Positions 1-64,000 of a stretch of 64,000 bases of DNA are shown here, piece by piece. The stretch lies in assembly GCA_037043015.1 (NCBI GenBank), contig CM073328.1, positions 18,015,495 through 18,079,494 of the forward strand. Reading direction: 5' to 3'. A program made the translations under genes and the position numbers. Under the pieces are notes generated by a model. That model had not been told where the DNA came from, searched no databases, and was given only the letters and a program-made list of their open reading frames with translations. Numbering within the stretch: position 1 is the stretch's first letter; each line of letters starts with the position of its first letter. This DNA is from Bryum argenteum (taxonomy: Eukaryota; Streptophyta; Bryopsida; Bryales; Bryaceae).

Positions 1-118
1 ACGGTTGAAAATCTAAAAATAGTTCAAAAATTATCTTCACATTCTCGGGAGTATATAGAAGTAGAAAGTTGCAGTTTTGAGGTTTCAAGCTCCAAAAACA
101 CACAAGGAAATTTAGGGG
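1..118. mobile_element. Clipped end of a TTAA-flanked TIR element
   Basis: The segment ends in TTTAGGGG followed by TTAA (119-122). Its last 60 bases match the end of the copy at 59937-60176, with the shared string CACAAGGAAATTTAGGGG. The other end lies outside the window. This is the 'A end' (TTTCCTTGTG after CCCCTAAA, read inward) seen in several copies below. Confidence 0.6.
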
Positions 119-650
119 TTAACCCCAAAAGGTGAGCAACTTCAAAGCAGTCAAACACTCTCAAAACTGCCTTTTTATGATGCAAGATGCAATTTTTTTA
201 GTTTTGACAAGCTTTGAAATATTAAACTGTGGGATCTAGTAGCTAACTTGTACATGTACATGCATACCAAAACTTAGATTTTGAATTCCTCACCAGTTGT
301 GAGATCATAAACGTTCAAAGGTTGAAAATAAATATAAATAAAATCTACGTTGTGTTGTTTTGGGGGGCTCAAAAATCCATTCCTGATAGGCAATTTGACA
401 TGAGGCTCTTCAAATTCTTGTTCCTATGTGAGTAAGGAATATGCCTCTGAGGGTCCTTGAATATTAAGTTAGATGATGACCAAAGTTAGATCAACCCGAT
501 TGGCGCCTCACTTACTCTAAGAAGTTAAAATGAACATCTGCATCAAATCAATTAAGTATAACACCATTGGAAATTTTGAAACCATCCCTTGAACACAATT
601 TGTTGCTTGTAGAGCACCTTGCCATAGTCCGCCAAGGATTTTTTTAGAAT
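119..650. repeat. Diverged interspersed repeat (family C), no gene
   Basis: No coding signal. The part at about 240-450 resembles 58080-58310: both have a 'gggatctagtagctaactt'-like start, a GGGG-CAAAAA stretch and the words CTCTTCAAATTCTTGTTCCT. Part of 3500-4000 is related too. It is an old repeat of unknown class with no clear termini. Confidence 0.4.
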
Positions 651-651
651 A

Positions 652-1612
652 AATCTCTAAAGATTCAAGAAAGCCAAAACAAATTTTGATATTTCGGGCA
701 GCCTAGATGAAGGGATTAGAAGTAATATTTTTGCCTAAGATTTTTATTGGGTGCTCCCTATATTGCAAAGTGTATGTGAAAATTTTGCAAATCCATATTC
801 TAATTTCAAAACCTTCATTTAATAATTTTAAGTTTCAAGGCCAAAACAAGCAATTTAGATTTAGTCTTTCTTCTTTTCTTTTTTCTTTTTTTTTTTCTTT
901 CTCTTTTTTTTTTCTTTTTGAAATATGGTCAAAACTAAATCTCTACTCAAGTTCCGTAGTGACCCAACTCAAAAAGTCTACCAGTTTTAAAAGCATAGCC
1001 TCCAAAAATCACGATAACAATCTTCAAACCTCTTTTTAATTTCCCAAATTGTTTATTTCAAAATTTCTCGAAATTTGAGATTTCGGAATTTTTTCAAATT
1101 TTCTTTCTCTCTACATTTACAATTTCAAAAAGGCACCTACTCAAAGTTCACTTTTATCTCAAACCAAATATATCTAACGTCATGCGTGTTTTCCTATATC
1201 TTTGTTTTTGGAACTTTTTTTGGAAAATAATTTGCATGAAGGTCATCAAAATGAAATGAGTCTCTAAAATTTGCATGCCCAATTTGATTTACCTACATGG
1301 AGAAGAAATGACCAAAATGTTTGGAGTAACAATCGTCGAGTTTCTCTCTACACCATGGAGACAATATCTCAAAAACAATGCCAAGAAATCCTTTTGCACC
1401 AACTTTGGTTGTTGTGATGTCACAAATGGCGCAGATCCAACGGTTGACACATTACATGGTAGTACTGATAGTAGGTGGGTTTCAGATCCTACAATTGAAA
1501 CCACTATAAAACAATGAAAAGTTTGACCATACCTCAATTTCCAAAAAGATGGTAGAAAATTGCTGTTTTTACTTTTGGAAGTAAAAAAACGCTTGAATTT
1601 GTGTAGGTTAAG
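652..1612. mobile_element. Decayed TTAA-type TIR element
   Basis: The left end (CTCTAAAGATTCAAG) is a mutated form of CCCCTAAAGATCCAAG. The sequence 'gggcagcctagatgaagg' and a 'gcctaagatttttattgggtgctccc' stretch follow, which match the B-end interior of the copies at 4842-5428 (inverted) and 59024-59928. The right end near 1600-1612 is a weak match to the A end. Open frames of 80-124 codons here overlap each other and show no family signature. A T-rich stretch lies at about 865-920. Confidence 0.4.
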
Positions 1613-1629
1613 CTTAGCGTTTTCAAGCA

Positions 1630-2210
1630 GTTCAGAGAATGGCAACATTTGGGACTGAGTCAATACTTCAAAAGACGATGCTATGGCTCATACATTGGCC
1701 ACACCGGAGACCGAGTAGCCCCAATAGGCTCCAAACACCAATGAGTGGCTGGCGCCGGAGCAACAAGGGGCGCTTTTCCCCCTGCTCGGGGAGGGGGGTG
1801 GCTTGCATCCAACAGGCCCCCTTCCTGTCCGGCTGGAGCCCCCACCGACTGGCCCGAGGCCCTTCCTTATTTTTAAATTTTTAAATTTTTTTAATATAGA
1901 TTTAGTTTGTATTTATTTCTTATTTGATTTCTTCTTGAATTTTTTATTACCTCACTTTATACAAGTTATTGCAATTACGATTACCTCGATTTTTTTGTAT
2001 TTTTTAAATTTTATTTTTTGAAAACTGAGACTACCCCCTTTTCTTCCGTGCCCCTGCTGGACTGGCCTACTAGTTCAAGGCCACACCGGCCAGCAAGGAA
2101 TTCAAGCCCCCAAGCCCATGCTGGCTGGTTGGATCGGGCTGCACCCTTGGTGGCCCGATGTGGCCTTGCTATGAGGTTGGTTGCCTACATTCTGTCTAGA
2201 AAGGTGTGAA
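1630..2210. other. GC-contrasted segment of unknown origin
   Basis: Two GC-rich blocks (about 1690-1865 and 2040-2190) flank a very AT-rich block (1866-2025). Words such as GGCC, CCGG and 'actggcc' recur in both blocks. Short frames are open, but none resembles a protein family. It may be a TE fragment or a captured piece of GC-rich host DNA. Confidence 0.25.
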
Positions 2211-2219
2211 TCTACACTT

Positions 2220-4486
2220 CAAACCGTAGGTGCATCTGATGTATGGTGCCCTATCAAAAGTATATTTTCACAAGAGAAACAAGGGAACATACCTCAATTT
2301 TCAAACAATTGACATATTCAAAAAAATGGCCCAAATTGTCAACTACAAGTTGTATTAGAGAAATTATGGAGTATTTCATACCATTGTTCAAAAGAATTTC
2401 AATAATAACGGGAGATTCTATTTTGACTTACGACATTTTAAACATATTATCTAGAATTGACCCATTGCTCTTATCACAAGCTACTTTTGTTGAGGCATGA
2501 CACAATGGAAAACTTCAACCATCCCTAATAAAAGAAATTTCAATACACTTTCTATATATGTAATAGCTTTCGAGATGGAAATTGAATTGAACCCACGAAG
2601 AAGCTCAATTTTGGACTTTTGTACTTTAGCTAAAGTGTCATGATAAACAAGAGTAGCTTTCAATGATCATGACTACCGACTCGAATAACCAAATTACATG
2701 AAACTACCACCAAAGTGTCCGAAATATAGAAAATGTTATCAAAACTATCTCTTCCATGTTCATCCAAACCTCATGTATAAAAAAAATCCATGAGCAATGA
2801 TTGCAGTATAAAATATGTACGTAACTTTTTTAGTAAGAGACAACGTCAAGGCTTCTTACGCAAACTTAGTTCAATATTTGTAAATTTGAGCCAAATAAAA
2901 GTAAAGAACATCAAAAGAGGTTTCTAAAGCGATATTATATCACACTCTTTCGCAACAAACCTCACCATGTGAAGATCTTCATAAGAGCTAAAGGTAGATA
3001 CTAAAAAGTAAGTTAAAAGATATTAATGTTATTAAATGTATTTACACTTCTCTTGGAGAATTTTCATGTGTTTTCGAAGAGAAGTGTCCTACCTTTCTTA
3101 CGTACTTCATAAGTTGCAATTTAATTAAATTCTACAAACATGGGGGCATTTGAAAGTTGAATAAATGTTATCTCTAATGGCTCTAAACAAAAACTTTTGA
3201 CATGGCACTGCGCACTTTATACGGTGTGTGCTCGTAATCTACCTTTATTTTTTTGGTACACTAAAAGTTATATTCAGTGTCGACTGCACTAATTGATATA
3301 TAATCAAAATAACTTTATACTTTTGATGAGAGAAAGGATAGAAACTCCTATCCCATTCTAAGGGGCTGCCGTGTATGAAGTGTCCGTTTGTAATGCTGAT
3401 AACCCAATGCCCATTGGACAAGGGGAAATGGGAGCAATACTACTTCCCCCTTTCGAGGGTGGACTCTAAAACTCTATAACTATACATAGGTCTTCTAGAT
3501 AGTACCTTGCTTGTATGTGTGCATGTACACTAAATCTCAAATTTGAATCCCCCACCATATATGAGATCGTAATGTTTAAAGTTGGAGAATTAGTTTTTTT
3601 CAATTGTTGCAAAGAGGAAGTGAAGTTTTTGTAAGTTGAAACAAACCAATTTCAGAAGTAAATTTGACCTAAGGCTCTTATTCAGTTCTTAGGTGAGTAG
3701 GTTCATGTCTACATGATTTTTACGCTCATTCAACCTATGAAATCCAAGGAAATGCTTGAATTTTTACATAGAGGTATGCTGAAATTCAAATACATAGGCT
3801 TGTCTTTACAATAAAAAAAGGCATGTGAAGAATTAATGAACTAAAATTTTCAATCACGAGATCATATCTCAGATGCTTATTGCATGGAAACAACAAAACT
3901 TTAGAAAATTCTTAATTTCCCACAAGTTTAAGAAGTTTTTGCAATTTAATTGATTATGGGGCAGATTTTCTCCTAAAGAGGAAAAGTGCTCTACCTATTG
4001 GTAAGATTGATTTGACAATAGAGCCACTACATTTCTAAATATGCATAACCTCAATGTGTATAACCACACAAGGACGCCTTTACTTATAAAAAAGAAATGT
4101 ACCAGAAAGATCATGATCTAAATGGAGAATAAAATTTGGATCTAGATCCAAATCTGAATCTTGGCTACAAGAGTTCGATGGGGTGCCAAAGTCAAATTAG
4201 AGAGTCAAGTCGACTCTAGGTTCGAGTCAGCTACCACCTAGGAGGTGATACATGGTAACTTAGTGCTACCAATAAGGGTTTCAATCACTCAAAGTTATAA
4301 AATCCCGTTGACACTTTTCGGGAAGGAATGAAAAAACTCTACAATGTGCGAAGTTTTTATCTTCATAGAATCTAAGTTTAGTAAATCAAATACCGACCAA
4401 ACTTAGATCGACACAAATCAAGCTTCCTTCTACTCCAGCGAGTCAAGAATATTCTTTAAAATCTCTATTTAAGAAATTCTTGAAAG
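2220..4486. other. Intergenic, TE-derived, no gene seen
   Basis: No credible coding region. A 5'-truncated SINE lies at 3334-3500 (listed separately). Around 3600-4000 the text resembles family C repeats near 58200-58800. The remainder is unique AT-rich sequence in which I see nothing definite. Confidence 0.5.
3334..3500 (-). mobile_element. Truncated old SINE copy (3' part)
   Basis: The string 'ggatagaaactcctatcccattctaagg' and the following GAAGTGTCCGTTTGTAATGC and GGACAAGGGGAAATGGGAG match the 3' portion of the full SINE at 61445-61807 (same orientation) with many substitutions. The copy continues into the 'ccccctttcgagggtgga' part and then fades. It is older than the copies at 25.1, 30.0, 30.3 and 61.4 kb. 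Confidence 0.6.
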
Positions 4487-4551
4487 TTAACCCTCAAACG
4501 TCAGGCTATACGGATTTGGGTAGCCCGGTATTGGATTACAACATCTTTTGG

Positions 4552-4640
4552 ACTTGGGCATCATGAATAGTGCACTTTTTGAACTTGGGCATCATGAATA
4601 GTGCACTTTTTGAACTTGGGCATCATGAATGATCCAATCA
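4552..4640. repeat. Three-copy 32-bp tandem repeat
   Basis: The word 'cttgggcatcatgaat' occurs three times at a 32-bp spacing, separated by 'agtgcactttttgaa'. The related element at 57605-57964 has two copies in the opposite orientation, so the copy number differs between insertions of the same TIR family. Confidence 0.85.
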
Positions 4641-4841
4641 GTGATGAGCTTACAACCTCCTACAACGTTATGTACAACCCCAACTGTGAGCCTAAATTCC
4701 GGTGAGCCGGTTTTTAAGCCACAAGTTGGGCCATGGGGGTGAAGTTCAACACTATCTAGCCTTCCAAGCAATGTCCCTTTGAATTCTCCCTACAATTTCA
4801 GCGCATCATTCAAATTCTTACCTAGATCTAACTTATGTTAA

Positions 4842-5428
4842 CCCCTAAAGATCCTTGGGTGTTTTTCGGAGCTTGAAACCTCACAACTCCAATTCTCTAC
4901 TTCTATGCACTTCAAGGGGTGCGAAACAATTTTTTTATTCTTTTTTTAACTTCCAACCGTAAGATCTTGTATGAGTTGTATCTAAGCCAATTTTCAATAT
5001 CTAATTTAAAAATTGACCGTTGGATGTTTACCATTTGAGAGATCATAACATCCAAAGTTTGTCTACGAAGTTTTTTAGGACATTGTTGAGATTATTTTTG
5101 ACACTTTTGGAGGCTGCCCTTGTAGAATTGGTACTCTTAGTGACTTGGGGCCCTTTAGAACTTAGGTAGTGATTTGGTCATGAACATATTTCCAAAAAAA
5201 AATCTCAAAAAATTACTAAATTTAAACTGCCCCAGTTCGGCTCGCAAACCAAGAATTGTTGTAGAAGACTGAAAAATTAGAATTTGGCTTTGCAAATTTT
5301 ACCACATACACTTTGCAGTATAGGGAGCACTCATTAAATTTTTTAGGCAAAAATATTACTTTTAACCTATTCATCTAGGCTGCCCAAAATAGCAAAAGCC
5401 CGATTTGGTCCTCTTGGATCTTTAGGGG
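4842..5428. mobile_element. Nested TTAA-flanked TIR element, 587 bp
   Basis: The TIR is CCCCTAAAGATCC at the left and GGATCTTTAGGGG at the right, with TTAA on both sides (4838-4841, 5429-5432). It sits inside the 4.8-kb insertion and so is younger than it. It has an A end on the left (TTGGGTGTTTTTCGGAGCTTG-like) and a B end on the right. The copy at 20449-21035 is also 587 bp. It has no coding capacity. Confidence 0.85.
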
Positions 5429-6182
5429 TTAAAATCATTTCTTCTTACTTTGCATGTAACCTTAAGCCTAAATCCCGGTGACCCGGTTTTTAAGCCACAA
5501 GTTTGGTCGTGGGGGTGGATGCAAGTAAAACGACCTTCCAAGCAATGGACACCAAACTTCATACATACATGCAGTTTCTAGTTTGGATTCACAAGAAGAC
5601 ACAACCATTCACTCAAGTCTCCATTTAATGCAAAACAAGTAGCTCCAGCAGTGAATTGAGTCCGCCAAGCCTCCCTAGGAGGTTCAAATAACCCTCATTT
5701 GACCACCCAGGGCCTAGGGCTCAATTATGGGCACAAAATGACCAAAAGGAACACTTAAGGCCTCTAAAACACATATGGACTAAGAGGTCCAGCACACAAT
5801 TTAGGGCTGAAAAGGGGTTGCAAATCACATCAAAGCACCTTCTACCTCAAGCCTAAGCACCCAATCAACATATGAGTGCTAACAATCGACTAAACATGCA
5901 ATTCTCCACCACTACACAATTTTAGGGTTAATTGGAGAATTTTGGGCAGCGCTTCCGCGCGATTCCCTCACACGAATTCAAATCATGACACAAGACAATC
6001 AAACCAGCATACACAAGCAAGAAAACACACATTCATACATGAAACTATAACACAACATCACCAAATCAAGCTGCAACCCAAACATGTTTTTGGGCAACAA
6101 ATTGCCATTTTCCAAAGCATTCATGCATCTAACCCCACTAGGGTCGTTGCACACACAATCTAGCTACTCAAAAGTGTCACAA

Positions 6183-6887
6183 TCACATCAAAGGAGGATG
6201 AAATGGGGCTTCCCTCAATCTGCCGCCACCAGTAAGGTCCCTTTGGTAGAACGACGATTTCTCCCTCGTCCTTGCTCCAATGGGGGCGAGCTTGGTCCCG
6301 TTAGAAAGAAAACTCGACAATGCTCCTGGATCTCTAAGGCACGCCCCCCAATTCCTTGCCCATCGTGAGATCTCGTCTTTCAAAGCCGACCCTTCAACTC
6401 TGCCGTCACCAGTAAGGGTACTTTGGTAGAATTGCGATTTCTCCCTCGTCCTTGCTCCAATGAGGGCAAGCTTGGTCTTGTTGGAAAGAAAACTCGACAG
6501 CGCTCCTAGATCTCTAAGGCACGCCTCCCAATTCTTTGTCAATCGTGAGATCTCGTCCTTCAAAGTCGGCCCCCCAACTCTGCCGTCACCAGTAAGGGTA
6601 CTTTGGTAGAATCGCGATTTCTTCCTCGTCCTTGCTCCAATGAGGGCAAGCTTGGTCTTGTTGGAAAGAAAACTTGACAACGCTCCTAGATCTCTAAGGC
6701 AAGCCTCCCAATTCTTCGTCAATCGTGAGACCTTGTCCTTCAAAGTCGGCCGCCACTCCCAAATTGAAAACTCCAACCCTTCTATCTTCTCCTCCAACCT
6801 ACCCCCACTCACACCCACATGCAACGAATCCACACATCCTACTTGCAAGTTTTTTTTTGTGTTAGACCACCCAACTCTATTTTGCAT
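6183..6887 (-). CDS. Repeat-built open frame, 234 codons, inside the 4.8-kb insertion
   Basis: An ATG-initiated frame of 234 codons is open through three 180-bp tandem repeats. Each repeat encodes a roughly 60-residue unit with the words 'LKDEISRLTKNWEACLRDLG' and 'ALIGARTREKS.FYQ'. The period is a multiple of three, so the frame survives duplication, and no stop occurs in any unit. I do not recognise the protein. The N-terminal 40 residues carry one further related stretch ('RLEEKIEGLEFSIWEW'). It may be a fragment of a host gene captured by the element and amplified, or a chance frame kept open by the repeat period. There is no signal peptide and no known catalytic motif. The position inside a mobile element argues against an ordinary host gene. 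Confidence 0.3.
   Translation of the reverse strand: MQNRVGWSNTKKNLQVGCVDSLHVGVSGGRLEEKIEGLEFSIWEWRPTLKDKVSRLTKNWEACLRDLGALSSFLSNKTKLALIGARTRKKSRFYQSTLTGDGRVGGPTLKDEISRLTKNWEACLRDLGALSSFLSNKTKLALIGARTREKSQFYQSTLTGDGRVEGSALKDEISRWARNWGACLRDPGALSSFLSNGTKLAPIGARTREKSSFYQRDLTGGGRLREAPFHPPLM
6221..6757. repeat. 180-bp tandem repeat, three units
   Basis: TGCCG.CACCAGTAAGG occurs at 6221, 6401 and 6581, an exact 180-bp period. Units 2 and 3 are nearly identical by eye; unit 1 is more diverged and more GC-rich. The third unit ends near 6757, where a different GC-rich word begins. Confidence 0.9.
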
Positions 6888-7859
6888 AGTTCAACCTAAG
6901 AAAACTTTCACACACACACACACCCCCTCTTCCCCCAAAAAAGACTAGCCTAACGGCTTCTCCCTTGACTCTCCCCCTCCCTGGTTGCTCCAGGGAGGTT
7001 GAAGCAAAAGCTTCATCCGTCCAATTGGGCGGATTTCATCCGTCCAATTGGACGGACTTCCATCCATAGTTTTTTCCTAACCAATTAGGCAAGATAAAGG
7101 CACCAAACTTCACATGAGGGGTTTTGTAGAAGGTAAGGGCAAGATGGGGCAACCCGACCCCTACTTAGGAATACGTAATCGCTAAAACATACTAAAAACT
7201 CGCCATTTAATATATTGGCGTTCATCAAAAATATTAATTTGGTATAAATTAGAGCAAGAACGGCCCGCTTGTGCCAAAACCTCATTTGAGACCACAGGTA
7301 TTCCATGAATCCACGAAATGGGCTAAAAAGTCTAATTAAACCATGAAAACCTGACAATTACGTGCTAAACCTTGCGGGGAATGTATTCCCGCTAAAGTGA
7401 ACCGTTTCGCGGGTTCACATAACCCCATTACCACATGAAGGATAATGATTACTTACACGTGCAATTCTTAGTTTAGACACAAATTAGGTTTGATTGGAAC
7501 TTTTTGGGCAGCGCTTTCGCGTCAACCCCAAATTCCTAATTTTTTACCTAAGTTTTACCAATTCACCCTAAAAATGGGCAGCGCTTCCGCACTACCCTTG
7601 CACACAGTAAATACTAGCACACGACTACCTCAACCAACAATTCAGCAAGAACCATATAAACATTCAAACACAAGAACAACCACCAATCACAAGTGCAAGC
7701 AATGCTAAAATAGATCAAAACTAATAATTTTTGGGGCAATGGATGTTGCCATTTTCAAGATTAAGTTCACCAACTCTTAACAAACAATCTAAGAAAACAA
7801 CATGAACAAATTTTAAGTAAAAAGAAGGGGGAGGGAGGAGCTCCCTCACTCATATCCCA

Positions 7860-8930
7860 TGTGTACCCTCCGTATTATCACACGGAGGGGACAGGGCATC
7901 CGCTGCTGCTCCGACCCGATGGCTTGCAGCTCCAACCCAATTCGCCGTCGCTGGAGCTCAAAGGCCGAGCACGACTGCCAAATCGCCGCTCCTCTCCTCT
8001 TGGCCGGTCACGTGCTGAAGCTCCTCGGTTTCGAGGTTGCTACCGTCCTCGTGCTCCTGGCCGGGCGGCTACCGCCTTCGGTATTGGTCCTGATCGCCTT
8101 GTTCGCCGTCCTCACGAACTCGCCGCCTCCTCCGCGTCGATGCTGCTCCAGGTCGCTCGCGTCAATCCGCCTTCGTCGTTGTTCTGCTCCAAGGATCAAT
8201 CCGTCGTCACTGCTTCCTGATTCGGTAGTGTCGTGTCCTTATGATCGGCCCTTGTGCCGAGCTGTTTCGATGTTGACTAGCTGCCGATCAGCGCTGTCGC
8301 CTCGCCTTCGATGCTGCGTTGCGTCCGGCGTGGTCTCGCTGTGTTGATGCCAAACTCCTCCGTCGCTGCTGATGGTCGGCGCCTCGAACTGCTGGCCGGT
8401 CTTCGTCGTCGTCGCCGTGGTCGTGATCAATGTTGGTCCCCGTGATGCTGGTCGGTGATGTTCCGATCCTCACCGTAATCGTCATGTCGTCGTGATCGCC
8501 TCGGCTGCCTCTCCGGAGCTCGTGACCGCCTGCCGATTTGCCTTGTAGGAGCTGCGCTCACGGCGACTACACCACTACCTCCGCTTCCGACATCGGTGAT
8601 GAGATTGTCCACGTTTCTCTCCTTGCAGAGCTTGGCAAAGAGAGAGCGCCAGTAGCCCTCGATTCGTACACCGGCAACCTGATTCCGTTGCCGGGATTGT
8701 TGGTCGGCCCTTGGACTGCTGGTGAAACGTACTGCTCTTGCTTCGACACTCCGGCGATGATGCCGACCTTCAAATGCTCGCTGTGATCGTCCCGCAGGTA
8801 CTCCGTCGTTGCCACTGCCGATTCTTGGCTCCCGGTAGTTGCCGGTGCTCGACTTGCGCCTCAGTCGCTGGCGATCCCCTCCGACATTGCTCCGACATTG
8901 CTGCCTAGACAACCCCAGACACCAAAACCA
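7860..8930. other. GC-rich, coding-like block inside the 4.8-kb insertion
   Basis: About 1.07 kb of much higher GC than anything nearby, with many CCG, TCG and GTCG words. Short frames tile on the minus strand (roughly 8912 to 8008) and are rich in Arg, Gly, Ser and Thr. Frame changes are needed to join them and none shows a known motif. The matching module (5899-7421) has the 180-bp repeats at this position. It could be a captured exon-rich fragment or a decayed element ORF. Confidence 0.35.
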
Positions 8931-9849
8931 CGGATCACCCTACTCCAAAACTCCCATTCCCCCCAAAATCACACCCACACACTTCCCTTACACTCACACG
9001 CACACTTCCACAAAAAAAACCACCGAAAACGTGACCAAAACCAATTCTAGATCTCAACCATGCACACACACTCCCAAAAACATGAAACCCTAACTCTCCT
9101 CTCTCACCCCATTCGGCTTAATTGGATGGAGCAAATCTTCATTCATTCCAAACAGATGAATTTCGGTTCATCCGGAAAATTCATCCACAGGGTTTACTTA
9201 AGTCCTTTGATTATTAATTAGGACGACTTTCAGCACTCACATGTATATTTGCTAATTTGTGAATGATAATGGGGCATAAAACAAGCCCGAAAACATGCCA
9301 TAATACTTTGGCACTCATCAATGTTACTAAATTAGAATAAACTAGATTAACGCCATGGCATTTAGACAAAACTCCATCCGAGAACATAGATTTCCCGGGA
9401 ACCGGAAGAATTGGCGTAAATGTCTCAATTTAGGGAATTAGAATATGAATAACTTAGACTAAAGCTTAAAGAAAACAATTCACACAAGCGTGAACCGTTT
9501 CGGCGGTTCACACCAACCTACCTACCACAATCCTTTCAAAGCACAAAATCACTCATACAAATTGTGATTTGAATTCCAAAATTTCAATTTTTGAATGCAT
9601 CAGAAGGTGACTAGTTTGACATCAAAATATAAGTGAAAAGTTGAGTACAGTGACAGCTACAGAGGAGATTGTTGGAATATGACCCCTCAGATCACCTAAG
9701 GCGTTTAAGGGTTAAGTAAAGAGAGGTGCTTGTTAGTTGTTACCAATTTTTTGGTCATGCCCAACTTGTTATTGTCAAAACCCTCAGCGTCCTAGCCTAC
9801 GGTTAGCCACTGAACACTTTTTTTCTAAAAGATGTTCCAAATAAAAATC

Positions 9850-10770
9850 AATGTGTGTTACTCATTTGTCAACCGTATAATCCCGTAGTAGACTTATTGT
9901 AAGTTATTTGAGTCAATTTTTTTGTCATGAGACTGATCGGAGTCAAATTGAACCGGATTATGAGATCTTAAACTACTAATATAAAAGAAATTTAAAATTT
10001 TTAAAAATAATAAGCTTTCATCATTTTATTTTGAGGTGAAAATGCTACCAATAAACATATTGCAATGCAAAAATTACCAACTATAATTACCATCTATAGT
10101 GTTCTTTACCTTCATCTCAAAAACACTCTTGTACCATAAAGATTTATCAAAAGAATTCTTGGCTCAAATGATAGCCTTGCATTAGTCAAAACTGCGCGAA
10201 AACTGATGAAGGAAAAAATGTTTGGATTTATACCCCCTACACTAAAATGCATGTCATATTTCCCTCACAATTTCAATGGAATTGAAGTCTACCACAAAAA
10301 GTAGATCTAAAATCAAATCCAACCTAACAAACAAAGTTGAGATGTAAGTGTGAAGGAAAGAAATTCAGCTCCTCAAGAACCATGTATTTTTTTAATTTTT
10401 TCAATTTAGAAACATCATTGCAAATCCGGAAACAAAAGTTTCAATGTTTTCAAAAGTGTTAAACAAAAGCTTCTAACAACTTTGTAACTGGATTTCGTCT
10501 TCAAATGATAAGTACTTCTTTGACAAAGATTATAGAAAATTGACTTGCAATGGTGTAACCCCATGTTTGGTAATTCAAAAACAAGAGCAGCCTTCATCAA
10601 AATGCATGTCATGAATTTATACTTTCTTACATGGGTCTCCACATACAAGAGTTGATGTGGGTCTCTCAACACAAGAAATTTTGTCACCTTAGATGAAGAA
10701 GGTATGCCTCTTCAAAGTTCCAAGTTATCATTCACAATGTTGTTTTTCAACATTCCGCACATTTAGGAAG
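9850..10770. mobile_element. Decayed member of the ~1-kb TTAA family (F1)
   Basis: The words 'caaccgtataatcccgtagtagactta', 'gaggtgaaaatgctaccaataaa' and 'catcattgcaaatccggaa' follow in the same order as in 21463-22425 and 63332-64000, ending with 'ttcaacattccgcacatttagg'. The TIRs have decayed, so the limits are approximate. Confidence 0.5.
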
Positions 10771-10779
10771 TAAAGGTCA

Positions 10780-11795
10780 AAGGTCTTGAGAAAACAATAA
10801 TAAGCATGATTTCTGAGCAGCCGGACATAATTCTCTGCAATTCAAAGATATAAGCTTGTACGAATAATTTGTGATTTCAATCCATGTATTGGCAGGAGGA
10901 CTTCCTGCTCCTGCAAAATCAGTAATCCAGAGGTCAAGCTGTGCATTAGCATGTGAAGCTCCTGACGATTAAGGCCATGCCAAACCCAATTCAATACTGC
11001 TTAATCATGCAGCCGCTTCCTGACTCCCACGACGTTAACACAAGATGAGTCAGTTGTTGTCGACGACTTATGTTAACCAGCTTAATTGGCATAGGCACGA
11101 AGTAAACTACATTGCCCTCCATTGTATTGAAACTTACAATATAATGCCAAGGCAACCCGCCCAGCAATAGCAAACGATACCCCGTGCATTGTGGCCATCT
11201 TAAAATATCAACATCCAAATATGCACTTTATTCCATGACACTTCCACAGAGTGCGCCGTAAGTCTATACCTAATATATGCATATATACAGCTGTAGTTTA
11301 TAAACAAGTGAGCACTGTTTTGATTGACAGCATCGGTACGAATAAACTAACGAAAAGCAAGTGTAAGTTCAGGTTCAGAATCTTAGGGCTGTGGTTCTTG
11401 CACAAGTACAGACTTGCAAATCTATTAAGAGCTAAGATTGCGCGTTACGGATCCACAATCTCATGGCTATGATCCACTGAATGTACGAAAGCTTCTGCAG
11501 TTGTGAAGGTTCTGCAAAATTCAAGTTATAGAAAAGTACAGATAGGTCAAAACAGCGATTGTAAATCTTATCAGAGATCTACGAAGGGAAGAAGCGTAAT
11601 GAACATGTTAGTAGCCCTGAATGAAGGGCATCCGTGTATGAGGTCAATCTACAGCACTGCAAAAAATCGTAGTCTACAACAGCCTCTCTTCGCATGTACA
11701 AAAGAATGGGTATATATAAATCTACTATAAACCGTGAATGCCGGTCATTGAGAAATCACAGATCCTGACAGATCGGAAAGCTATGAAGTGATCGA
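10780..11795. other. 3' flank of the gene at 11796-12164, no other gene seen
   Basis: The sequence is less repetitive than the DNA to its left and I find no copies of it in the window. The stretch next to the stop codon (about 11480-11795) could be 3' UTR of the minus-strand gene. The frames here (73-85 codons) are short, mutually overlapping and without recognisable motifs. Confidence 0.35.
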
Positions 11796-12164
11796 TCAGC
11801 TGCGAAAGGCTTCTTCATTTGCGGCGAGATTGCGTTGCGAGCTGAAGTACTCGTCCATTTCCTGCTCTTGGTCTTGCGGCACTGGAAGCAGATTGCCGTA
11901 CTCATCGTAGAGAATGACGCCTGCAAATGAGAGAGGCTTGCATCGTCGGCCTCGAGGAATCGTCCGCTGCCACAGTGCACCATCCTCATAGAACTGGGAC
12001 ACCGCCTCCGCAATGTCGTCGAGCTCTTGCGAGGTCGCGCTCCCGAATCCAGTGTAGCTCGTGCTCATGGTGGTGCAGCTCCGTGGCGAACTCGGCTCCG
12101 TCATCTCTTCCACTTCCCCCTGATCCTCCAGCACCCGCGGCCCACGAATCGCACACATCCCCAT
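11796..12164 (-). CDS. Small plant-specific protein with a 'C.P..F.GVI.YD..GN.LP' core, 122 aa
   Basis: This is a single-exon frame of 122 codons ending at 11796. The longer frame begins with GTG at 12173. The first ATG is at 12164 (MGMCAIRGPRV), which I take as the start. An acidic, Ser-rich N-terminus (about 12-36) is followed by a probable helix 'ELDDIAEAVSQFYED' (47-61) and the core 'LWQRTIPRGRRCKPLSFAGV' at 64-83, continuing through ILYDEYGNLLP to residue 94. The tail is acidic and Gln-rich. From memory, short uncharacterised land-plant proteins share a pattern of Trp, then a basic turn, Cys-x-Pro, a Phe-x-Gly-Val-Ile stretch and a YD-x-x-GN motif; their biochemical role is not known to me. 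There is no signal peptide or membrane segment, so a soluble protein is likely. GC content is clearly above the flanks, which supports real coding sequence. Confidence 0.75.
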   Translation of the reverse strand: MGMCAIRGPRVLEDQGEVEEMTEPSSPRSCTTMSTSYTGFGSATSQELDDIAEAVSQFYEDGALWQRTIPRGRRCKPLSFAGVILYDEYGNLLPVPQDQEQEMDEYFSSQRNLAANEEAFRS

Positions 12165-12231
12165 TGCTAACACCCAGACCCCTTACCCTAGTTTCTCTAT
12201 CACAACAATGCCCAGAAGTAAGAGAAAGACT

Positions 12232-12238
12232 GATATAT
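12232..12238 (-). promoter_or_regulatory. Possible TATA box of the gene at 11796-12164
   Basis: The minus strand reads GCATATATCAG here, about 68 bases upstream of the ATG at 12164. That leaves a short 5' UTR of roughly 35-45 bases. A CT-rich stretch follows in the minus direction. The spacing is plausible, but AT-rich DNA makes chance matches common. Confidence 0.35.
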
Positions 12239-12239
12239 G

Positions 12240-12820
12240 CACGATGAAAGCTGGGATGACTGCAGTACCAGGAGAGCAAATAGCTGATCACGCATCATAT
12301 GTGTCGCAATTAACGGGCAAAATAACAAATATGAAAGCTCCACGATGGAGATTCTACCGACAGGTTGGACGTGGAATAAACAAAGAAAGTGGGATGCAGC
12401 GCGTGGAGCGCTTTGCAGCGAGGCAAAGTGATCGATGAAGGATTTGCTGACTTCATCTGAATTTCAACCGGATGTTTGATGACTTCATTGAAGTACAAAC
12501 CACGAGTTTTATGACTTCGTTGAAATAGTAAGCGGATGTTTGATGAATCCGTGTGCATTTTGAATGAATGTTTGGTGGTTTCTTATGATGTTGATGGCTG
12601 TTTTTGGGGTGGTGGGTGGCGTAAGTGCAGATTCTAAAGCGAGCGTTTTAAGGCAGGAGCGTTTGACATGCGGGGAGGCTTTACCTTCAATGGATCTGCC
12701 CCTAAGGGCCCATGGACCATTCCCATGTGAGACTCGTCTCCGTGATTCCGCTGTAGAAGCCTTTGAACAATCACGGGCCACTAGGAAGATCACGAAGGGT
12801 CTTTCACATGTCTTTCCTTA
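12240..12820. other. Upstream region of gene 1, no second gene accepted
   Basis: Near 12440-12560 the phrase 'gatgacttcattgaa' and close variants repeat irregularly. At 12564-12821 an 85-codon plus-strand frame begins with a hydrophobic stretch, but it runs into the MITE at 12821, contains a GTAAGT donor-like word and has no recognisable domain, so I do not call it. Confidence 0.3.
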
Positions 12821-13175
12821 GAGCATTCCCACCCATCATGCCCCAAACTGAATACTGGATGAATAGTAGTTCAGTTCAGGGCGGAAATGCCCCATCAACC
12901 GGCAAAACCCCTTAACTGAACTACTATTCATCCTTTTTTTCTCAGTGTGACCTTGCAAAAGGGAGGGGTTTTGCAAGGAGGTGGGCGGGCCTGAACTCCG
13001 AATGAGACAAACTCCGAACTCCGATGCTGACACGTGATTCGGTGGAACCACGGCTACGTCAAGCTGTTCGTGTTCATGGGTGGGGCTCCTCCTCTGCCCT
13101 CACTATTCAAGGTGATGGAATTCACGAATTCAGTTGCTCGATTCAGTTCAGGGCGCCCTATGGGTGGGCATGCCC
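12821..13175. mobile_element. Tourist-like (PIF/Harbinger) MITE, 355 bp
   Basis: The left end GAGCATTCCCACCCAT pairs with the right end ATGGGTGGGCATGCCC: 16-bp TIRs with two mismatches, flanked by TTA (12818-12820 and 13176-13178). The interior holds a second foldback: 'ggatgaatagtagttcagtt' near 12857 against its complement ending near 12934. The 3-bp TTA TSD and GRGCAT-type TIR fit PIF/Harbinger MITEs. It has no coding capacity. It lies about 650 bp upstream of gene 1. Confidence 0.75.
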
Positions 13176-13179
13176 TTAG

Positions 13180-14430
13180 AATCCAAATTTAAGTCCCCCT
13201 TTTGAGGGAATAGTAGTACTTCATTGGAGGAAGCATTATTCATCCTCAAAAGACAGAGACAAGAGAATAAAGCCTCCATATTTGTATTACGGGTTCTAGT
13301 TTTATTTCAAGGGCTTGTCACCTCCCCTTAGAATGCTCTTAAATCTTACAGGCTCCCGAAAAATAATTATGTGTTGAGTTGCATGAAGATTATCTGCTTT
13401 TTGGAGACCCTCTCAGACGATTTTCACAAGGAAATGGATCCTAAGGTTTTATTTTCTCTTTCTTTCTCTAGAAACATGGAAATTTGTCATCTATGAGACT
13501 ATGACTCGGATGCCATCGTAACCTCCACCATGGTTTATCTAATAGAGGGTCGTAACTTCAATTACTTGCAATAAACTACGCTTATTTCTTTTTGAAACAA
13601 TCAATGTATTAATCAATTCAAGATCAGAGTTGGTTTTTTTATGTGCTTCTCTAGATGACCTTCCTACAATTAGACTCTAGTCGCACCTTGCTATCCGTGT
13701 CCAATGGCAGTCTCAAAACTGTACCCGAGTCGGCCTCCTATGAAAGCTTCCATGTCGTAAGCCAAAATCTGGTCTAGTTTTAGATGACAAGGTCTATCTC
13801 TCCTAGTGATTTACAGAATTGAGTGGCAGTCAAAAACTTCATACCATTATGGCTACCGGCTGTGTCTTGTGAGGAGCTCTCGAGCTTGGTCTATTTGCGG
13901 CCATCGCCGGTCTTCGGTTTTCTGCTCCGCTCATCTAATGCCAACCACTTGGTTGTTGTTAAGTGCCCAACAACCGGTCCCGACTCTGCGTCCTATGCCC
14001 CAAGCCTCCGCTCCTAGCCTTCTATTCGCAACGGCAATCCGCTAGCTTGGCTAGCTCTTTGGTAGTTGTAGAAACTATGCTTGTCCAATTATGACTCTCT
14101 GGACAGACAACAGACACAATTTTTGTCTGTTGCGAGGAACATTTTTTTTTCTTTAAAGGTTAATTGCCACGCCTTTATAATAGAACGACTACATGAAAGC
14201 CACCTCTTTGTGAGGTTTGGAATTCCTTCCAAAGATCCTTTCAGTTTGACTTGAAGGAGGGAGGCACAAGCTCACTCCATTTGGCAGCAATGGATCTCTT
14301 AAGCTTGTCTCGGGCATTCATCAAGTGCCTACCTTTTCTAGCATTGTAATGAAACAAGTAACACTCATTGCTCCAAAGCCACCGGTCATATTAACTTAAA
14401 CCCTTTAGAATACCAACATATTATAGCCTA
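13180..14430. other. Intergenic, no feature identified
   Basis: Mixed-composition sequence with no long frame. A plus-strand stretch at 13806-14045 is moderately GC-rich and open in two frames at once, which is typical of non-coding sequence. No repeats shared with the rest of the window were noticed. Confidence 0.4.
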
Positions 14431-14439
14431 GTCAACTCA

Positions 14440-15895
14440 TTATAACTTTGTTGTTAGTAGTCTCCACAATTTCACCCTCATTAGTCTACAATGAATGGGG
14501 TAGTCTCCTTCTACGGTGGTGTTTACTCTTTGAAGAAAACCCCTACCTCCTGCTACAAACTTGGAAAAGTTAGTAGGATATTCAACATCAAAAAATCTTA
14601 GGGTCGGTTGAGGCTTGAACTCCTTCGAGGTTTTGAGAATATAAATAGGATGCGTGTCTTTTATACTTGCAGAAATTCCCAAAATTTTGTAAGTCCATAT
14701 AGCTTGATGTTCACCTCTTGAGAGAAGTTGGTGCCAATACACGGGATGATTTTAATCAAACCATGGAAAGCCTCTTTTTCTTCATCTAATAAATTGTACT
14801 CAGCTTGAATGATATGCCACAGAATAAAACCTTCCAAATCCTCCCTCCAAAAATCTCCTACTACGGTGAGCCTTTTGTTCATAATTTTAAAAATTCTTTT
14901 ACTAGTGAAGCTATTCTCTCTATGAATGAGCTGAGTAGTATACCATAGGGGGCCGATTCTAAGTTGCAAACATTCCAAGGTTCAATTGCAATTAGAGTTG
15001 GATTAAGAAGTCTTTATGCCTTAAGCATCCTATACCACACTCGAGAACCTCAAGAACTTCTGAGTTTGTTGAGGAAAAGCCAATTGGGGTTGTCTGGCCA
15101 TCCCTCTTTAATAATACGCTTGATTTGAAGAACTTTATATCGAAGGAGAATTTGGAGATTGCTATAACCTGGAAGGAGTAATTTAGCATCCACTTAACCA
15201 TAAGAGCATGGAAGACAGTCTATAGGTCCAAATTACCAAGACTGCCTTTGAACTTTTGAAGTAAAAATCTTCCTACGCCACTCTATTGCAACTCCGGTTG
15301 GTAGTACAAGACCAAAGGAAGTTCCTGCAAGCACTTTCACTTACAAACCTTAATAATCTTTAGGGAGCCACTCCGTATGCTAACAAAATACCAAAGCGAA
15401 GAATTAATAACCAAATAATAATGACCGCTCGCCTTGCAAAGGAAAGATGAGTCGTTTGCCAAGAATGGAGCTTGTTTGACACTCTTTGAAATAGGAAATC
15501 TTCAACTTCCACAACCAGAGGGTTTAGACCAAATGAGGTGCGAAGAGATTTAGAGATACACCCCTCTTGAGCCCATTGGAAAGGCATATCATTCAGCCAC
15601 GTAGGTTGAGGATTTGAAACACCCAATAAGCCACACTCTTGGACCATTTGATTTCTAGGCGAAAAACAATTTTTAATCTCTGAAGCAAGGAGGTAAGAGT
15701 TCTCACATTACCTTCTTCACCTTTAATTGTTAAGCTCATATCGGTTGCATAATCAATGATAGTTTCTTGGTCCTCTAAGTTAGGCGATTTGATACCATGC
15801 AAATCCCCGTCTTCTACCAAACTTTTACTAGCGATACTAAGCGCTTCTCCTATGAGATGAAATAGGTAGGGGACAGGGAAATAACCTTGGCGCAT
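14440..15895 (-). pseudogene. Decayed L1-type LINE reverse transcriptase, 3' part
   Basis: Minus-strand frames read in order. 15895-15593 gives RQGYFPVPYLFHLIGEALS, the usual plant L1 'RQG.PLSPYLF...EALS' block, then DYATDMSL, a damaged form of the YADD/FADD catalytic box. 15647-15360 gives KLHSWQTTHLSFARRAVII, matching the thumb-region 'KL..W....LS..GR..LI'. Frames at 15201-14992, 14978-14661 and 14742-14440 probably continue through the C-terminal region. Several frame changes and the D-to-T loss in the catalytic box mean it is dead. The endonuclease and N-terminal RT parts are missing on the right. Plant LINEs of this kind mobilise SINEs such as those at 30.3 and 61.4 kb. Confidence 0.8.
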
Positions 15896-15899
15896 ACCT

Positions 15900-16688
15900 C
15901 AGGAGATGCGAAATTGCTCTGACACATTGCTCCTTGCTAGAAATAGACTAGGTCGCATTAGCCACCATGTACAATTGTGAATTTAGCTAAAGCCAGTAAT
16001 TTTTCTTACGCATCCACTTTGGTAAAGAGCTATTAATAGCTAGCTAGATATTTTGAGGTGGTCTCAAGGATATTGCAATCGCTAGCTATCAAAATTGAGA
16101 AGTCCCACCCAAATATAGCTTTAGCTAGCTAAATAGCTTAAGCTTGATATGGAAATAGTTTGTTTTTGGGTTTATTGTATATAATGGTGTCGGTATGGTT
16201 GTACAACGCAGGGGGCATGGAATTTTCATTATTGTTCCCTATAATTTTCTTTTTTATCAACTCAGTTCGTTACCATACTAGATTTGTCATTTTGGTAATC
16301 AGTAATTGTAAAGGCCATCAACATCATTACTTTGGCGGTTCCTTGCCGTTGTAGATCACGAGCGGGAGCCAATGGATCAAGTAATATATCCTATATGTTG
16401 ACCAACTAGATATAGACATCCATTGCCACAAACGTACCGATTAATAATTTGCCTTCAACCGGAACTTAAGGATGACGTGGTAGCCGCCCTCTAAAAAAAT
16501 TGATGTTCATCTTGAGGTACTCCTCTTTGTTCAGGTTCATAGCTGCAATAGGCGCTTCCAAACCAAGTTTGTCGACGACCAACGATTGCCGTACACATTC
16601 TTGAGCTTGAGGAGGTACTCGAAGTTCTTGAATTTGTTGTCATGAACCAATTATACCTTACTAACGCCACTTCTGTTGATGGTTTTCA
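15900..16688. other. AGCTA-rich flank of the transposase-like pseudogene
   Basis: The stretch 16025-16145 is dense in AGCTA/TAGCT words ('aatagctagctagatatt', 'tttagctagctaaatagctt'). A similar array lies at 17895-17985 on the other side of the decayed frames. Paired subterminal arrays of this kind are common in DNA transposons. No gene seen. Confidence 0.35.
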
Positions 16689-17790
16689 TCACTTCATGGC
16701 AGTTATTGACGACTTGACATGCTCCATGTACTTAAATTTGGCAGGATCTAACAACGCCCCAAATGGGTTGACCAAAGCTACATGACTAAGGTCGGCGGCC
16801 CATTGCTCCCGGAGCTTAGTCAAGACACCCTCAATGGCACGTCTCCTACCTGACTTGGAATCGGTGTAAGACGTCAGGACGTGCTCCTCTTCATTGATGT
16901 TGAACTTGGTGGCGATGGGAATAGTTGACTTAGAAAAAAATTCCAATGCTTGCTGAAGCTTGCATTCCGAGCTCGACGGCTTCTAAGCGCACGACCAAAT
17001 TGTAGTTGTTCACTACCCTCATGTTATTTATTTACAAACGTAGGGCCAAGTATTATATAATCCGAATATTGTTTTAGGTTAGGTCAATACACAAGAATAT
17101 GAATAGGATGTCATATGAGCTTGCCGTACTCTTGATATACTACATTATATGATTCTTTGATCGTCATATAGTGCTTGCACAGGTTCACTCACGACATGCA
17201 TGAGGAGCTAAACGACAACTAAGTTAAGATCGCCTCAAAACAATTGCTTTCAAATGTGCGATACAAAATCAATTTTTTAGCCACAAACTCTAACAGGTTG
17301 AAGTGGTACCAACGGAGCGGATTCTTGTTGAACCCATCTTTGAACTTCTTTAGGTGTGTAGCAATGCAAGCGACATTGCGTTGGTGTGTCTACATCTTTG
17401 CACTCATTTGTCCTTGAGCGTCGGTTACATGCTTGATCCCGTTAAAAGTCGGATCCTTGGTCAGCTTGATTAGAACGCGCTTCTTATAGCACTTGTCGAA
17501 GCAACAAACGAACTACGGCAAACCCTCTGTATCAATGATGCGGACGTTGCATGCGTCAATGATGCATATCGTCAACATCTTTTTGGCTAGGAGTGTCGCC
17601 TCGATCACATGGGCACACTTGCCTAGATGCAAAGGCATGTTGGCCTTAAAACTTTTAATGCACACGAGAACAACGGCGCCAAGTTTCATCATTACAAAAT
17701 ACATGACGAAGTAAGTAGGCATCAGATCTGCATTGGCGTTTGAGATCAAGGTAGTGGCTTCGAACGGAGTCGGTACAAGGAAGACAAAGT
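16689..17790 (-). pseudogene. Decayed transposase-like reading frame
   Basis: Minus-strand frames follow each other across about 1.1 kb: 17749-17513 (ANMPLHLGKCAHVIEATLLA), continuing after a stop through KKRVLIKLTKDPTFNGIKHV and KKFKDGFNKNPLRWYHFNLL, and 16946-16689 (LREQWAADLSHVALVNPFGA, then LLDPAKFKYMEHV). The last part resembles the 'W..DL...A..LDPR.K.L' pattern near the C-terminus of hAT-type transposases, but the match is short. Stops (a TAG near 17412 among others) and frame changes show it is not functional. AGCTA-rich arrays flank it. It could be another transposon protein; hAT is a guess. Confidence 0.35.
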
Positions 17791-17879
17791 TAGAAGAAAT
17801 CGAGGGAAGTAGAGGGACTTTACTCTTTAGAGGTAACTATCATTATTATTGACAGTTGTTGGCAGATGATTGCCAATAA

Positions 17880-18281
17880 ATAGGCAATACACATGTTAAA
17901 TTATATAGCTATAGCTATAACTATAGCTAGTTGCATTTTTCTAGTGTAGCCATGAAAAATTAGCCACATTGTAGCTAGCCAACTTTTTAGGATTATTGGT
18001 TTTGCGGGAAGTGGAGCTCTTATATTTCTTGATCTACTGACACAACTAGGTTTCTAGGAGCTATTCAACGTCTTTAAACTTTGTCCTGAACAACTCAAAA
18101 CTTGGATTTTTAGTTTGCAAAATTTACCACATACACCATGTGAATTCTCCACAACTATACCAAATTATATCCTAAAATGGATAAAAGTTTACCCCTTTGC
18201 TTTCCCCTTGAAGTTTTGTGTCTCAAATCTGCTCAATCATCACAATAGACTCTATGTGATTGAGGCCCTATAAATCTTAAA
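17880..18281. other. AGCTA array and unassigned sequence
   Basis: Positions 17900-17930 read 'tatagctatagctataacta', a self-complementary run, with further TAGCTAG words to 17985. The remainder to 18281 is AT-rich with no coding or repeat signal that I can support. Confidence 0.35.
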
Positions 18282-18910
18282 CCCTAACCGTTTGTGTGTC
18301 TTTAGAAGCTTGCAAGTAGAAAACTGCATTTTTCAACCACTATACACTCTCGGGAAGTGTGGTCCAAGTTTGTTTACATTTATAGATTTTCAACTGTAGG
18401 ATCTTGGAGCCAACTCTATTTAAAAGTGTTGATATAAACCTCAACCATTGGATCTTTTTCATTTGTAAGATCATAACGTTCAAAGTTGAATCTAAACTTC
18501 TTTTTGTCCTTGCCCGAAATGCATAGTCTACATGGTCCCAACAACAAGTTTTATATTATTTCCCAAAACTTTTTGCTCTTGTTATTTTCCTCGTAAGTAC
18601 TCAAGTTGCGGATAAGCATGCAAGATTTTAGGCGCTCATTCAAGTTTTTGAACCTTCATCTAGTTTGTTTTCTACAGGGAGGTCTAAATTGGCATTGTGT
18701 CCATTCAAAGGGCCGAATTCACATAGCATATAGAGTTTTTTATAAATTCAAAAATAGGACGAGTAGATTTTGCTCTTATGCGTGGAGGAATTTTTGAGCA
18801 CAATTATATTCAGAAATTCAAATTCTCAATTTTAAACGATTTACCCAAGGGTTAGTGCAAGAAATTGGCTAAATTCTAAGATGGGCAGCCACGATATACT
18901 AGAACTCATG
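18282..18910. mobile_element. Decayed TTAA-type TIR element
   Basis: The left end (TTAAACCCTAACCGTTTGTGTG) is a mutated A end, followed by the family words 'gaagcttgcaagtagaaaactgc', 'tatacactctcggg' and 'ttgtaagatcataacgttcaaag'. The B end fades near 'gatgggcagcc' at about 18885. Limits are approximate. Confidence 0.45.
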
Positions 18911-19019
18911 ATTTTTAGCCCGGGTCCACTGCAACTATTAAGAATTGGCATGACCATAGTAATAACTACAAATCTAATTTAGAGAGTAGTGGGAAGGAAT
19001 ACTTTGAATGCCCCTACCA

Positions 19020-20440
19020 AAAATGCTAAGAGAGACTATGCCAATAAACAACGTAGGCACACGAGTATCGTTGGTGTCTGGCTAATGAGACCAAGGGTTC
19101 TAAGCAAAAAAAGTTGTGTCTGCTAAGAGAGGTTGTGCGTTCCCATACGTTTTCGTATTGCTCCGCGGTCCGTCCGCTGTTGCGAACCTCCTGCACTCGC
19201 CACCTTTGCATTTTAGCACGTTGCATGCCGTTGTATAGCCCGCACCACCGACCTTGCTACCTTCGGTCACTGCCACGTCCAATCTACTGCCTCCTTCGCT
19301 TTACCTCTCTGAATTGGGCATGTGGATGCTGCAGAGCCTTATTCCTACTTGACATTGTCAAAAAAAAATAAAAAAAATAAAAATAATGATAAAATTAAAT
19401 TATAAAAAATAAAAAATAAAAAAATAAAAACTTGTATTGCTGAATTCTACTACAACTTGCACTAAACCCCAACGTATTGCGACAAACAATGCCTGTATAA
19501 TATTAGAAATTTAGATGTCTAAAAAATGTTAGACAATTGCAAGCTTGTTTATAGAAATGAGTGTAATGTTTGTAAAAATTATAAACTTGGAGCTTACTAA
19601 ATGTTAGACAATTGAGAAAGTTTGCAATATTATAAGGATGTTAGAAAGTTGAATGCTTGTAAAAATGTAAAGACTATTGTTTCTAAAATGTTAAATGCTT
19701 TACTTAGGGGCCCTCGACTTACTTCTTGGGGACCCTAGAGGCATTGCTTTGGGCCTCTAGACGCACTGAATGGGGGTGGACAATTGAAAGCTTGTAAAGT
19801 TGTTAGGATGTACAAAAATTGAATGCTTGTAAAAGTAAAGACTTTATTGATTCTAAAATGTTAAACAATTGAAAGCTTGTAAAATTGTAAGGATGTTAGT
19901 GAGTGTTTTTTGTGTAAAGAGTTTGTACAAAGGTTGGAATCAACTGTTGTTGAAAAATTGACCGATTCCATATTGTTGATGAAGTAGGACAAGTTTCAAT
20001 GGATGATCTTTGAATTCAAATGCTTGCAATTGTTTCATAATTATGGTGGTTTAGAGGTTAGTCTTAAAATTTGTATTGTTATAGTGCATTTAGTGAGTAG
20101 TGTCGTCGTTCTCCTCTTCTAAGATCATGGTTACCCGATATTTCACTCTAAACCCACTCACCTTAACCGACTATCTTCAGTTCTTCACTTACTCAAACCT
20201 TTGCCCCAAATTTTAGCTTAGCTCTTGTTGGTTTAGAGGCGTGCTCGAACAGCCCTTTCGGGCATAGTAAATGCTGTAAAAGATGGAAAAAATATGAATT
20301 TGGCCTGAAAAGTTATACCACATCTAGATAAAAGGATTATGCACCGGTTGTAAAAATTTGAGCAAACACTATTAATTTAAACACCTTAAAGTGGGCTGAC
20401 AAAAGCCTCATAAACTCGAATCGGATTTTTCACACGGTTA
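19020..20440. repeat. Intergenic with a degenerate ~170-bp tandem repeat
   Basis: From about 19500 to 19915 the words 'ttgaatgcttgtaaaa', 'gtaaagact' and 'ttctaaaatgttaaa' recur with a spacing near 170 bp. 'caattgaaagcttgtaaa' is also repeated (19770s and 19860s). An A-rich low-complexity run lies at 19359-19432. Frames at 19026-19371 are short and overlap on both strands. No gene accepted. Confidence 0.5.
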
Positions 20441-20448
20441 GGGGTCAA

Positions 20449-21035
20449 CCCCTAAAGGACCAAGGATGTCAAAAGTGGTTTTTGCAATTTCAAGCAGCTT
20501 AGATAAAGGACTTGAAAGTGATCTTTGTTCTTAATATTTTTAATAGTTGCTCCCTACACTACAAGGTGTGTAGGTGTCACAAATTGCAATGTCAAATTCC
20601 AAATTAAGAATTTTTTGAACACAATTTTTTTTTTAAGCCCAAAATGGGCAGTTCTGGAAAGTTTATATTTGGCGCTTAATTATTTAATTTTTTTGAAATG
20701 ATTTCATAACTAGACCACCAATTGAGTTCTAAAGTTCCCAATTCATAAAGTCTACCACTTTTACTAGGGCACCCCCCAAAATTTACAATAGCAAGCTTCA
20801 AGATGTTGCAGAAAAGCTTTTGCATCAACTTTGAACGTTACGGTCTTACAAATGGTAAAGATCCAACGGTGGAAATTTAAGATGGTTTTAGACGAGGTAG
20901 TTATTTTGAAGATATTAAGGTTGAAATGTCAAAAAAGTAAAAAATATTAAATTATACCCACAACCCGCACAAAGTCATCAAAAAATCTCAGTTTTTGGTT
21001 TTGAAGGCTCAAAAACACGCTTCGTCCTTTAGGGG
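20449..21035. mobile_element. TTAA-type TIR element, 587 bp
   Basis: The left end CCCCTAAAGGAC follows TCAA (20445-20448, one change from TTAA); the right end GTCCTTTAGGGG precedes TTAA (21036-21039). The length equals that of 4842-5428 and the interior is related, in opposite orientation (B end left, A end right). It has no coding capacity. Confidence 0.75.
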
Positions 21036-21462
21036 TTAATCTAAAAGTTACATTGTATATCCAATTGTAGGATCGTAGAGTTAACTTGATAAATTGAGCA
21101 TGTTTCAATTATTAACTCATTTTCAATTTTGAGATTGTAATGCTCGAAGTATGGTGAAAAGAGCTTTTCAAAACCCTTAGAGACTAATTTGGACTTTACA
21201 AAACTCTAAGAATTAAGCACACCCAAATAGCAAAGAGTGATTTTAACTTTCCATACTTTTTACAAGTTAACCCGTGGAGATCCTTAATGCAAAATTGCCA
21301 AAAGCAACCTTCTACTCGCATCAAAGAAAAAAATTAAGCATTATTTAGATCTAACCCGTAGGATATTAGGGTTTACTTGAGAGATTACTCCCAGGCTAAA
21401 TTTGAACTATTGATTCTTCTTTGATTGAGAGATTGTAATGGTTAATCCCTATCTACTTTCAA

Positions 21463-22425
21463 CCCCTATACATCTTTGAGCATTTTTGGCCATAAACACA
21501 TTTTTCATAGAATAAACATAAGCCATAGATGAAAATGAGATTAAGCTATTTCGATCTCAACCGTACAAACTTTCATTGCAATAGACTTGTTGTAGGTTAT
21601 GTGGACCAAAAGTTGACTTAGAGACCTCATAGATTGCGAGATCATAATGTAAAACTATCTACAAAATTTCATCGTTTTAATTTAAAGTAAAAATGCTTCC
21701 AACAAGCCAATTGCAATGAAAATATCACCAACTGAAAGGTTTTTCATCTTTATCTCAATAACACCATTGCACCAAAAACAAACTGATCAAATGGATTTCT
21801 TGGCTCAAATAATAGCCTTGCAATGTAGAAATTGCCAGAAGGATTACAAATGAAAAATAGTCCAAAACATCCTATGCCTTATCCTCAATACATCTTCAAT
21901 CTTGTCAAGGTTTCTATCACTAAAACTAGACTCTAACTGGAATCTATTCCAAAAAATAAAGTTAAAATCTAACGACGGATGAAGGAGATATGGTCCCTCA
22001 AGAATCATCCATTTCTTTACTTTTTCTATTGAAAGAACATCATTGCAAATCCAATACCAAAGTTATTTGGATCACAAAGCTTTCAACTAGAAAGTTGTTG
22101 GGGATCATCTTAAGATCATACTAATATATTAAATTTTAAAAAGTACTTTTTAACATCTAAAATCCAAAACTAAAAGTTTTGTAATGGTAAAAAATGCCTT
22201 GTATTTGAAATCCAAAACCAAAATTTGTGTTCACTAAAATGCATGCCATCAATTCATACTTCATTGTCTAGGTTCGCAATTTTCATGACAAAAACTAGAA
22301 TTGTTTTGAAACCCAACCCTAGTAATTTGGTCCAAATTGGAGTTTGGATGAAAAAACTATGGCTACTCAAAGTTTCTGTTTTTCATCTGGAATGTAGAAA
22401 ACTCAACATTGGGGACGTTTAGGGG
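21463..22425. mobile_element. TTAA-type TIR element, 963 bp (family F1)
   Basis: The left end CCCCTATACATC follows TCAA (21459-21462); the right end GGGGACGTTTAGGGG precedes TTAA (22426-22429). It is the inverted, uninterrupted relative of 24103-25424. At 21549-21552 it has a single TTTC where the relative carries a 342-bp insertion between two TTAA copies, so it serves as an empty site. No transposase is encoded; the longest frames are under 90 codons. Confidence 0.75.
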
Positions 22426-22429
22426 TTAA

Positions 22430-22956
22430 AAGCCAAACTCGCTTTTTGTTGTTAGGGGTTGGCTGGATGAAGGTGTTAAAATCAATACTTTTGCCTAATA
22501 TTTTTACAAAGTACGTAACTATACTACTAGGTGTGTTTGCAATGTCAAAGTCTAAATTTAGGGTTCAAAATGCTAATTTTAGTTTCCACACCCTAGGCGG
22601 GCAGAAAAAACTATTAATTTTGAAATTTATTTGAAATCTTGTTTTTGTAATATATTCATAACCAAATTTCTATCTATATTTCTAAAAGACTCAAGTCAAA
22701 ACTTCCTCAAGTTTTACAAGGGCAACCTTCAAAATTTACAAGAGCAAGTTTCAAACTTGAAATTTTAAGAATACTTTAGCACAAACTTTGAATGTTACGA
22801 TCTTGCAACTGTTAAACATCCAAAGGTCAATTATGAAAATATAGACTTATTTATAAAATCTTACAATTGCAAGTCTAAAAATAGTCAGAAGATTCGGTTC
22901 ACACTCCCGGGAATGCATGGAGGTTTTAAGCTTCAAAAAATTCACAAATTTAGGGG
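22430..22956. mobile_element. Decayed TTAA-type TIR element
   Basis: The B-end interior ('ggctggatgaaggtgttaaaa' and 'cctaatatttttacaaag') begins right after the previous element. The right A end reads ATTTAGGGG followed by TTGA (22957-22960). The left terminus is no longer recognisable. Confidence 0.5.
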
Positions 22957-22960
22957 TTGA

Positions 22961-23569
22961 AGTTGGCTAAATTCTTTTAGAAACCTTAATCCCCTTAAGG
23001 CAAGATTGTGGTCGTTTGAGGTTTTGTCAGCCTCTTTCATTCCTATAGTTATCACATGCGAAGTTGGAATCTTTTGTAGGTTGTAGAGCTTTTTTGTACC
23101 TACCTAAAGAGTCATTCCACGCTTCAGAATTTCTCATACTTTATGTGAAATATTTATGGTCAAATTTTGAAGGTACGATTTAAATTTTGCCCAAATTGCA
23201 TAATATGCTCTTTAATTCTTAAAATCTGCCCAAAATAAATCAAGGCACAGGAACTTTGAAAATGCACCAAAAACTGGGACTTTACTTCTTCTTTTTTTGA
23301 TATAAGGAGATAAACAAGGAGATCATGCATAAACAAGGTGATCATGCCTTAAAACCTTATATTTAGTTTTTGGATCTTCAATCCGATTAATCTTCACATG
23401 CCATTTTTATTATCAATGAGGGGCCTTTGTATTTGAATTTAGCATACTTGCATGGGATTAATCAAGCATTTCTTGAAGTTTGCAGGTTGCATGAGGGTAA
23501 AAATTGCATAGACATGTTTCTAAATCACCTAAGAACAAGAATATGAAAAGCCTCATTTCAAATTTACTC
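22961..23569. repeat. Diverged family C repeat, no gene
   Basis: The words 'gatcatgccttaaaacctt' and 'cttcacatgccatttttat' match, in inverted order, 58730-58790 and 3790-3870. It is an old repeat without clear ends. No coding signal. Confidence 0.4.
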
Positions 23570-23573
23570 TTAA

Positions 23574-24098
23574 CTCCTAATAGTCCAATCACCCTTTTTA
23601 TGGTTGGTCCCGAATTTTAAGGAGTTGTAGACTTCTTTGGGTTATTTTTTGCTACTTTCCAAAATTTTGGTGAGTTGAGAACTACATTCAATTTGCAGAA
23701 CCTTGTTTGGATCCATAGATTGTTCACAATAAGCCTTTGAACACAAATAGGGCAAGGTTTCCTTAACGTTGGAACACTTACTATTTTAGGAAACTGATCA
23801 TGCTTCTCTTAGGTCATGTTTGGATTTTTCTAAATATTATCATATAATATGTTATTTTGAGCAAATCATATCAATTTCTAACTACTAATAATAGGAAATG
23901 AGTTTTCTATTGATTTTCAAAGTTTCAATCTCTATATTTCATTGTAAAATTAACACTTACTACTCCAAGAAATTTAACCCATATCGATCCAATTTAAGCA
24001 TTATGATCTTCATGTTGTCATTGAAACAAACCTTCATAAGAGTTACTAAATGCATATTTTATAACATATCTAAGTTTTTCTCCAAACCCCTTCGGCCT
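23574..24098. mobile_element. TTAA-type TIR element (family F3), right terminus lost
   Basis: The left end CTCCTAATAGTCC follows TTAA (23570-23573). The interior matches 43944-44483 throughout ('tggttggtcccgaattttaa', 'aacacaaatagggcaagg', 'taacatatctaagtttttct'). At the right the text stops at 'cttcggcctt', where the next element's TTAA-CCCC begins, so the final GGGG is missing. Confidence 0.65.
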
Positions 24099-24998
24099 TT
24101 AACCCCTAAACGCGCCAAATGTCGAAAAACGACATTTTGGATGGAAGGCAACAACTTTGAATAGCCATATCTTCTTCATTCGAGGTCCGTTTCGGATGAA
24201 ATCACTTGGATTAGGTTCCAAATCAAGTCTATTTTGTGTTTTAAAATTTGCAAACCCATACAATAAAGTATGAACTAATGGAATGCACTTTAGTGAAGAC
24301 AACTCTTGTTTTTGGGTTTCCAAGCATGGGGCATGTATTACCATTGCAAGCCAATTATGTGAAATTAAAAATAATTTCTCATGATTTTATTTTTTTTCAT
24401 GATCATGATCTTAAGGTGATTCTTAACAACTTTGAAGTGAGAAGTTTTTTGATCCAAATGATTTTGCTATTGGATTTGCAATGATGTTTTGTCAACAGAA
24501 AAAGTGAGAAAATGGATGATATTTGAGGAGCTATATCTCCCTCATCCACCGCTGGATTTCAACTTAATTTTTTGGGATGGCCTCCAATTAGAGTCTAATC
24601 TAAGTGGTAGAAACCTTAACAAGATCGAAGATGTTTTGAAGATAAGGCATGAAATTGAATGCAAAGGGTCTAGTTTTGGACTATTTTTCCTTTGTAAAAT
24701 TTTCGGCAGTTTTTACCATTGCATGGCTTTTATTTGAGCCAAGAAATTTTTTTGATGAATTTTTGTTGGGTAAATGACTTATTAAGATGAAGGTGAACAT
24801 CTTTCTAGTTGGTGATTTTTTCATTGCAATAGGTATATTGGTAGCATTTTCACCTCAAAGTGAAAATGATGAAATTTTGCAGTTTGATTTTAGTATGAAT
24901 ATGTTATGATCTCCCGATCTATAAGGCCCCATGACTCAAATTTTGGTCCACATGATCTTCAATAAGTCTATTACAAGTTTGTACGGTTGAGATCTTAA

Positions 24999-25340
24999 CC
25001 CTTAAAGGTCCCTTGGAGATAGTATGTACGGTGGCGTATAATTGAGATTTGCTACCAACAAGAAAGATAGATAGAAGATAGAAACTCCGGTCCCTTTCCA
25101 AGGGGCCGGCGTGAATGAAGTGTCCGTTCGTAATGCTAATATCCCGATGGCCACCGGACAAGGGGAAATTGGCAACAAGAAACTCTATATTGTGATCTTA
25201 AAAGCTTAGTAGAACCGCATGGATTTATTTGTCAACTTGTTCTTTGAACTCAAATCTATTAAAGGTGTGCACTCATTCCAATACAACCAAAATACGCTGT
25301 ATTCTAGCAACCAAAATATGGTTGTTCGGACCTTTAAGGG
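24999..25340. mobile_element. Nested TTAA-flanked element, 342 bp
   Basis: The left TIR CCCTTAAAGGTCC and right TIR GGACCTTTAAGGG are perfect over 13 bases, with TTAA at 24995-24998 and 25341-25344. It is inserted in the 1322-bp element and itself carries a short SINE. The uninterrupted relative at 21463-22425 has only four bases between the same flanks. Confidence 0.85.
25066..25172 (-). mobile_element. Short SINE insertion, 107 bp, with TSD
   Basis: It is flanked by CAACAAGAAA (25056-25065 and 25173-25182). It matches only the last ~100 bases of the full SINE (GAAACTCCGGTCC... to GGGGAAATTGG) and has a (GATA)-type tail at its left. It starts at the same internal point as the copy at 29974-30078. 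It is nested inside the 342-bp TTAA element. Confidence 0.85.
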
Positions 25341-25478
25341 TTAATAGCTTCTCTTCATTTTCATTAATGACGATTTTTATGAAAATGTGCTTTTCTGCTA
25401 AAAATAGGTTGGGACGTTTGGGGGTTAAGTGTTAAAATTGGTTTTTTGGGCTCACAAAAAAACTTCGAACCCACTTTG

Positions 25479-25621
25479 AAACAAACAAACAAACAAACAA
25501 ACAAACAAACAAACAAACAAACAAACAAACAAACAAACAAACAAACAAACAAACAAACAAACAAACAAACAAACAAACAAACAAACAAACAAACAAAACA
25601 AACAAACAAACAAACAAACAA
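25479..25621. repeat. (AAAC)n microsatellite, about 35 units
   Basis: A nearly pure AAAC repeat with one extra A near 25597, followed by an (AAAAT)-like run to 25645. The frames over it are read-throughs of the repeat. It starts about 50 bases right of a TTAA-element end. Confidence 0.98.
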
Positions 25622-25839
25622 AATAAAAATAAAATAAAAATAAAATCAACGGCGAATAACATGTTCTCACATTTGGTGAGAAATTGGAAGCTAAGATTCG
25701 GTACACACATAAATGGACAATTACGTACACGGTCTTGTATTTACGTAAGTAAAGAATACTTTAAAAGGTGAATATAAATTCATATTGCATTGAGAAAGGG
25801 TACTTTTATCAATTATGCGGACTTGGGACCTCAGGGGTT

Positions 25840-26660
25840 AAATAACTAGTATAGTAGAAAATACGTAAAACTTATTACTCAGTAGATTCATCAAAATGTG
25901 GTACGAACAGAACAGAGCACTTAAAGACGAATGGAAACTTCTCATCATTTCCAGCCATGCAATTCAAATACAAAGGGCGCACCCCCATTACTAGGGGTAA
26001 TTAGTGACACCTCGGGACGCTAATACATGGGCAGTGCTAGTAATTAGTGGCCGCCTAGGGACACTCAAAGTTTTAAAAACAAATCCTGGGCTGCCTGGGC
26101 AGGTCAGGTGGAAAAAAAAGGGAGGCCCCATCATGCCACCGGATTGCATTGCATGCATGCATGTCATGCCATGCATGCATTGATGGGGAGCCATCATCAA
26201 AGGCCAGGAGGGGGTATGGCCCATCAATCCATAACTGTGGATGATGTCATCCGGCATTCATCACTCCCCCCCCCCCCCCACTTGGCTTTCAGTTCGTAAA
26301 GTAACTAATGACCTCATCAGTAACTCACGGAAACTGTTAATTGCCCACATCCATTATTATCTCATTTTATTATAGCCACTCATTCAAATTCAAAATAGCG
26401 CAGAATTACCATACACTTCTAACTTGAAGGAGATTTGCATGTAAGTAGTGGGTGTAATTTTTTAAAATATTTTTTTGATGGTGGGAAATAGGATTGACTC
26501 GAATAGACATTTTCATGGTGGATGTTGAATTTCTAAGAAGATTGTCACAATTTACTTAAAAGAAGTGTGAAGATTTATGAAGTTTAGGCAATTCCCTTTA
26601 TTATGATTCGTGGATTTTTCAAAATAACCTCAAACATAGGCAAGGTAAGAGTTTTTTATA
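25840..26660. other. Intergenic, with a CATGCATG cluster and a poly-C run
   Basis: At 26148-26182 four overlapping CATGCA/TGCATG words occur ('gcatgcatgcatgtcatg'). CATGCA is the RY core bound by B3-domain factors, but it also arises by simple-sequence expansion. A run of 14 C lies at about 26267-26280. A TTAA-element end (TCAGGGG-TTAA) stands at 25832-25841 with no visible partner. No gene seen. Confidence 0.4.
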
Positions 26661-26679
26661 AGTGTTTGAAGCATCTTAC

Positions 26680-27375
26680 ATACCCCTATAAATCCTTGTG
26701 TATTTGGGGGCTTGAAAAAAAAGGTTACCGGAGTTTTAGGAATATTCGTGGGTTTTTAGATTCCGGCTACGTATTTCTAGCTAAATTTATGCGTACTTAC
26801 AGATTATTTTTCATACTTGAGAACACCTATTATCGGAATATTTTGAATACTTTAGAAGTACGAAGAATTCGTATGTATGTGAAGGATTATGGAAACAAAT
26901 ATGACATGTTCTTTATACAGGGGCAACCATACTTGAAACCTCAAGTAACTTCTTAACTCTATGCACTCTCACGGGTGTGAACCAATTTTTTTGGAGGCTA
27001 GCCTTGTAAGATTGGTAAAGTTTGTTACTTGTGTCACTTTGAAATTTGAGTAGAGATTTGGTTATGAACTTGTTTCTAGAAAATAATTCAAAAAACTACT
27101 AAATTCAAAGTGTTCTTTTGGACTTGAAAACTCAAATTTTCATTACAAGGTTCAAAAGTTGAAATTTGGCTTTGCAAATTTTACCACATATACCTTGTAT
27201 GCATTAATTATCTCACACCTTGTATGCATTAATTATCTCACACCAAGTTATAGTTTAAATTACTTGAATTCACCCAAGCAACCAAAAATTGCAAAAGCTA
27301 GTTTGGCTTTTAGCCCCAAAAAGCCCAAGAGAGCGAGAAACTCATTTTGCAATTTGGGTAGCCTAGATGAAGGGG
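26680..27375. mobile_element. Decayed TTAA-type TIR element
   Basis: The left A end reads CCCCTATAAATCCTTGTG. About 230 bases of unrelated sequence interrupt it (roughly 26715-26930), then family text resumes at 'acttgaaacctcaagtaact' and ends with the B-end phrase 'gggtagcctagatgaagg'. A 37-bp 'accttgtatgcattaatt' duplication lies at 27190-27245. Confidence 0.45.
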
Positions 27376-27379
27376 TTAA

Positions 27380-27930
27380 TCCTAACTTTCCTTTGTGTTT
27401 TTTTGGAGCTTGAAACCTCAAAAGTGCAATTTTCCACTTCTATACAATCCTGGGGGTGTTTTTTTTTTAAAAAATTAAATAAATAAATAAATTTAAACTC
27501 TAAGTTCTTGTACCTAAGACTATTTTTGGTTTTTGTTTCAAAAGTTGACGGTTGGATGCATATCATCTCAGAAATTGTAACATCCAAAGTTTGTCTGCCG
27601 AGTTTTTTGGGCATAATGAACATTATTTCTAAAATTTTTGGAGGCTCCCTTTGTAAAACTAGCAAAATTTTTGACTTAAGTAACTTTGGAAAATGAGTAG
27701 TGAATTAGGAATTAACATTTTTTTTTAAAAGAAGAATTTCAAGTTCTTTTAATTTACTTCTAATTACCCCATTTTGACTCGCAACCCAAGGATTGTCCAA
27801 GAAGACTCAAAAATTGGAATTTGACTTTGAAAATTTTACAACATATTCTTTGAGGTATAAGAGGGCCTCCTAAAAATCTCAGGCAAAATATTGCTTCTAA
27901 CACCTTCATCTAAGCTACCCAAAATTGCAA
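27380..27930. mobile_element. Decayed TTAA-type TIR element
   Basis: TTAA (27376-27379) is followed by TCCTAACTTTCCTTTGTG, a mutated A end. The family words for the interior (GGAGCTTGAAACCTCAAAAG, 'acttctatacaatcctgg') and B end ('ccttcatctaagctacccaa') follow in order. It abuts the previous element head to tail. Confidence 0.5.
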
Positions 27931-29636
27931 TAACCCATTCCACGCTTCAAGAAAAGTTAAGGATTAAAAGTAACATTTCCGCGTAAGATTTTTACTAAGT
28001 GCTCTTATACCCCAAAGAACATGTGGTAAATTTTCCAAAAAGAGATTCCAATCTTGATATATTCATCTTGAAATGCTAGGTTTCAAGTTCAACAAGTGGA
28101 GATCAAGCAAGTATAAATTTAAAATTTTAAAACTTACTCTTTTGAAAATGTGTTCAGAACCAAGAGCCCAACCATACTTAAGTTCTAAGTCAAAAAAATT
28201 ACCAATTTCACAAGGGCAGCCTTGAAAAATTTTAAAAATCAATTTTCCCAATTCTAAAAACTTTGCATACACAAACTTTAGATGTTATAATCTCTCAATT
28301 GATAAACATCCAATGGTCAATTTTTGAAACGAGAACTACGAATAGTCTTAGGTACAAGATCCTATGGTTGGAAGTTTTCAAACATGATTAAAATTTCAGC
28401 CTTACCTCAATCTCTACATGTTGGTCAAAGATTGCAGATTTTGGGTTTGGAGGTCCATATTACGGCTTAGACCTTTAGTGGTTAAGGACAATTAGTGGTT
28501 ATATTGGTAGTCTAAATGAAGGTAGTAATTTTTTGAGATTTTTCCTAAGTTTTCCCTATACTACAAGGTGTATGTGCAAAAGCTTGCAAATTCAATTTCA
28601 AGTTTAATAAGATTTTCTATTAACCTTTTGTTTTCAGGCTTAATTGGGATAGAAAAAAAAATCTTGTATTCAACATCATTTCGAAGTTAATTTTGGTTGA
28701 TGCATGGTGGTTTGGGTGATGTTGGGTATACCTTCTAATTTTTCCAGAACCAATTACAACTAATGTGATACATGTTATATTAGATTGTCATTTTTATACC
28801 TTCTTCGAGTAAATCATTTGCATGAAGGTTCAAAAAGCATAAAGAGTCTTCAAAATTCTCCATGAGTGCATCCAGCTTAGTTATTACATGGAATAATATA
28901 TGACCAAAACGTTTGGAGTAACAATCTTCAAGTCTTTTTTTGTGCTATGGAGACAATGTCTCTTGAGCAATTTTCACAAAAATTTCTGCACAAACTTTGG
29001 ATGTTATGATATTGCAGATGATTAGCATCCAAATAACAATATTTGGAAAAGCATACTTTCGGAAAAACATACATTTAGAAAAATATACTTTTGGACTTTA
29101 GCCAAACATCTTTTAAGTACAAGATCTTACGGTTGGAAGTCTAGAAAAGGTTTTAAAAACTAACTCACACCCTCGGTAATCCATAGAGTTAGAAAATCGT
29201 AGTTTTGAGGATCTGTGCTCCCAACCAACTTTGACCATTACAATCTCACGAATGAAGAAGAATCAACAGGTCAAATTTGGTGTGGGAGTGGAAGGTTAAG
29301 ATAAAATTTATGATCCTACAGTTGGATCATCCAAATAATGTTTAGATTGATTATATTTTGATGAATTTGAACAATTTTACATCAAGAACCTTTAGGGATT
29401 AAGCTATTGCCCATTTGATGGTGTAGTTCCAAATTTTAATAGTTCATTTCCCTCAACCCCTAAATTTCCTTGTGTTTTTGGAATATGTTACAAATTGAAG
29501 ATTTGCACCTTGCATTGAGAAAGGGCAAGATTTGAGGGTGTATTTTAGAATTGAGGCCTCAAAACTTTTGGGGTTAATGCATGATTACCTTGGGGCATTT
29601 TCAATGTTTGCATGCTCTAAGATATTGGTTAAGGCT
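27931..29636. repeat. Mosaic of decayed TTAA-type elements, no gene
   Basis: B-end text at about 27960-28010 and an A end at about 28470 (GACCTTTAGTGG-TTAA) outline one element. From 28490 a second B-type start runs to an A-type end near 29225. Between 29230 and 29395 lies a decayed 241-bp-family copy ending AACCTTTAGGGA-TTAA, and TCAA-CCCCTAAATTTCCTTGTG at 29453 starts another. Boundaries overlap and are unreliable. Confidence 0.45.
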
Positions 29637-29880
29637 AGGCACTACAAGCCTTGGCTTCGAGGTTAGGGCTCATGGCCCCAACGAGCGGGTTGTAGGTTTC
29701 CTTCTCCATGGGGTGTGGTGCGCACTGCCCGTAGTTCATTCAATTCCGGTGGGGGATTCTTGGACCTCATTATATGAGTACCTCAAAACCCTATGGAAAG
29801 GTAACATGTTTGGGTACCTCAAGACCCATAGGGAATATACCATGACAAGAATAGTGTAATGTTCATCAGAGAGAGGTTAA
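29637..29880 (+). mobile_element. Diverged SINE copy, 5' part
   Basis: 'caagccttggcttcgaggtt' followed by 'agggctcatggccccaacga' and 'gggttgtaggtttccttctc' matches the tRNA-like head of the full SINE at 30269-30622, including A-box and B-box positions. 'gagtacctcaaaaccctatg' continues the body. The 3' end is missing or decayed. The 92-codon frame across it is a chance frame. Confidence 0.65.
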
Positions 29881-29973
29881 TAGTTGCACCATTTGTGTTA
29901 AATGACCTCTGAGCTTACATCTAAATATAAGGGAAACGCTCGAAGGCAATCCGTTGCAAGTTAAGTTTCACCA

Positions 29974-30078
29974 GATAGATAGATAGAAACTCCGGTCTTT
30001 CTAAGGGGCCGGCGTGAATGAAGTGTCCGTTCGTAATGCTAATATCCGATGGCCACCGGACAAGGGGAAATTGGAACA
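29974..30078 (-). mobile_element. Short SINE insertion, 105 bp, with 12-bp TSD
   Basis: It is flanked by TAAGTTTCACCA (29962-29973 and 30079-30090). It has a (GATA)n tail at the left and the SINE 3' region, ending at GGGGAAATTGGAAC. It begins at the same internal point as the copy at 25066-25172. Confidence 0.9.
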
Positions 30079-30268
30079 TAAGTTTCACCACCAAAAAGAG
30101 GTTGGTTAATAGCACAGTATGAATATTCGATTGGTTTGCATGGTGTTGGCTCCTTTGCTCAGAAAGGATCTCAACAAAGTCACTGCTTCGGAACTCGATC
30201 CAACAAATGTCATGTCCACTGTCTTTTGAAAATGCTACTAGGGGTGATGCCCTTAGTGACAGGCTCAA

Positions 30269-30622
30269 GCACCACAAGCCTCAGTTGGTGGTTAGGGCTT
30301 AGGCCCCCAATGAGGAGGTCGTGGGTTCTACTCCCCATGCCGGCGTGGTGCTCACCACTATAGTCCACCCAACTATTGTGGGGGGTCTTTGGACCTTGTT
30401 GTATGGGTACCTCAAAGCCCTTTGGGGGAATACTATGCCAAGTATCTTCAAGGCATTAGTAATTAGGCTAGAAACTAGCATAGTTATAGTGTCCACCCTC
30501 GAGAGGGGGAAGTAGTATTGTTCCAATTTCCCCTTGTCCGGTGGCCATCGGGATATTAGCATTAGGAACGGACACTTCATTCACGCCGGCCCCTTAGAAA
30601 GGGACCGGAGTTTCTATCTATC
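30269..30622 (+). mobile_element. Full-length tRNA-derived SINE, about 354 bp
   Basis: The flanks TGACAGGCTCAA (30257-30268) and TGACAAGCTCAA (30623-30634) form a 12-bp TSD with one mismatch. The head has an A-box-like TTGGTGGTTAGGGC and a B-box-like GGTTCTACTCC about 40 bases on, as in tRNA-derived pol III SINEs. The tail is a TCTATC repeat instead of poly(A). It is transcribed left to right. The close relative at 61445-61807 is in the other orientation. Confidence 0.9.
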
Positions 30623-30639
30623 TGACAAGCTCAAACCCC

Positions 30640-32257
30640 GCGCAACAACAAAACAACACGAATCGCACAATACGAGCAATTGTCCATGAGGTTGATCTAA
30701 AATTTTATCCCCAAATTCTGATATTCCCATTGTGTACAATCTGGGGTGTTCAGCCTGAAGTGCACCTAGGACTTCACCTTGCAAAAATCATAATAGTTTT
30801 TAAAAAAATCCAAAGTCTATGATACCAATTTGTCCAATGTTCTAGCAAAATTTACACTTCTTTTGAAATTGATGCGCTTCTCACTCCACATTGAGCTTCT
30901 TAACATGAGGGCCGGTTTACACTACAGAAGTCCCACCGGACCGGTCAAGAAAGTAAGAAAAAAAGTCTTACATTTGATTGGTCGAAAGTGAGACTTCACC
31001 GGCTCTGAATGGCTCTGAATGGCTAGGGAGCAGGTAATCGTGAAGTGGGAAGAAAGTGTAAACTTGAGGAGCAAGAAAGAAGTGAGTAAATACGTGAGGA
31101 GAATGTAGGAGCCGCCTTTGGGGATTGACCAGGAAGGTGACTCGTTTGGCATGTGTGGACTGACGCCCAATTCGTGTGACGCAGAAGAGCACGGCTGGCA
31201 GGGCACACCTTAAGTTCGTAGGTCCCACTGAGGCCTACCTCTGCTGCTCCCCAAGCGTCAAGTTGTCATTGTTCTCAGCCAGAGGGAACATGCCCATTCT
31301 CCAATCTCCACTGCCCTTCCTTCCTTGCCTTTTCTCTTTCTTTCTTACATGCAGCAGCAGCAGCCCTGGCTCAGTTCCTGTGTTGCAAAAGCTGCACTTC
31401 AGGTGGAATCAGTCAATTTCGGCATCAATGCTTCAAGGCACCTACTTCTGACCAATTTTCCTTTCCCTGGTTGTTAAAATATGCTTCTATCTGTTTTGAA
31501 TTCCTTACCAAACTGTGTAAAGTCTCAACGGTGGAGATTTTGCATTGTGCATGCTACCAAAGTATTACTATAGTCAATGAATGGACTGAATCGTAAGTTC
31601 ATAGCAAAGGAGGGTAGGCAAGCGGAGGGTGGCATCAATCCCCCAGAGTCAATCCTGAGGTCTTTAGTTCAACCACCTGCAAATACTTCTCGTTGCATGT
31701 ATCTCGCCACCTAATGCAAAACTACCAGGAGCTTCATGCTCCGTGTGCCATCCTTAAGAAAAAAAAACCAAGTCCTCAACTACATTATGTACGTAGTACG
31801 AATAATACTCATTTTTAACATAAGATAGGTCAAACGAACACTCTATTCACTTTATTCTCATCGGCCAAGAAATACATTTGGAGTTTTACTTCTTCTTAAG
31901 AGAGTTATATCACTGACTCTAAGTTTCTTAGTACGTAAAAGTATAAAGTGCAGTAAGATCCTTCAAATGTCATATGCATGTTCATATGAAACATAAAGAG
32001 AGTGTCTGATGATGTTTGACTGCCGAGTGACCAAGGGCATGCAGGAGATTCTTATCTGGTAAATCCCTGTCCGGGGTAATTGATACAAGAATGAGAACAA
32101 TGGCAGTGGGAGAACTTCAAGAAGTAACAGAATCACTGTCTGAGTCCAAAAGCTAGCGACACGGAGGTCGTCGGGGCCTTGAAGATCGTCTGGGAGGCAT
32201 TGGGAACCATCAGAGTCGGCATCTTCGACTAGTTGACGAGCAGGAGATTCTTAACTA
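30640..32257. other. Intergenic, no gene accepted
   Basis: Around 30900-31450 the sequence is less AT-rich, and 31003-31023 repeats GGCTCTGAAT in tandem. Frames at 30922-31228 (minus) and 31176-31451 (plus) overlap and show no family signature. At 31610-31760 a GTTCAACCACC word followed about 100 bases later by AAGAAAAAAAA might be a decayed SINE. Confidence 0.35.
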
Positions 32258-32551
32258 AGGTAGAGGCACCCATTCCCGACCGGCGACCAATACCCGATCA
32301 AGCCCAATTCCTAGATTTTGAAAGAACAGATGTACCTCATTTGTATATTTGAGCATGTGATCGACTTTAGGTTCCAAGCAACTTTTCACTTTAATCAATT
32401 ATAACTATTTGAATAATGCAAATAAAATCACGAAACTTTTTGCATTCAACAAGAACCTTATATTTGCACACATGAAAAATTCTAAAAAAAATATATACCT
32501 TAATATCATGTGCTAAAATCCTTAAGTGGTCGGTTATAGGTGCCTCTACCT
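32258..32551. mobile_element. TA-flanked MITE, 294 bp (copy 1)
   Basis: The TIR starts AGGTAGAGGCACC and ends GGTGCCTCTACCT, with TA at 32256-32257 and 32552-32553. The inner positions also pair (CCGACC near both ends). The copy at 51456-51749 has the same length and orientation, with only a few substitutions by eye. The TA TSD and small size suggest a Tc1/mariner-type (Stowaway-like) MITE, although the TIR is not the canonical CTCCCTC. Confidence 0.9.
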
Positions 32552-32559
32552 TACATCCC

Positions 32560-33224
32560 TCCAGACGGGTATCGATATCTTTAATTTGTCTTCATACAGT
32601 ACATCAATCGAATATTTGAGAAGGTAACTACCAAATACGTTTGACTGAAGACCTCAATACCATGTGACCTATATTTCCATATTTAAGGCGATTCATACTC
32701 AGTCGATCCCAGGAAAATCTCAACCTGAGCATCAAAGAGATCACACAAGAGCCTTGCAAGTGCTATAATGAGATTTGTCGCCATGAGCGGATCCCCACTT
32801 CAATCACCGGGCTGTTTTCATTGCCAACGTTGGACCCCTCTCTCATTCCTCCGCATCCGTATCTTCTTTGATCACTCTCCTAACCCTCTAACTTAGATTG
32901 TGTAATATCCAAAGCCTCCAAAAGCAACAACTAGAAGGAAAACATGTAATTATTCATGATTTCAGTGGTCTTTTTTGACATTTTCCTCCATTAATCTTGA
33001 CAACATTGTAGGTTGAACACCATTCCGAAGGCTTTAATTGAACCCCCACTTCTCATCTTGTAAAAACTTCGTGACCTGCTCTCTCTTACGTCATGTCACC
33101 AACAAGCAACTCACTATCAGGAGGCCATAATTGAGTCACACTGCCAAACAATACGTCGTCCAAACACAAGAGAGATTGCAATACAGTGGCAAGTGCAGAG
33201 CAAATCAAGGTAGAACTATGTGTG
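32560..33224. other. Intergenic, no feature identified
   Basis: AT-rich sequence without shared repeats. The frame that begins at 33131 overlaps the foldback and is not supported. Confidence 0.4.
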
Positions 33225-33377
33225 TGGTTGTCATGTTGGCCAAATCACTAAGTATTCATTTCATGTCCTATAAGACGAGTTACTATTCATTACATGTACT
33301 TGAAAAATACATTTGATAAATAGTAACTTGTCCTATAGGACATGAAATGAATAGCGATTTGTCCAATATGACAACCA
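33225..33377. repeat. Long imperfect foldback, about 65-bp arms
   Basis: The left arm TGGTTGTCATGTTGG...TTCATTTCATGTCC pairs with the right arm GGACATGAAATGAA...CCAATATGACAACCA. The loop is about 25 bases around 33290-33312. A handful of mismatches lie along the arms. It could be an old foldback MITE or a young hairpin-RNA (MIRNA-like) locus. No TSD was recognised. Confidence 0.75.
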
Positions 33378-34249
33378 TGAGTATGTGAGTAAGAGAATTG
33401 GAGTCTTTCAGAGAGATGACATTGCAACGACTCAGGAATTGAGAAGTCTACATGAAGGTATTTCAGAAACACCAAAGTAGTAAGCCTCATTTCACACATT
33501 GGTCTGCAAGGTCAAATAGAAGTGAGAAGATATCACAAAGGAATATTCTTTCCTGAAAACAAGCTCCTCTGCAAGATATAGACCCACTTCATATTCACAT
33601 GACAAAAATCTGCACAAGCAAAAGATTCTAACATGCCATGAGGCGTGGATGGAAGCGTGTTATCATGTTTTTGTAATGTTCAAAAGAAGTGCACGTAGTT
33701 AACAAGTGAACAAATTTGAATATTGCTTCAAAGATAGCTGATCAATATTTTATGTGCATAGGTTAATGTTTTGAAACAAATGAAACTCGTTGAAGGGACG
33801 AGCTAATCTTCACATAGTTGAAGAAATGTGAGATTATAGTGAATGATTATATATTTCAACACCATTTAACTTTGCATGCATCTTAAATATCAGCACCACC
33901 CTTGTCTGATGATAAAATGCCAATCCGTTATTCCAAAAATATCCTTATTATGGACACTTTATCACCTTATAATTTTTCGTATAGGTGGTATCACAAAAGA
34001 AATTACTTTTCACATGCATTCATCATGTTTTAAGTGATTGTGCAACTTAAATTTGTGTGCAACACTATCGCCAACGTATACAATAGAAACTTCCAAGTAG
34101 TAGCACCTTGGATATTGAGATGGCACGTCAACCTACGGTGACAACGTAATGCCATGTATGGAGATGTAGATATGTGAGTTCAAATCCCACGGATTTTCTC
34201 AATTTGTTTCCAAATTTGTAATGAATTATTTCACAAAACAATCAGCCCA

Positions 34250-34900
34250 TACTGGCCCCACCAATCATTTGAGATAACGATCTGTCCATAGTGGCAACCC
34301 ACGCGCGGCCTTAGCAATTATTTGAAATGACAATCAACTCATACTGACAATTTATAGAGTTTGAGATAAAAATTGGCCTATTAGAGCCCACCAATCATTT
34401 GAGGTAACGATTTGTCCATATTGGCAATCTACACGCGGCCTTAGCAATTATTTGAAATGACAATCGGGTCGTACTGACAATTTACAGAGTTTGAGATAAC
34501 AAGTGGCATATTAGAGCATGCCCAGCCCTGTGCGTCACGCCGGCCCGCTCGACTGCACAAAAACCCTACAGGCACCCCTCGGTCGGACGTAGCACTTCCA
34601 TCCCAGGCCAGAGGTAAAGGCCTCTCACCAATCACACCAATCACATTTGCTTATAATAGAATTCATTTTTTGCCAATAAACCCTCTTGACAGGGTTATAG
34701 GGATTAGTGTGTGGGCTGGGGTTCCTTACACTCCAAATTTGACTACACTCTCCGGCCCACAATGCTCTTATAGTTATCTACAGAGGGTCTCATTAGTGAG
34801 TACAATGACAATCTACACGGAGCCTCACCAATAGTTTGAGATAACGATTGGCCCACTATAGCAATCTACAGAGGGCCTCATAGTGAATACAAACCGGTAT
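34250..34900. repeat. Tandem ~130-bp repeat interrupted by a MITE
   Basis: 'accaatcatttgag.taacga' starts units at about 34258 and 34388. Both contain CGCGGCCTTAGCAATTATTT and 'actgacaatttayagagttt'. A third, partial unit resumes after the MITE ('atctacagaggg' at 34778 and again near 34869). Confidence 0.8.
34514..34767. mobile_element. Tourist-like (PIF/Harbinger) MITE, 254 bp
   Basis: It starts GAGCATGCCCAG and ends CCACAATGCTC, with TTA at 34511-34513 and 34768-34770. Its insertion site is part of a tandem repeat. A neighbouring unit at about 34830-34880 reads straight through ('gattggcccactatagcaat'), matching the flanks here once the element and one TTA are removed. The TIRs are diverged beyond the first seven bases. 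Confidence 0.65.
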
Positions 34901-34999
34901 GCACACCTATAGAAGTGCAGTGCAGAGTATATTCCTCAATCTTCCAAGTCTATTTATCAAGGATATAACTATTTGTAGTAAGATAGGAGCATGATATTC

Positions 35000-36598
35000 T
35001 ATTAGAGGAGATATTTATTGTAATCAACTCAGAATAATCCCTAATGATTCATATAGCATATTTTGATAATTTCTATAATATCAATTTGATCAAATCAAAG
35101 ATTCTGAAAATATGTGTTTCAATGCACAAGACATACATCTCAATAAAGTAAATAAGACGTTTGCAAACCATTGTTCAAATTGGTTCATAGAATTATTGTA
35201 CAAGAATAATGTACATTTGAATATCACTATAGAGGCATTCATTATGATAACTCAAAATAGTCCTCAATCATTCAAGATAACGCATTGCATAAGATAAGGG
35301 GTGAAGATCTTAAGTTAGATGCGAACTTACAAAAGAAGAATTACCTAGATTTGTCCTTTGATTGCAAAAGAATACCACCATACATAAATCTAGGCCATAG
35401 ATATATACAACACATTTGTTTAACACAAAACCTGAAACTAGATACATGAAGACATTGAACGAAAATGTTCAACTATATATTCTTACACTGCTTTCGATTT
35501 CTTCTAGACATGGCAATATGTGGTTCATTCTAATACTCGAATCATCTCTCTATCACTATACCAATCTCGGCGTACAATTTCAGTCCTCAGCTTCCTGTTC
35601 TTTCCGTAGCAATAAGCCAATCCCAGCACACATTCCAGGAGAAGATTGAAAGCAAACATCATTCTTAACGCCAGTGGCTTACGGACCTTCAGCGAAACAA
35701 ATCACATTTCACTATAGCGGTCCTGTTATAAGGCGGAATCAGAAGAAAAGGGGCTTTAGAAACATATGACCTCTAAGATCGAAGACAAGATACACATCAA
35801 AACCAGTGGCCCTGTCAAGACTGTGATATGTCCCCTCCAACAAGCACGTACTCAGACCAATAATGAACACTCAGGCTACGGCTTCACATACATACAAGCG
35901 ACGCTGATTGCAAAACTGTGCTTGTCCACCACCCTCGCTGACAGACGCTTTCACATTCCATCGCCAAGCACGAGCCTTATTCTGAAAGCTGCCGCTGCCG
36001 CACCCCGCGTGTACGCAACTTGTGACGTGACCTACACTCTCGACGAACTCACCCCTGACAACCACGAGTATTACCACTACCACATCAGCGTCCTTCCAAA
36101 GAACGCCATCCTGTCCGGAAGTAGTTGGCACGGTTGATTGAACAGTGACCATTCCAAAAAGAGCTGAGAATACAATGTAGTTGCGCAAGAACAGCTGACA
36201 AACGTCCAAGGCCCAGATACAGAGTTTCATAAAATGAAGAGACGACATGATGATTCACTTTAAGAGTTGTAAATTACACGATCCTGGGTTGCTTCATGCC
36301 AGGCTACGCCCCAGCAGCACAACCACGAAGGATCCAAACCTCTACTCCACGCCAACTACAACAGGTTAAACTTGACCATCATGTCGTCTCTCATTGTCCG
36401 AGCTACCAAAAATTGCACACATTGCACATCCTTGGTGACGAAACCAAGAATAATGTGCAACAAGGCGCCTACGCGTTTGTTTGTACAGAAAAAATCCCTA
36501 ATGTGATAAACACGCTGTTGACCACGACGCCACGGGATGGTAGAGAGCATCCAGCGTTTGCCTGTACAAGAATGAGTAAACAAGTCTCAGGTGCGCCT
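35000..36598. other. 3' flank of SMR gene A, no other gene accepted
   Basis: From about 35760 the GC content rises, and overlapping frames on both strands (35766-36137 plus, 35871-36248 minus) run for 120-odd codons. Neither has a recognisable domain and they cannot both be real. The stretch nearest the stop may be 3' UTR of SMR gene A. I cannot place a polyadenylation site. Confidence 0.35.
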
Positions 36599-36982
36599 TC
36601 AGCTGTTCACAGGGACTTTGTGCTGTGCGATGAAATTCTCGAAATCTGGTGAGTTGAAAAAGCTCGTGGGCTGCACCCGCTGTCGCCTGCGAGCCATGGC
36701 GCGCGGCTTCCGAGGCGCGGGCGGGCAGAACGTCACGTCGACGTCCGGTATTCTGTGCTCCTTCGACTTGGGCGTCGTCGGTGTCTCCAATTGCGCCTCA
36801 GGCTCTAAGCTCACCGTCTTCAACTCCTTCACCGAGCTCCCTGGTGGGGAAGTCGTGGTCGCGATTCTCCCCGGCCACAGAATGGGTAGACAGACCCAGC
36901 TGTCGAGAGAGAGACGTCGTCTTCCTACACCCATGTCGACTGAATCCGTGTGCAACCTGGTACAAACAGTAGTGGGCGCCAT
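36599..36982 (-). CDS. SMR: SIAMESE-RELATED (SMR) cyclin-dependent kinase inhibitor, copy A, 127 aa
   Basis: SMR proteins are small plant-specific nuclear inhibitors that bind CDK-cyclin complexes and stop mitotic cycling, often at the switch to endoreplication or under stress. The frame is open from a TTG at 37000. The first ATG is at 36982 and gives MAPTTVCTRLH, which aligns with the MASTMV start of copy B, so I use it. Residues 21-33 (RRRLSLDSWVCLP) form a block shared with copy B. Residues 66-82 (ETPTTPKSKEHRIPDVD) and 86-94 (CPPAPRKPR) are the SMR signature, the second also related to the KRP inhibitors. Arg-rich 98-102 may serve nuclear import. Residues 108-118 (FFNSPDFENFI) match the C-terminal cyclin/CDK-contact motif of the family. 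The length is typical and the gene is intronless like most family members. I cannot assign an SMR number. Confidence 0.92.
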   Translation of the reverse strand: MAPTTVCTRLHTDSVDMGVGRRRLSLDSWVCLPILWPGRIATTTSPPGSSVKELKTVSLEPEAQLETPTTPKSKEHRIPDVDVTFCPPAPRKPRAMARRRQRVQPTSFFNSPDFENFIAQHKVPVNS

Positions 36983-37560
36983 TGCTAGAATGAAACTCAA
37001 TAACCCTACGAGAAATTGCTGCTACCGGTTCGGCAAGCTTACACTACACACGACACTTTCGTAAATATTTTTAATAACATTTTCTGATGCAAAACACGAT
37101 TTGCGAGCTCCAAAGTGCGGGACGGGGTTTAAAAGAGACAGGAAAGCAAGGTTAATGATGTGGGAATAATTGCCAAGGCAGAGAAACTACCCGACCGAGC
37201 GCAGAACTAAAGAGAGAAGGAGCGCGAGTGTCAGAGAGAAGGCGAAAGCGAGGAGGATGTAAGAGCGGAATGAGTGAAGGGGGTGGGGTTTAAGAGCTCG
37301 AGTGATGAGGAGCAAGGATTCTGTAGCTGCTGGTGCAGCATATTATATGCGGACCCCCGGCTGGATGCTTCTTCCCCTTTCTCTTCCCTTACCTGGCGCA
37401 CCTCGCCAGCGAGGGAAAGGCAACGCGAAGGGGAGGCGTCGCCAGGACGGGCCGGCCACGACGCGTTGTTAGTCGCGACAGTGGCGACGGTCTTCTCCGC
37501 CGTCCGTGCTGCCCTGCCCTGCCCTTCCCTGCCCGCGGGCTCCTGGGCAGCTGCGTGAAC
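36983..37560 (-). promoter_or_regulatory. Upstream region of SMR gene A
   Basis: Reading upstream on the minus strand, the 5' side has an AT-rich patch (37060-37085) and a purine-rich plus strand at 37130-37270 ('agagagaaggagcgcgag'), which is a CT-rich stretch in transcript sense. Such stretches are common in plant 5' UTRs and proximal promoters. A TATA-like TATAAT lies at about 37340-37347 on the minus strand, far from the ATG. GC-rich frames at 37274-37611 (plus) look like by-products of the GC content. Confidence 0.35.
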
Positions 37561-37569
37561 AAAAAAACA

Positions 37570-40500
37570 GCGCCGCCATCACCGGGACCTTGCTCTTATG
37601 AGTGTGCTTAATTCTGGGCTTAATTTATTTCGGTGCAGGAACTTACGAGCTTGCTGCTTCATCAAGTTAATTCATCCCCTTGAGCGGTGCATGCTTTCAT
37701 GATTCTTATTTTTCCTATTTTATAAATTGGTTGGAAATGTTTGAGTTTGACATTATTTTTAATTGGATGAAAGGGGTGCATTCACACCATGGAAAGAAAA
37801 CATGGGTATACGTTTTATTTAGTCTTCAGATCAAGTTAAAAGAGTAGGCATATGTAATAATATTCTTTGTTTTCTCAGCAATATCTTGACTATTTCTTTA
37901 TCTGCAAACTCATATAATTTTTACAGTAGAAATAGTCATTATAGTTTATTCATTTGGCTTGATCATCTACTAGTCTTAGAAATCATCTATGAATTTCTAT
38001 TGTATCTAGTTCAATACAGGAATCACAGTGGTTGAATGTCTATCCAAGTACTTACTTAACAAAGAGGTGGTACAAAACAAGAATGAAACAGTTTTAAACT
38101 TAGTTTAGCTTAATGCTCAACAAGACTCAAGTTTGACTCTATAATCAAATAGCAAGCTTTCTAGATTTGCATACAAGTTAATAATATAGTGATCATTGCA
38201 CACCCCATGAATGTAGCCACCATTATCCCTACCACCTTTCAATCCTCATATTAATCTTCCTTCACACCTAGTGTAGGGTCCTAGCTAGATTATTGTATCG
38301 GATTTTTTTTTTTAAATAGTTGCAAAAATATGAATTGATGAACTATATAAACAACGCTACTATTATGAAGTTGCTTGGTATACTTTCCTATGATTGGTGA
38401 AACCAAATATAAGCAAGGGCTTGGGTTAGTGGTTAGATCCTATATACAAGAATAATACCAAAAGAGAGAACAAACAAAGGGTTTCCTTTACTGCAATCAT
38501 GAAGATACTATAAGCTACTTCCCCCTAGTCTAGTGAAGCTAGACAAAATGTATTTCACTCGTGAATTATGCTCAATTGGTGCTCTTCTCTTTCATGGGGT
38601 TGCAGATGCCTATAATCATCTCGGCTAGGAGCAATGTCTAGTTGAGGTGCCTCAGTCTTCGAGGGCGGTTGAAGAAGACTAAAATCCTATAGACCCTCGA
38701 GAAGAGTTCACTTATATGAATTGTATGGTTGGACATGAATGCAAGTGTGTCTTTTGACGAGATTTGTTCACTATAACTTAGGGAACTTCGCATATGGGAG
38801 GTCTTTGTGGAAGCGATTAACATCACTTGGCATAGAACAACGCAATTGATTCAGTTGCATGAGAACTTGACACCCAAGCTCTTGGACAGGTTGAACATGA
38901 ATTGGTTATCGAAAAGTCACTTGGTGGATAGGAGCGCCAAGAAGTTGCAATAGCGGAAGACACGACATGTGCGTATAGATAACCTTCTCTGGCGAAGGGT
39001 TGTGCAACTTAAGGTTCGTGATTGTAGCAAGTTAGAGGGCTTGGCACTTGTTCCATGATTGTTGGAAATGGCGAAGTGGGTAACAAGGGGAAAGGGAAGG
39101 TGAGTGCGGGCAGGGGGTACTCAAAATGAAGAGGAAGGGAGCAACGGGCTAAGGAGGTTGTGAGGAAGCATCGGGGGCGCCTATAAATGAGTGCTACCAG
39201 CGTTTCTTGAAGCTCCATCGGTGATAGGATCTTTGTTTCAAAATCCCTCGAATTCTCGATTTGGACCCTCAACGACCGTTTTTGATGATTTTGAATTCAA
39301 AAATGAGACTTGCAATTCCTCGACATTTTAAGCCTATACATCACAAAATTAGGGGGCTCTTTACCCATCCTCTCCATTGCCTTGATAAATGCTCGTAGCA
39401 CTGATTTACGGTGATCCCAGCATCAGGCATCCCATTGTGAAGATTGAGGGTCACTGAAGATGGAGTGGTGGGTGGCAGCAGGCAGGGGAGGATATGAGCA
39501 GACATGGGTACCGGTGACGGTAGCCAGGAAAATGGGGGACCATATTCTGGGTAACAAGTAGTCTTGGTGGGGGTAGCTCGTGGGCTTAGGAGTCTGAGCA
39601 TGGAGTTGGTTATGGACAACACTTGGTTCAAAAACATCCAAAAAAATCATTGACAGGCAGCCTTTCTGCCTTTGGTTCTTGATATATATTGATTGTACAA
39701 TTAATTATTACATTAATTGGTTTTTTTTTTTTTTTTTAAAAAGCCCGGACAAAAGTGTTACCTAGTGAGAACTACAACCAAGTTCAAGACTCTCCATGAG
39801 TAGCATTTAGAAACCATTCCATCATCACCTACAATTAAGGATGAGAAGTTTGGAGCCAAAATGACCAGGAGTCCTGTTCATATATGTATTTCTCTCCATT
39901 AATTGATTTTGCAAAATAAGAATAAAAAATAATTAAGGACGAGGAGTTCAAGTAGTCACGAACCCATGATTCCATATAGATAGTTATGTTCACGTTTGCA
40001 GTGAGTCCATATTTGGCTAGGGTTGCAATCTCAAGAAAATAGTTTCCATAGCCTTCCAAGTGCAATAGGAGTCTTACATGGGCATGATGGCGTCCTAAAT
40101 TCAGCCATGTGCAAATTGCAAGGCAATGTGGATTAATTTTAGTGGGCTTCCAATACTCCCAGATGCTATATTCATTCATTTGGATGTCTGCTCGAGGAGG
40201 TGCAGAAGGAAGTGGTTACAAATAGATATCGGCAGCAGTCCTCTTTTTATCATGCCCCACGCGATGACTCTTATTTATTGCCTTCATTATATCAACCTTC
40301 TATCTTTGTCTGCCTGGAAGATCTTAGTGGGAAAAAGCTATATTTTCCTGTTATTTCAAACTCTGCAAACAGTGCAAAGTACATATGTCCATCTCTAACC
40401 ACAACTCTCATCGGCATCTCACAATTCACTGGAAATTTCCCACAGCAACCGAAGAAATCGGCTTTTAGTTGTGAGCTTGAACTTCAAGCTTCCTGCCCTG

Positions 40501-42340
40501 GTTCTGAGTGTATTGGTTCAATCATCAATACATTCATTGGTTTTTTTCTTTAAAAAAAAATAAAAAAATAAAAAAATGTATTATTGTGAAAATCATTGAG
40601 TGTCTAGCTGCCCCATGTGCCGATAAGAAGATATGTTGACTATTTGAAAACTACTGCTTGTCTGTCCAAAAGGCGGCTTGGTTGTCTAAATCGGTAAGAG
40701 TTTGGGGTAAGAGTTTGGAGACCGATGATGTCGCCTGCAACCGCTTGAGTGATGTCTTCTAAAATTTGCTGCAAAATGCTATTTGCCAAGTTGTCTACTT
40801 TTGGTCTGCCGACGCGATGGTGGAGCCTCGATGGTCGGAGTATCTCCGGCGTCTGGAGCTTCATGTGGTGTCACGTTCAAACCCCAAGTCCTCGGTGGTG
40901 GACGGGGTGATATATGAGAGGCACCTTCAAGGGATTCGGAGTGTACACGAGTTGTGGGAGCTGCGCTGACTCCACGGTTCGTAATTTAGTCGATCCGGAA
41001 AGAGGAGAAATGCCTACTCATCTCTTCCGGTAGGTTATCATAGTGGGGAGTTTGTCGCCACGCGAGAATGTTGCCTTTGTCAATGCACATCATATAAACA
41101 CTTGTGAGCACTGTTGGGAATGAGTTGTAGTGCCACCACGATTTTTCTAAAAATGTCAAAAGCTTGCAACTAATGTAAACTTAATGTCTTGTGGTTTCTT
41201 TTTGTGCTATGTTACCGAAATCCCTGAAATTGATCACTCCCTAAAAAAATTCTCTCGACATAGTGCACATTATTTGTCACATACATACGTTTGGGTTGAA
41301 TTAACTTGTCCCAAGCTTTTGATCTAGTTCCAAGGATCACTATGGATATAACATGTTATTTATCATCTGAAGTGAAATGTGTGCATGTGAGAGATCATGA
41401 AGCATTTAGTGTTTATGAGACCCAAAGAGCCATCCCAAGTGCCCGCTTTCCAAAACCGCTGTCTGGCCATCTAATGATCTTGTGCTCTTCCTCATAATAA
41501 TTATCGCGCTCGAAACCGACGGCCCTTGCGGGAAGGCCTTATGAAAACTACCATTACCATTCCTAGCTCGGATTCCCCACATCCATTACTGCTCTTGCAC
41601 ACCCCCTCGACGGCTGTTCCAAGCTCATATTAACTCTGTCTTCTCGTTAATTGTCGAGTTTTCAAATTTTCAAATCATGTTCTAAACCTCACAGGATGTC
41701 ATAAGCTTGATTATGTTAGTGTACCTTTTTCCATTACCACCCCCTCCTGGCTCTCTTTTCAGTTTTATTAGTGTACTATCTCCCCAGTAAACTTCCTGTG
41801 ATTAGGCCTAAGAGGTAAGTGCTCATGCCATATGAAGTGAGCGGAGTTTTATGATGTACTATAGAGACATTTTCCACAAATTCATGCACTTGATAAGGGA
41901 GAGTGCTCAAAAATGGTTCAAATTTCAGATTTCCCAATCTGTAGTGGAGATAACATTGAAAGGATAGGAAAAGTAAGTGGGGAGAAATTTAAATTGGATT
42001 CTCTCATTCATTGGACTTTTCTATAATTTGCTATGAAATTTCTAAGGTGGGCTTATAGGTGTTCCTAATATGTTGCCCTAATTTGACACCCTATAATGTT
42101 TGGAGTTCTACATGGCACTATTAGATTATACCATTGTTATGTAACCTCTGCGTTAGAAAGCCTAGTGCTCCATTACTGGTACTGCTCCATTTAATACCAC
42201 CTTCCCTTAGTTTTTGCTTCAATACAACCGACATCCAAGAACTTGGTAATTGAAATCTTTGATCAATTTTAGTCTTGTAGGGATATAGGAGTCTAGTATC
42301 GTGTGAGTTCATATGGTGTGTTTCATTGATAGTTGACCCG
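37570..42340. other. Long intergenic region, no gene accepted
   Basis: About 4.8 kb with few window-internal repeats. Low-complexity runs: T-rich at 39719-39738 and A-rich at 40549-40577. All frames are under 120 codons, overlap each other and lack motifs. A pol III box-like pair at 40830-40885 is listed separately. I see no TTAA-type terminus here, unlike in the flanking kilobases. Confidence 0.4.
40800..41250 (+). mobile_element. Possible decayed tRNA-related SINE
   Basis: ATGGTCGGAGTATC (40831-40844) resembles an A box and CGTTCAAACCCC (40874-40885) a B box, with the spacing of a tRNA-like head. The body is GC-richer than the flanks. No TSD or tail was found, so the limits are guesses. 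Confidence 0.3.
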
Positions 42341-42344
42341 TGGA

Positions 42345-42960
42345 GGATAAGCTCAAACTTTGAAAAGTTGTATCTTCTTCCTTCAAAGTCCGTATTTGAG
42401 AAAATTTGTTGAATTGAATTCAAAATCAAGTCTAGTTTGTGTGGTAATATTTGCAAATTCGTCCAAGAAGATATGGATTAATGACATGCATTCCGATTAA
42501 AACAACTTTTATGATAGGGTTTTTACATGGGGCACTGCAAGTCTATTATATGAAATCTAAATTACTTTTTGATTAATTTTTCTTACATAGGTATGATCTT
42601 GAGATAGATTCCACCAACTTTATAGTTAAAAGATTTATCATCAAAATAGTTCTAGTATTGGAGCTGCAATGATGAAAATACTGAAAAAAAAGTACATAGT
42701 CCTTGAGAAACTTTACTTAATTTATTCATTATTGGGTTTCAATTGTGCGTAGATTTAGGGTTTAGGTTAAGTTGGATAATAATTTGAATTTTTTTTTTTT
42801 TGTGATAACTAAATGATCATTTCCCAATTCAAAATGTATACAAGATATGGCATTCATTTCACTACAAAGGGTCAAGTTTTGAGCTCTTTTTCCTTTGTAA
42901 ACTATTAAACAATTTCCACCACTTCACACTAAACGTCCAAAACTCTTTCAACATGAGTTG
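42345..42960. mobile_element. Decayed F1-type TTAA element fragment
   Basis: The words 'tttgaaaagttgtatcttct', 'caaatcaagtctagtttgtg' and 'tttgcaaattcgtccaagaa' match the interior of 24103-25424 in the same orientation; the text after 42700 is only partly related. No termini remain. Confidence 0.5.
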
Positions 42961-43939
42961 GGCCTATGTTTTCATTTTCAACTTGCTTACAATCAGTACA
43001 CACTCTAAATTTTTGTTCTATTCATTCACATCTTGCAAACATGATAGTTTAGTAGGTAGGAAGCAAATGTCATAGTAACGTTTCTTGCTAGGAACATGAA
43101 TGTAGCAGCTTCGGTATTTGAAAGATAGGGTTGACTTACATCAAAGTAGATATGGATCAAGTGACCATCTCATTCAAAGTGTTGAGACAAGATTGAATCA
43201 AGTGCTCTAATAGCTGATTGCTTCATTCAATAGCATCTGAAATAAATAAATAAATAAATGATTCCCTTCAGCTTATGATTGGCATCACACCCTATTTCCC
43301 TTGAGTTTGGGGCTAATTCCCTTGATTTTAGGATCCCAGAAGTCTAAACGCAGCTACGATTATAAATGTTTCAACACCTAAAAGTCCCTGCACCCTTGAA
43401 TGCTGCTCATCAACTCCTTTGGTGGAGTGATTACAATTGTTTGCATCTTGTGGGCAGGTATAACAAGATTCTGAAACTAATTAGAAGGCTTGTTCTAAAA
43501 CTATTGGAAAGCACCTACTCTTAGGAATTGAGTTTGGAGATTCTTGAAAGTTAGGGGCTGTACGCACTCAATGAAAGAGTCGGTGTTGTGGTAGTACAAA
43601 AGGTTGGTTTTGCAATATAAAAAAGGACACATAAATTAGTGACTTGACGAGTGACATGGAGGATGGACTTTTGAGCTTGCATACAGAAGTGATAGAGAGG
43701 TTGTGTATAAAGGTTTGAAGCAACAGTTGCTGCAATTGCTATTAAATGCATCATTTAACTAAATATGGACTTTGGGCTTATTTATGGACTTTAAAACATG
43801 GGGAGATCCCTCCATCCATGATCTTAAAATGTACATATTTGAAGAGTATCTTCATAGAACCTAGATTCTAGAAATCATTTTGCAACTATTGTTCTTAATT
43901 GTAGACAGTGGATTGTCCATATTTAGTTAAATATGTCAT
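42961..43939. other. Intergenic, no feature identified
   Basis: A short AAAT run lies at 43240-43260. Otherwise AT-rich sequence with frames under 70 codons. Nothing else supported. Confidence 0.4.
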
Positions 43940-43943
43940 TTAA

Positions 43944-44483
43944 CCCCTAAGAGCCCAATCAACCATTTTATGGTCGATCCCGAATTTTGAGGAGCTGTAC
44001 CTGAATAAAAAAATATTTTTTTGGAATTTTTTTTAACATTCCAGAAGTTTGGTAAGTTAGGAACCACATCCAATTTATAGAACCCTGTTTGGATTCATAG
44101 ATTGTTCAGAATAAGCCTTCAAACACAAACAGGGCAAAGTTTTCTTAGTGTAAGAAAACTTACTATTTTGGGAAACTAATGAGGTTTCTCATAGGTTACT
44201 TGTGGCCTTTCTCCATTTTATCATATAATATGTGATTTTAGCCAATCATAGCAATTTCCAATCACTAATAATAGAAATTACATTTTATATTGATTTTCAA
44301 AGTTTTACTCTCTTTAATTAATTATGAAACAAATCTTACTTATTTTAAGAAATTTAACCGTATAGATCTAATTTGGGTTTAAGGTCTTCATACTATCTTT
44401 GGAGAGCTACTTTACAGGGGTTACCGAATCCATATTTTATAACACATCTAAGTTTTTCTTCAAACCCCTCGGGCCTTTAGGGG
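43944..44483. mobile_element. TTAA-flanked TIR element, 540 bp (family F3)
   Basis: The left end CCCCTAAGAGCCC follows TTAA (43940-43943); the right end GGGCCTTTAGGGG precedes TTAA (44484-44487). The interior matches 23574-24098. Both are in the same orientation. No coding capacity. Confidence 0.85.
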
Positions 44484-44489
44484 TTAAGG

Positions 44490-47400
44490 ACATTCATGGG
44501 AAATGAAGACATGCTATTATCGCTCATGCCTACAATTGAAATACTCTAAGTAAATCCCAACTTCTCCTTACAAAAGTACGCACAAACACAACACACTCAA
44601 GTACAACCTTCTCTTCCTTAGAGATGACGCAATGTCTCTCTACAAATCTACGCTCAAATACGACATAGGCAAGTACAACTTTCCCGCCCTTAGAGGCGAC
44701 ATCGTGGGCAAGGACTAGATGAGGAAAAAAAGGAAAGCGCCCATGATACAATTTTTTGGATCCACATGACCTGCCGAGCAAGATATGACATCTACATTGC
44801 CAATGTAGATTTCTATACATGGCCTTTATTGGAAAAATACTTTTTCAACGCTTGATACATTGCTTAAGTGCGTACACAAAGTAGATGTCATGGTACTCCA
44901 AACCTACGTCCGCTCTATTCCGTCAACTTATCATCCAAAACTTCGTCAACGTGATGTTTATTCATTTGATACAGATTTTTTTTTCATAAACTTCAGCTTT
45001 CTAAAAAAAATAGGGACTCTTTTTCATGTTAATGAATCTCACGTGCGTATAAACCCTTAGTAGGACTTCTAGTTCTTTAGAGCATCGGCACCACTACACA
45101 CTCTCCACACAAGCCCCCCAACATGATGGTGAAGTGATCCATTCAAAGAGTAATTTGGTGAAAACCTCAAATATCAATAAGAAGTCTCACCTAAAAACTC
45201 TAATTTGATGTTATATACAAATTTCCCAAGTTGAACGTCCCAAAATAAGCCTCTCAAGGACCCAAACAACAAGCATTCTTTTTTATGATAAGAAAGTGAG
45301 AAAATCATATCGAGTGCAAAGCATACACATCCATAAGTTTACCAACCAAATTAACAACTCATTCAGTGATAATTTATTACCATTTTATGTAAGATGGATA
45401 AACTTGGCCAGAGTTGAAACATTTCTTGCCTAACTTACTGGATAGTGCTAGTTGAGTGCTACAATGTTCAAACAAGACAATTGGGAATCTAAGCTAATCC
45501 ACCACTACGACATATCCATGACCTTACCAAATAACCAATTTATCTCTGCAAATTGGCGATTGACTAAACCAGAACATTATCGATTGTTAATACTCTACAT
45601 CAATTTGCAAAATATTGCCAAATAAAGTCAACTCAAAAGGGTGGTCATGGAAATTAGTATAGTCTCCACCATGAGAGGAGTTAGGAGCCTTACACCAATA
45701 GTATTACAGAATGTGCGCATATCATCAAAGATAGGTCAAAGAAGCATATTTCCACTCAGCCTTAATAGGAGTCTGGTGCTCTAATTTGGTTATTTGACAC
45801 AACATTGTAGAATGAGTAACCCACACGATCACAGTGCATAGTGGCAATTCATATGCATAGTGAATGTAAGTTGCTATTATGTGTGTAGCACGTGGTGTAT
45901 TTGCTTGGTTTACTCAAACCACCTCTTCACTGCACAAAGAGTTGTTGATCCGCGTACATGCACTAATTTACATAAGCATGTTATAATTTTCTTACGGTTA
46001 AGTGATATTTTCACTCTTTATATCGATCGATCGCAAGATAAGAATCTCTCAATAGTATTGGAATCAATACTTTTGATAAATATCTTTGTCAAAAATTTAA
46101 AAAAAGGTATAGCATCTACAAATCTTAAAAATGTAACACCAATCATCAACAACTACAAACTTCTGAAAAATCACAAAATTTCCATTTTAAAACATACACT
46201 TCCTTATATAGATGATCAAGCACCTAAATTTGAAAATGTTTGCGAAGGCTCGTGACACCTTCACTTACACCTTTTGCGAAGATCTTCTCGTGATTAGTTG
46301 CATCCTCCAATGCCCTTTCTTATTTTAAAAACATATCTAATTGTGGACACATGAAGCTGAGCTGTAACTGAACAGAAAAGACCGCCAGTGAAGTAAGGGT
46401 GAAAACTTTGTGGGAAAGTGAAGTGAAATGGCCACAAACTAACCACGAAGGCATGCGCACGTTTTCAGGTCGATCATACTGCCTGGCCACGCTCGAAGCA
46501 AGCTGTCACTTCGAGCAGCAGCCAGGCCAGTGTTTCTTCACAATTTGAAAACGCAGATTCTGAATCTCAAGTTTGAAATTGAGCCTCAGTTCTTTAGTTG
46601 CGGGAGCCGCTTGTCTTGTAGCTTCCACAAGATTTGAATCCTTTGCCTGGTGGCCACAAAGCCACTTGTCCACCACTTATATAATACAACCCCTGAGATT
46701 CTTGTACACGGATTGTGTCGAAACGCAGGAGCTTGGAAATGGGGCTGCTTACTCGACAGCCACTTGTCCTCGTCCTCGGAAAGTCAGTGTTGAATTTGAA
46801 CACAAAATCGCTCTCATTTGATACTAAGCACTTGTCCTCCTCTGAGATTATGAGTTAATATGGAATAAGTCGAGTTCGTTTAAGACTTGTGGCGTAGGGT
46901 GGTTTGATGAATTTGTGGGTGACAGCTGCTGAAGGGGGTGCTGGCCACTCCGTCCTCGAGGAGGAGGAGGGTGTCAGCTCGCAGCAATTGCATCTGTTCT
47001 CTTGTTGTTGATGGCGGTGTGATTGACTCAAATTCTTGTCTCACACCATCTTCATTGTCCCGATTTGCTCATCTTGTCTTTGCTGCGTAAAGCCTGTTCT
47101 CAGAAGACTTTTCTTGATACCAGATCCTGTTTCTAACCCTTCGTATATCTCAGTCTTGAATGCCATTTTACAGTCGAGATCCCTTTTTACGTATGGGAGA
47201 CCACTGTTTTTCAAACTGGAAGAAGAAAAAGAAAGAATTCAAAAAAAAAAAAAAAAAAAAAAGAAAGAGAAAGAGAAGAGAAGAAAAAGAAGAAGTGTAG
47301 TTTTACTGGGAGTGCAGGAGAGGAGCGAGATGTGATAATTTTGTGTTTGATAACACATATGGTTTATTAATTCTACAGTAATTAGTTATTTTAGAAATTA

Positions 47401-47519
47401 AAAAATTAAAAAAATCAAAAACCAACATTAAAAAAAAGAAAGAAAGAAGGAAGAAAGTATTGGAGGTCAAAACACCATTGTTTAGCATGGCAATGTTATG
47501 TCAAGTTTCTTTCTTTTCT
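44490..47519. other. Intergenic, no gene accepted
   Basis: At 44530-44720 an imperfect ~66-bp duplication ('ctcaa.tac.acataggcaagtac'-like) gives the minus-strand frame two similar segments; I do not regard it as coding. At 46440-46850 the sequence is GC-richer, with short frames on both strands. A poly-A/GAAA run lies at about 47225-47295. Nothing else is definite. Confidence 0.35.
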
Positions 47520-47521
47520 TA

Positions 47522-47915
47522 GAGCATCCGTTGTGCGACCCGCCAAGAGGGTTCCACGGCCCTTGGCGGGCAGGCTCTCGGAATTGCCTCTAGACGCGAG
47601 GCTGTTTGCTCCCGTTAAGTGCTGCGAGGCCGCTATTTCGCTCTCGGTCAAGTTATCAAACCCATTCGGTGAGGAAAACTGCTCTTGTTGTATACTCAAT
47701 TCCCTTGTCTTGTAGCAAGTGGTCAAGCCATATAAATCTCCCTGCTTCATAACATTGGGCCACCTAGCACTTTACAACTCATTGACCTCACTGCATACCA
47801 TATGTACGTTGGGTCCTTCTCCCCCCAAACCCACCTATTATTTCCGAGGCCTCGTTGACGCCTTGGCCAAGTGGGCCTTGCAAGGTTGTTCCGAGGGAGA
47901 AGATAAGGGATGCTT
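47522..47915. mobile_element. Possible Tourist-like MITE
   Basis: It begins GAGCATCCGTTGTG after TTA (47519-47521) and ends AAGGGATGCTT before TTA (47916-47918). The TIRs agree over about eight of eleven bases. The interior is GC-rich (CCCGCCAAGAGGG and its partial complement CCTTGGCGGG fold back). The weak TIR keeps confidence low. Confidence 0.4.
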
Positions 47916-47919
47916 TTAG

Positions 47920-48662
47920 TTACAAGTAGATCATGTATATGCTAACAATTTTCATGAGTAAGATATTGTTACTTTATTCCCACTTAAAAGTGTATTGAAG
48001 TACACATTTGGAGGTTGTTTGAGATGACAAATCAATAAGTGTATGTGTAAGGGTATTGATTATGAAGAAGGTGAACTTCATATTCATTTTTTTTATTTTT
48101 TTATTTTATTTTAAATTTTTTTATTAAGCTCCGCAAATAAGAGCGGGCGCGAATGTATGCTGCTCTGCTTTGTTGCAAGATAAATTTAAGTAGTTCTACA
48201 TGACTTGCTTTCGCTTGTCCTATTCATACATAAAGAATAAGTCAAGATAGAAGTACTAAGAAAAGAGTAGTAAACAACATCATAACACAAGGCAAGGCCC
48301 TATGATTAGACAAGCCATGTAGAAACAAACACGGCTAAGAACCTCTCCTTATTGTTTAATAAAACTGGAAGTCTGATTTAAACGACCATGTATAGCATGA
48401 CATTTTACACCAATGTCTTTGTAGGAACCTGACAAAAAAGAGTCAGCCCAGCAAGGGGAAACAAAATTTCTTTGTTGAGCGCTTTCAAGCGCTTTACTAA
48501 TAAGCCTTCCCAAGAAATCTAGAATGAAAAAAAAAAAAAAAAAAAAAAACTTTGCACTTTGCTAAGCTAGATCATTATTTTAAATTTATTTATTTACTTT
48601 TCCTTTGTTTTGTTTGCTTCACAATATTTAGGATGAGTGAGCTGGTACACCCGCAAAGGCAC
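47920..48662. other. Intergenic, low-complexity runs
   Basis: A T-rich run at 48085-48125 and a poly-A run at 48527-48549. No coding or TE terminus recognised. Confidence 0.45.
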
Positions 48663-48666
48663 TTAA

Positions 48667-49145
48667 CCCCTAAAGGTCCAAGAAAGCGAAAACTGCTTTT
48701 TGGAGTCCAAAATTCAGCCAACTTTGACCATTATAATCTCACAAATGAAGAAAAATCAACGGTTCAATTTTGGCAAGAGAGTGGAAGGTTAAGTTAACCC
48801 TTAAACGTCATATGCTTTCCTGATACCACAGCCAAAATCTCTTTTAAACTCCATTTTTAGCATTATTCTATTTTTAATTTGCTGGAGCTCTATTCTAAGA
48901 AAGTATAGATCTCTTTAAGGTGCTCAGTTTGAAATTCTAAAAATTCCATTTGGTATAATGGAGTGTAAGTTATGAGCAAGATTCTCTCAAAAAAAAACCC
49001 AACCCCTCGGGTTGGGTCTGACGTTGAAGGGTTAACTTCAAGATCCTACGGTTGGATCTTCCAAATAATTCTTAGATTGAGATTTTTTAGGCCTGAAGTA
49101 AGGGAATGTCCATTTTTACAATTTTGCATCAAGAACCTTTAGGGG
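48667..49145. mobile_element. 241-bp-family TTAA element carrying a nested TTAA element (479 bp)
   Basis: The left end CCCCTAAAGGTCC follows TTAA (48663-48666); the right end AACCTTTAGGGG precedes TTAA (49146-49149). It is the same element as 54077-54317 except for the insertion 48798-49031. The arithmetic is exact: 241 + 234 + 4 = 479. No coding capacity. Confidence 0.93.
48798..49031. mobile_element. Nested TTAA-flanked element, 234 bp
   Basis: The left TIR CCCTTAAACGTCA and right TIR TGACGTTGAAGGG, with TTAA at 48794-48797 and 49032-49035. The uninterrupted relative has one TTAA at 54204-54207 between identical flanks. A foldback CCCAACCCCTCGGGTTGGG lies near the right end. Confidence 0.93.
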
Positions 49146-49509
49146 TTAAACAATTATAGGGCATTTGAGAACAAAAGAAAATAATGCCAAATGTATTCAT
49201 TTGAACGTTGGCACCAACGGCGTGTTCATTTGACATTTAGTTGATGTTCATGCCCTTCGTATACGGCACTAGTGGTACATGATTGCTAATCCCTTTCAAG
49301 ATGGACACCATATGAACCTCATATCATTCTCATAAAAGAGTATTAAATTAAGAAGCTCTAGGTAACTTTTTGTATTTGGTTAATTTAGTCAAGAAACTTT
49401 TGAGATTAATTTTTTAGGGTATAAGATTGTTACTAAGATGAAAGTTAACACCTTTTTAGTTGGAGATTTCCTATTTGTTAAAGGTTCTTTTGAACCATTT
49501 TCAATTTAA

Positions 49510-50245
49510 CCCCTAAACTACCATGGTGTTTTGTGAGCTCCAAACTCCAAAATTGCAATTTCATACCACCTTGTAAACTTTGGAGTATGAGAATATTTTT
49601 TACACTTTTTTAAAACTTTCAACCGTAAGATCTTGAAGAGAATTTCTATTAGAGGTAGGGGCTGAAATTTCAACCGTTGGATCTTTACCATTTGTAAGAT
49701 CGTAACATTCAAAGTTAATGCAATCTTTTTTTCAGCAAACATAGTCCTCTTTGTTGAAAGGAAAACGTGATGCTTATAACCTTAAACATCTAGCTTATAT
49801 TTTTTTCCATGTATGCAACTAAGTTGAGCATGCCCATGCAAAATTTTAGACACTCATTTTGCTTTTTGAACCTTCATGCAATTTAAATACTAGAAGAAGG
49901 TGGAAATAAAGGATTTGGTAAAACATGCACCATGTTTATTGTATATGGTTTAGGGGAAAAATGAGCGGCAAGTATATACCTTCTTGAGTTTTTGAATTTC
50001 AAGACAAAAGAAATTCAAAAAATTCCAAAATCCTAGATTTTGGCAAATTTTGAAAGAAAAAATTGTAATATCACATAAAACTTTGAATCTAGCTCTTGTA
50101 ATTTTTTAAGAGTGCCCTTGTAGGATTGGTAAAAGTTTCAACTTGGGTCATTTGGAAACCTAAGTACAAAATCAATCAAGAAAAGATCAAAAAAAAAAAA
50201 AATAAAAAAATAATCTAAAATTAAAGATATATATATATATATAAT

Positions 50246-50285
<40 letters not shown>

Positions 50286-50496
50286 TTTTATTTTCTGCCC
50301 GCCCCAAGGGTGAAAACTAAAGTTTGCGTTTACAAACTCCTAAGGTGGAGTTTGACGTTGCAAATTTTCCCACATACACCTTGTAGTATAGGGAATATTG
50401 AGTAAAAATCATAGGCATAAATCTTACTTTTAAGATCTTCATTTAGCCTGCCCGAAATCGCAAATCTCCTAATCGGAGGCCTTGGTAGTTTAGGGG
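49510..50496. mobile_element. TTAA-type TIR element, 987 bp
   Basis: The left end CCCCTAAACTACCATGG follows TTAA (49506-49509); the right end CTTGGTAGTTTAGGGG precedes CTAA (50497-50500). It is the inverted relative of 59024-59928, collinear over its length. Part of the length difference is the simple repeat at 50227-50285. The A-end interior is shared with the 587-bp members. Confidence 0.85.
50227..50285. repeat. (AT)n-(TTTA)n microsatellite
   Basis: About eight AT units run into about ten TTTA units. It lies inside the 987-bp TTAA element; the relative at 59024-59928 has only a short A-rich run at the matching place, so it expanded after insertion. Confidence 0.95.
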
Positions 50497-50595
50497 CTAA
50501 AGTGAAAATGATAAAAATGATAAAATCTTGTTTGAGAACTAAACCATGATGATTTTGCAACCTCATGACTCAAAATTAGATCCACATAACTTATA

Positions 50596-50697
50596 CTCCC
50601 TCTGTCCCATTATGATTTTCTGGTAGGTTCTCTCAAATCTACCTTTGGAGGTAGATTTGAGAGAACCTACCAGAAAATCATAATGGGACAGAGGGAG
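50596..50697. mobile_element. Perfect Stowaway MITE, 102 bp foldback
   Basis: It starts CTCCCTCTGTCCC and ends GGGACAGAGGGAG, with TA at 50594-50595 and 50698-50699. The arms are 49 bp each and perfectly complementary, around a 4-base loop (TTGG). CTCCCTC.GTCCC is the classic Stowaway TIR (Tc1/mariner superfamily). Perfect arms imply recent formation or insertion. Confidence 0.97.
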
Positions 50698-50699
50698 TA

Positions 50700-51453
50700 A
50701 TACATTGCTTACAAGATTGTATGAATGAGATACTTACCTTCATTTACATGAAAGATATTTTTAAAGTTTGTGTACAAAAATAGGTGGGGGCGATGAGGGG
50801 TCGAAGGAATGATTCTAAATGTAAACAACCAACTCTTAAACCAATCAAGGCCAAGGTTGAAAAATATGACAAATAATATTGAAATGCAGAGTATGACATG
50901 ATTGTCCAGGTCCAATGTGCTGTGAGTCCTTACCCCTACAATCAATCATTCTATCAGTTTACCTTGAGGGGTTTTCTCTGTCAAAATGTCAGGTCCAATG
51001 TTTGGTTACCTACCTCCTATCTTAACTTACACAATTATCACACAAATATTTCATTCCTGTGAGCAATATTGACACCCCTACTGTAGAATTACCTAACCTA
51101 CCTTGGTAGGAGCATCTATATCCGGACGCCCCCCTTTGACCGGACACTCTTTTTCATACATTTTCTCACTTGTTTTCTAGATTAGCTGATCCTTGAATGT
51201 ACCCCATTCTTAGATTTTAGAGTGTCTGGTTGTGAGTGAGATTATACTAAACTTTGCTGGCATTTATCTAAGTGCTTGAAAATTCCACAAAAATGTGGAA
51301 AGATAATATAATTGCTGAAAAACAATAAAATCACACATGTCATCACTCCACGTATGCTGAATGACTTAAGCGTCCCATGATAAGTGTTCTTACCCTACTT
51401 ATTATTCATACCAAAAAGTGTGCAAATAATGATTCAGACATTGCATTGCTAAT
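50700..51453. other. Intergenic, no feature identified
   Basis: No shared repeats or coding signal noticed between the Stowaway element and the 294-bp MITE. Confidence 0.4.
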
Positions 51454-51455
51454 TA

Positions 51456-51749
51456 AGGTAGAGGCACCCATTCCCGACCGGCTACCAATACCCGATCAAG
51501 CCCAATTCCTAGATTTTGAAAGAACACATGTACCTCATTTGTATATTTGAGCATGTGATCGACTTTAGGTTCCAAGCAACTTTTCACTTTAAACAATTAT
51601 AACTATTTGAATAATGCAAATAAAATCACGAAACTTTTTGCATTCAACAAGAACCTTATGTTTGCACACATGAAAAATTCTAAAAAAAATATATACCTTA
51701 ATATCATATGCTAAAATCCTTAAATGGTCGGGTATAGGTGCCTCTACCT
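51456..51749. mobile_element. TA-flanked MITE, 294 bp (copy 2)
   Basis: Same termini as 32258-32551 (AGGTAGAGGCACC...GGTGCCTCTACCT), with TA at 51454-51455 and 51750-51751. The length and orientation are identical and only a few substitutions are visible. It lies directly against a SINE remnant, so it may have inserted into that SINE. Confidence 0.9.
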
Positions 51750-51751
51750 TA

Positions 51752-51905
51752 CTCTAGTCCACCCAACCATGGTTTACGGTTCTTGAACCGTGTTGTATGA
51801 GTATCTCAAAGCCACTTGAGAAATGACATGTTAGTTATATCTTAGGTGTGATTAGATAGAAACTACCATAATCTTTATGTCATGAAGGAGGGTTATTAGT
51901 AACAC
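51752..51905 (+). mobile_element. SINE remnant (body)
   Basis: 'tagtccacccaaccatggtt' and 'tgttgtatgagtatctcaaa' match the body of the full SINE at 30269-30622 after its B box. The head is missing; the 294-bp MITE ends exactly where the remnant begins. Confidence 0.55.
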
Positions 51906-52714
51906 CATCTGCGTTATGATCTCTAGGCATAAACTCTAAAGGATACGTCAATCGGATATGCCCGCCTTGATATCAGTAGCTGTGGAATTCTTCTTATAAA
52001 CTCAATAACCAAGAGCAAGATTGATAGCTCATCACAACATAGAGAAGTTTTTCTTTTGGGAAACGAACCAAACAAGTTGACGCTCACTTAGTTTGTTTTT
52101 TTAATCCTAATTGTATTCATTAATTAAGAGATCTATCATACCCAATTAGTCCTCAACTATTTTCATGAAGCTAGCTTTTCTATATCTACCCTTACTCAAC
52201 TGTATGTGCATGCCCAACAAGATTAATCTGGAGGTAGTTGTACAAACATTCAAACTCAATAATGATCATGATAAAATAAATAGTAAAATCAAAATACATA
52301 TTTTATTTTATTTTTGAAACTTACAGTTCATGATTCAAACTCAAATGAGTGGCTCAAGTATATGCATGACATCTTGATCACATTAATGGTCTCATGCAGA
52401 TACATGCACCATGTACATCAATGCAGAGAGAGAGAGAGAGAGAGAGAGAGCAATTAACCCTGAATTTCTGTTTACTAGTAACTCTCATGAGACTAGTACC
52501 ATACTTGGTACATGTATGGCTTGCCCAATTTTTGCACGGAGCAATGCAGAAGTGGTTCATCACCGCACCACGAGCGAGTAGAAATGAGAGATCAAATCAG
52601 GATCAAATGCGACACGGGTATTTTCCAAAATGACATCAGAAGGATTTTTTGATCTTTGAAAACTAACATGTCGGCATTCGAGGGTTTTTAAAATGATAAG
52701 AATGCGAGGTTCAC
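51906..52714. other. Intergenic with a (GA)n run
   Basis: An AG dinucleotide run spans 52425-52450 (13 units). Otherwise AT-rich, with frames that overlap on both strands. No gene accepted. Confidence 0.45.
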
Positions 52715-52716
52715 TA

Positions 52717-52942
52717 AGGTAGGAGTGGCTAAAACCGTCCCGCCCCAAAAACCGTCCGAATTTCAGCTTTGCATACTTGGAATAGTGGTGTAAAATTTTA
52801 ATTATTTTTCGATAGTCTGCAAAGCTAGTGCAAATCCATCCCAAAAAAAAAGACATTTTTTGAGTAATCCTATAATTTCCTATGAATATTTGAACCCTAC
52901 CGTGCGGTTTTTGGGGCTGGACGGTTTTCGCCACTCCTACCT
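52717..52942. mobile_element. TA-flanked MITE with ~45-bp TIRs, 226 bp
   Basis: The left arm AGGTAGGAGTGGCTAAAACC pairs with the right arm ending GGTTTTCGCCACTCCTACCT, with TA at 52715-52716 and 52943-52944. The pairing continues inward through GCCCCAAAAACCG, about 40-45 bases with a few mismatches. The first six bases equal those of the 294-bp family (AGGTAG), which suggests related transposases. It accounts for frames previously open through here. Confidence 0.88.
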
Positions 52943-53054
52943 TAAAATCCTTGATGCAATGATTTTTACTTGGTGTCATCACATACGTTTCAATCATGTT
53001 AGGATAGAATCTCAAATTTGGACATACTTCGGTACGGCCGGCTACACATTGCTT

Positions 53055-53140
53055 CTTACAGATTCTGATTTGAGGGGCAGCTTCGCAAATTTTGCTACTT
53101 ACAAATTCTGATTTGAGGGGCAGCTTCGCAAATTTTGCTA
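53055..53140. repeat. 43-bp tandem duplication
   Basis: 'cttaca.attctgatttgagg' and the following GGCAGCTTCGCAAATTTTGC appear twice in direct succession with one substitution. It is a young local duplication. Confidence 0.92.
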
Positions 53141-53256
53141 TGTATGTAATGATCCAATTTTGAAACTTTACTTGAACTACTTGAAGATGGATAAATTATA
53201 TATTTAACATGCTATGTCAGTAAAATGCTCATAGTGGCTTTGTAGACTTCACTTAA

Positions 53257-53425
53257 TTCGTGAATGGTTTGACTCATAGGTGGATAAAAGAACACATTCT
53301 CAACATTTTCACTTTGAAGGGAAAATGCTATCAATATACTTATTGCAATAAACAAATCTACAAAGATGTTTACTTTCATCTTAATAAAACCCTTGAACAA
53401 AAAAAAAAAAAAAAAAAAAAAAACA

Positions 53426-53461
<36 letters not shown>

Positions 53462-54072
53462 GAAAAACGTCTTTACGTAGAAAATGACCTTGCAATGGAG
53501 AAAAACGTCTTTGCGTAGAAAATGACCTCGCAATGGTGAAAATTGCCAAAAAAAATTTGAAGGAAAATTAGTTCACAACTAAATCCTTTGCACTCAAATC
53601 TATGCCTTATTTTCAATACATCTTTGATTTTGTCAAGGTTTGTAAAAAATTGAATAAAGGAGATATAGCTCCTCAAAAGTAACTGACAAAATGTTTATTC
53701 AATTTTTTCATTGTAGGAACATCATTGCAAATCCAGTACCAATTTTATGTGGATCAAAAAAATCCTCCATCTTAAAATCATGGTTGAGGGGAAAAAAAAA
53801 ACAAAATGCCATAAAAACATCTTCTTGACTTCCCGTAATTGCCATACAATGATAAAACATGCCCCATGCTTGAAAACAAGAGTTGCCTTCACTAAAATGC
53901 ATGCCATTTATTCTATACTTCATTTTGTGGGTCTACTATTTTAAACGCACAAATAAGACTTTATTTGAGACCCAAATCAAATAATTTCATCCATTACAAA
54001 CTCCAAATGCAGACGCTATTGTTGTTGCATTCATCCAAGATGTTGTTTTTCAACATTCGGCCCAGGTAAGAG
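53257..54072. mobile_element. F1-type TTAA element, decayed ends
   Basis: TTAA (53253-53256) is followed by TTCGTGAATGGTTTGACTC, a mutated form of the end at 63332 (CCCTTGAATGGTTTGACTC). The interior follows the F1 order. The right end (CAACATTCGGCCCAGG) stops just before the TTAA used by the 241-bp element at 54077. A 41-bp duplication ('gagaaaaacgtctttrcgta') lies at 53460-53542. Confidence 0.65.
53398..53466. repeat. Poly(A) and (GAAA)n run
   Basis: About 24 A followed by ten or so AAAG units, inside the F1 element. The short plus-strand frame across it is low-complexity. Confidence 0.95.
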
Positions 54073-54076
54073 TTAA

Positions 54077-54317
54077 CCCCTAAAGGTCCAGGAAAGCGAA
54101 AACTGCTTTTTGGAGTCCAAAATTTGGCCAACTTTGACCATTATAATCTCACAAATGAAGAAGAATCAACGGTTCAATTTTGGCAAGTGAGTGGAAGGTT
54201 AAGTTAACTTCAAGATCCTACGGTTGGATCTTCCAAATAATTCTTAGATTGAGAGTTTTTAGGCCTGAAGTAAGGGAATGTCCATTTTTACAATTTTGCA
54301 TCAAGAACCTTTAGGGG
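54077..54317. mobile_element. TTAA-flanked TIR element, 241 bp (uninterrupted)
   Basis: The left end CCCCTAAAGGTCC follows TTAA (54073-54076); the right end AACCTTTAGGGG precedes TTAA (54318-54321). This is the empty-site reference for the nested insertion at 48798-49031: at 54204-54207 it has one TTAA. No coding capacity. Confidence 0.93.
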
Positions 54318-54547
54318 TTAACATAACAAGCATGCATCAAACATGTGAAAATAGTATTTAATATTTTTGCAAGACCCCTCAATAATATTTCCACCAAGAA
54401 TGTGTCATTCCACCAATCCTCATGGAATAATCCATTCATATTGGTACAAAATTCAAGCTTACCGGTTTCTTGAAACCACAAAATATATCACTTTCTCCAT
54501 ATTGTGAAATTATTGGAATGTGATATAGTGGTCAGAGATTTATTTAA

Positions 54548-54788
54548 CCCCTGAAGGTCCTTGATGCAAAATTGTAAAAATGGACATTCCCTTACTTCAG
54601 GCTTAAAAATTCTCAATCTAAGAATTATTTGGAAGATCCAACCGTAGGATCTTGAAGTTTACTTAACCTTCCACTCACTTGCCAAAATTGAACCGTTGAT
54701 TCTTCTTCATTTGTGAGATTATAATGGTCAAAGTTGGCTGAAATTTGGACTTCAAAAAGCAGTTTTCGCTTTCCTGGACCTTTAGGGG
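54548..54788. mobile_element. TTAA-flanked TIR element, 241 bp, inverted copy
   Basis: The left end CCCCTGAAGGTCC follows TTAA (54544-54547); the right end GGACCTTTAGGGG precedes TTAA (54789-54792). The length equals 54077-54317 and the orientation is opposite. At the site that is interrupted in 48667-49145 it reads TTTA (TAAA on the other strand). Confidence 0.93.
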
Positions 54789-54792
54789 TTAA

Positions 54793-56737
54793 GCTAGAAT
54801 TCTGAATGAACAGCATCTTCATCGAAACCAGGTCTCGCTTTCAGAGTACTTTGTAAAGCTGGGAAAGTTGATGGCCAGTAAAAACTACCACCAGTGGCCT
54901 CCATCAGATTTCATCACTAATTATTGATTAATCTACTAACCATTCTTTCAAATCACTACACAAGGTTGCGTTGAAATCAACTAGGACCAGATACAACAAG
55001 AAACAAAAAGAGGAAAATCAAGACTCTCGCATCTCCGAAGTACATCTTCAAGAAATACACTCTCATCAACATTAAGAATAGAAATAAGGAATCAGTTTAA
55101 AGACTGAATAATATTTAGCTCAAGGTATTTAGATAAAATGTCAGTCTAAAATCACATTACAATTATCTATGATCTTTGAGTCGAAGTATAATATTATGAC
55201 ATTCCGTGATGTTGAAGCTTCTGATTATACATTCTGACCAGTTCAATTTTGACCTCTGTACAGTACAGTACATCCACTCCTATGTGTCCTGAAACACAGC
55301 ATTGGGATTATATACCTTCAAAATACATGTAAGCAACATATAAAGTCAACACAATTTTTGCCAAAAAAGCCGAACTGTATGAGTGTAACACTGATGGTGA
55401 ATCTGAAAAACAAGACTTGCATATGGGAGGGTGATAATTAGGGTCTTTCCATGTGCAGATTAGAGAAACTAAAACTATCGTGGGAAGGTTGAGTTTGAAG
55501 TACTCGTCACCTTTTTCATGGTGGCTTGAATAGGTTTGGAATTCATGCAAGACTAAGAACAATCTCATAATCAGAACTTCCGAGAAAACTTCAGTATTGT
55601 TGTACTTCACAAGAAGCGCAACTGTAGCGGGCGTTCCGATTTTCTTCTAAATCATTCTGTCGTGTTTATTCTCATGTGAAGAGAACGTGACTTTCAAATT
55701 TCCTGACCGTAGAACATGGAACAATTGAAACCGCTCAATTTGCCTATTCAGAACGATATTCTAGCAGACATCACTGGATATTGGACATACATATGACAAA
55801 ATGCAATAAAATGACTCATTCACTTCAGTCTCCTAACCAACTCAGCGTCTGAATCAAGTCGACAGAAGATTGACAAACGATTGATTTGCCAGTTTCATAT
55901 TAATAGATATTATAAAAAAATACGTGGTATGGTTTCGAAATCGGAACCATTCACTCACACTCGTGACAAAAGGTTTGTCACCAAGCTGCAAATAATGAGT
56001 AAGACTAATGAATAAATGGAGGGAGACAAATCTCGCTAAGCATCACAACTCCCTCTGGCCTCAAAGCCTCATCGGATGGAAGAAGTAGATTGTGATGTAG
56101 TAATCACTGCTGGAATCCCTTGCTCTCGAACCGCTTCTCTTCGAGACCAGAACCATCGCCTGATCAAGTTTAAGGCAATGTGCTGAACTACGATGAATTA
56201 TAGAGAAGCATTTAGAACTCTCAGGCTCTCGTACTAAAGTATACTAGTTCAGAGGAGCATAATAGTAGAGATTCCAGCACTGGCTACTGTCCTCGCGGAT
56301 TTATCATAAAAAATGAGTTCAGGGGAAGGCATCCTAAGCAGGGCCGAGATGAAGATGAATCATTGGACGAGCGCCCACGGACCTGTCACAAAATAGCATA
56401 TATCAGACCAAGATTCTTGCTCTCAAGAAGAACGAACACGAATGTCGGGTCACCTAAACATGAAAAACCATGAATTGCATTCGCCTCGACATGTGTATGA
56501 ATATCACCGCAACATCAGGTTCGGTATGAGAATGAATGTCTTAAAGACTGCCATATCGTAGTGAGGAATGTGATAGAGACTCAGTACCTGGAATGAGGCA
56601 ACCAGCCCGCAAGAATCGGGAAATCGAGAAAAAATGAATGTCTGGATGGCATTATACGCCGTTCACAACCAACACCACGCCTTAAAAAGAATACTAATAG
56701 AGAGCTATCGTCCTACGGGGATAAAGAATAGATGGCT
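54793..56737. other. 3' flank of SMR gene B, no other gene accepted
   Basis: About 1.9 kb of moderate GC content without repeats shared in the window, which is unusual here and fits a conserved or transcribed flank. The longest frame (55308-55610, minus) has no motif. 3' UTR of SMR gene B probably lies within 56000-56737, but I cannot mark its end. Confidence 0.35.
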
Positions 56738-57148
56738 TCAGTAGAGGTAGCACGGCGACAAACACAAGTCGTGGTTGCTACCAGAACTCTCGTACTCGGA
56801 GGAGCAAGCCAACGACATGCGACTCATCCCGCGGGCCTTCTTGGGAGCAGGAGGGCAATTCTCGACGTCGACATCAGGAATCTTGTGACCTTTGGGCGTC
56901 TCGCATTCCTCCCCAACCACACTGCATTCACTGATATCCAAGCTGGAAGCGCGGGAGTGATGGGAGGAGGCATTGCTTGGCGTTCCGGAGCTTGAAATGC
57001 TGCTGCTCGCAGTGCGGACGGGGCGGAGCGAAGGAAGGGAGACCCACGAATCGACGAGCGACAATCGGCTCCTGCGGCCGAAGGGGCTCCCGAATCCCAA
57101 ATTCTCGTACGCTTTGGGTGATTGACAATGCACCATAGTCGACGCCAT
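56738..57148 (-). CDS. SMR: SIAMESE-RELATED (SMR) cyclin-dependent kinase inhibitor, copy B, 136 aa
   Basis: An ATG at 57148 opens a single-exon frame of 136 codons. Residues 25-39 (RRSRLSLVDSWVSLP) match the block at 21-33 of copy A. Residues 83-95 (ETPKGHKIPDVDV) and 98-106 (CPPAPKKAR) are the SMR signature, nearly the same as in copy A (IPDVDV..CPPAP.K). The central 47-70 is Ser-rich and may be a phosphorylation-prone linker. Unlike copy A, the C-terminus (109-136) is Ser/Cys/Tyr-rich and lacks the FF..PD.E.F motif; I see no such motif in the other frames nearby, so a simple frameshift does not explain it. It has the same orientation as copy A, about 20 kb away. The expected role is CDK-cyclin inhibition in the nucleus, perhaps with altered binding. 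GC content is far above the flanks. Confidence 0.92.
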   Translation of the reverse strand: MASTMVHCQSPKAYENLGFGSPFGRRSRLSLVDSWVSLPSLRPVRTASSSISSSGTPSNASSHHSRASSLDISECSVVGEECETPKGHKIPDVDVENCPPAPKKARGMSRMSLACSSEYESSGSNHDLCLSPCYLY

Positions 57149-57600
57149 GGAGTCCGAGTAAAGATGGAGGGGAAGACAGAAAGGACCTACACTACACTAG
57201 GGGAGAGACGGAGCGAAAGGGGTGACGAAGCTGTGAAGCTAAGTGAAGAGAGAAGAAGGAAGCGCGCGCGTTTTAGATCGAGAATGAGCGCGATCAACGT
57301 CAAGTCACATGGCGCTCGATTTAGATCTGTGGCTTCCTCCTTTCTTTCAAATTCGCACCCACCCGCCCCGGACTTGTCGCTCCCGGTCACGCTCTCGGTC
57401 ACGGTCAGATCAGATCTTCCAGTGGAAAAATCTGCAGTCCACTTCCCTTGGCGCCACCACTTGTGATTTGCTTCCGCAGCTCATGCAACATCATGTTGGG
57501 GTCGATTTGCCGAACATATCTAATTCCCTGGAAGTCAAGCATGTCAACTCACTCGCTCACTCGCATCGTTTCAGCTTCTCTTCGTTTCACCCTTAACTTT
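57149..57600 (-). promoter_or_regulatory. Upstream region of SMR gene B
   Basis: The plus strand at 57160-57270 is purine-rich ('gaagagagaagaaggaagcg'), so the presumed 5' UTR is CT-rich in transcript sense, as upstream of copy A. A GCGCGCGCG run lies at 57263-57271. I find no convincing TATA box. A TTAA element begins at 57605, so the undisturbed promoter is at most about 450 bp. Confidence 0.4.
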
Positions 57601-57604
57601 TTAA

Positions 57605-57964
57605 CCCTTAAACGCCCAAGCAAGCCCAACAGGGGCTTGATTCCAACAGAATCTTCCCTGTTGCTCTCACTGTACTCAACTTTTCACTTATATTTTGATG
57701 TCAAACTGGTCACCATCTTACGATGCATTCAAAAAGTGAATTTTTACAATTCAAATCACAATTTGTATGAAGGATTTTGTGCTTTGAAAGGATTGTGGTA
57801 GGTAGGTTGGGGTGGTACATAACCTTGTAGGAGGTTGCAAGCTCATCATTGATTGGTCCATTCATGATGCCCAAGTTCAAAAAGTGCACTATTCATGATG
57901 CCCAAGTCCAAAAGATGTTGTGATCCAATTTTGGGCTGCCTGTTTTACCAAGGGCGTTTAAGGG
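57605..57964. mobile_element. TTAA-flanked TIR element, 360 bp, upstream of SMR gene B
   Basis: The left end CCCTTAAACGCCC and right end GGGCGTTTAAGGG are a perfect 13-bp TIR, with TTAA at 57601-57604 and 57965-57968. It is the uninterrupted inverted relative of the element at 4491-9711 and supplies the empty site for the 4.8-kb insertion. It has two 32-bp repeats. No coding capacity. Confidence 0.93.
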
Positions 57965-57968
57965 TTAA

Positions 57969-59019
57969 TTATCCCATGGAGTCGCCTTCCTTCAAAATTG
58001 CCAGAATGTCTCAAAGCTCCCAAAAACTACCCTCTTTCTACGCACCCTAAAAGTTTCCAAATTTCAAAGTATTTTTAGGTAGGAAACCGTAGGATCTAGT
58101 ACTTAACTTCTATGTGTCTATGTGTATCAAATTTCATATTCAAATTCCTTATCATTTCCAAGATTCTAATGTTCAAAGTTGGAGTAAAAGCTTTTTTCAC
58201 TTGTTATTAAAAGGATAACTAGTTTTTTGAGGGCCAAAAAAACCATTTTGGTAGAGAATTTGATGTGATGCTCTTCAAATTCTTGTTCCTAGGTGAATTC
58301 CTACCCAATTTTTACCCTCATTTGTTCTTTAAGGCAGGTAGTTTGTTTGCTTTATTTTGGACGTGACATGATGATCTTGAGCACCGCCAGCCGGATCGGG
58401 CCGTATGAGGTGTTGGTGGAAGCGGGTTAATTTGTAAAGTTGTGGAAGTGATCGGATTTAAAAACTTGCAAAACGGGTGGACGGATTCTGAGATATTTAA
58501 TATTTAAGTAATATTGGCCTCCAAATCATTGAAAAATTACAAAGATGACATAATTATAGATATTGCAGAAAGAACAAGAGGGGCATGATAAAAATTATTT
58601 AAGTGGGCGTAGCAACGCCGTGAAAACATACAAGTACGACCCATAAAACCTAAAGATATGCTTGATTAATCACATGGAGGTATGTTGAAATTTAGTTACA
58701 AAGGTCAGTCTTTGACAAAAAAATTGGCATGTGAAAAATAATTGGATTAGAAATCCTAACGGTGAGATCATGCCTTAAAACCTTGTACACATGTACAAAA
58801 AAACCCTACTTGAGCAGAAGTTAAAGTTTGGTGAATTTATGAGGTTTCTTGAACCTAATCAATTTTGGGCAGATGCTAAGAATAAATGAGCATATACTCC
58901 TGTTTGAACAGTTTTGGGTAGATTTTAAATAATAAATAGTATTAATCAAAAATGTAGGCCCTAATCCAAGATGTCTATCAATTCTACAAGGCAGCCCTCA
59001 AACTTTGTAGGAGCAAGCT
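57969..59019. repeat. Diverged family C repeat, no gene
   Basis: 'cttcaaattcttgttcctag' (about 58276), 'ggtatgttgaaatttagtta' (58678) and 'gatcatgccttaaaacct' (58769) match 119-480, 3500-3900 and 23330-23420. A short insert of different composition at about 58345-58640 has no recognised origin. Confidence 0.45.
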
Positions 59020-59023
59020 TTAA

Positions 59024-59928
59024 CCCCTAAACTACCAAGGCCTCCGATTAGGAGATTTGCGATTTCGGGCAGCCTAAGTTAAGATGTTAAAAGTAATATT
59101 TTTGCCTAAGATTTTTACTAGATGCTCCTTACACTACAAGGTGTATGTGGGAAAATTTGCAAAGTCAAACTCCACCTATGGAGTTCTTAAACGCAAATTT
59201 TAGTTTTCAGCCTTAAAAAAAACTTTTTTTTTACCTTTAAAAAAAAATAAAAAATAAATAAATCTTTTCTTGATTGATTTTGTACTTAGGTTTCCAAGTT
59301 GAAACTTTTACCAATCCTACAAGGGCACCCTTCAAAGATTACAAGAGCTAGATTCAAAGTTTTCTTTGATTTTTCAGTTTTTTCTTTCAAAATTTGCCAA
59401 AATTTGAGATTTTGGAATTTTTTGAATTTCTTTTTTCTTGAAATTCAAAAACTCAAGAAGGTGTATACTCACCGTTCATTTTTCCCCTAAACCATATACA
59501 ATAAACGTGGTGCATGTTTTACCAAATCCTTGATTTCTACCTTCGTTTAATATTTAAATTGCATGAGGTATCAAAAAGCAAAATGAGTGTCTAAAATTTT
59601 GCATGGGCATGCCCAACTTAGTAATATATATGGAAAAAAATATGAGCTAGATGTTTAAGGTAATAAGCATCACGTTCTCCTTTGCACAAAGTTGACTATG
59701 TATGCTGAAAAAAAATTGCATCAACTTTGAATGTTATGATCTTACAAATGGCTACAATCCAATGGTTGAAATTTCAGCCACTACCTCTAATAATAGTTCT
59801 CTTCAAGATCGTACGGTTGAAAGTTTCAAAAAGTGTAAAAAATATTCTCACACTTCAAAGTTTACAAGGTGGTATGGAATTGCAATTTTGGAGTTTGGAG
59901 CTCACAAAACACCATGGTAGTTTAGGGG
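59024..59928. mobile_element. TTAA-flanked TIR element, 905 bp
   Basis: The left end CCCCTAAACTACCAAGG follows TTAA (59020-59023); the right end CCATGGTAGTTTAGGGG precedes TTAA (59929-59932). It is the inverted relative of 49510-50496, with the B end on the left. The frames at 59299-59936 are short and overlapping. Confidence 0.9.
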
Positions 59929-59936
59929 TTAATTAA

Positions 59937-60176
59937 AAAAATAAATAAATTAGTATAAACTTTTGCACAAACTCAAGATGTTACGATCTTGCAAATGATA
60001 AACATCCAACAGTCGATTTCTGAACCAAAGACTAATCTTAGGCTTATTCATGAGATCTTACGGTTGGACGTCTAAAAAGAGTTAGAAAATTTGGTTCAAA
60101 CTCCATGGAGTACATAGTCGTAGAAAATGCAGTTTTGAGGTTACAAGCTCTAATAACACACAAGGAAATTTAGGGG
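59937..60176. mobile_element. TTAA-type element fragment
   Basis: The A end (AAGGAAATTTAGGGG) precedes TTAA (60177-60180) and matches the clipped copy at 1-118. The left part is missing; family text begins within 50 bases of the previous element's end. Confidence 0.65.
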
Positions 60177-60180
60177 TTAA

Positions 60181-61432
60181 AATTATTTGAACAAATAGAT
60201 AGCATGAATACATCAATAAATAAATTGAATGAATATAATGAGGCTTGTGTAGCCTCACTTTTTTCATGAATAGGTATGTATGAGAACAATAGAACAAGTG
60301 AGACATATGCCCCATCCCAAGTATTACAATTGAGTAATTATACCCTTTGTGATAGCTTTCAAGTTAACATTTGCTTGACTTTTACTCACTGAAGGTAAAA
60401 CTTTCACTGCAACTTATTTAAAGATTTTGCATATCATTTTGTTAGGACTATTATCAATTATATTTCCCTTCTACTTTGGAAGTGATTCACTCTCAAAGTT
60501 CAAAAGTCACATTGAAATTTGCCCGAATTTGCAAAGCTTTTCCACATATTCTCAAAATCTGCCCAAAATCTGTTATCTTGCAAAATCATTTTTTCTTTAA
60601 TATCAAAAATTGGGATTTCAATTTTTTTTTTTAGAAAATAAAATAAAATAAAAATCTAAATCTCGTTGAAAAGAGACAAAATTCCTTTAAAGCACGATGG
60701 TAGATGTTCCTAAGTCCTATCTTCGTCCATCATGACCTTCCCGTAATGAGTTCGTCCGGATTCACTTAAAGGCTGCCCGGGGCAGAGTGGGCAGTTGGGC
60801 AAGCGCGTGAAAAGAAACAGCTGGGGTCGAGCTGGGCGATCATGTCAAGTTGCAGAGAAGGCGTCCTGCTGCTTTCGGGGAGGGGCTAATTTCTCGCTAG
60901 CAGCCACATCAGATTTTTTAAAATTATATTTTTAGTCAAAGGCCATTCAATGAACATTTTCAAAGTCGACTCCATTTTTAGGGCAGCTGGAAAAAGGTTC
61001 CAAGAACTTGCATTCATCCACCAGCTGCATCTTTTTTTACACTCTCACAAATTAGACCCTTTTTGTCCTCTGCCCGCTGTTTAAGTCTCTTTTTTTTCCT
61101 TCCTTTACTTTGTGCAATATGGGAGACACTAATTTGGCATCATTTTCAACAGTGACGCTGTTTTCACCCATGATCTGTGTCGTGTGCAATTGCTTACCCA
61201 TAATTGGGCTGCTGGCTTTCACATTTTTAAGTCTTCCAATTTGCAACACTTGCAGATGTTGCAATTGATCTACGTTGGATATTCAATTTAACCCCCTCCA
61301 GTCGACTCAGAACTAAATAAATAAGAACACCAAACCCTTGTAGGGTTGACATGAATAAAATGCCGTTTCGACCTACCCTTGATGATATGCCCACAAAATA
61401 TAACAAGAATGACGTAAGACTATTAACCCGTC
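60181..61432. other. Intergenic, no feature identified
   Basis: A GC-richer patch at 60760-60900 and a T-rich patch at 61086-61105. TTAA-CCCCC at 61289-61297 looks like a lone TTAA-type end but has no partner. No gene accepted. Confidence 0.4.
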
Positions 61433-61444
61433 TCCGGGTAAACA

Positions 61445-61807
61445 GAGATAGATAGATAGAAACTCCGGTCCCTTTCTAAGGGGCCGGCGTGAATGAAGTG
61501 TCCTTTCCTAATGCTAATATCCCGATGGCCACCGGACAAGGGGAAATTGGAACAATACTACTTCCCCCTCTCGAGGGTGGACACTATAACTACGCTAGTT
61601 TCTAACCTAGTTACTAGTGCCTTGAAGATACTTGACATAGTATCCTCCCAAAGGGCTTTGAGGTACCCATACAACAAGGTCCAAGGACCTCCCACAATAG
61701 TTGGGTGGACTATAGTGGTGAGCACCACGCCGGCATGGGGACTAGAACCCACGACCTCCTCATTGGGGGCCCAAGCCCTAACCACCAAGCCAAGGCTTGT
61801 GGTACCT
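61445..61807 (-). mobile_element. Full-length tRNA-derived SINE, 363 bp, with perfect 12-bp TSD
   Basis: It is flanked by TCCGGGTAAACA (61433-61444 and 61808-61819). The (GATA)n tail is at the left and the tRNA-like head at the right; on the minus strand the head reads TTGGTGGTTAGGGC then GGTTCTAGTCC. It is collinear with 30269-30622 and very similar. The open frames through it on both strands are by-products. Confidence 0.95.
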
Positions 61808-61825
61808 TCCGGGTAAACACTATAA

Positions 61826-62328
61826 GGGACGCTTTACATGGGGAGTCAAGGCCAACAAATCTTCAAGCCAATTCACTCACATTTTGAGCCCAATTGGCTC
61901 CATGGGCCACTTGGAGAACACATTAGACAATTAATAAAGTGCAGGGCCAATTCCCCCATGTGTAAAGCCCTTGGGGCTGATTTCTAGAAGGATAAACAAG
62001 GCCATGGGGCCAATTCGTATTATTAGCTACATTCCATGCTTTCGATTTGTTCACATTAAAGTATTTTAGTGAGATCATATTTTTAAATTGAAATCAAGAG
62101 ACTGCCTCTAGGCCATGAATTGGCCTTCCATTCTTGTATCTCCCAACTTTTGGAGCGCGGGCCGTGTCATAACTTGTCCCCCATACATTATAATATAATT
62201 TCAGAAAATTGGCCTTGACTCCCCATGTAAAGCCCTTCGGGTCAATTTCAAGAATTGGACCAATCACAAGAGAGGATTTGACCATGAATTGGCCCCATCA
62301 ATGGCTTGGCCCCCATGTAAAGCGACCC
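61826..62328. mobile_element. Tourist-like (PIF/Harbinger) element, 503 bp
   Basis: The left end GGGACGCTTTACATGGGG and right end CCCCCATGTAAAGCGACCC form an 18-bp TIR with one mismatch, flanked by TAA (61823-61825, 62329-62331). Subterminal words ACATGGGGAGTCAAGGCCAA (left) and its complement near 62210-62228, plus further CATGTAAAGCCC words, repeat inside. The TAA TSD fits PIF/Harbinger. No transposase frame. Confidence 0.85.
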
Positions 62329-62331
62329 TAA

Positions 62332-63327
62332 CTACAAGTAGTAAGTAGTAACCAATAGTCATTGAACTAGTAACCAAATATTTTGTTATGTAAGTTATGT
62401 TGTGTTTGTTGGTTAACCTCACATAGGTTGGTGATCTAGTTGGTCGTTACCTTTTTGACACTGCCATGTTGTTTGGTAAAAATATAGCTATGTTGTAACA
62501 AGAGGCATGGGTGCTAAGTCTTAAGCCATGAGCAATGAGCAATGAGCAATAGACAATCAACTCCTGAGCAGTAAATACATAAATTTGTAACCAACTGTGG
62601 ACCTATAACCACATAAAATAACTATACGAGAAATATAATGTGGAAGTGTATAAGCCAAAGGTTTCATTGGAATACCTTCAAGACTTCAACTAATTGAGAA
62701 GGTAGCCTACAACCGTGGTTTTGTATATAGGTACAATTTATAAAAATAGATAGATCAAAATTAAATTTACATACGTTGTCTCATTATGTATATATGCAAT
62801 TATGTATATATAAAAATATATGTGTGTATAAATTGTGATATTTGGATGGTATACAAACGCATATACACGAATGCAAATTGTGCACATATGTAATGCTAAG
62901 TAGATACGTTGGAGTCACAACTACCCTCAATCAAAGAGGTATTGATGTTATTGTCCTCATCCGGATGTATATCTATGTATTTATGCACTTTAAGAATATA
63001 CGTACATTGCTTCTAAACTAGAGAAGGTAAAAGGGCTTTTACTAAAGCCATAGCCAAATCTTATGCATAGACATGTGAAGGTATTGTAAGGGCTAGCTAG
63101 GAGAGCCTCCAAAAAAGCTTTGAAACACAATTTAGTATATACTTAGTGGTATAAAAATGGGAAATAAGATAAAAAACAAGGAAATATCTACATAAAATTT
63201 GCGTAGACCTTACAAGTATACAACTTACATACAAAAGCAAATGGAATGTTGTCACTTTTGAGGAGGCTCTTCAAGTTTTAATGATACACAACTTCCATGG
63301 GCTTCTGTTGTGGTGGAGGAGGGAGGC
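62332..63327. other. Intergenic, no feature identified
   Basis: AT-rich, with TATATG-type runs at 62780-62830 and a GAGCAAT triplication at 62530-62550. No coding signal. Confidence 0.45.
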
Positions 63328-63331
63328 TTAA

Positions 63332-64000
63332 CCCTTGAATGGTTTGACTCATTGATAGAAAAAAGAACATAGACTCATAAATAGTGTCATAAATGGAAAG
63401 GTAAGTTATTCAAATCTCAACCGTATAATATTCGGTAAACATATTGGACATCGTGTCGCTCAAAATTTGAGTCATGAGGCCTCATAGAGTGCAAGATTGT
63501 AACATATAGTACTCACAAAATCTCAACATTTTCACTTTGAAGTAAAAATGCTGCCAATAGACTAATTGCAATGAAAAAAATCACCAACTACAAAGGTGTT
63601 CAACTTCAACTCAATAAATCCCTTGAAAAAAAATATCCATGAAAAAAATTTCTTTGCACAAATAATAATCTTACAATGGTGAAAACTACCAAAAATTTTA
63701 CAAAGGAAAAAAAGTCTAAGTCTCAACCCTTTGCACTCAAAATCTACGCCTTATCTTTGATACATCTTTGATTATTTCAAGGTTTCCATCACTAAGTAGA
63801 CTCTAATTGGAATCTATTCCAAAAACAAAGTCAAAATCAAGAGGTAGATGAAGGAGATATAGCTCCACAAAAATTATCCTTCTATTTACTATTTTCATTG
63901 TAGAAACATCATTGCAAATCCAATACCAAAGTTATTTGAATCGAAACTCTCCAAATAGAAAGTTGTTGGTCTTCATCTTAAGATCTCGATTCTATAAAAT
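63332..64000. mobile_element. F1-type TTAA element, clipped by the window end
   Basis: TTAA (63328-63331) is followed by CCCTTGAATGGTTTGACTC. The F1 interior follows in order: 'tctcaaccgtataatattcg', 'ttttcactttgaagtaaaaa', 'tttgattatttcaaggtttc'. The same gap site reads TTCA at about 63410-63413. The right end lies outside. Confidence 0.8.

Follow-up and report, generated by a model that had tools for sequence, protein, structure and literature searches.

The TTAA-flanked MITEs in a 64,000-nucleotide stretch of the Bryum argenteum genome (hereafter, the window) are, judged by their sequences, very probably non-autonomous members of the piggyBac superfamily in a plant genome, mobilised in trans by DDE_Tnp_1_7 transposases of full-length elements found there. 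piggyBac is a cut-and-paste transposon group that is best known in animals. An earlier note on this DNA remarked that it is not a standard plant group, and this much stands; to say that it never occurs in plants would overstate the matter since passages in two reviews loosely count plants among piggyBac hosts (PMC3902484, PMC10794571). The superfamily is already known, and what is new here is that piggyBac has expanded recently in a plant, on a large scale and in several families.

Elements of the window and their termini

The earlier note estimated about ten elements in the window. After excluding end pairs that merely join the termini of neighbouring elements, we counted at least 12 complete ones, with short inverted ends (about 11–16 bp) that start with CCC[C/T]TAAA. 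TTAA is present at both flanks of nine of these (spans in brackets include the 4-bp flanks): a 587-bp element at 4842–5428 (4838–5432, forward strand) with termini related to those of a 5.7-kb piggyBac element of this genome; a 342-bp MITE at 24999–25340 (24995–25344, forward); a 540-bp element at 43944–44483 (43940–44487, forward); a 241-type MITE at 48667–49145 (48663–49149, forward), which is 479 bp long including a nested 234-bp MITE at 48798–49031 (48794–49035, forward); two 241-bp MITEs at 54077–54317 (54073–54321, forward) and, in inverted orientation, at 54548–54788 (54544–54792, reverse); a 360-bp MITE at 57605–57964 (57601–57968, forward), whose terminal 32 + 17 bp match the ends of a 4.9-kb piggyBac element; and a 905-bp element at 59024–59928 (59020–59932, forward), 389 bp of which are 72% identical to the 3' end of the 5.7-kb piggyBac and which has at least 39 further near-full matches in the genome. 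One flank base is altered in two others, namely a 587-bp element at 20449–21035 (20445–21039, forward; flanks TCAA/TTAA), in which 229 bp of one end are 73% identical to the same 3' end, and a 987-bp member of the 905-bp family at 49510–50496 (49506–50500, reverse; flanks TTAA/CTAA). The ~970-bp element at 24103–25424 (24099–25428, reverse; 1,322 bp including an insert) has CCCCCAAA as one terminus. We also noted two pieces, at 1223–1595 (forward) and 18436–18682 (reverse), that are 71% and 75% identical, respectively, to the 3' end of the 5.7-kb piggyBac.

Genome-wide, TTAACCCTTAAACGYC is found at 5,619 exact ends (2,820 + 2,799) and TTAACCCCTAAAGGT at 924 forward and 924 reverse positions, with reversed-pattern controls of 0 + 0 in both cases. 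The 13-mer CCCCTAAAGGTCC is immediately preceded on its outer side by TTAA in 1,025 of 1,157 matches, and its reversed control matched 2 + 2 times. Because the controls are at or near zero against hundreds to thousands of matches, a chance origin of the termini is excluded genome-wide. In 20 sampled 10-kb stretches (a random draw, with two of the 20 swapped by hand), CCC[CT]TAAA occurred 43 times, 25 of them with TTAA outside; the reversed core occurred 13 times, and TTAA was absent from the ten commonest flanks listed for it. The matches that lack an exact outer TTAA (132 of 1,157 for CCCCTAAAGGTCC, and 18 of 43 for CCC[CT]TAAA in the sampled stretches) may reflect mutation and chance matches. 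A subterminal GGCAG motif was considered as a common feature and dropped, as it is present in too few elements. Ten of the 31 listed open frames of the window were searched against Pfam, which returned no transposase and one sub-threshold match, and an Rfam search of the window returned no match.

Autonomous piggyBac partners in the same genome

DDE_Tnp_1_7 transposases were found outside the window, inside elements that carry the window's two terminus types. The genome contains at least 116 matches to Pfam DDE_Tnp_1_7 (PF13843, piggyBac; 116 scored of 775 candidates, all 116 above the cut-off, best E 7.4e-82), and the control search gave none in 14 control genomes; by hand count, 93 of the 116 scored domains are stop-free. 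Termini were read at two of these at least 116 loci, and copy numbers throughout are lower bounds. The first (L077:310-6010) is a 5,701-bp element with TTAA at both flanks, ends CCCCTAAAGGCCC, and a 916-aa open frame containing a full-length DDE_Tnp_1_7 domain (E 1.3e-75). The second (L078+L088) is 4,942 bp long, has ends CCCTTAAACGCCC and TTAA at both flanks, and likewise encodes a full-length domain (E 2.9e-83). The 5.7-kb element has at least 26 copies, L077 included; each of the 26 scored covers positions 1–5701 and prints as 100% identical, which points to very recent movement.

When the L077 domain was compared with the PDB, the sole matches at E 0.01 were piggyBat (9c0f, 3e-27) and piggyBac (6x67/6x68, 4.3e-25). 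The two transposases are 38% identical across 498 aa and have the DEMM, DN(Y/F)FTS, and GVD motifs in common; in both, the aspartates of IDEMM, MDNYFTS, and MRGVDVADQ align with piggyBat aspartates and would make up the DDD triad. A cysteine-rich stretch is visible by eye C-terminal of the domain, and its alignment to piggyBat 535–574 is not significant (i-Evalue 3.2e3). No close relative of the transposase was found in viral contigs. The piggyBac reading put forward in the earlier note is thus supported by two DDE_Tnp_1_7-encoding elements as well as by the 4-bp TTAA flanks.

Eighteen elements, composites and same-family members included, were compared with the two autonomous elements. Nine matched one of them at E 0.01 or better; the other nine, including the 234-bp family, had no match to either at E 0.01 and are tied to them by ends and target-site duplication only. 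A partner of the 234-bp family would carry the ends CCCTTAAACGTCA, and a partner of the ~970-bp family CCCCTAAACGTCC. The absence of such matches would also be expected if the unmatched MITEs (the 234-bp, ~970-bp, 540-bp, and 342-bp families) came from a different, unseen TTAA-targeting family. We consider this very unlikely, given that these MITEs have the same end pattern and TTAA flanks, and that at least 114 DDE_Tnp_1_7 loci exist beyond the two read.

A nested insertion and the 4-bp target-site duplication

In the 479-bp element, a 234-bp element sits within a 241-bp one at a single TTAA, now present in duplicate. The relation 479 = 241 + 234 + 4, first pointed out in the earlier note, was borne out: subtracting the 234-bp element (48798–49031) and one TTAA from 48667–49145 leaves 241 bp, which align to the unoccupied relative at 54077–54317 without gaps and with six substitutions. 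None of the six lies within positions 113–178, and the junction follows position 131. The unoccupied relative has a single TTAA at 54204–54207, the empty target that matches the 234-bp insertion. The third 241-bp copy (54548–54788) has GTAAAC at the corresponding position. A second nested case is the 342-bp MITE (24999–25340), located at a TTAA inside 24103–25424; a relative of this ~970-bp element (L005:533-1501) has one 4-bp unit, ATAA, at the corresponding site.

We then tabulated the flanks for 62 elements belonging to three families; copies that were not complete, as well as the duplicate loci L001 and L034, had been dropped ahead of the count. TTAA/TTAA was found for 56, a concordant non-TTAA repeat for three, and a one-sided change for three. 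The 234-bp family (mean pairwise identity 98.4% among the 40 genome copies examined) contributed 36 TTAA/TTAA, one CTAA/CTAA, and all three one-sided changes; the 905-bp family (11 of 41 listed matches) contributed ten TTAA/TTAA and one CTAG/CTAG, and the 5.7-kb element (11 of 26 copies) ten TTAA/TTAA and one ATAA/ATAA. The concordant variants imply that the duplication is 4 bp long, and rule out TA as well as TTA/TAA. Nine paralogous empty sites were recovered for four of ten insertions queried, each with one 4-bp unit (TTAA in seven, TTAG in one, and CTAA in one); these represent unoccupied paralogues rather than products of excision. Among 40 candidates scored, no empty site was found for either the CTAG or the CTAA insertion.

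These flanks bear on whether the elements could be Tc1/mariner (Stowaway-like) MITEs that duplicate TA in an unusually strict T-TA-A context, which the earlier note had offered as an equivalent. TTAA does have a central TA, and its two inner bases hardly vary here; however, CTAG/CTAG, CTAA/CTAA, and ATAA/ATAA contradict such a duplication because they need the outer bases, located outside the element, to have been duplicated too. Both partners read are, moreover, piggyBac, and we regard a Tc1/mariner origin as extremely improbable. PIF/Harbinger (Tourist-like) MITEs, with a 3-bp duplication of TTA or TAA, have hardly any chance of being correct: both triplets are contained in TTAA, but CTAG/CTAG is compatible with neither, and the ends start with CCC and the partner encodes DDE_Tnp_1_7. 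Kolobok-type elements, another TTAA-targeting animal group, share the TTAA duplication and can be dismissed with near certainty, as the ends here are CCC, unlike the purine-purine termini (AGGRR in T2-MITEs) described in PMC6004289, and enclose a DDE_Tnp_1_7 transposase that matches only piggyBat and piggyBac in the PDB at E 0.01.

A probable piggyBac radiation in a land plant

By analogy with piggyBac biology, the transposase would bind the inverted ends and then excise the element, and TTAA would be cut with a 4-nt stagger, so that joining of the element leaves TTAA on either side. The MITEs may be internally deleted or end-capturing derivatives of full-length elements, and would be mobilised by the same or sister transposases.

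The elements resemble piggyBac (Trichoplusia ni) and piggyBat in their DDD transposase domain, CCC-starting ends, and TTAA duplication with rare variants, but differ in their plant host, in their size of 4.9–5.7 kb, and in the long stretch ahead of a domain beginning at residue 396 of the 916-aa frame. Animal piggyBac MITEs are short and non-coding, with inverted ends and a TTAA duplication, all of which are common to both; here, by contrast, the host is a plant, the families are 234–987 bp long, and exact ends number in the thousands genome-wide. Duplication variants such as CTAA and TTAG are described for animal piggyBacs in PMC10813416. The MITEs covered by a MITE survey are similar in size range and high copy number. 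Those here differ in duplicating TTAA (4 bp) and in having a piggyBac partner; the main text of the survey, searched by term, mentions neither piggyBac nor TTAA.

Collectively, our results suggest that a land plant likely harbours a large, recently active native piggyBac radiation, with several autonomous and many MITE families, which forms a major dispersed-repeat class outside the largest chromosome. If so, a sixth superfamily, one that targets TTAA, is missing from plant MITE classifications, its members may now be filed as Tc1/mariner or PIF/Harbinger, and there would be grounds to recheck plant MITE annotation for TTAA families. The many near-identical full-length copies would offer a plant-adapted transposase for testing, and a system for studying the arrival and spread of piggyBac in plants.

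Nested insertions and the target duplication

The 479-bp element at 48667-49145 holds a 234-bp element (48798-49031) with TTAA at each flank. The earlier note had read the larger element as the sum of a 241-bp element, the 234-bp element and an extra TTAA, with one TTAA at the empty site between identical flanks. This reading was borne out: removing 234 bp and one TTAA left 241 bp that aligned gap-free to the unoccupied relative at 54077-54317 (6/241 differences), no difference fell within the 66 bases spanning the junction (positions 113-178), and the relative carried a single TTAA (54204-54207) at the empty site. Close to the 3' end of the 234-bp element, at 48998-49016 and next to an A run, CCCAACCCCTCGGGTTGGG forms a hairpin whose stem is 8 bp. 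In a second nested case, an element of the 970-bp family (24103-25424) encloses a 342-bp element (24999-25340) flanked by TTAA at each end, and the relative L005:533-1501 has one 4-bp unit at the insertion site, there ATAA. At the same locus (L005:533-1739), a 969-bp and a 234-bp element lie end to end with one TTAA in common, the latter placed as if inserted into the duplication of the former. Complete elements with this end type numbered at least 12 in the window, in line with the "about ten" noted before.

Joined flanks of 10 insertion sites were used as queries for empty sites. Paralogous unoccupied relatives were scored for 4 of the 10; in each of the nine that were fetched, just one unit stands at the junction (TTAA in 7, TTAG in 1, CTAA in 1). 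We infer movement of these elements.

The four flanking bases, whose tabulation had been proposed as a check, were nearly always TTAA on both sides. All 40 places of the 234-bp family were read (36 TTAA/TTAA, 1 CTAA/CTAA, 3 changed on one side), as were 11 of 41 rows for the 905-bp family (10 TTAA/TTAA, 1 CTAG/CTAG) and 11 of 26 copies of a 5.7-kb element (10 TTAA/TTAA, 1 ATAA/ATAA). The three concordant variants, CTAA, CTAG and ATAA, each a direct 4-bp repeat, prove that the target duplication is 4 bp. They contradict a TA duplication within a strict T-TA-A target, which the earlier note had entertained. Duplications of TA or TTA/TAA were rejected because the outer or innermost base would have to be the element's own, and the other copies speak against this. 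Rare TTAG, CTAA and other duplications are described for animal piggyBacs (PMC10813416).

Transposase-bearing partners

A profile search of the same genome with PF13843 (DDE_Tnp_1_7, the piggyBac transposase domain) scored 116 matches out of 775 candidates, and each of the 116 passed the cut-off (best 7.4e-82); by hand count, 93 of the 116 domains lacked an in-frame stop. Fourteen control genomes gave no PF13843 match. Two of the at least 116 loci, L077 and L078/L088, were read in detail. The first holds a 5,701-bp element (L077:310-6010) whose termini are CCCCTAAAGGCCCAGG and CCCCTAAAGGCCCAAG and which has TTAA at either flank. Its 916-aa open frame contains a transposase domain that matched piggyBat (3e-27) and piggyBac (4.3e-25) in PDB and nothing else at E 0.01. 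Two more open frames upstream of the transposase (L077:835-1338 and 1366-1812) had no Pfam match above cut-off and are possibly exons or accessory genes. The second element, of 4,942 bp, spans L078 and adjoining L088, with ends CCCTTAAACGCCC, TTAA on both sides and a PF13843 domain at E 2.9e-83. Identity between the two transposases is 38% over 498 aa, and three predicted catalytic aspartates fall in motifs common to both; a D268/D346/D447 triad and an overwhelming TTAA preference at integration are described in PMC7351741. Larger partners with such ends that encode DDE_Tnp_1_7, for which a search had been suggested, were found, and the proposed assignment to the piggyBac superfamily stands on the 4-bp TTAA duplication together with the enclosed piggyBac transposases. 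Separately, an open frame at L027:1644-3677 resembles, by eye, a pogo-like DDE transposase.

All 26 scored copies of the 5.7-kb element were full length, with identity printed as 100%. Searching with 4,598 of the 4,942 bp of the other element brought up a near-full copy on contig C5 (97%), older relatives and, on C1 and C4, long stretches matching at 96-98%. The second-best PF13843 match lies on C1 between exact TTAA ends at 23339974 and 23345157.

At a threshold of E 0.01, nine of the 18 elements compared matched one or other autonomous element. The 905-bp element matched the 3' end of the 5.7-kb element (389 bp, 72%), the 241-bp element matched 40 bp of its 5' end (82.5%) and 124 bp near its 3' end (74%), and the 360-bp element matched both ends of the 4.9-kb element (32 and 17 bp). 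The other nine, the 234-bp family included, had no match to the two at E 0.01 and have only the end pattern and TTAA flanks in common with them. At these identity levels, relatives of the two autonomous elements, not those copies themselves, appear to be the source of the MITEs. Mean identity was 98.4% in the 234-bp family (40 copies) and 94.4% in the 905-bp family (11 copies).

Abundance, host genome and contig C1

The element library, drawn in part from the sequence being measured, matched ~14.5-15.2 kb of the 64-kb window and 13.7 kb in 200 kb from 20 other stretches of the genome. Genome-wide, TTAACCCCTAAAGGT gave 924 + 924 matches and TTAACCCTTAAACGYC 2,820 + 2,799 (reversed patterns 0), and CCCCTAAAGGTCC gave 1,157 (reversed control 4), where a match counts one element end, not one element, and ends with mutations escape the count. 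These repeated ends are not chance. TTAA lay directly outside 1,025 of the 1,157 CCCCTAAAGGTCC matches and was absent at 132.

The assembly comprises 258.8 Mb in 25 contigs, of which C1-C11 make up ~258.4 Mb. With overlapping matches counted separately, (TTTAGGG)5 was found 834 + 119 times (control 0), and the 100 listed matches, which are given in contig order, were all inside contigs; interstitial plant-type (TTTAGGG)n repeats were seen inside C1, C2 and C3. A laccase exon in L030 had as its best PDB match 6klg, which we take to be maize laccase, and a carboxylesterase exon in L032 best matched plant carboxylesterases and gibberellin receptors, the carboxylesterases being presumably of plant origin. 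These repeats and the two exons are indirect evidence that the host is a plant. Elsewhere in the window, a 235-aa open frame at 6183-6890 (-) is built of repeated units with LTKNWEACLRDLGALSSFLSN. Two others, at 36599-37021 (-) and 56738-57196 (-), have no Pfam match and carry an IPDVDV..CPPAP motif, which presumably resembles SIAMESE-type cell-cycle inhibitors.

C1 (44.1 Mb, 17% of the assembly) is almost without these piggyBac-type elements. By hand counts it holds 29 of 1,848 TTAACCCCTAAAGGT ends, 18 of 1,157 CCCCTAAAGGTCC ends, 90 of 5,619 TTAACCCTTAAACGYC ends and 5 of the 116 scored PF13843 matches; its 65 of 953 matched (TTTAGGG)5 35-mers are also below its share of the genome. C1 may be a sex chromosome or a heterochromatic one.

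PiggyBac in plants

In the portions of the open-licence PMC literature covered, we recognised no report of piggyBac MITEs in a land plant, nor of a piggyBac expansion in one. Plants are named among piggyBac hosts without detail (PMC3902484), red algae are given as occasional plant cases (PMC12732532), PiggyBac is included, following Wicker, in a list of the class II superfamilies of plants (PMC10794571), and a C-fern repeat table lists 1,230 PiggyBac pieces at 0.00% (PMC6890710). A MITE survey covering 207 plant genomes, including four from bryophytes, works with five superfamilies and Micron; neither piggyBac nor TTAA turned up when its main text was searched for these terms (PMC12550479). 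The elements described here represent a known superfamily, piggyBac, in an unexpected host, and the case is unusually complete: besides the MITEs and the empty sites, variant repeats prove the duplication to be 4 bp, and there are full-length partners that are nearly identical.
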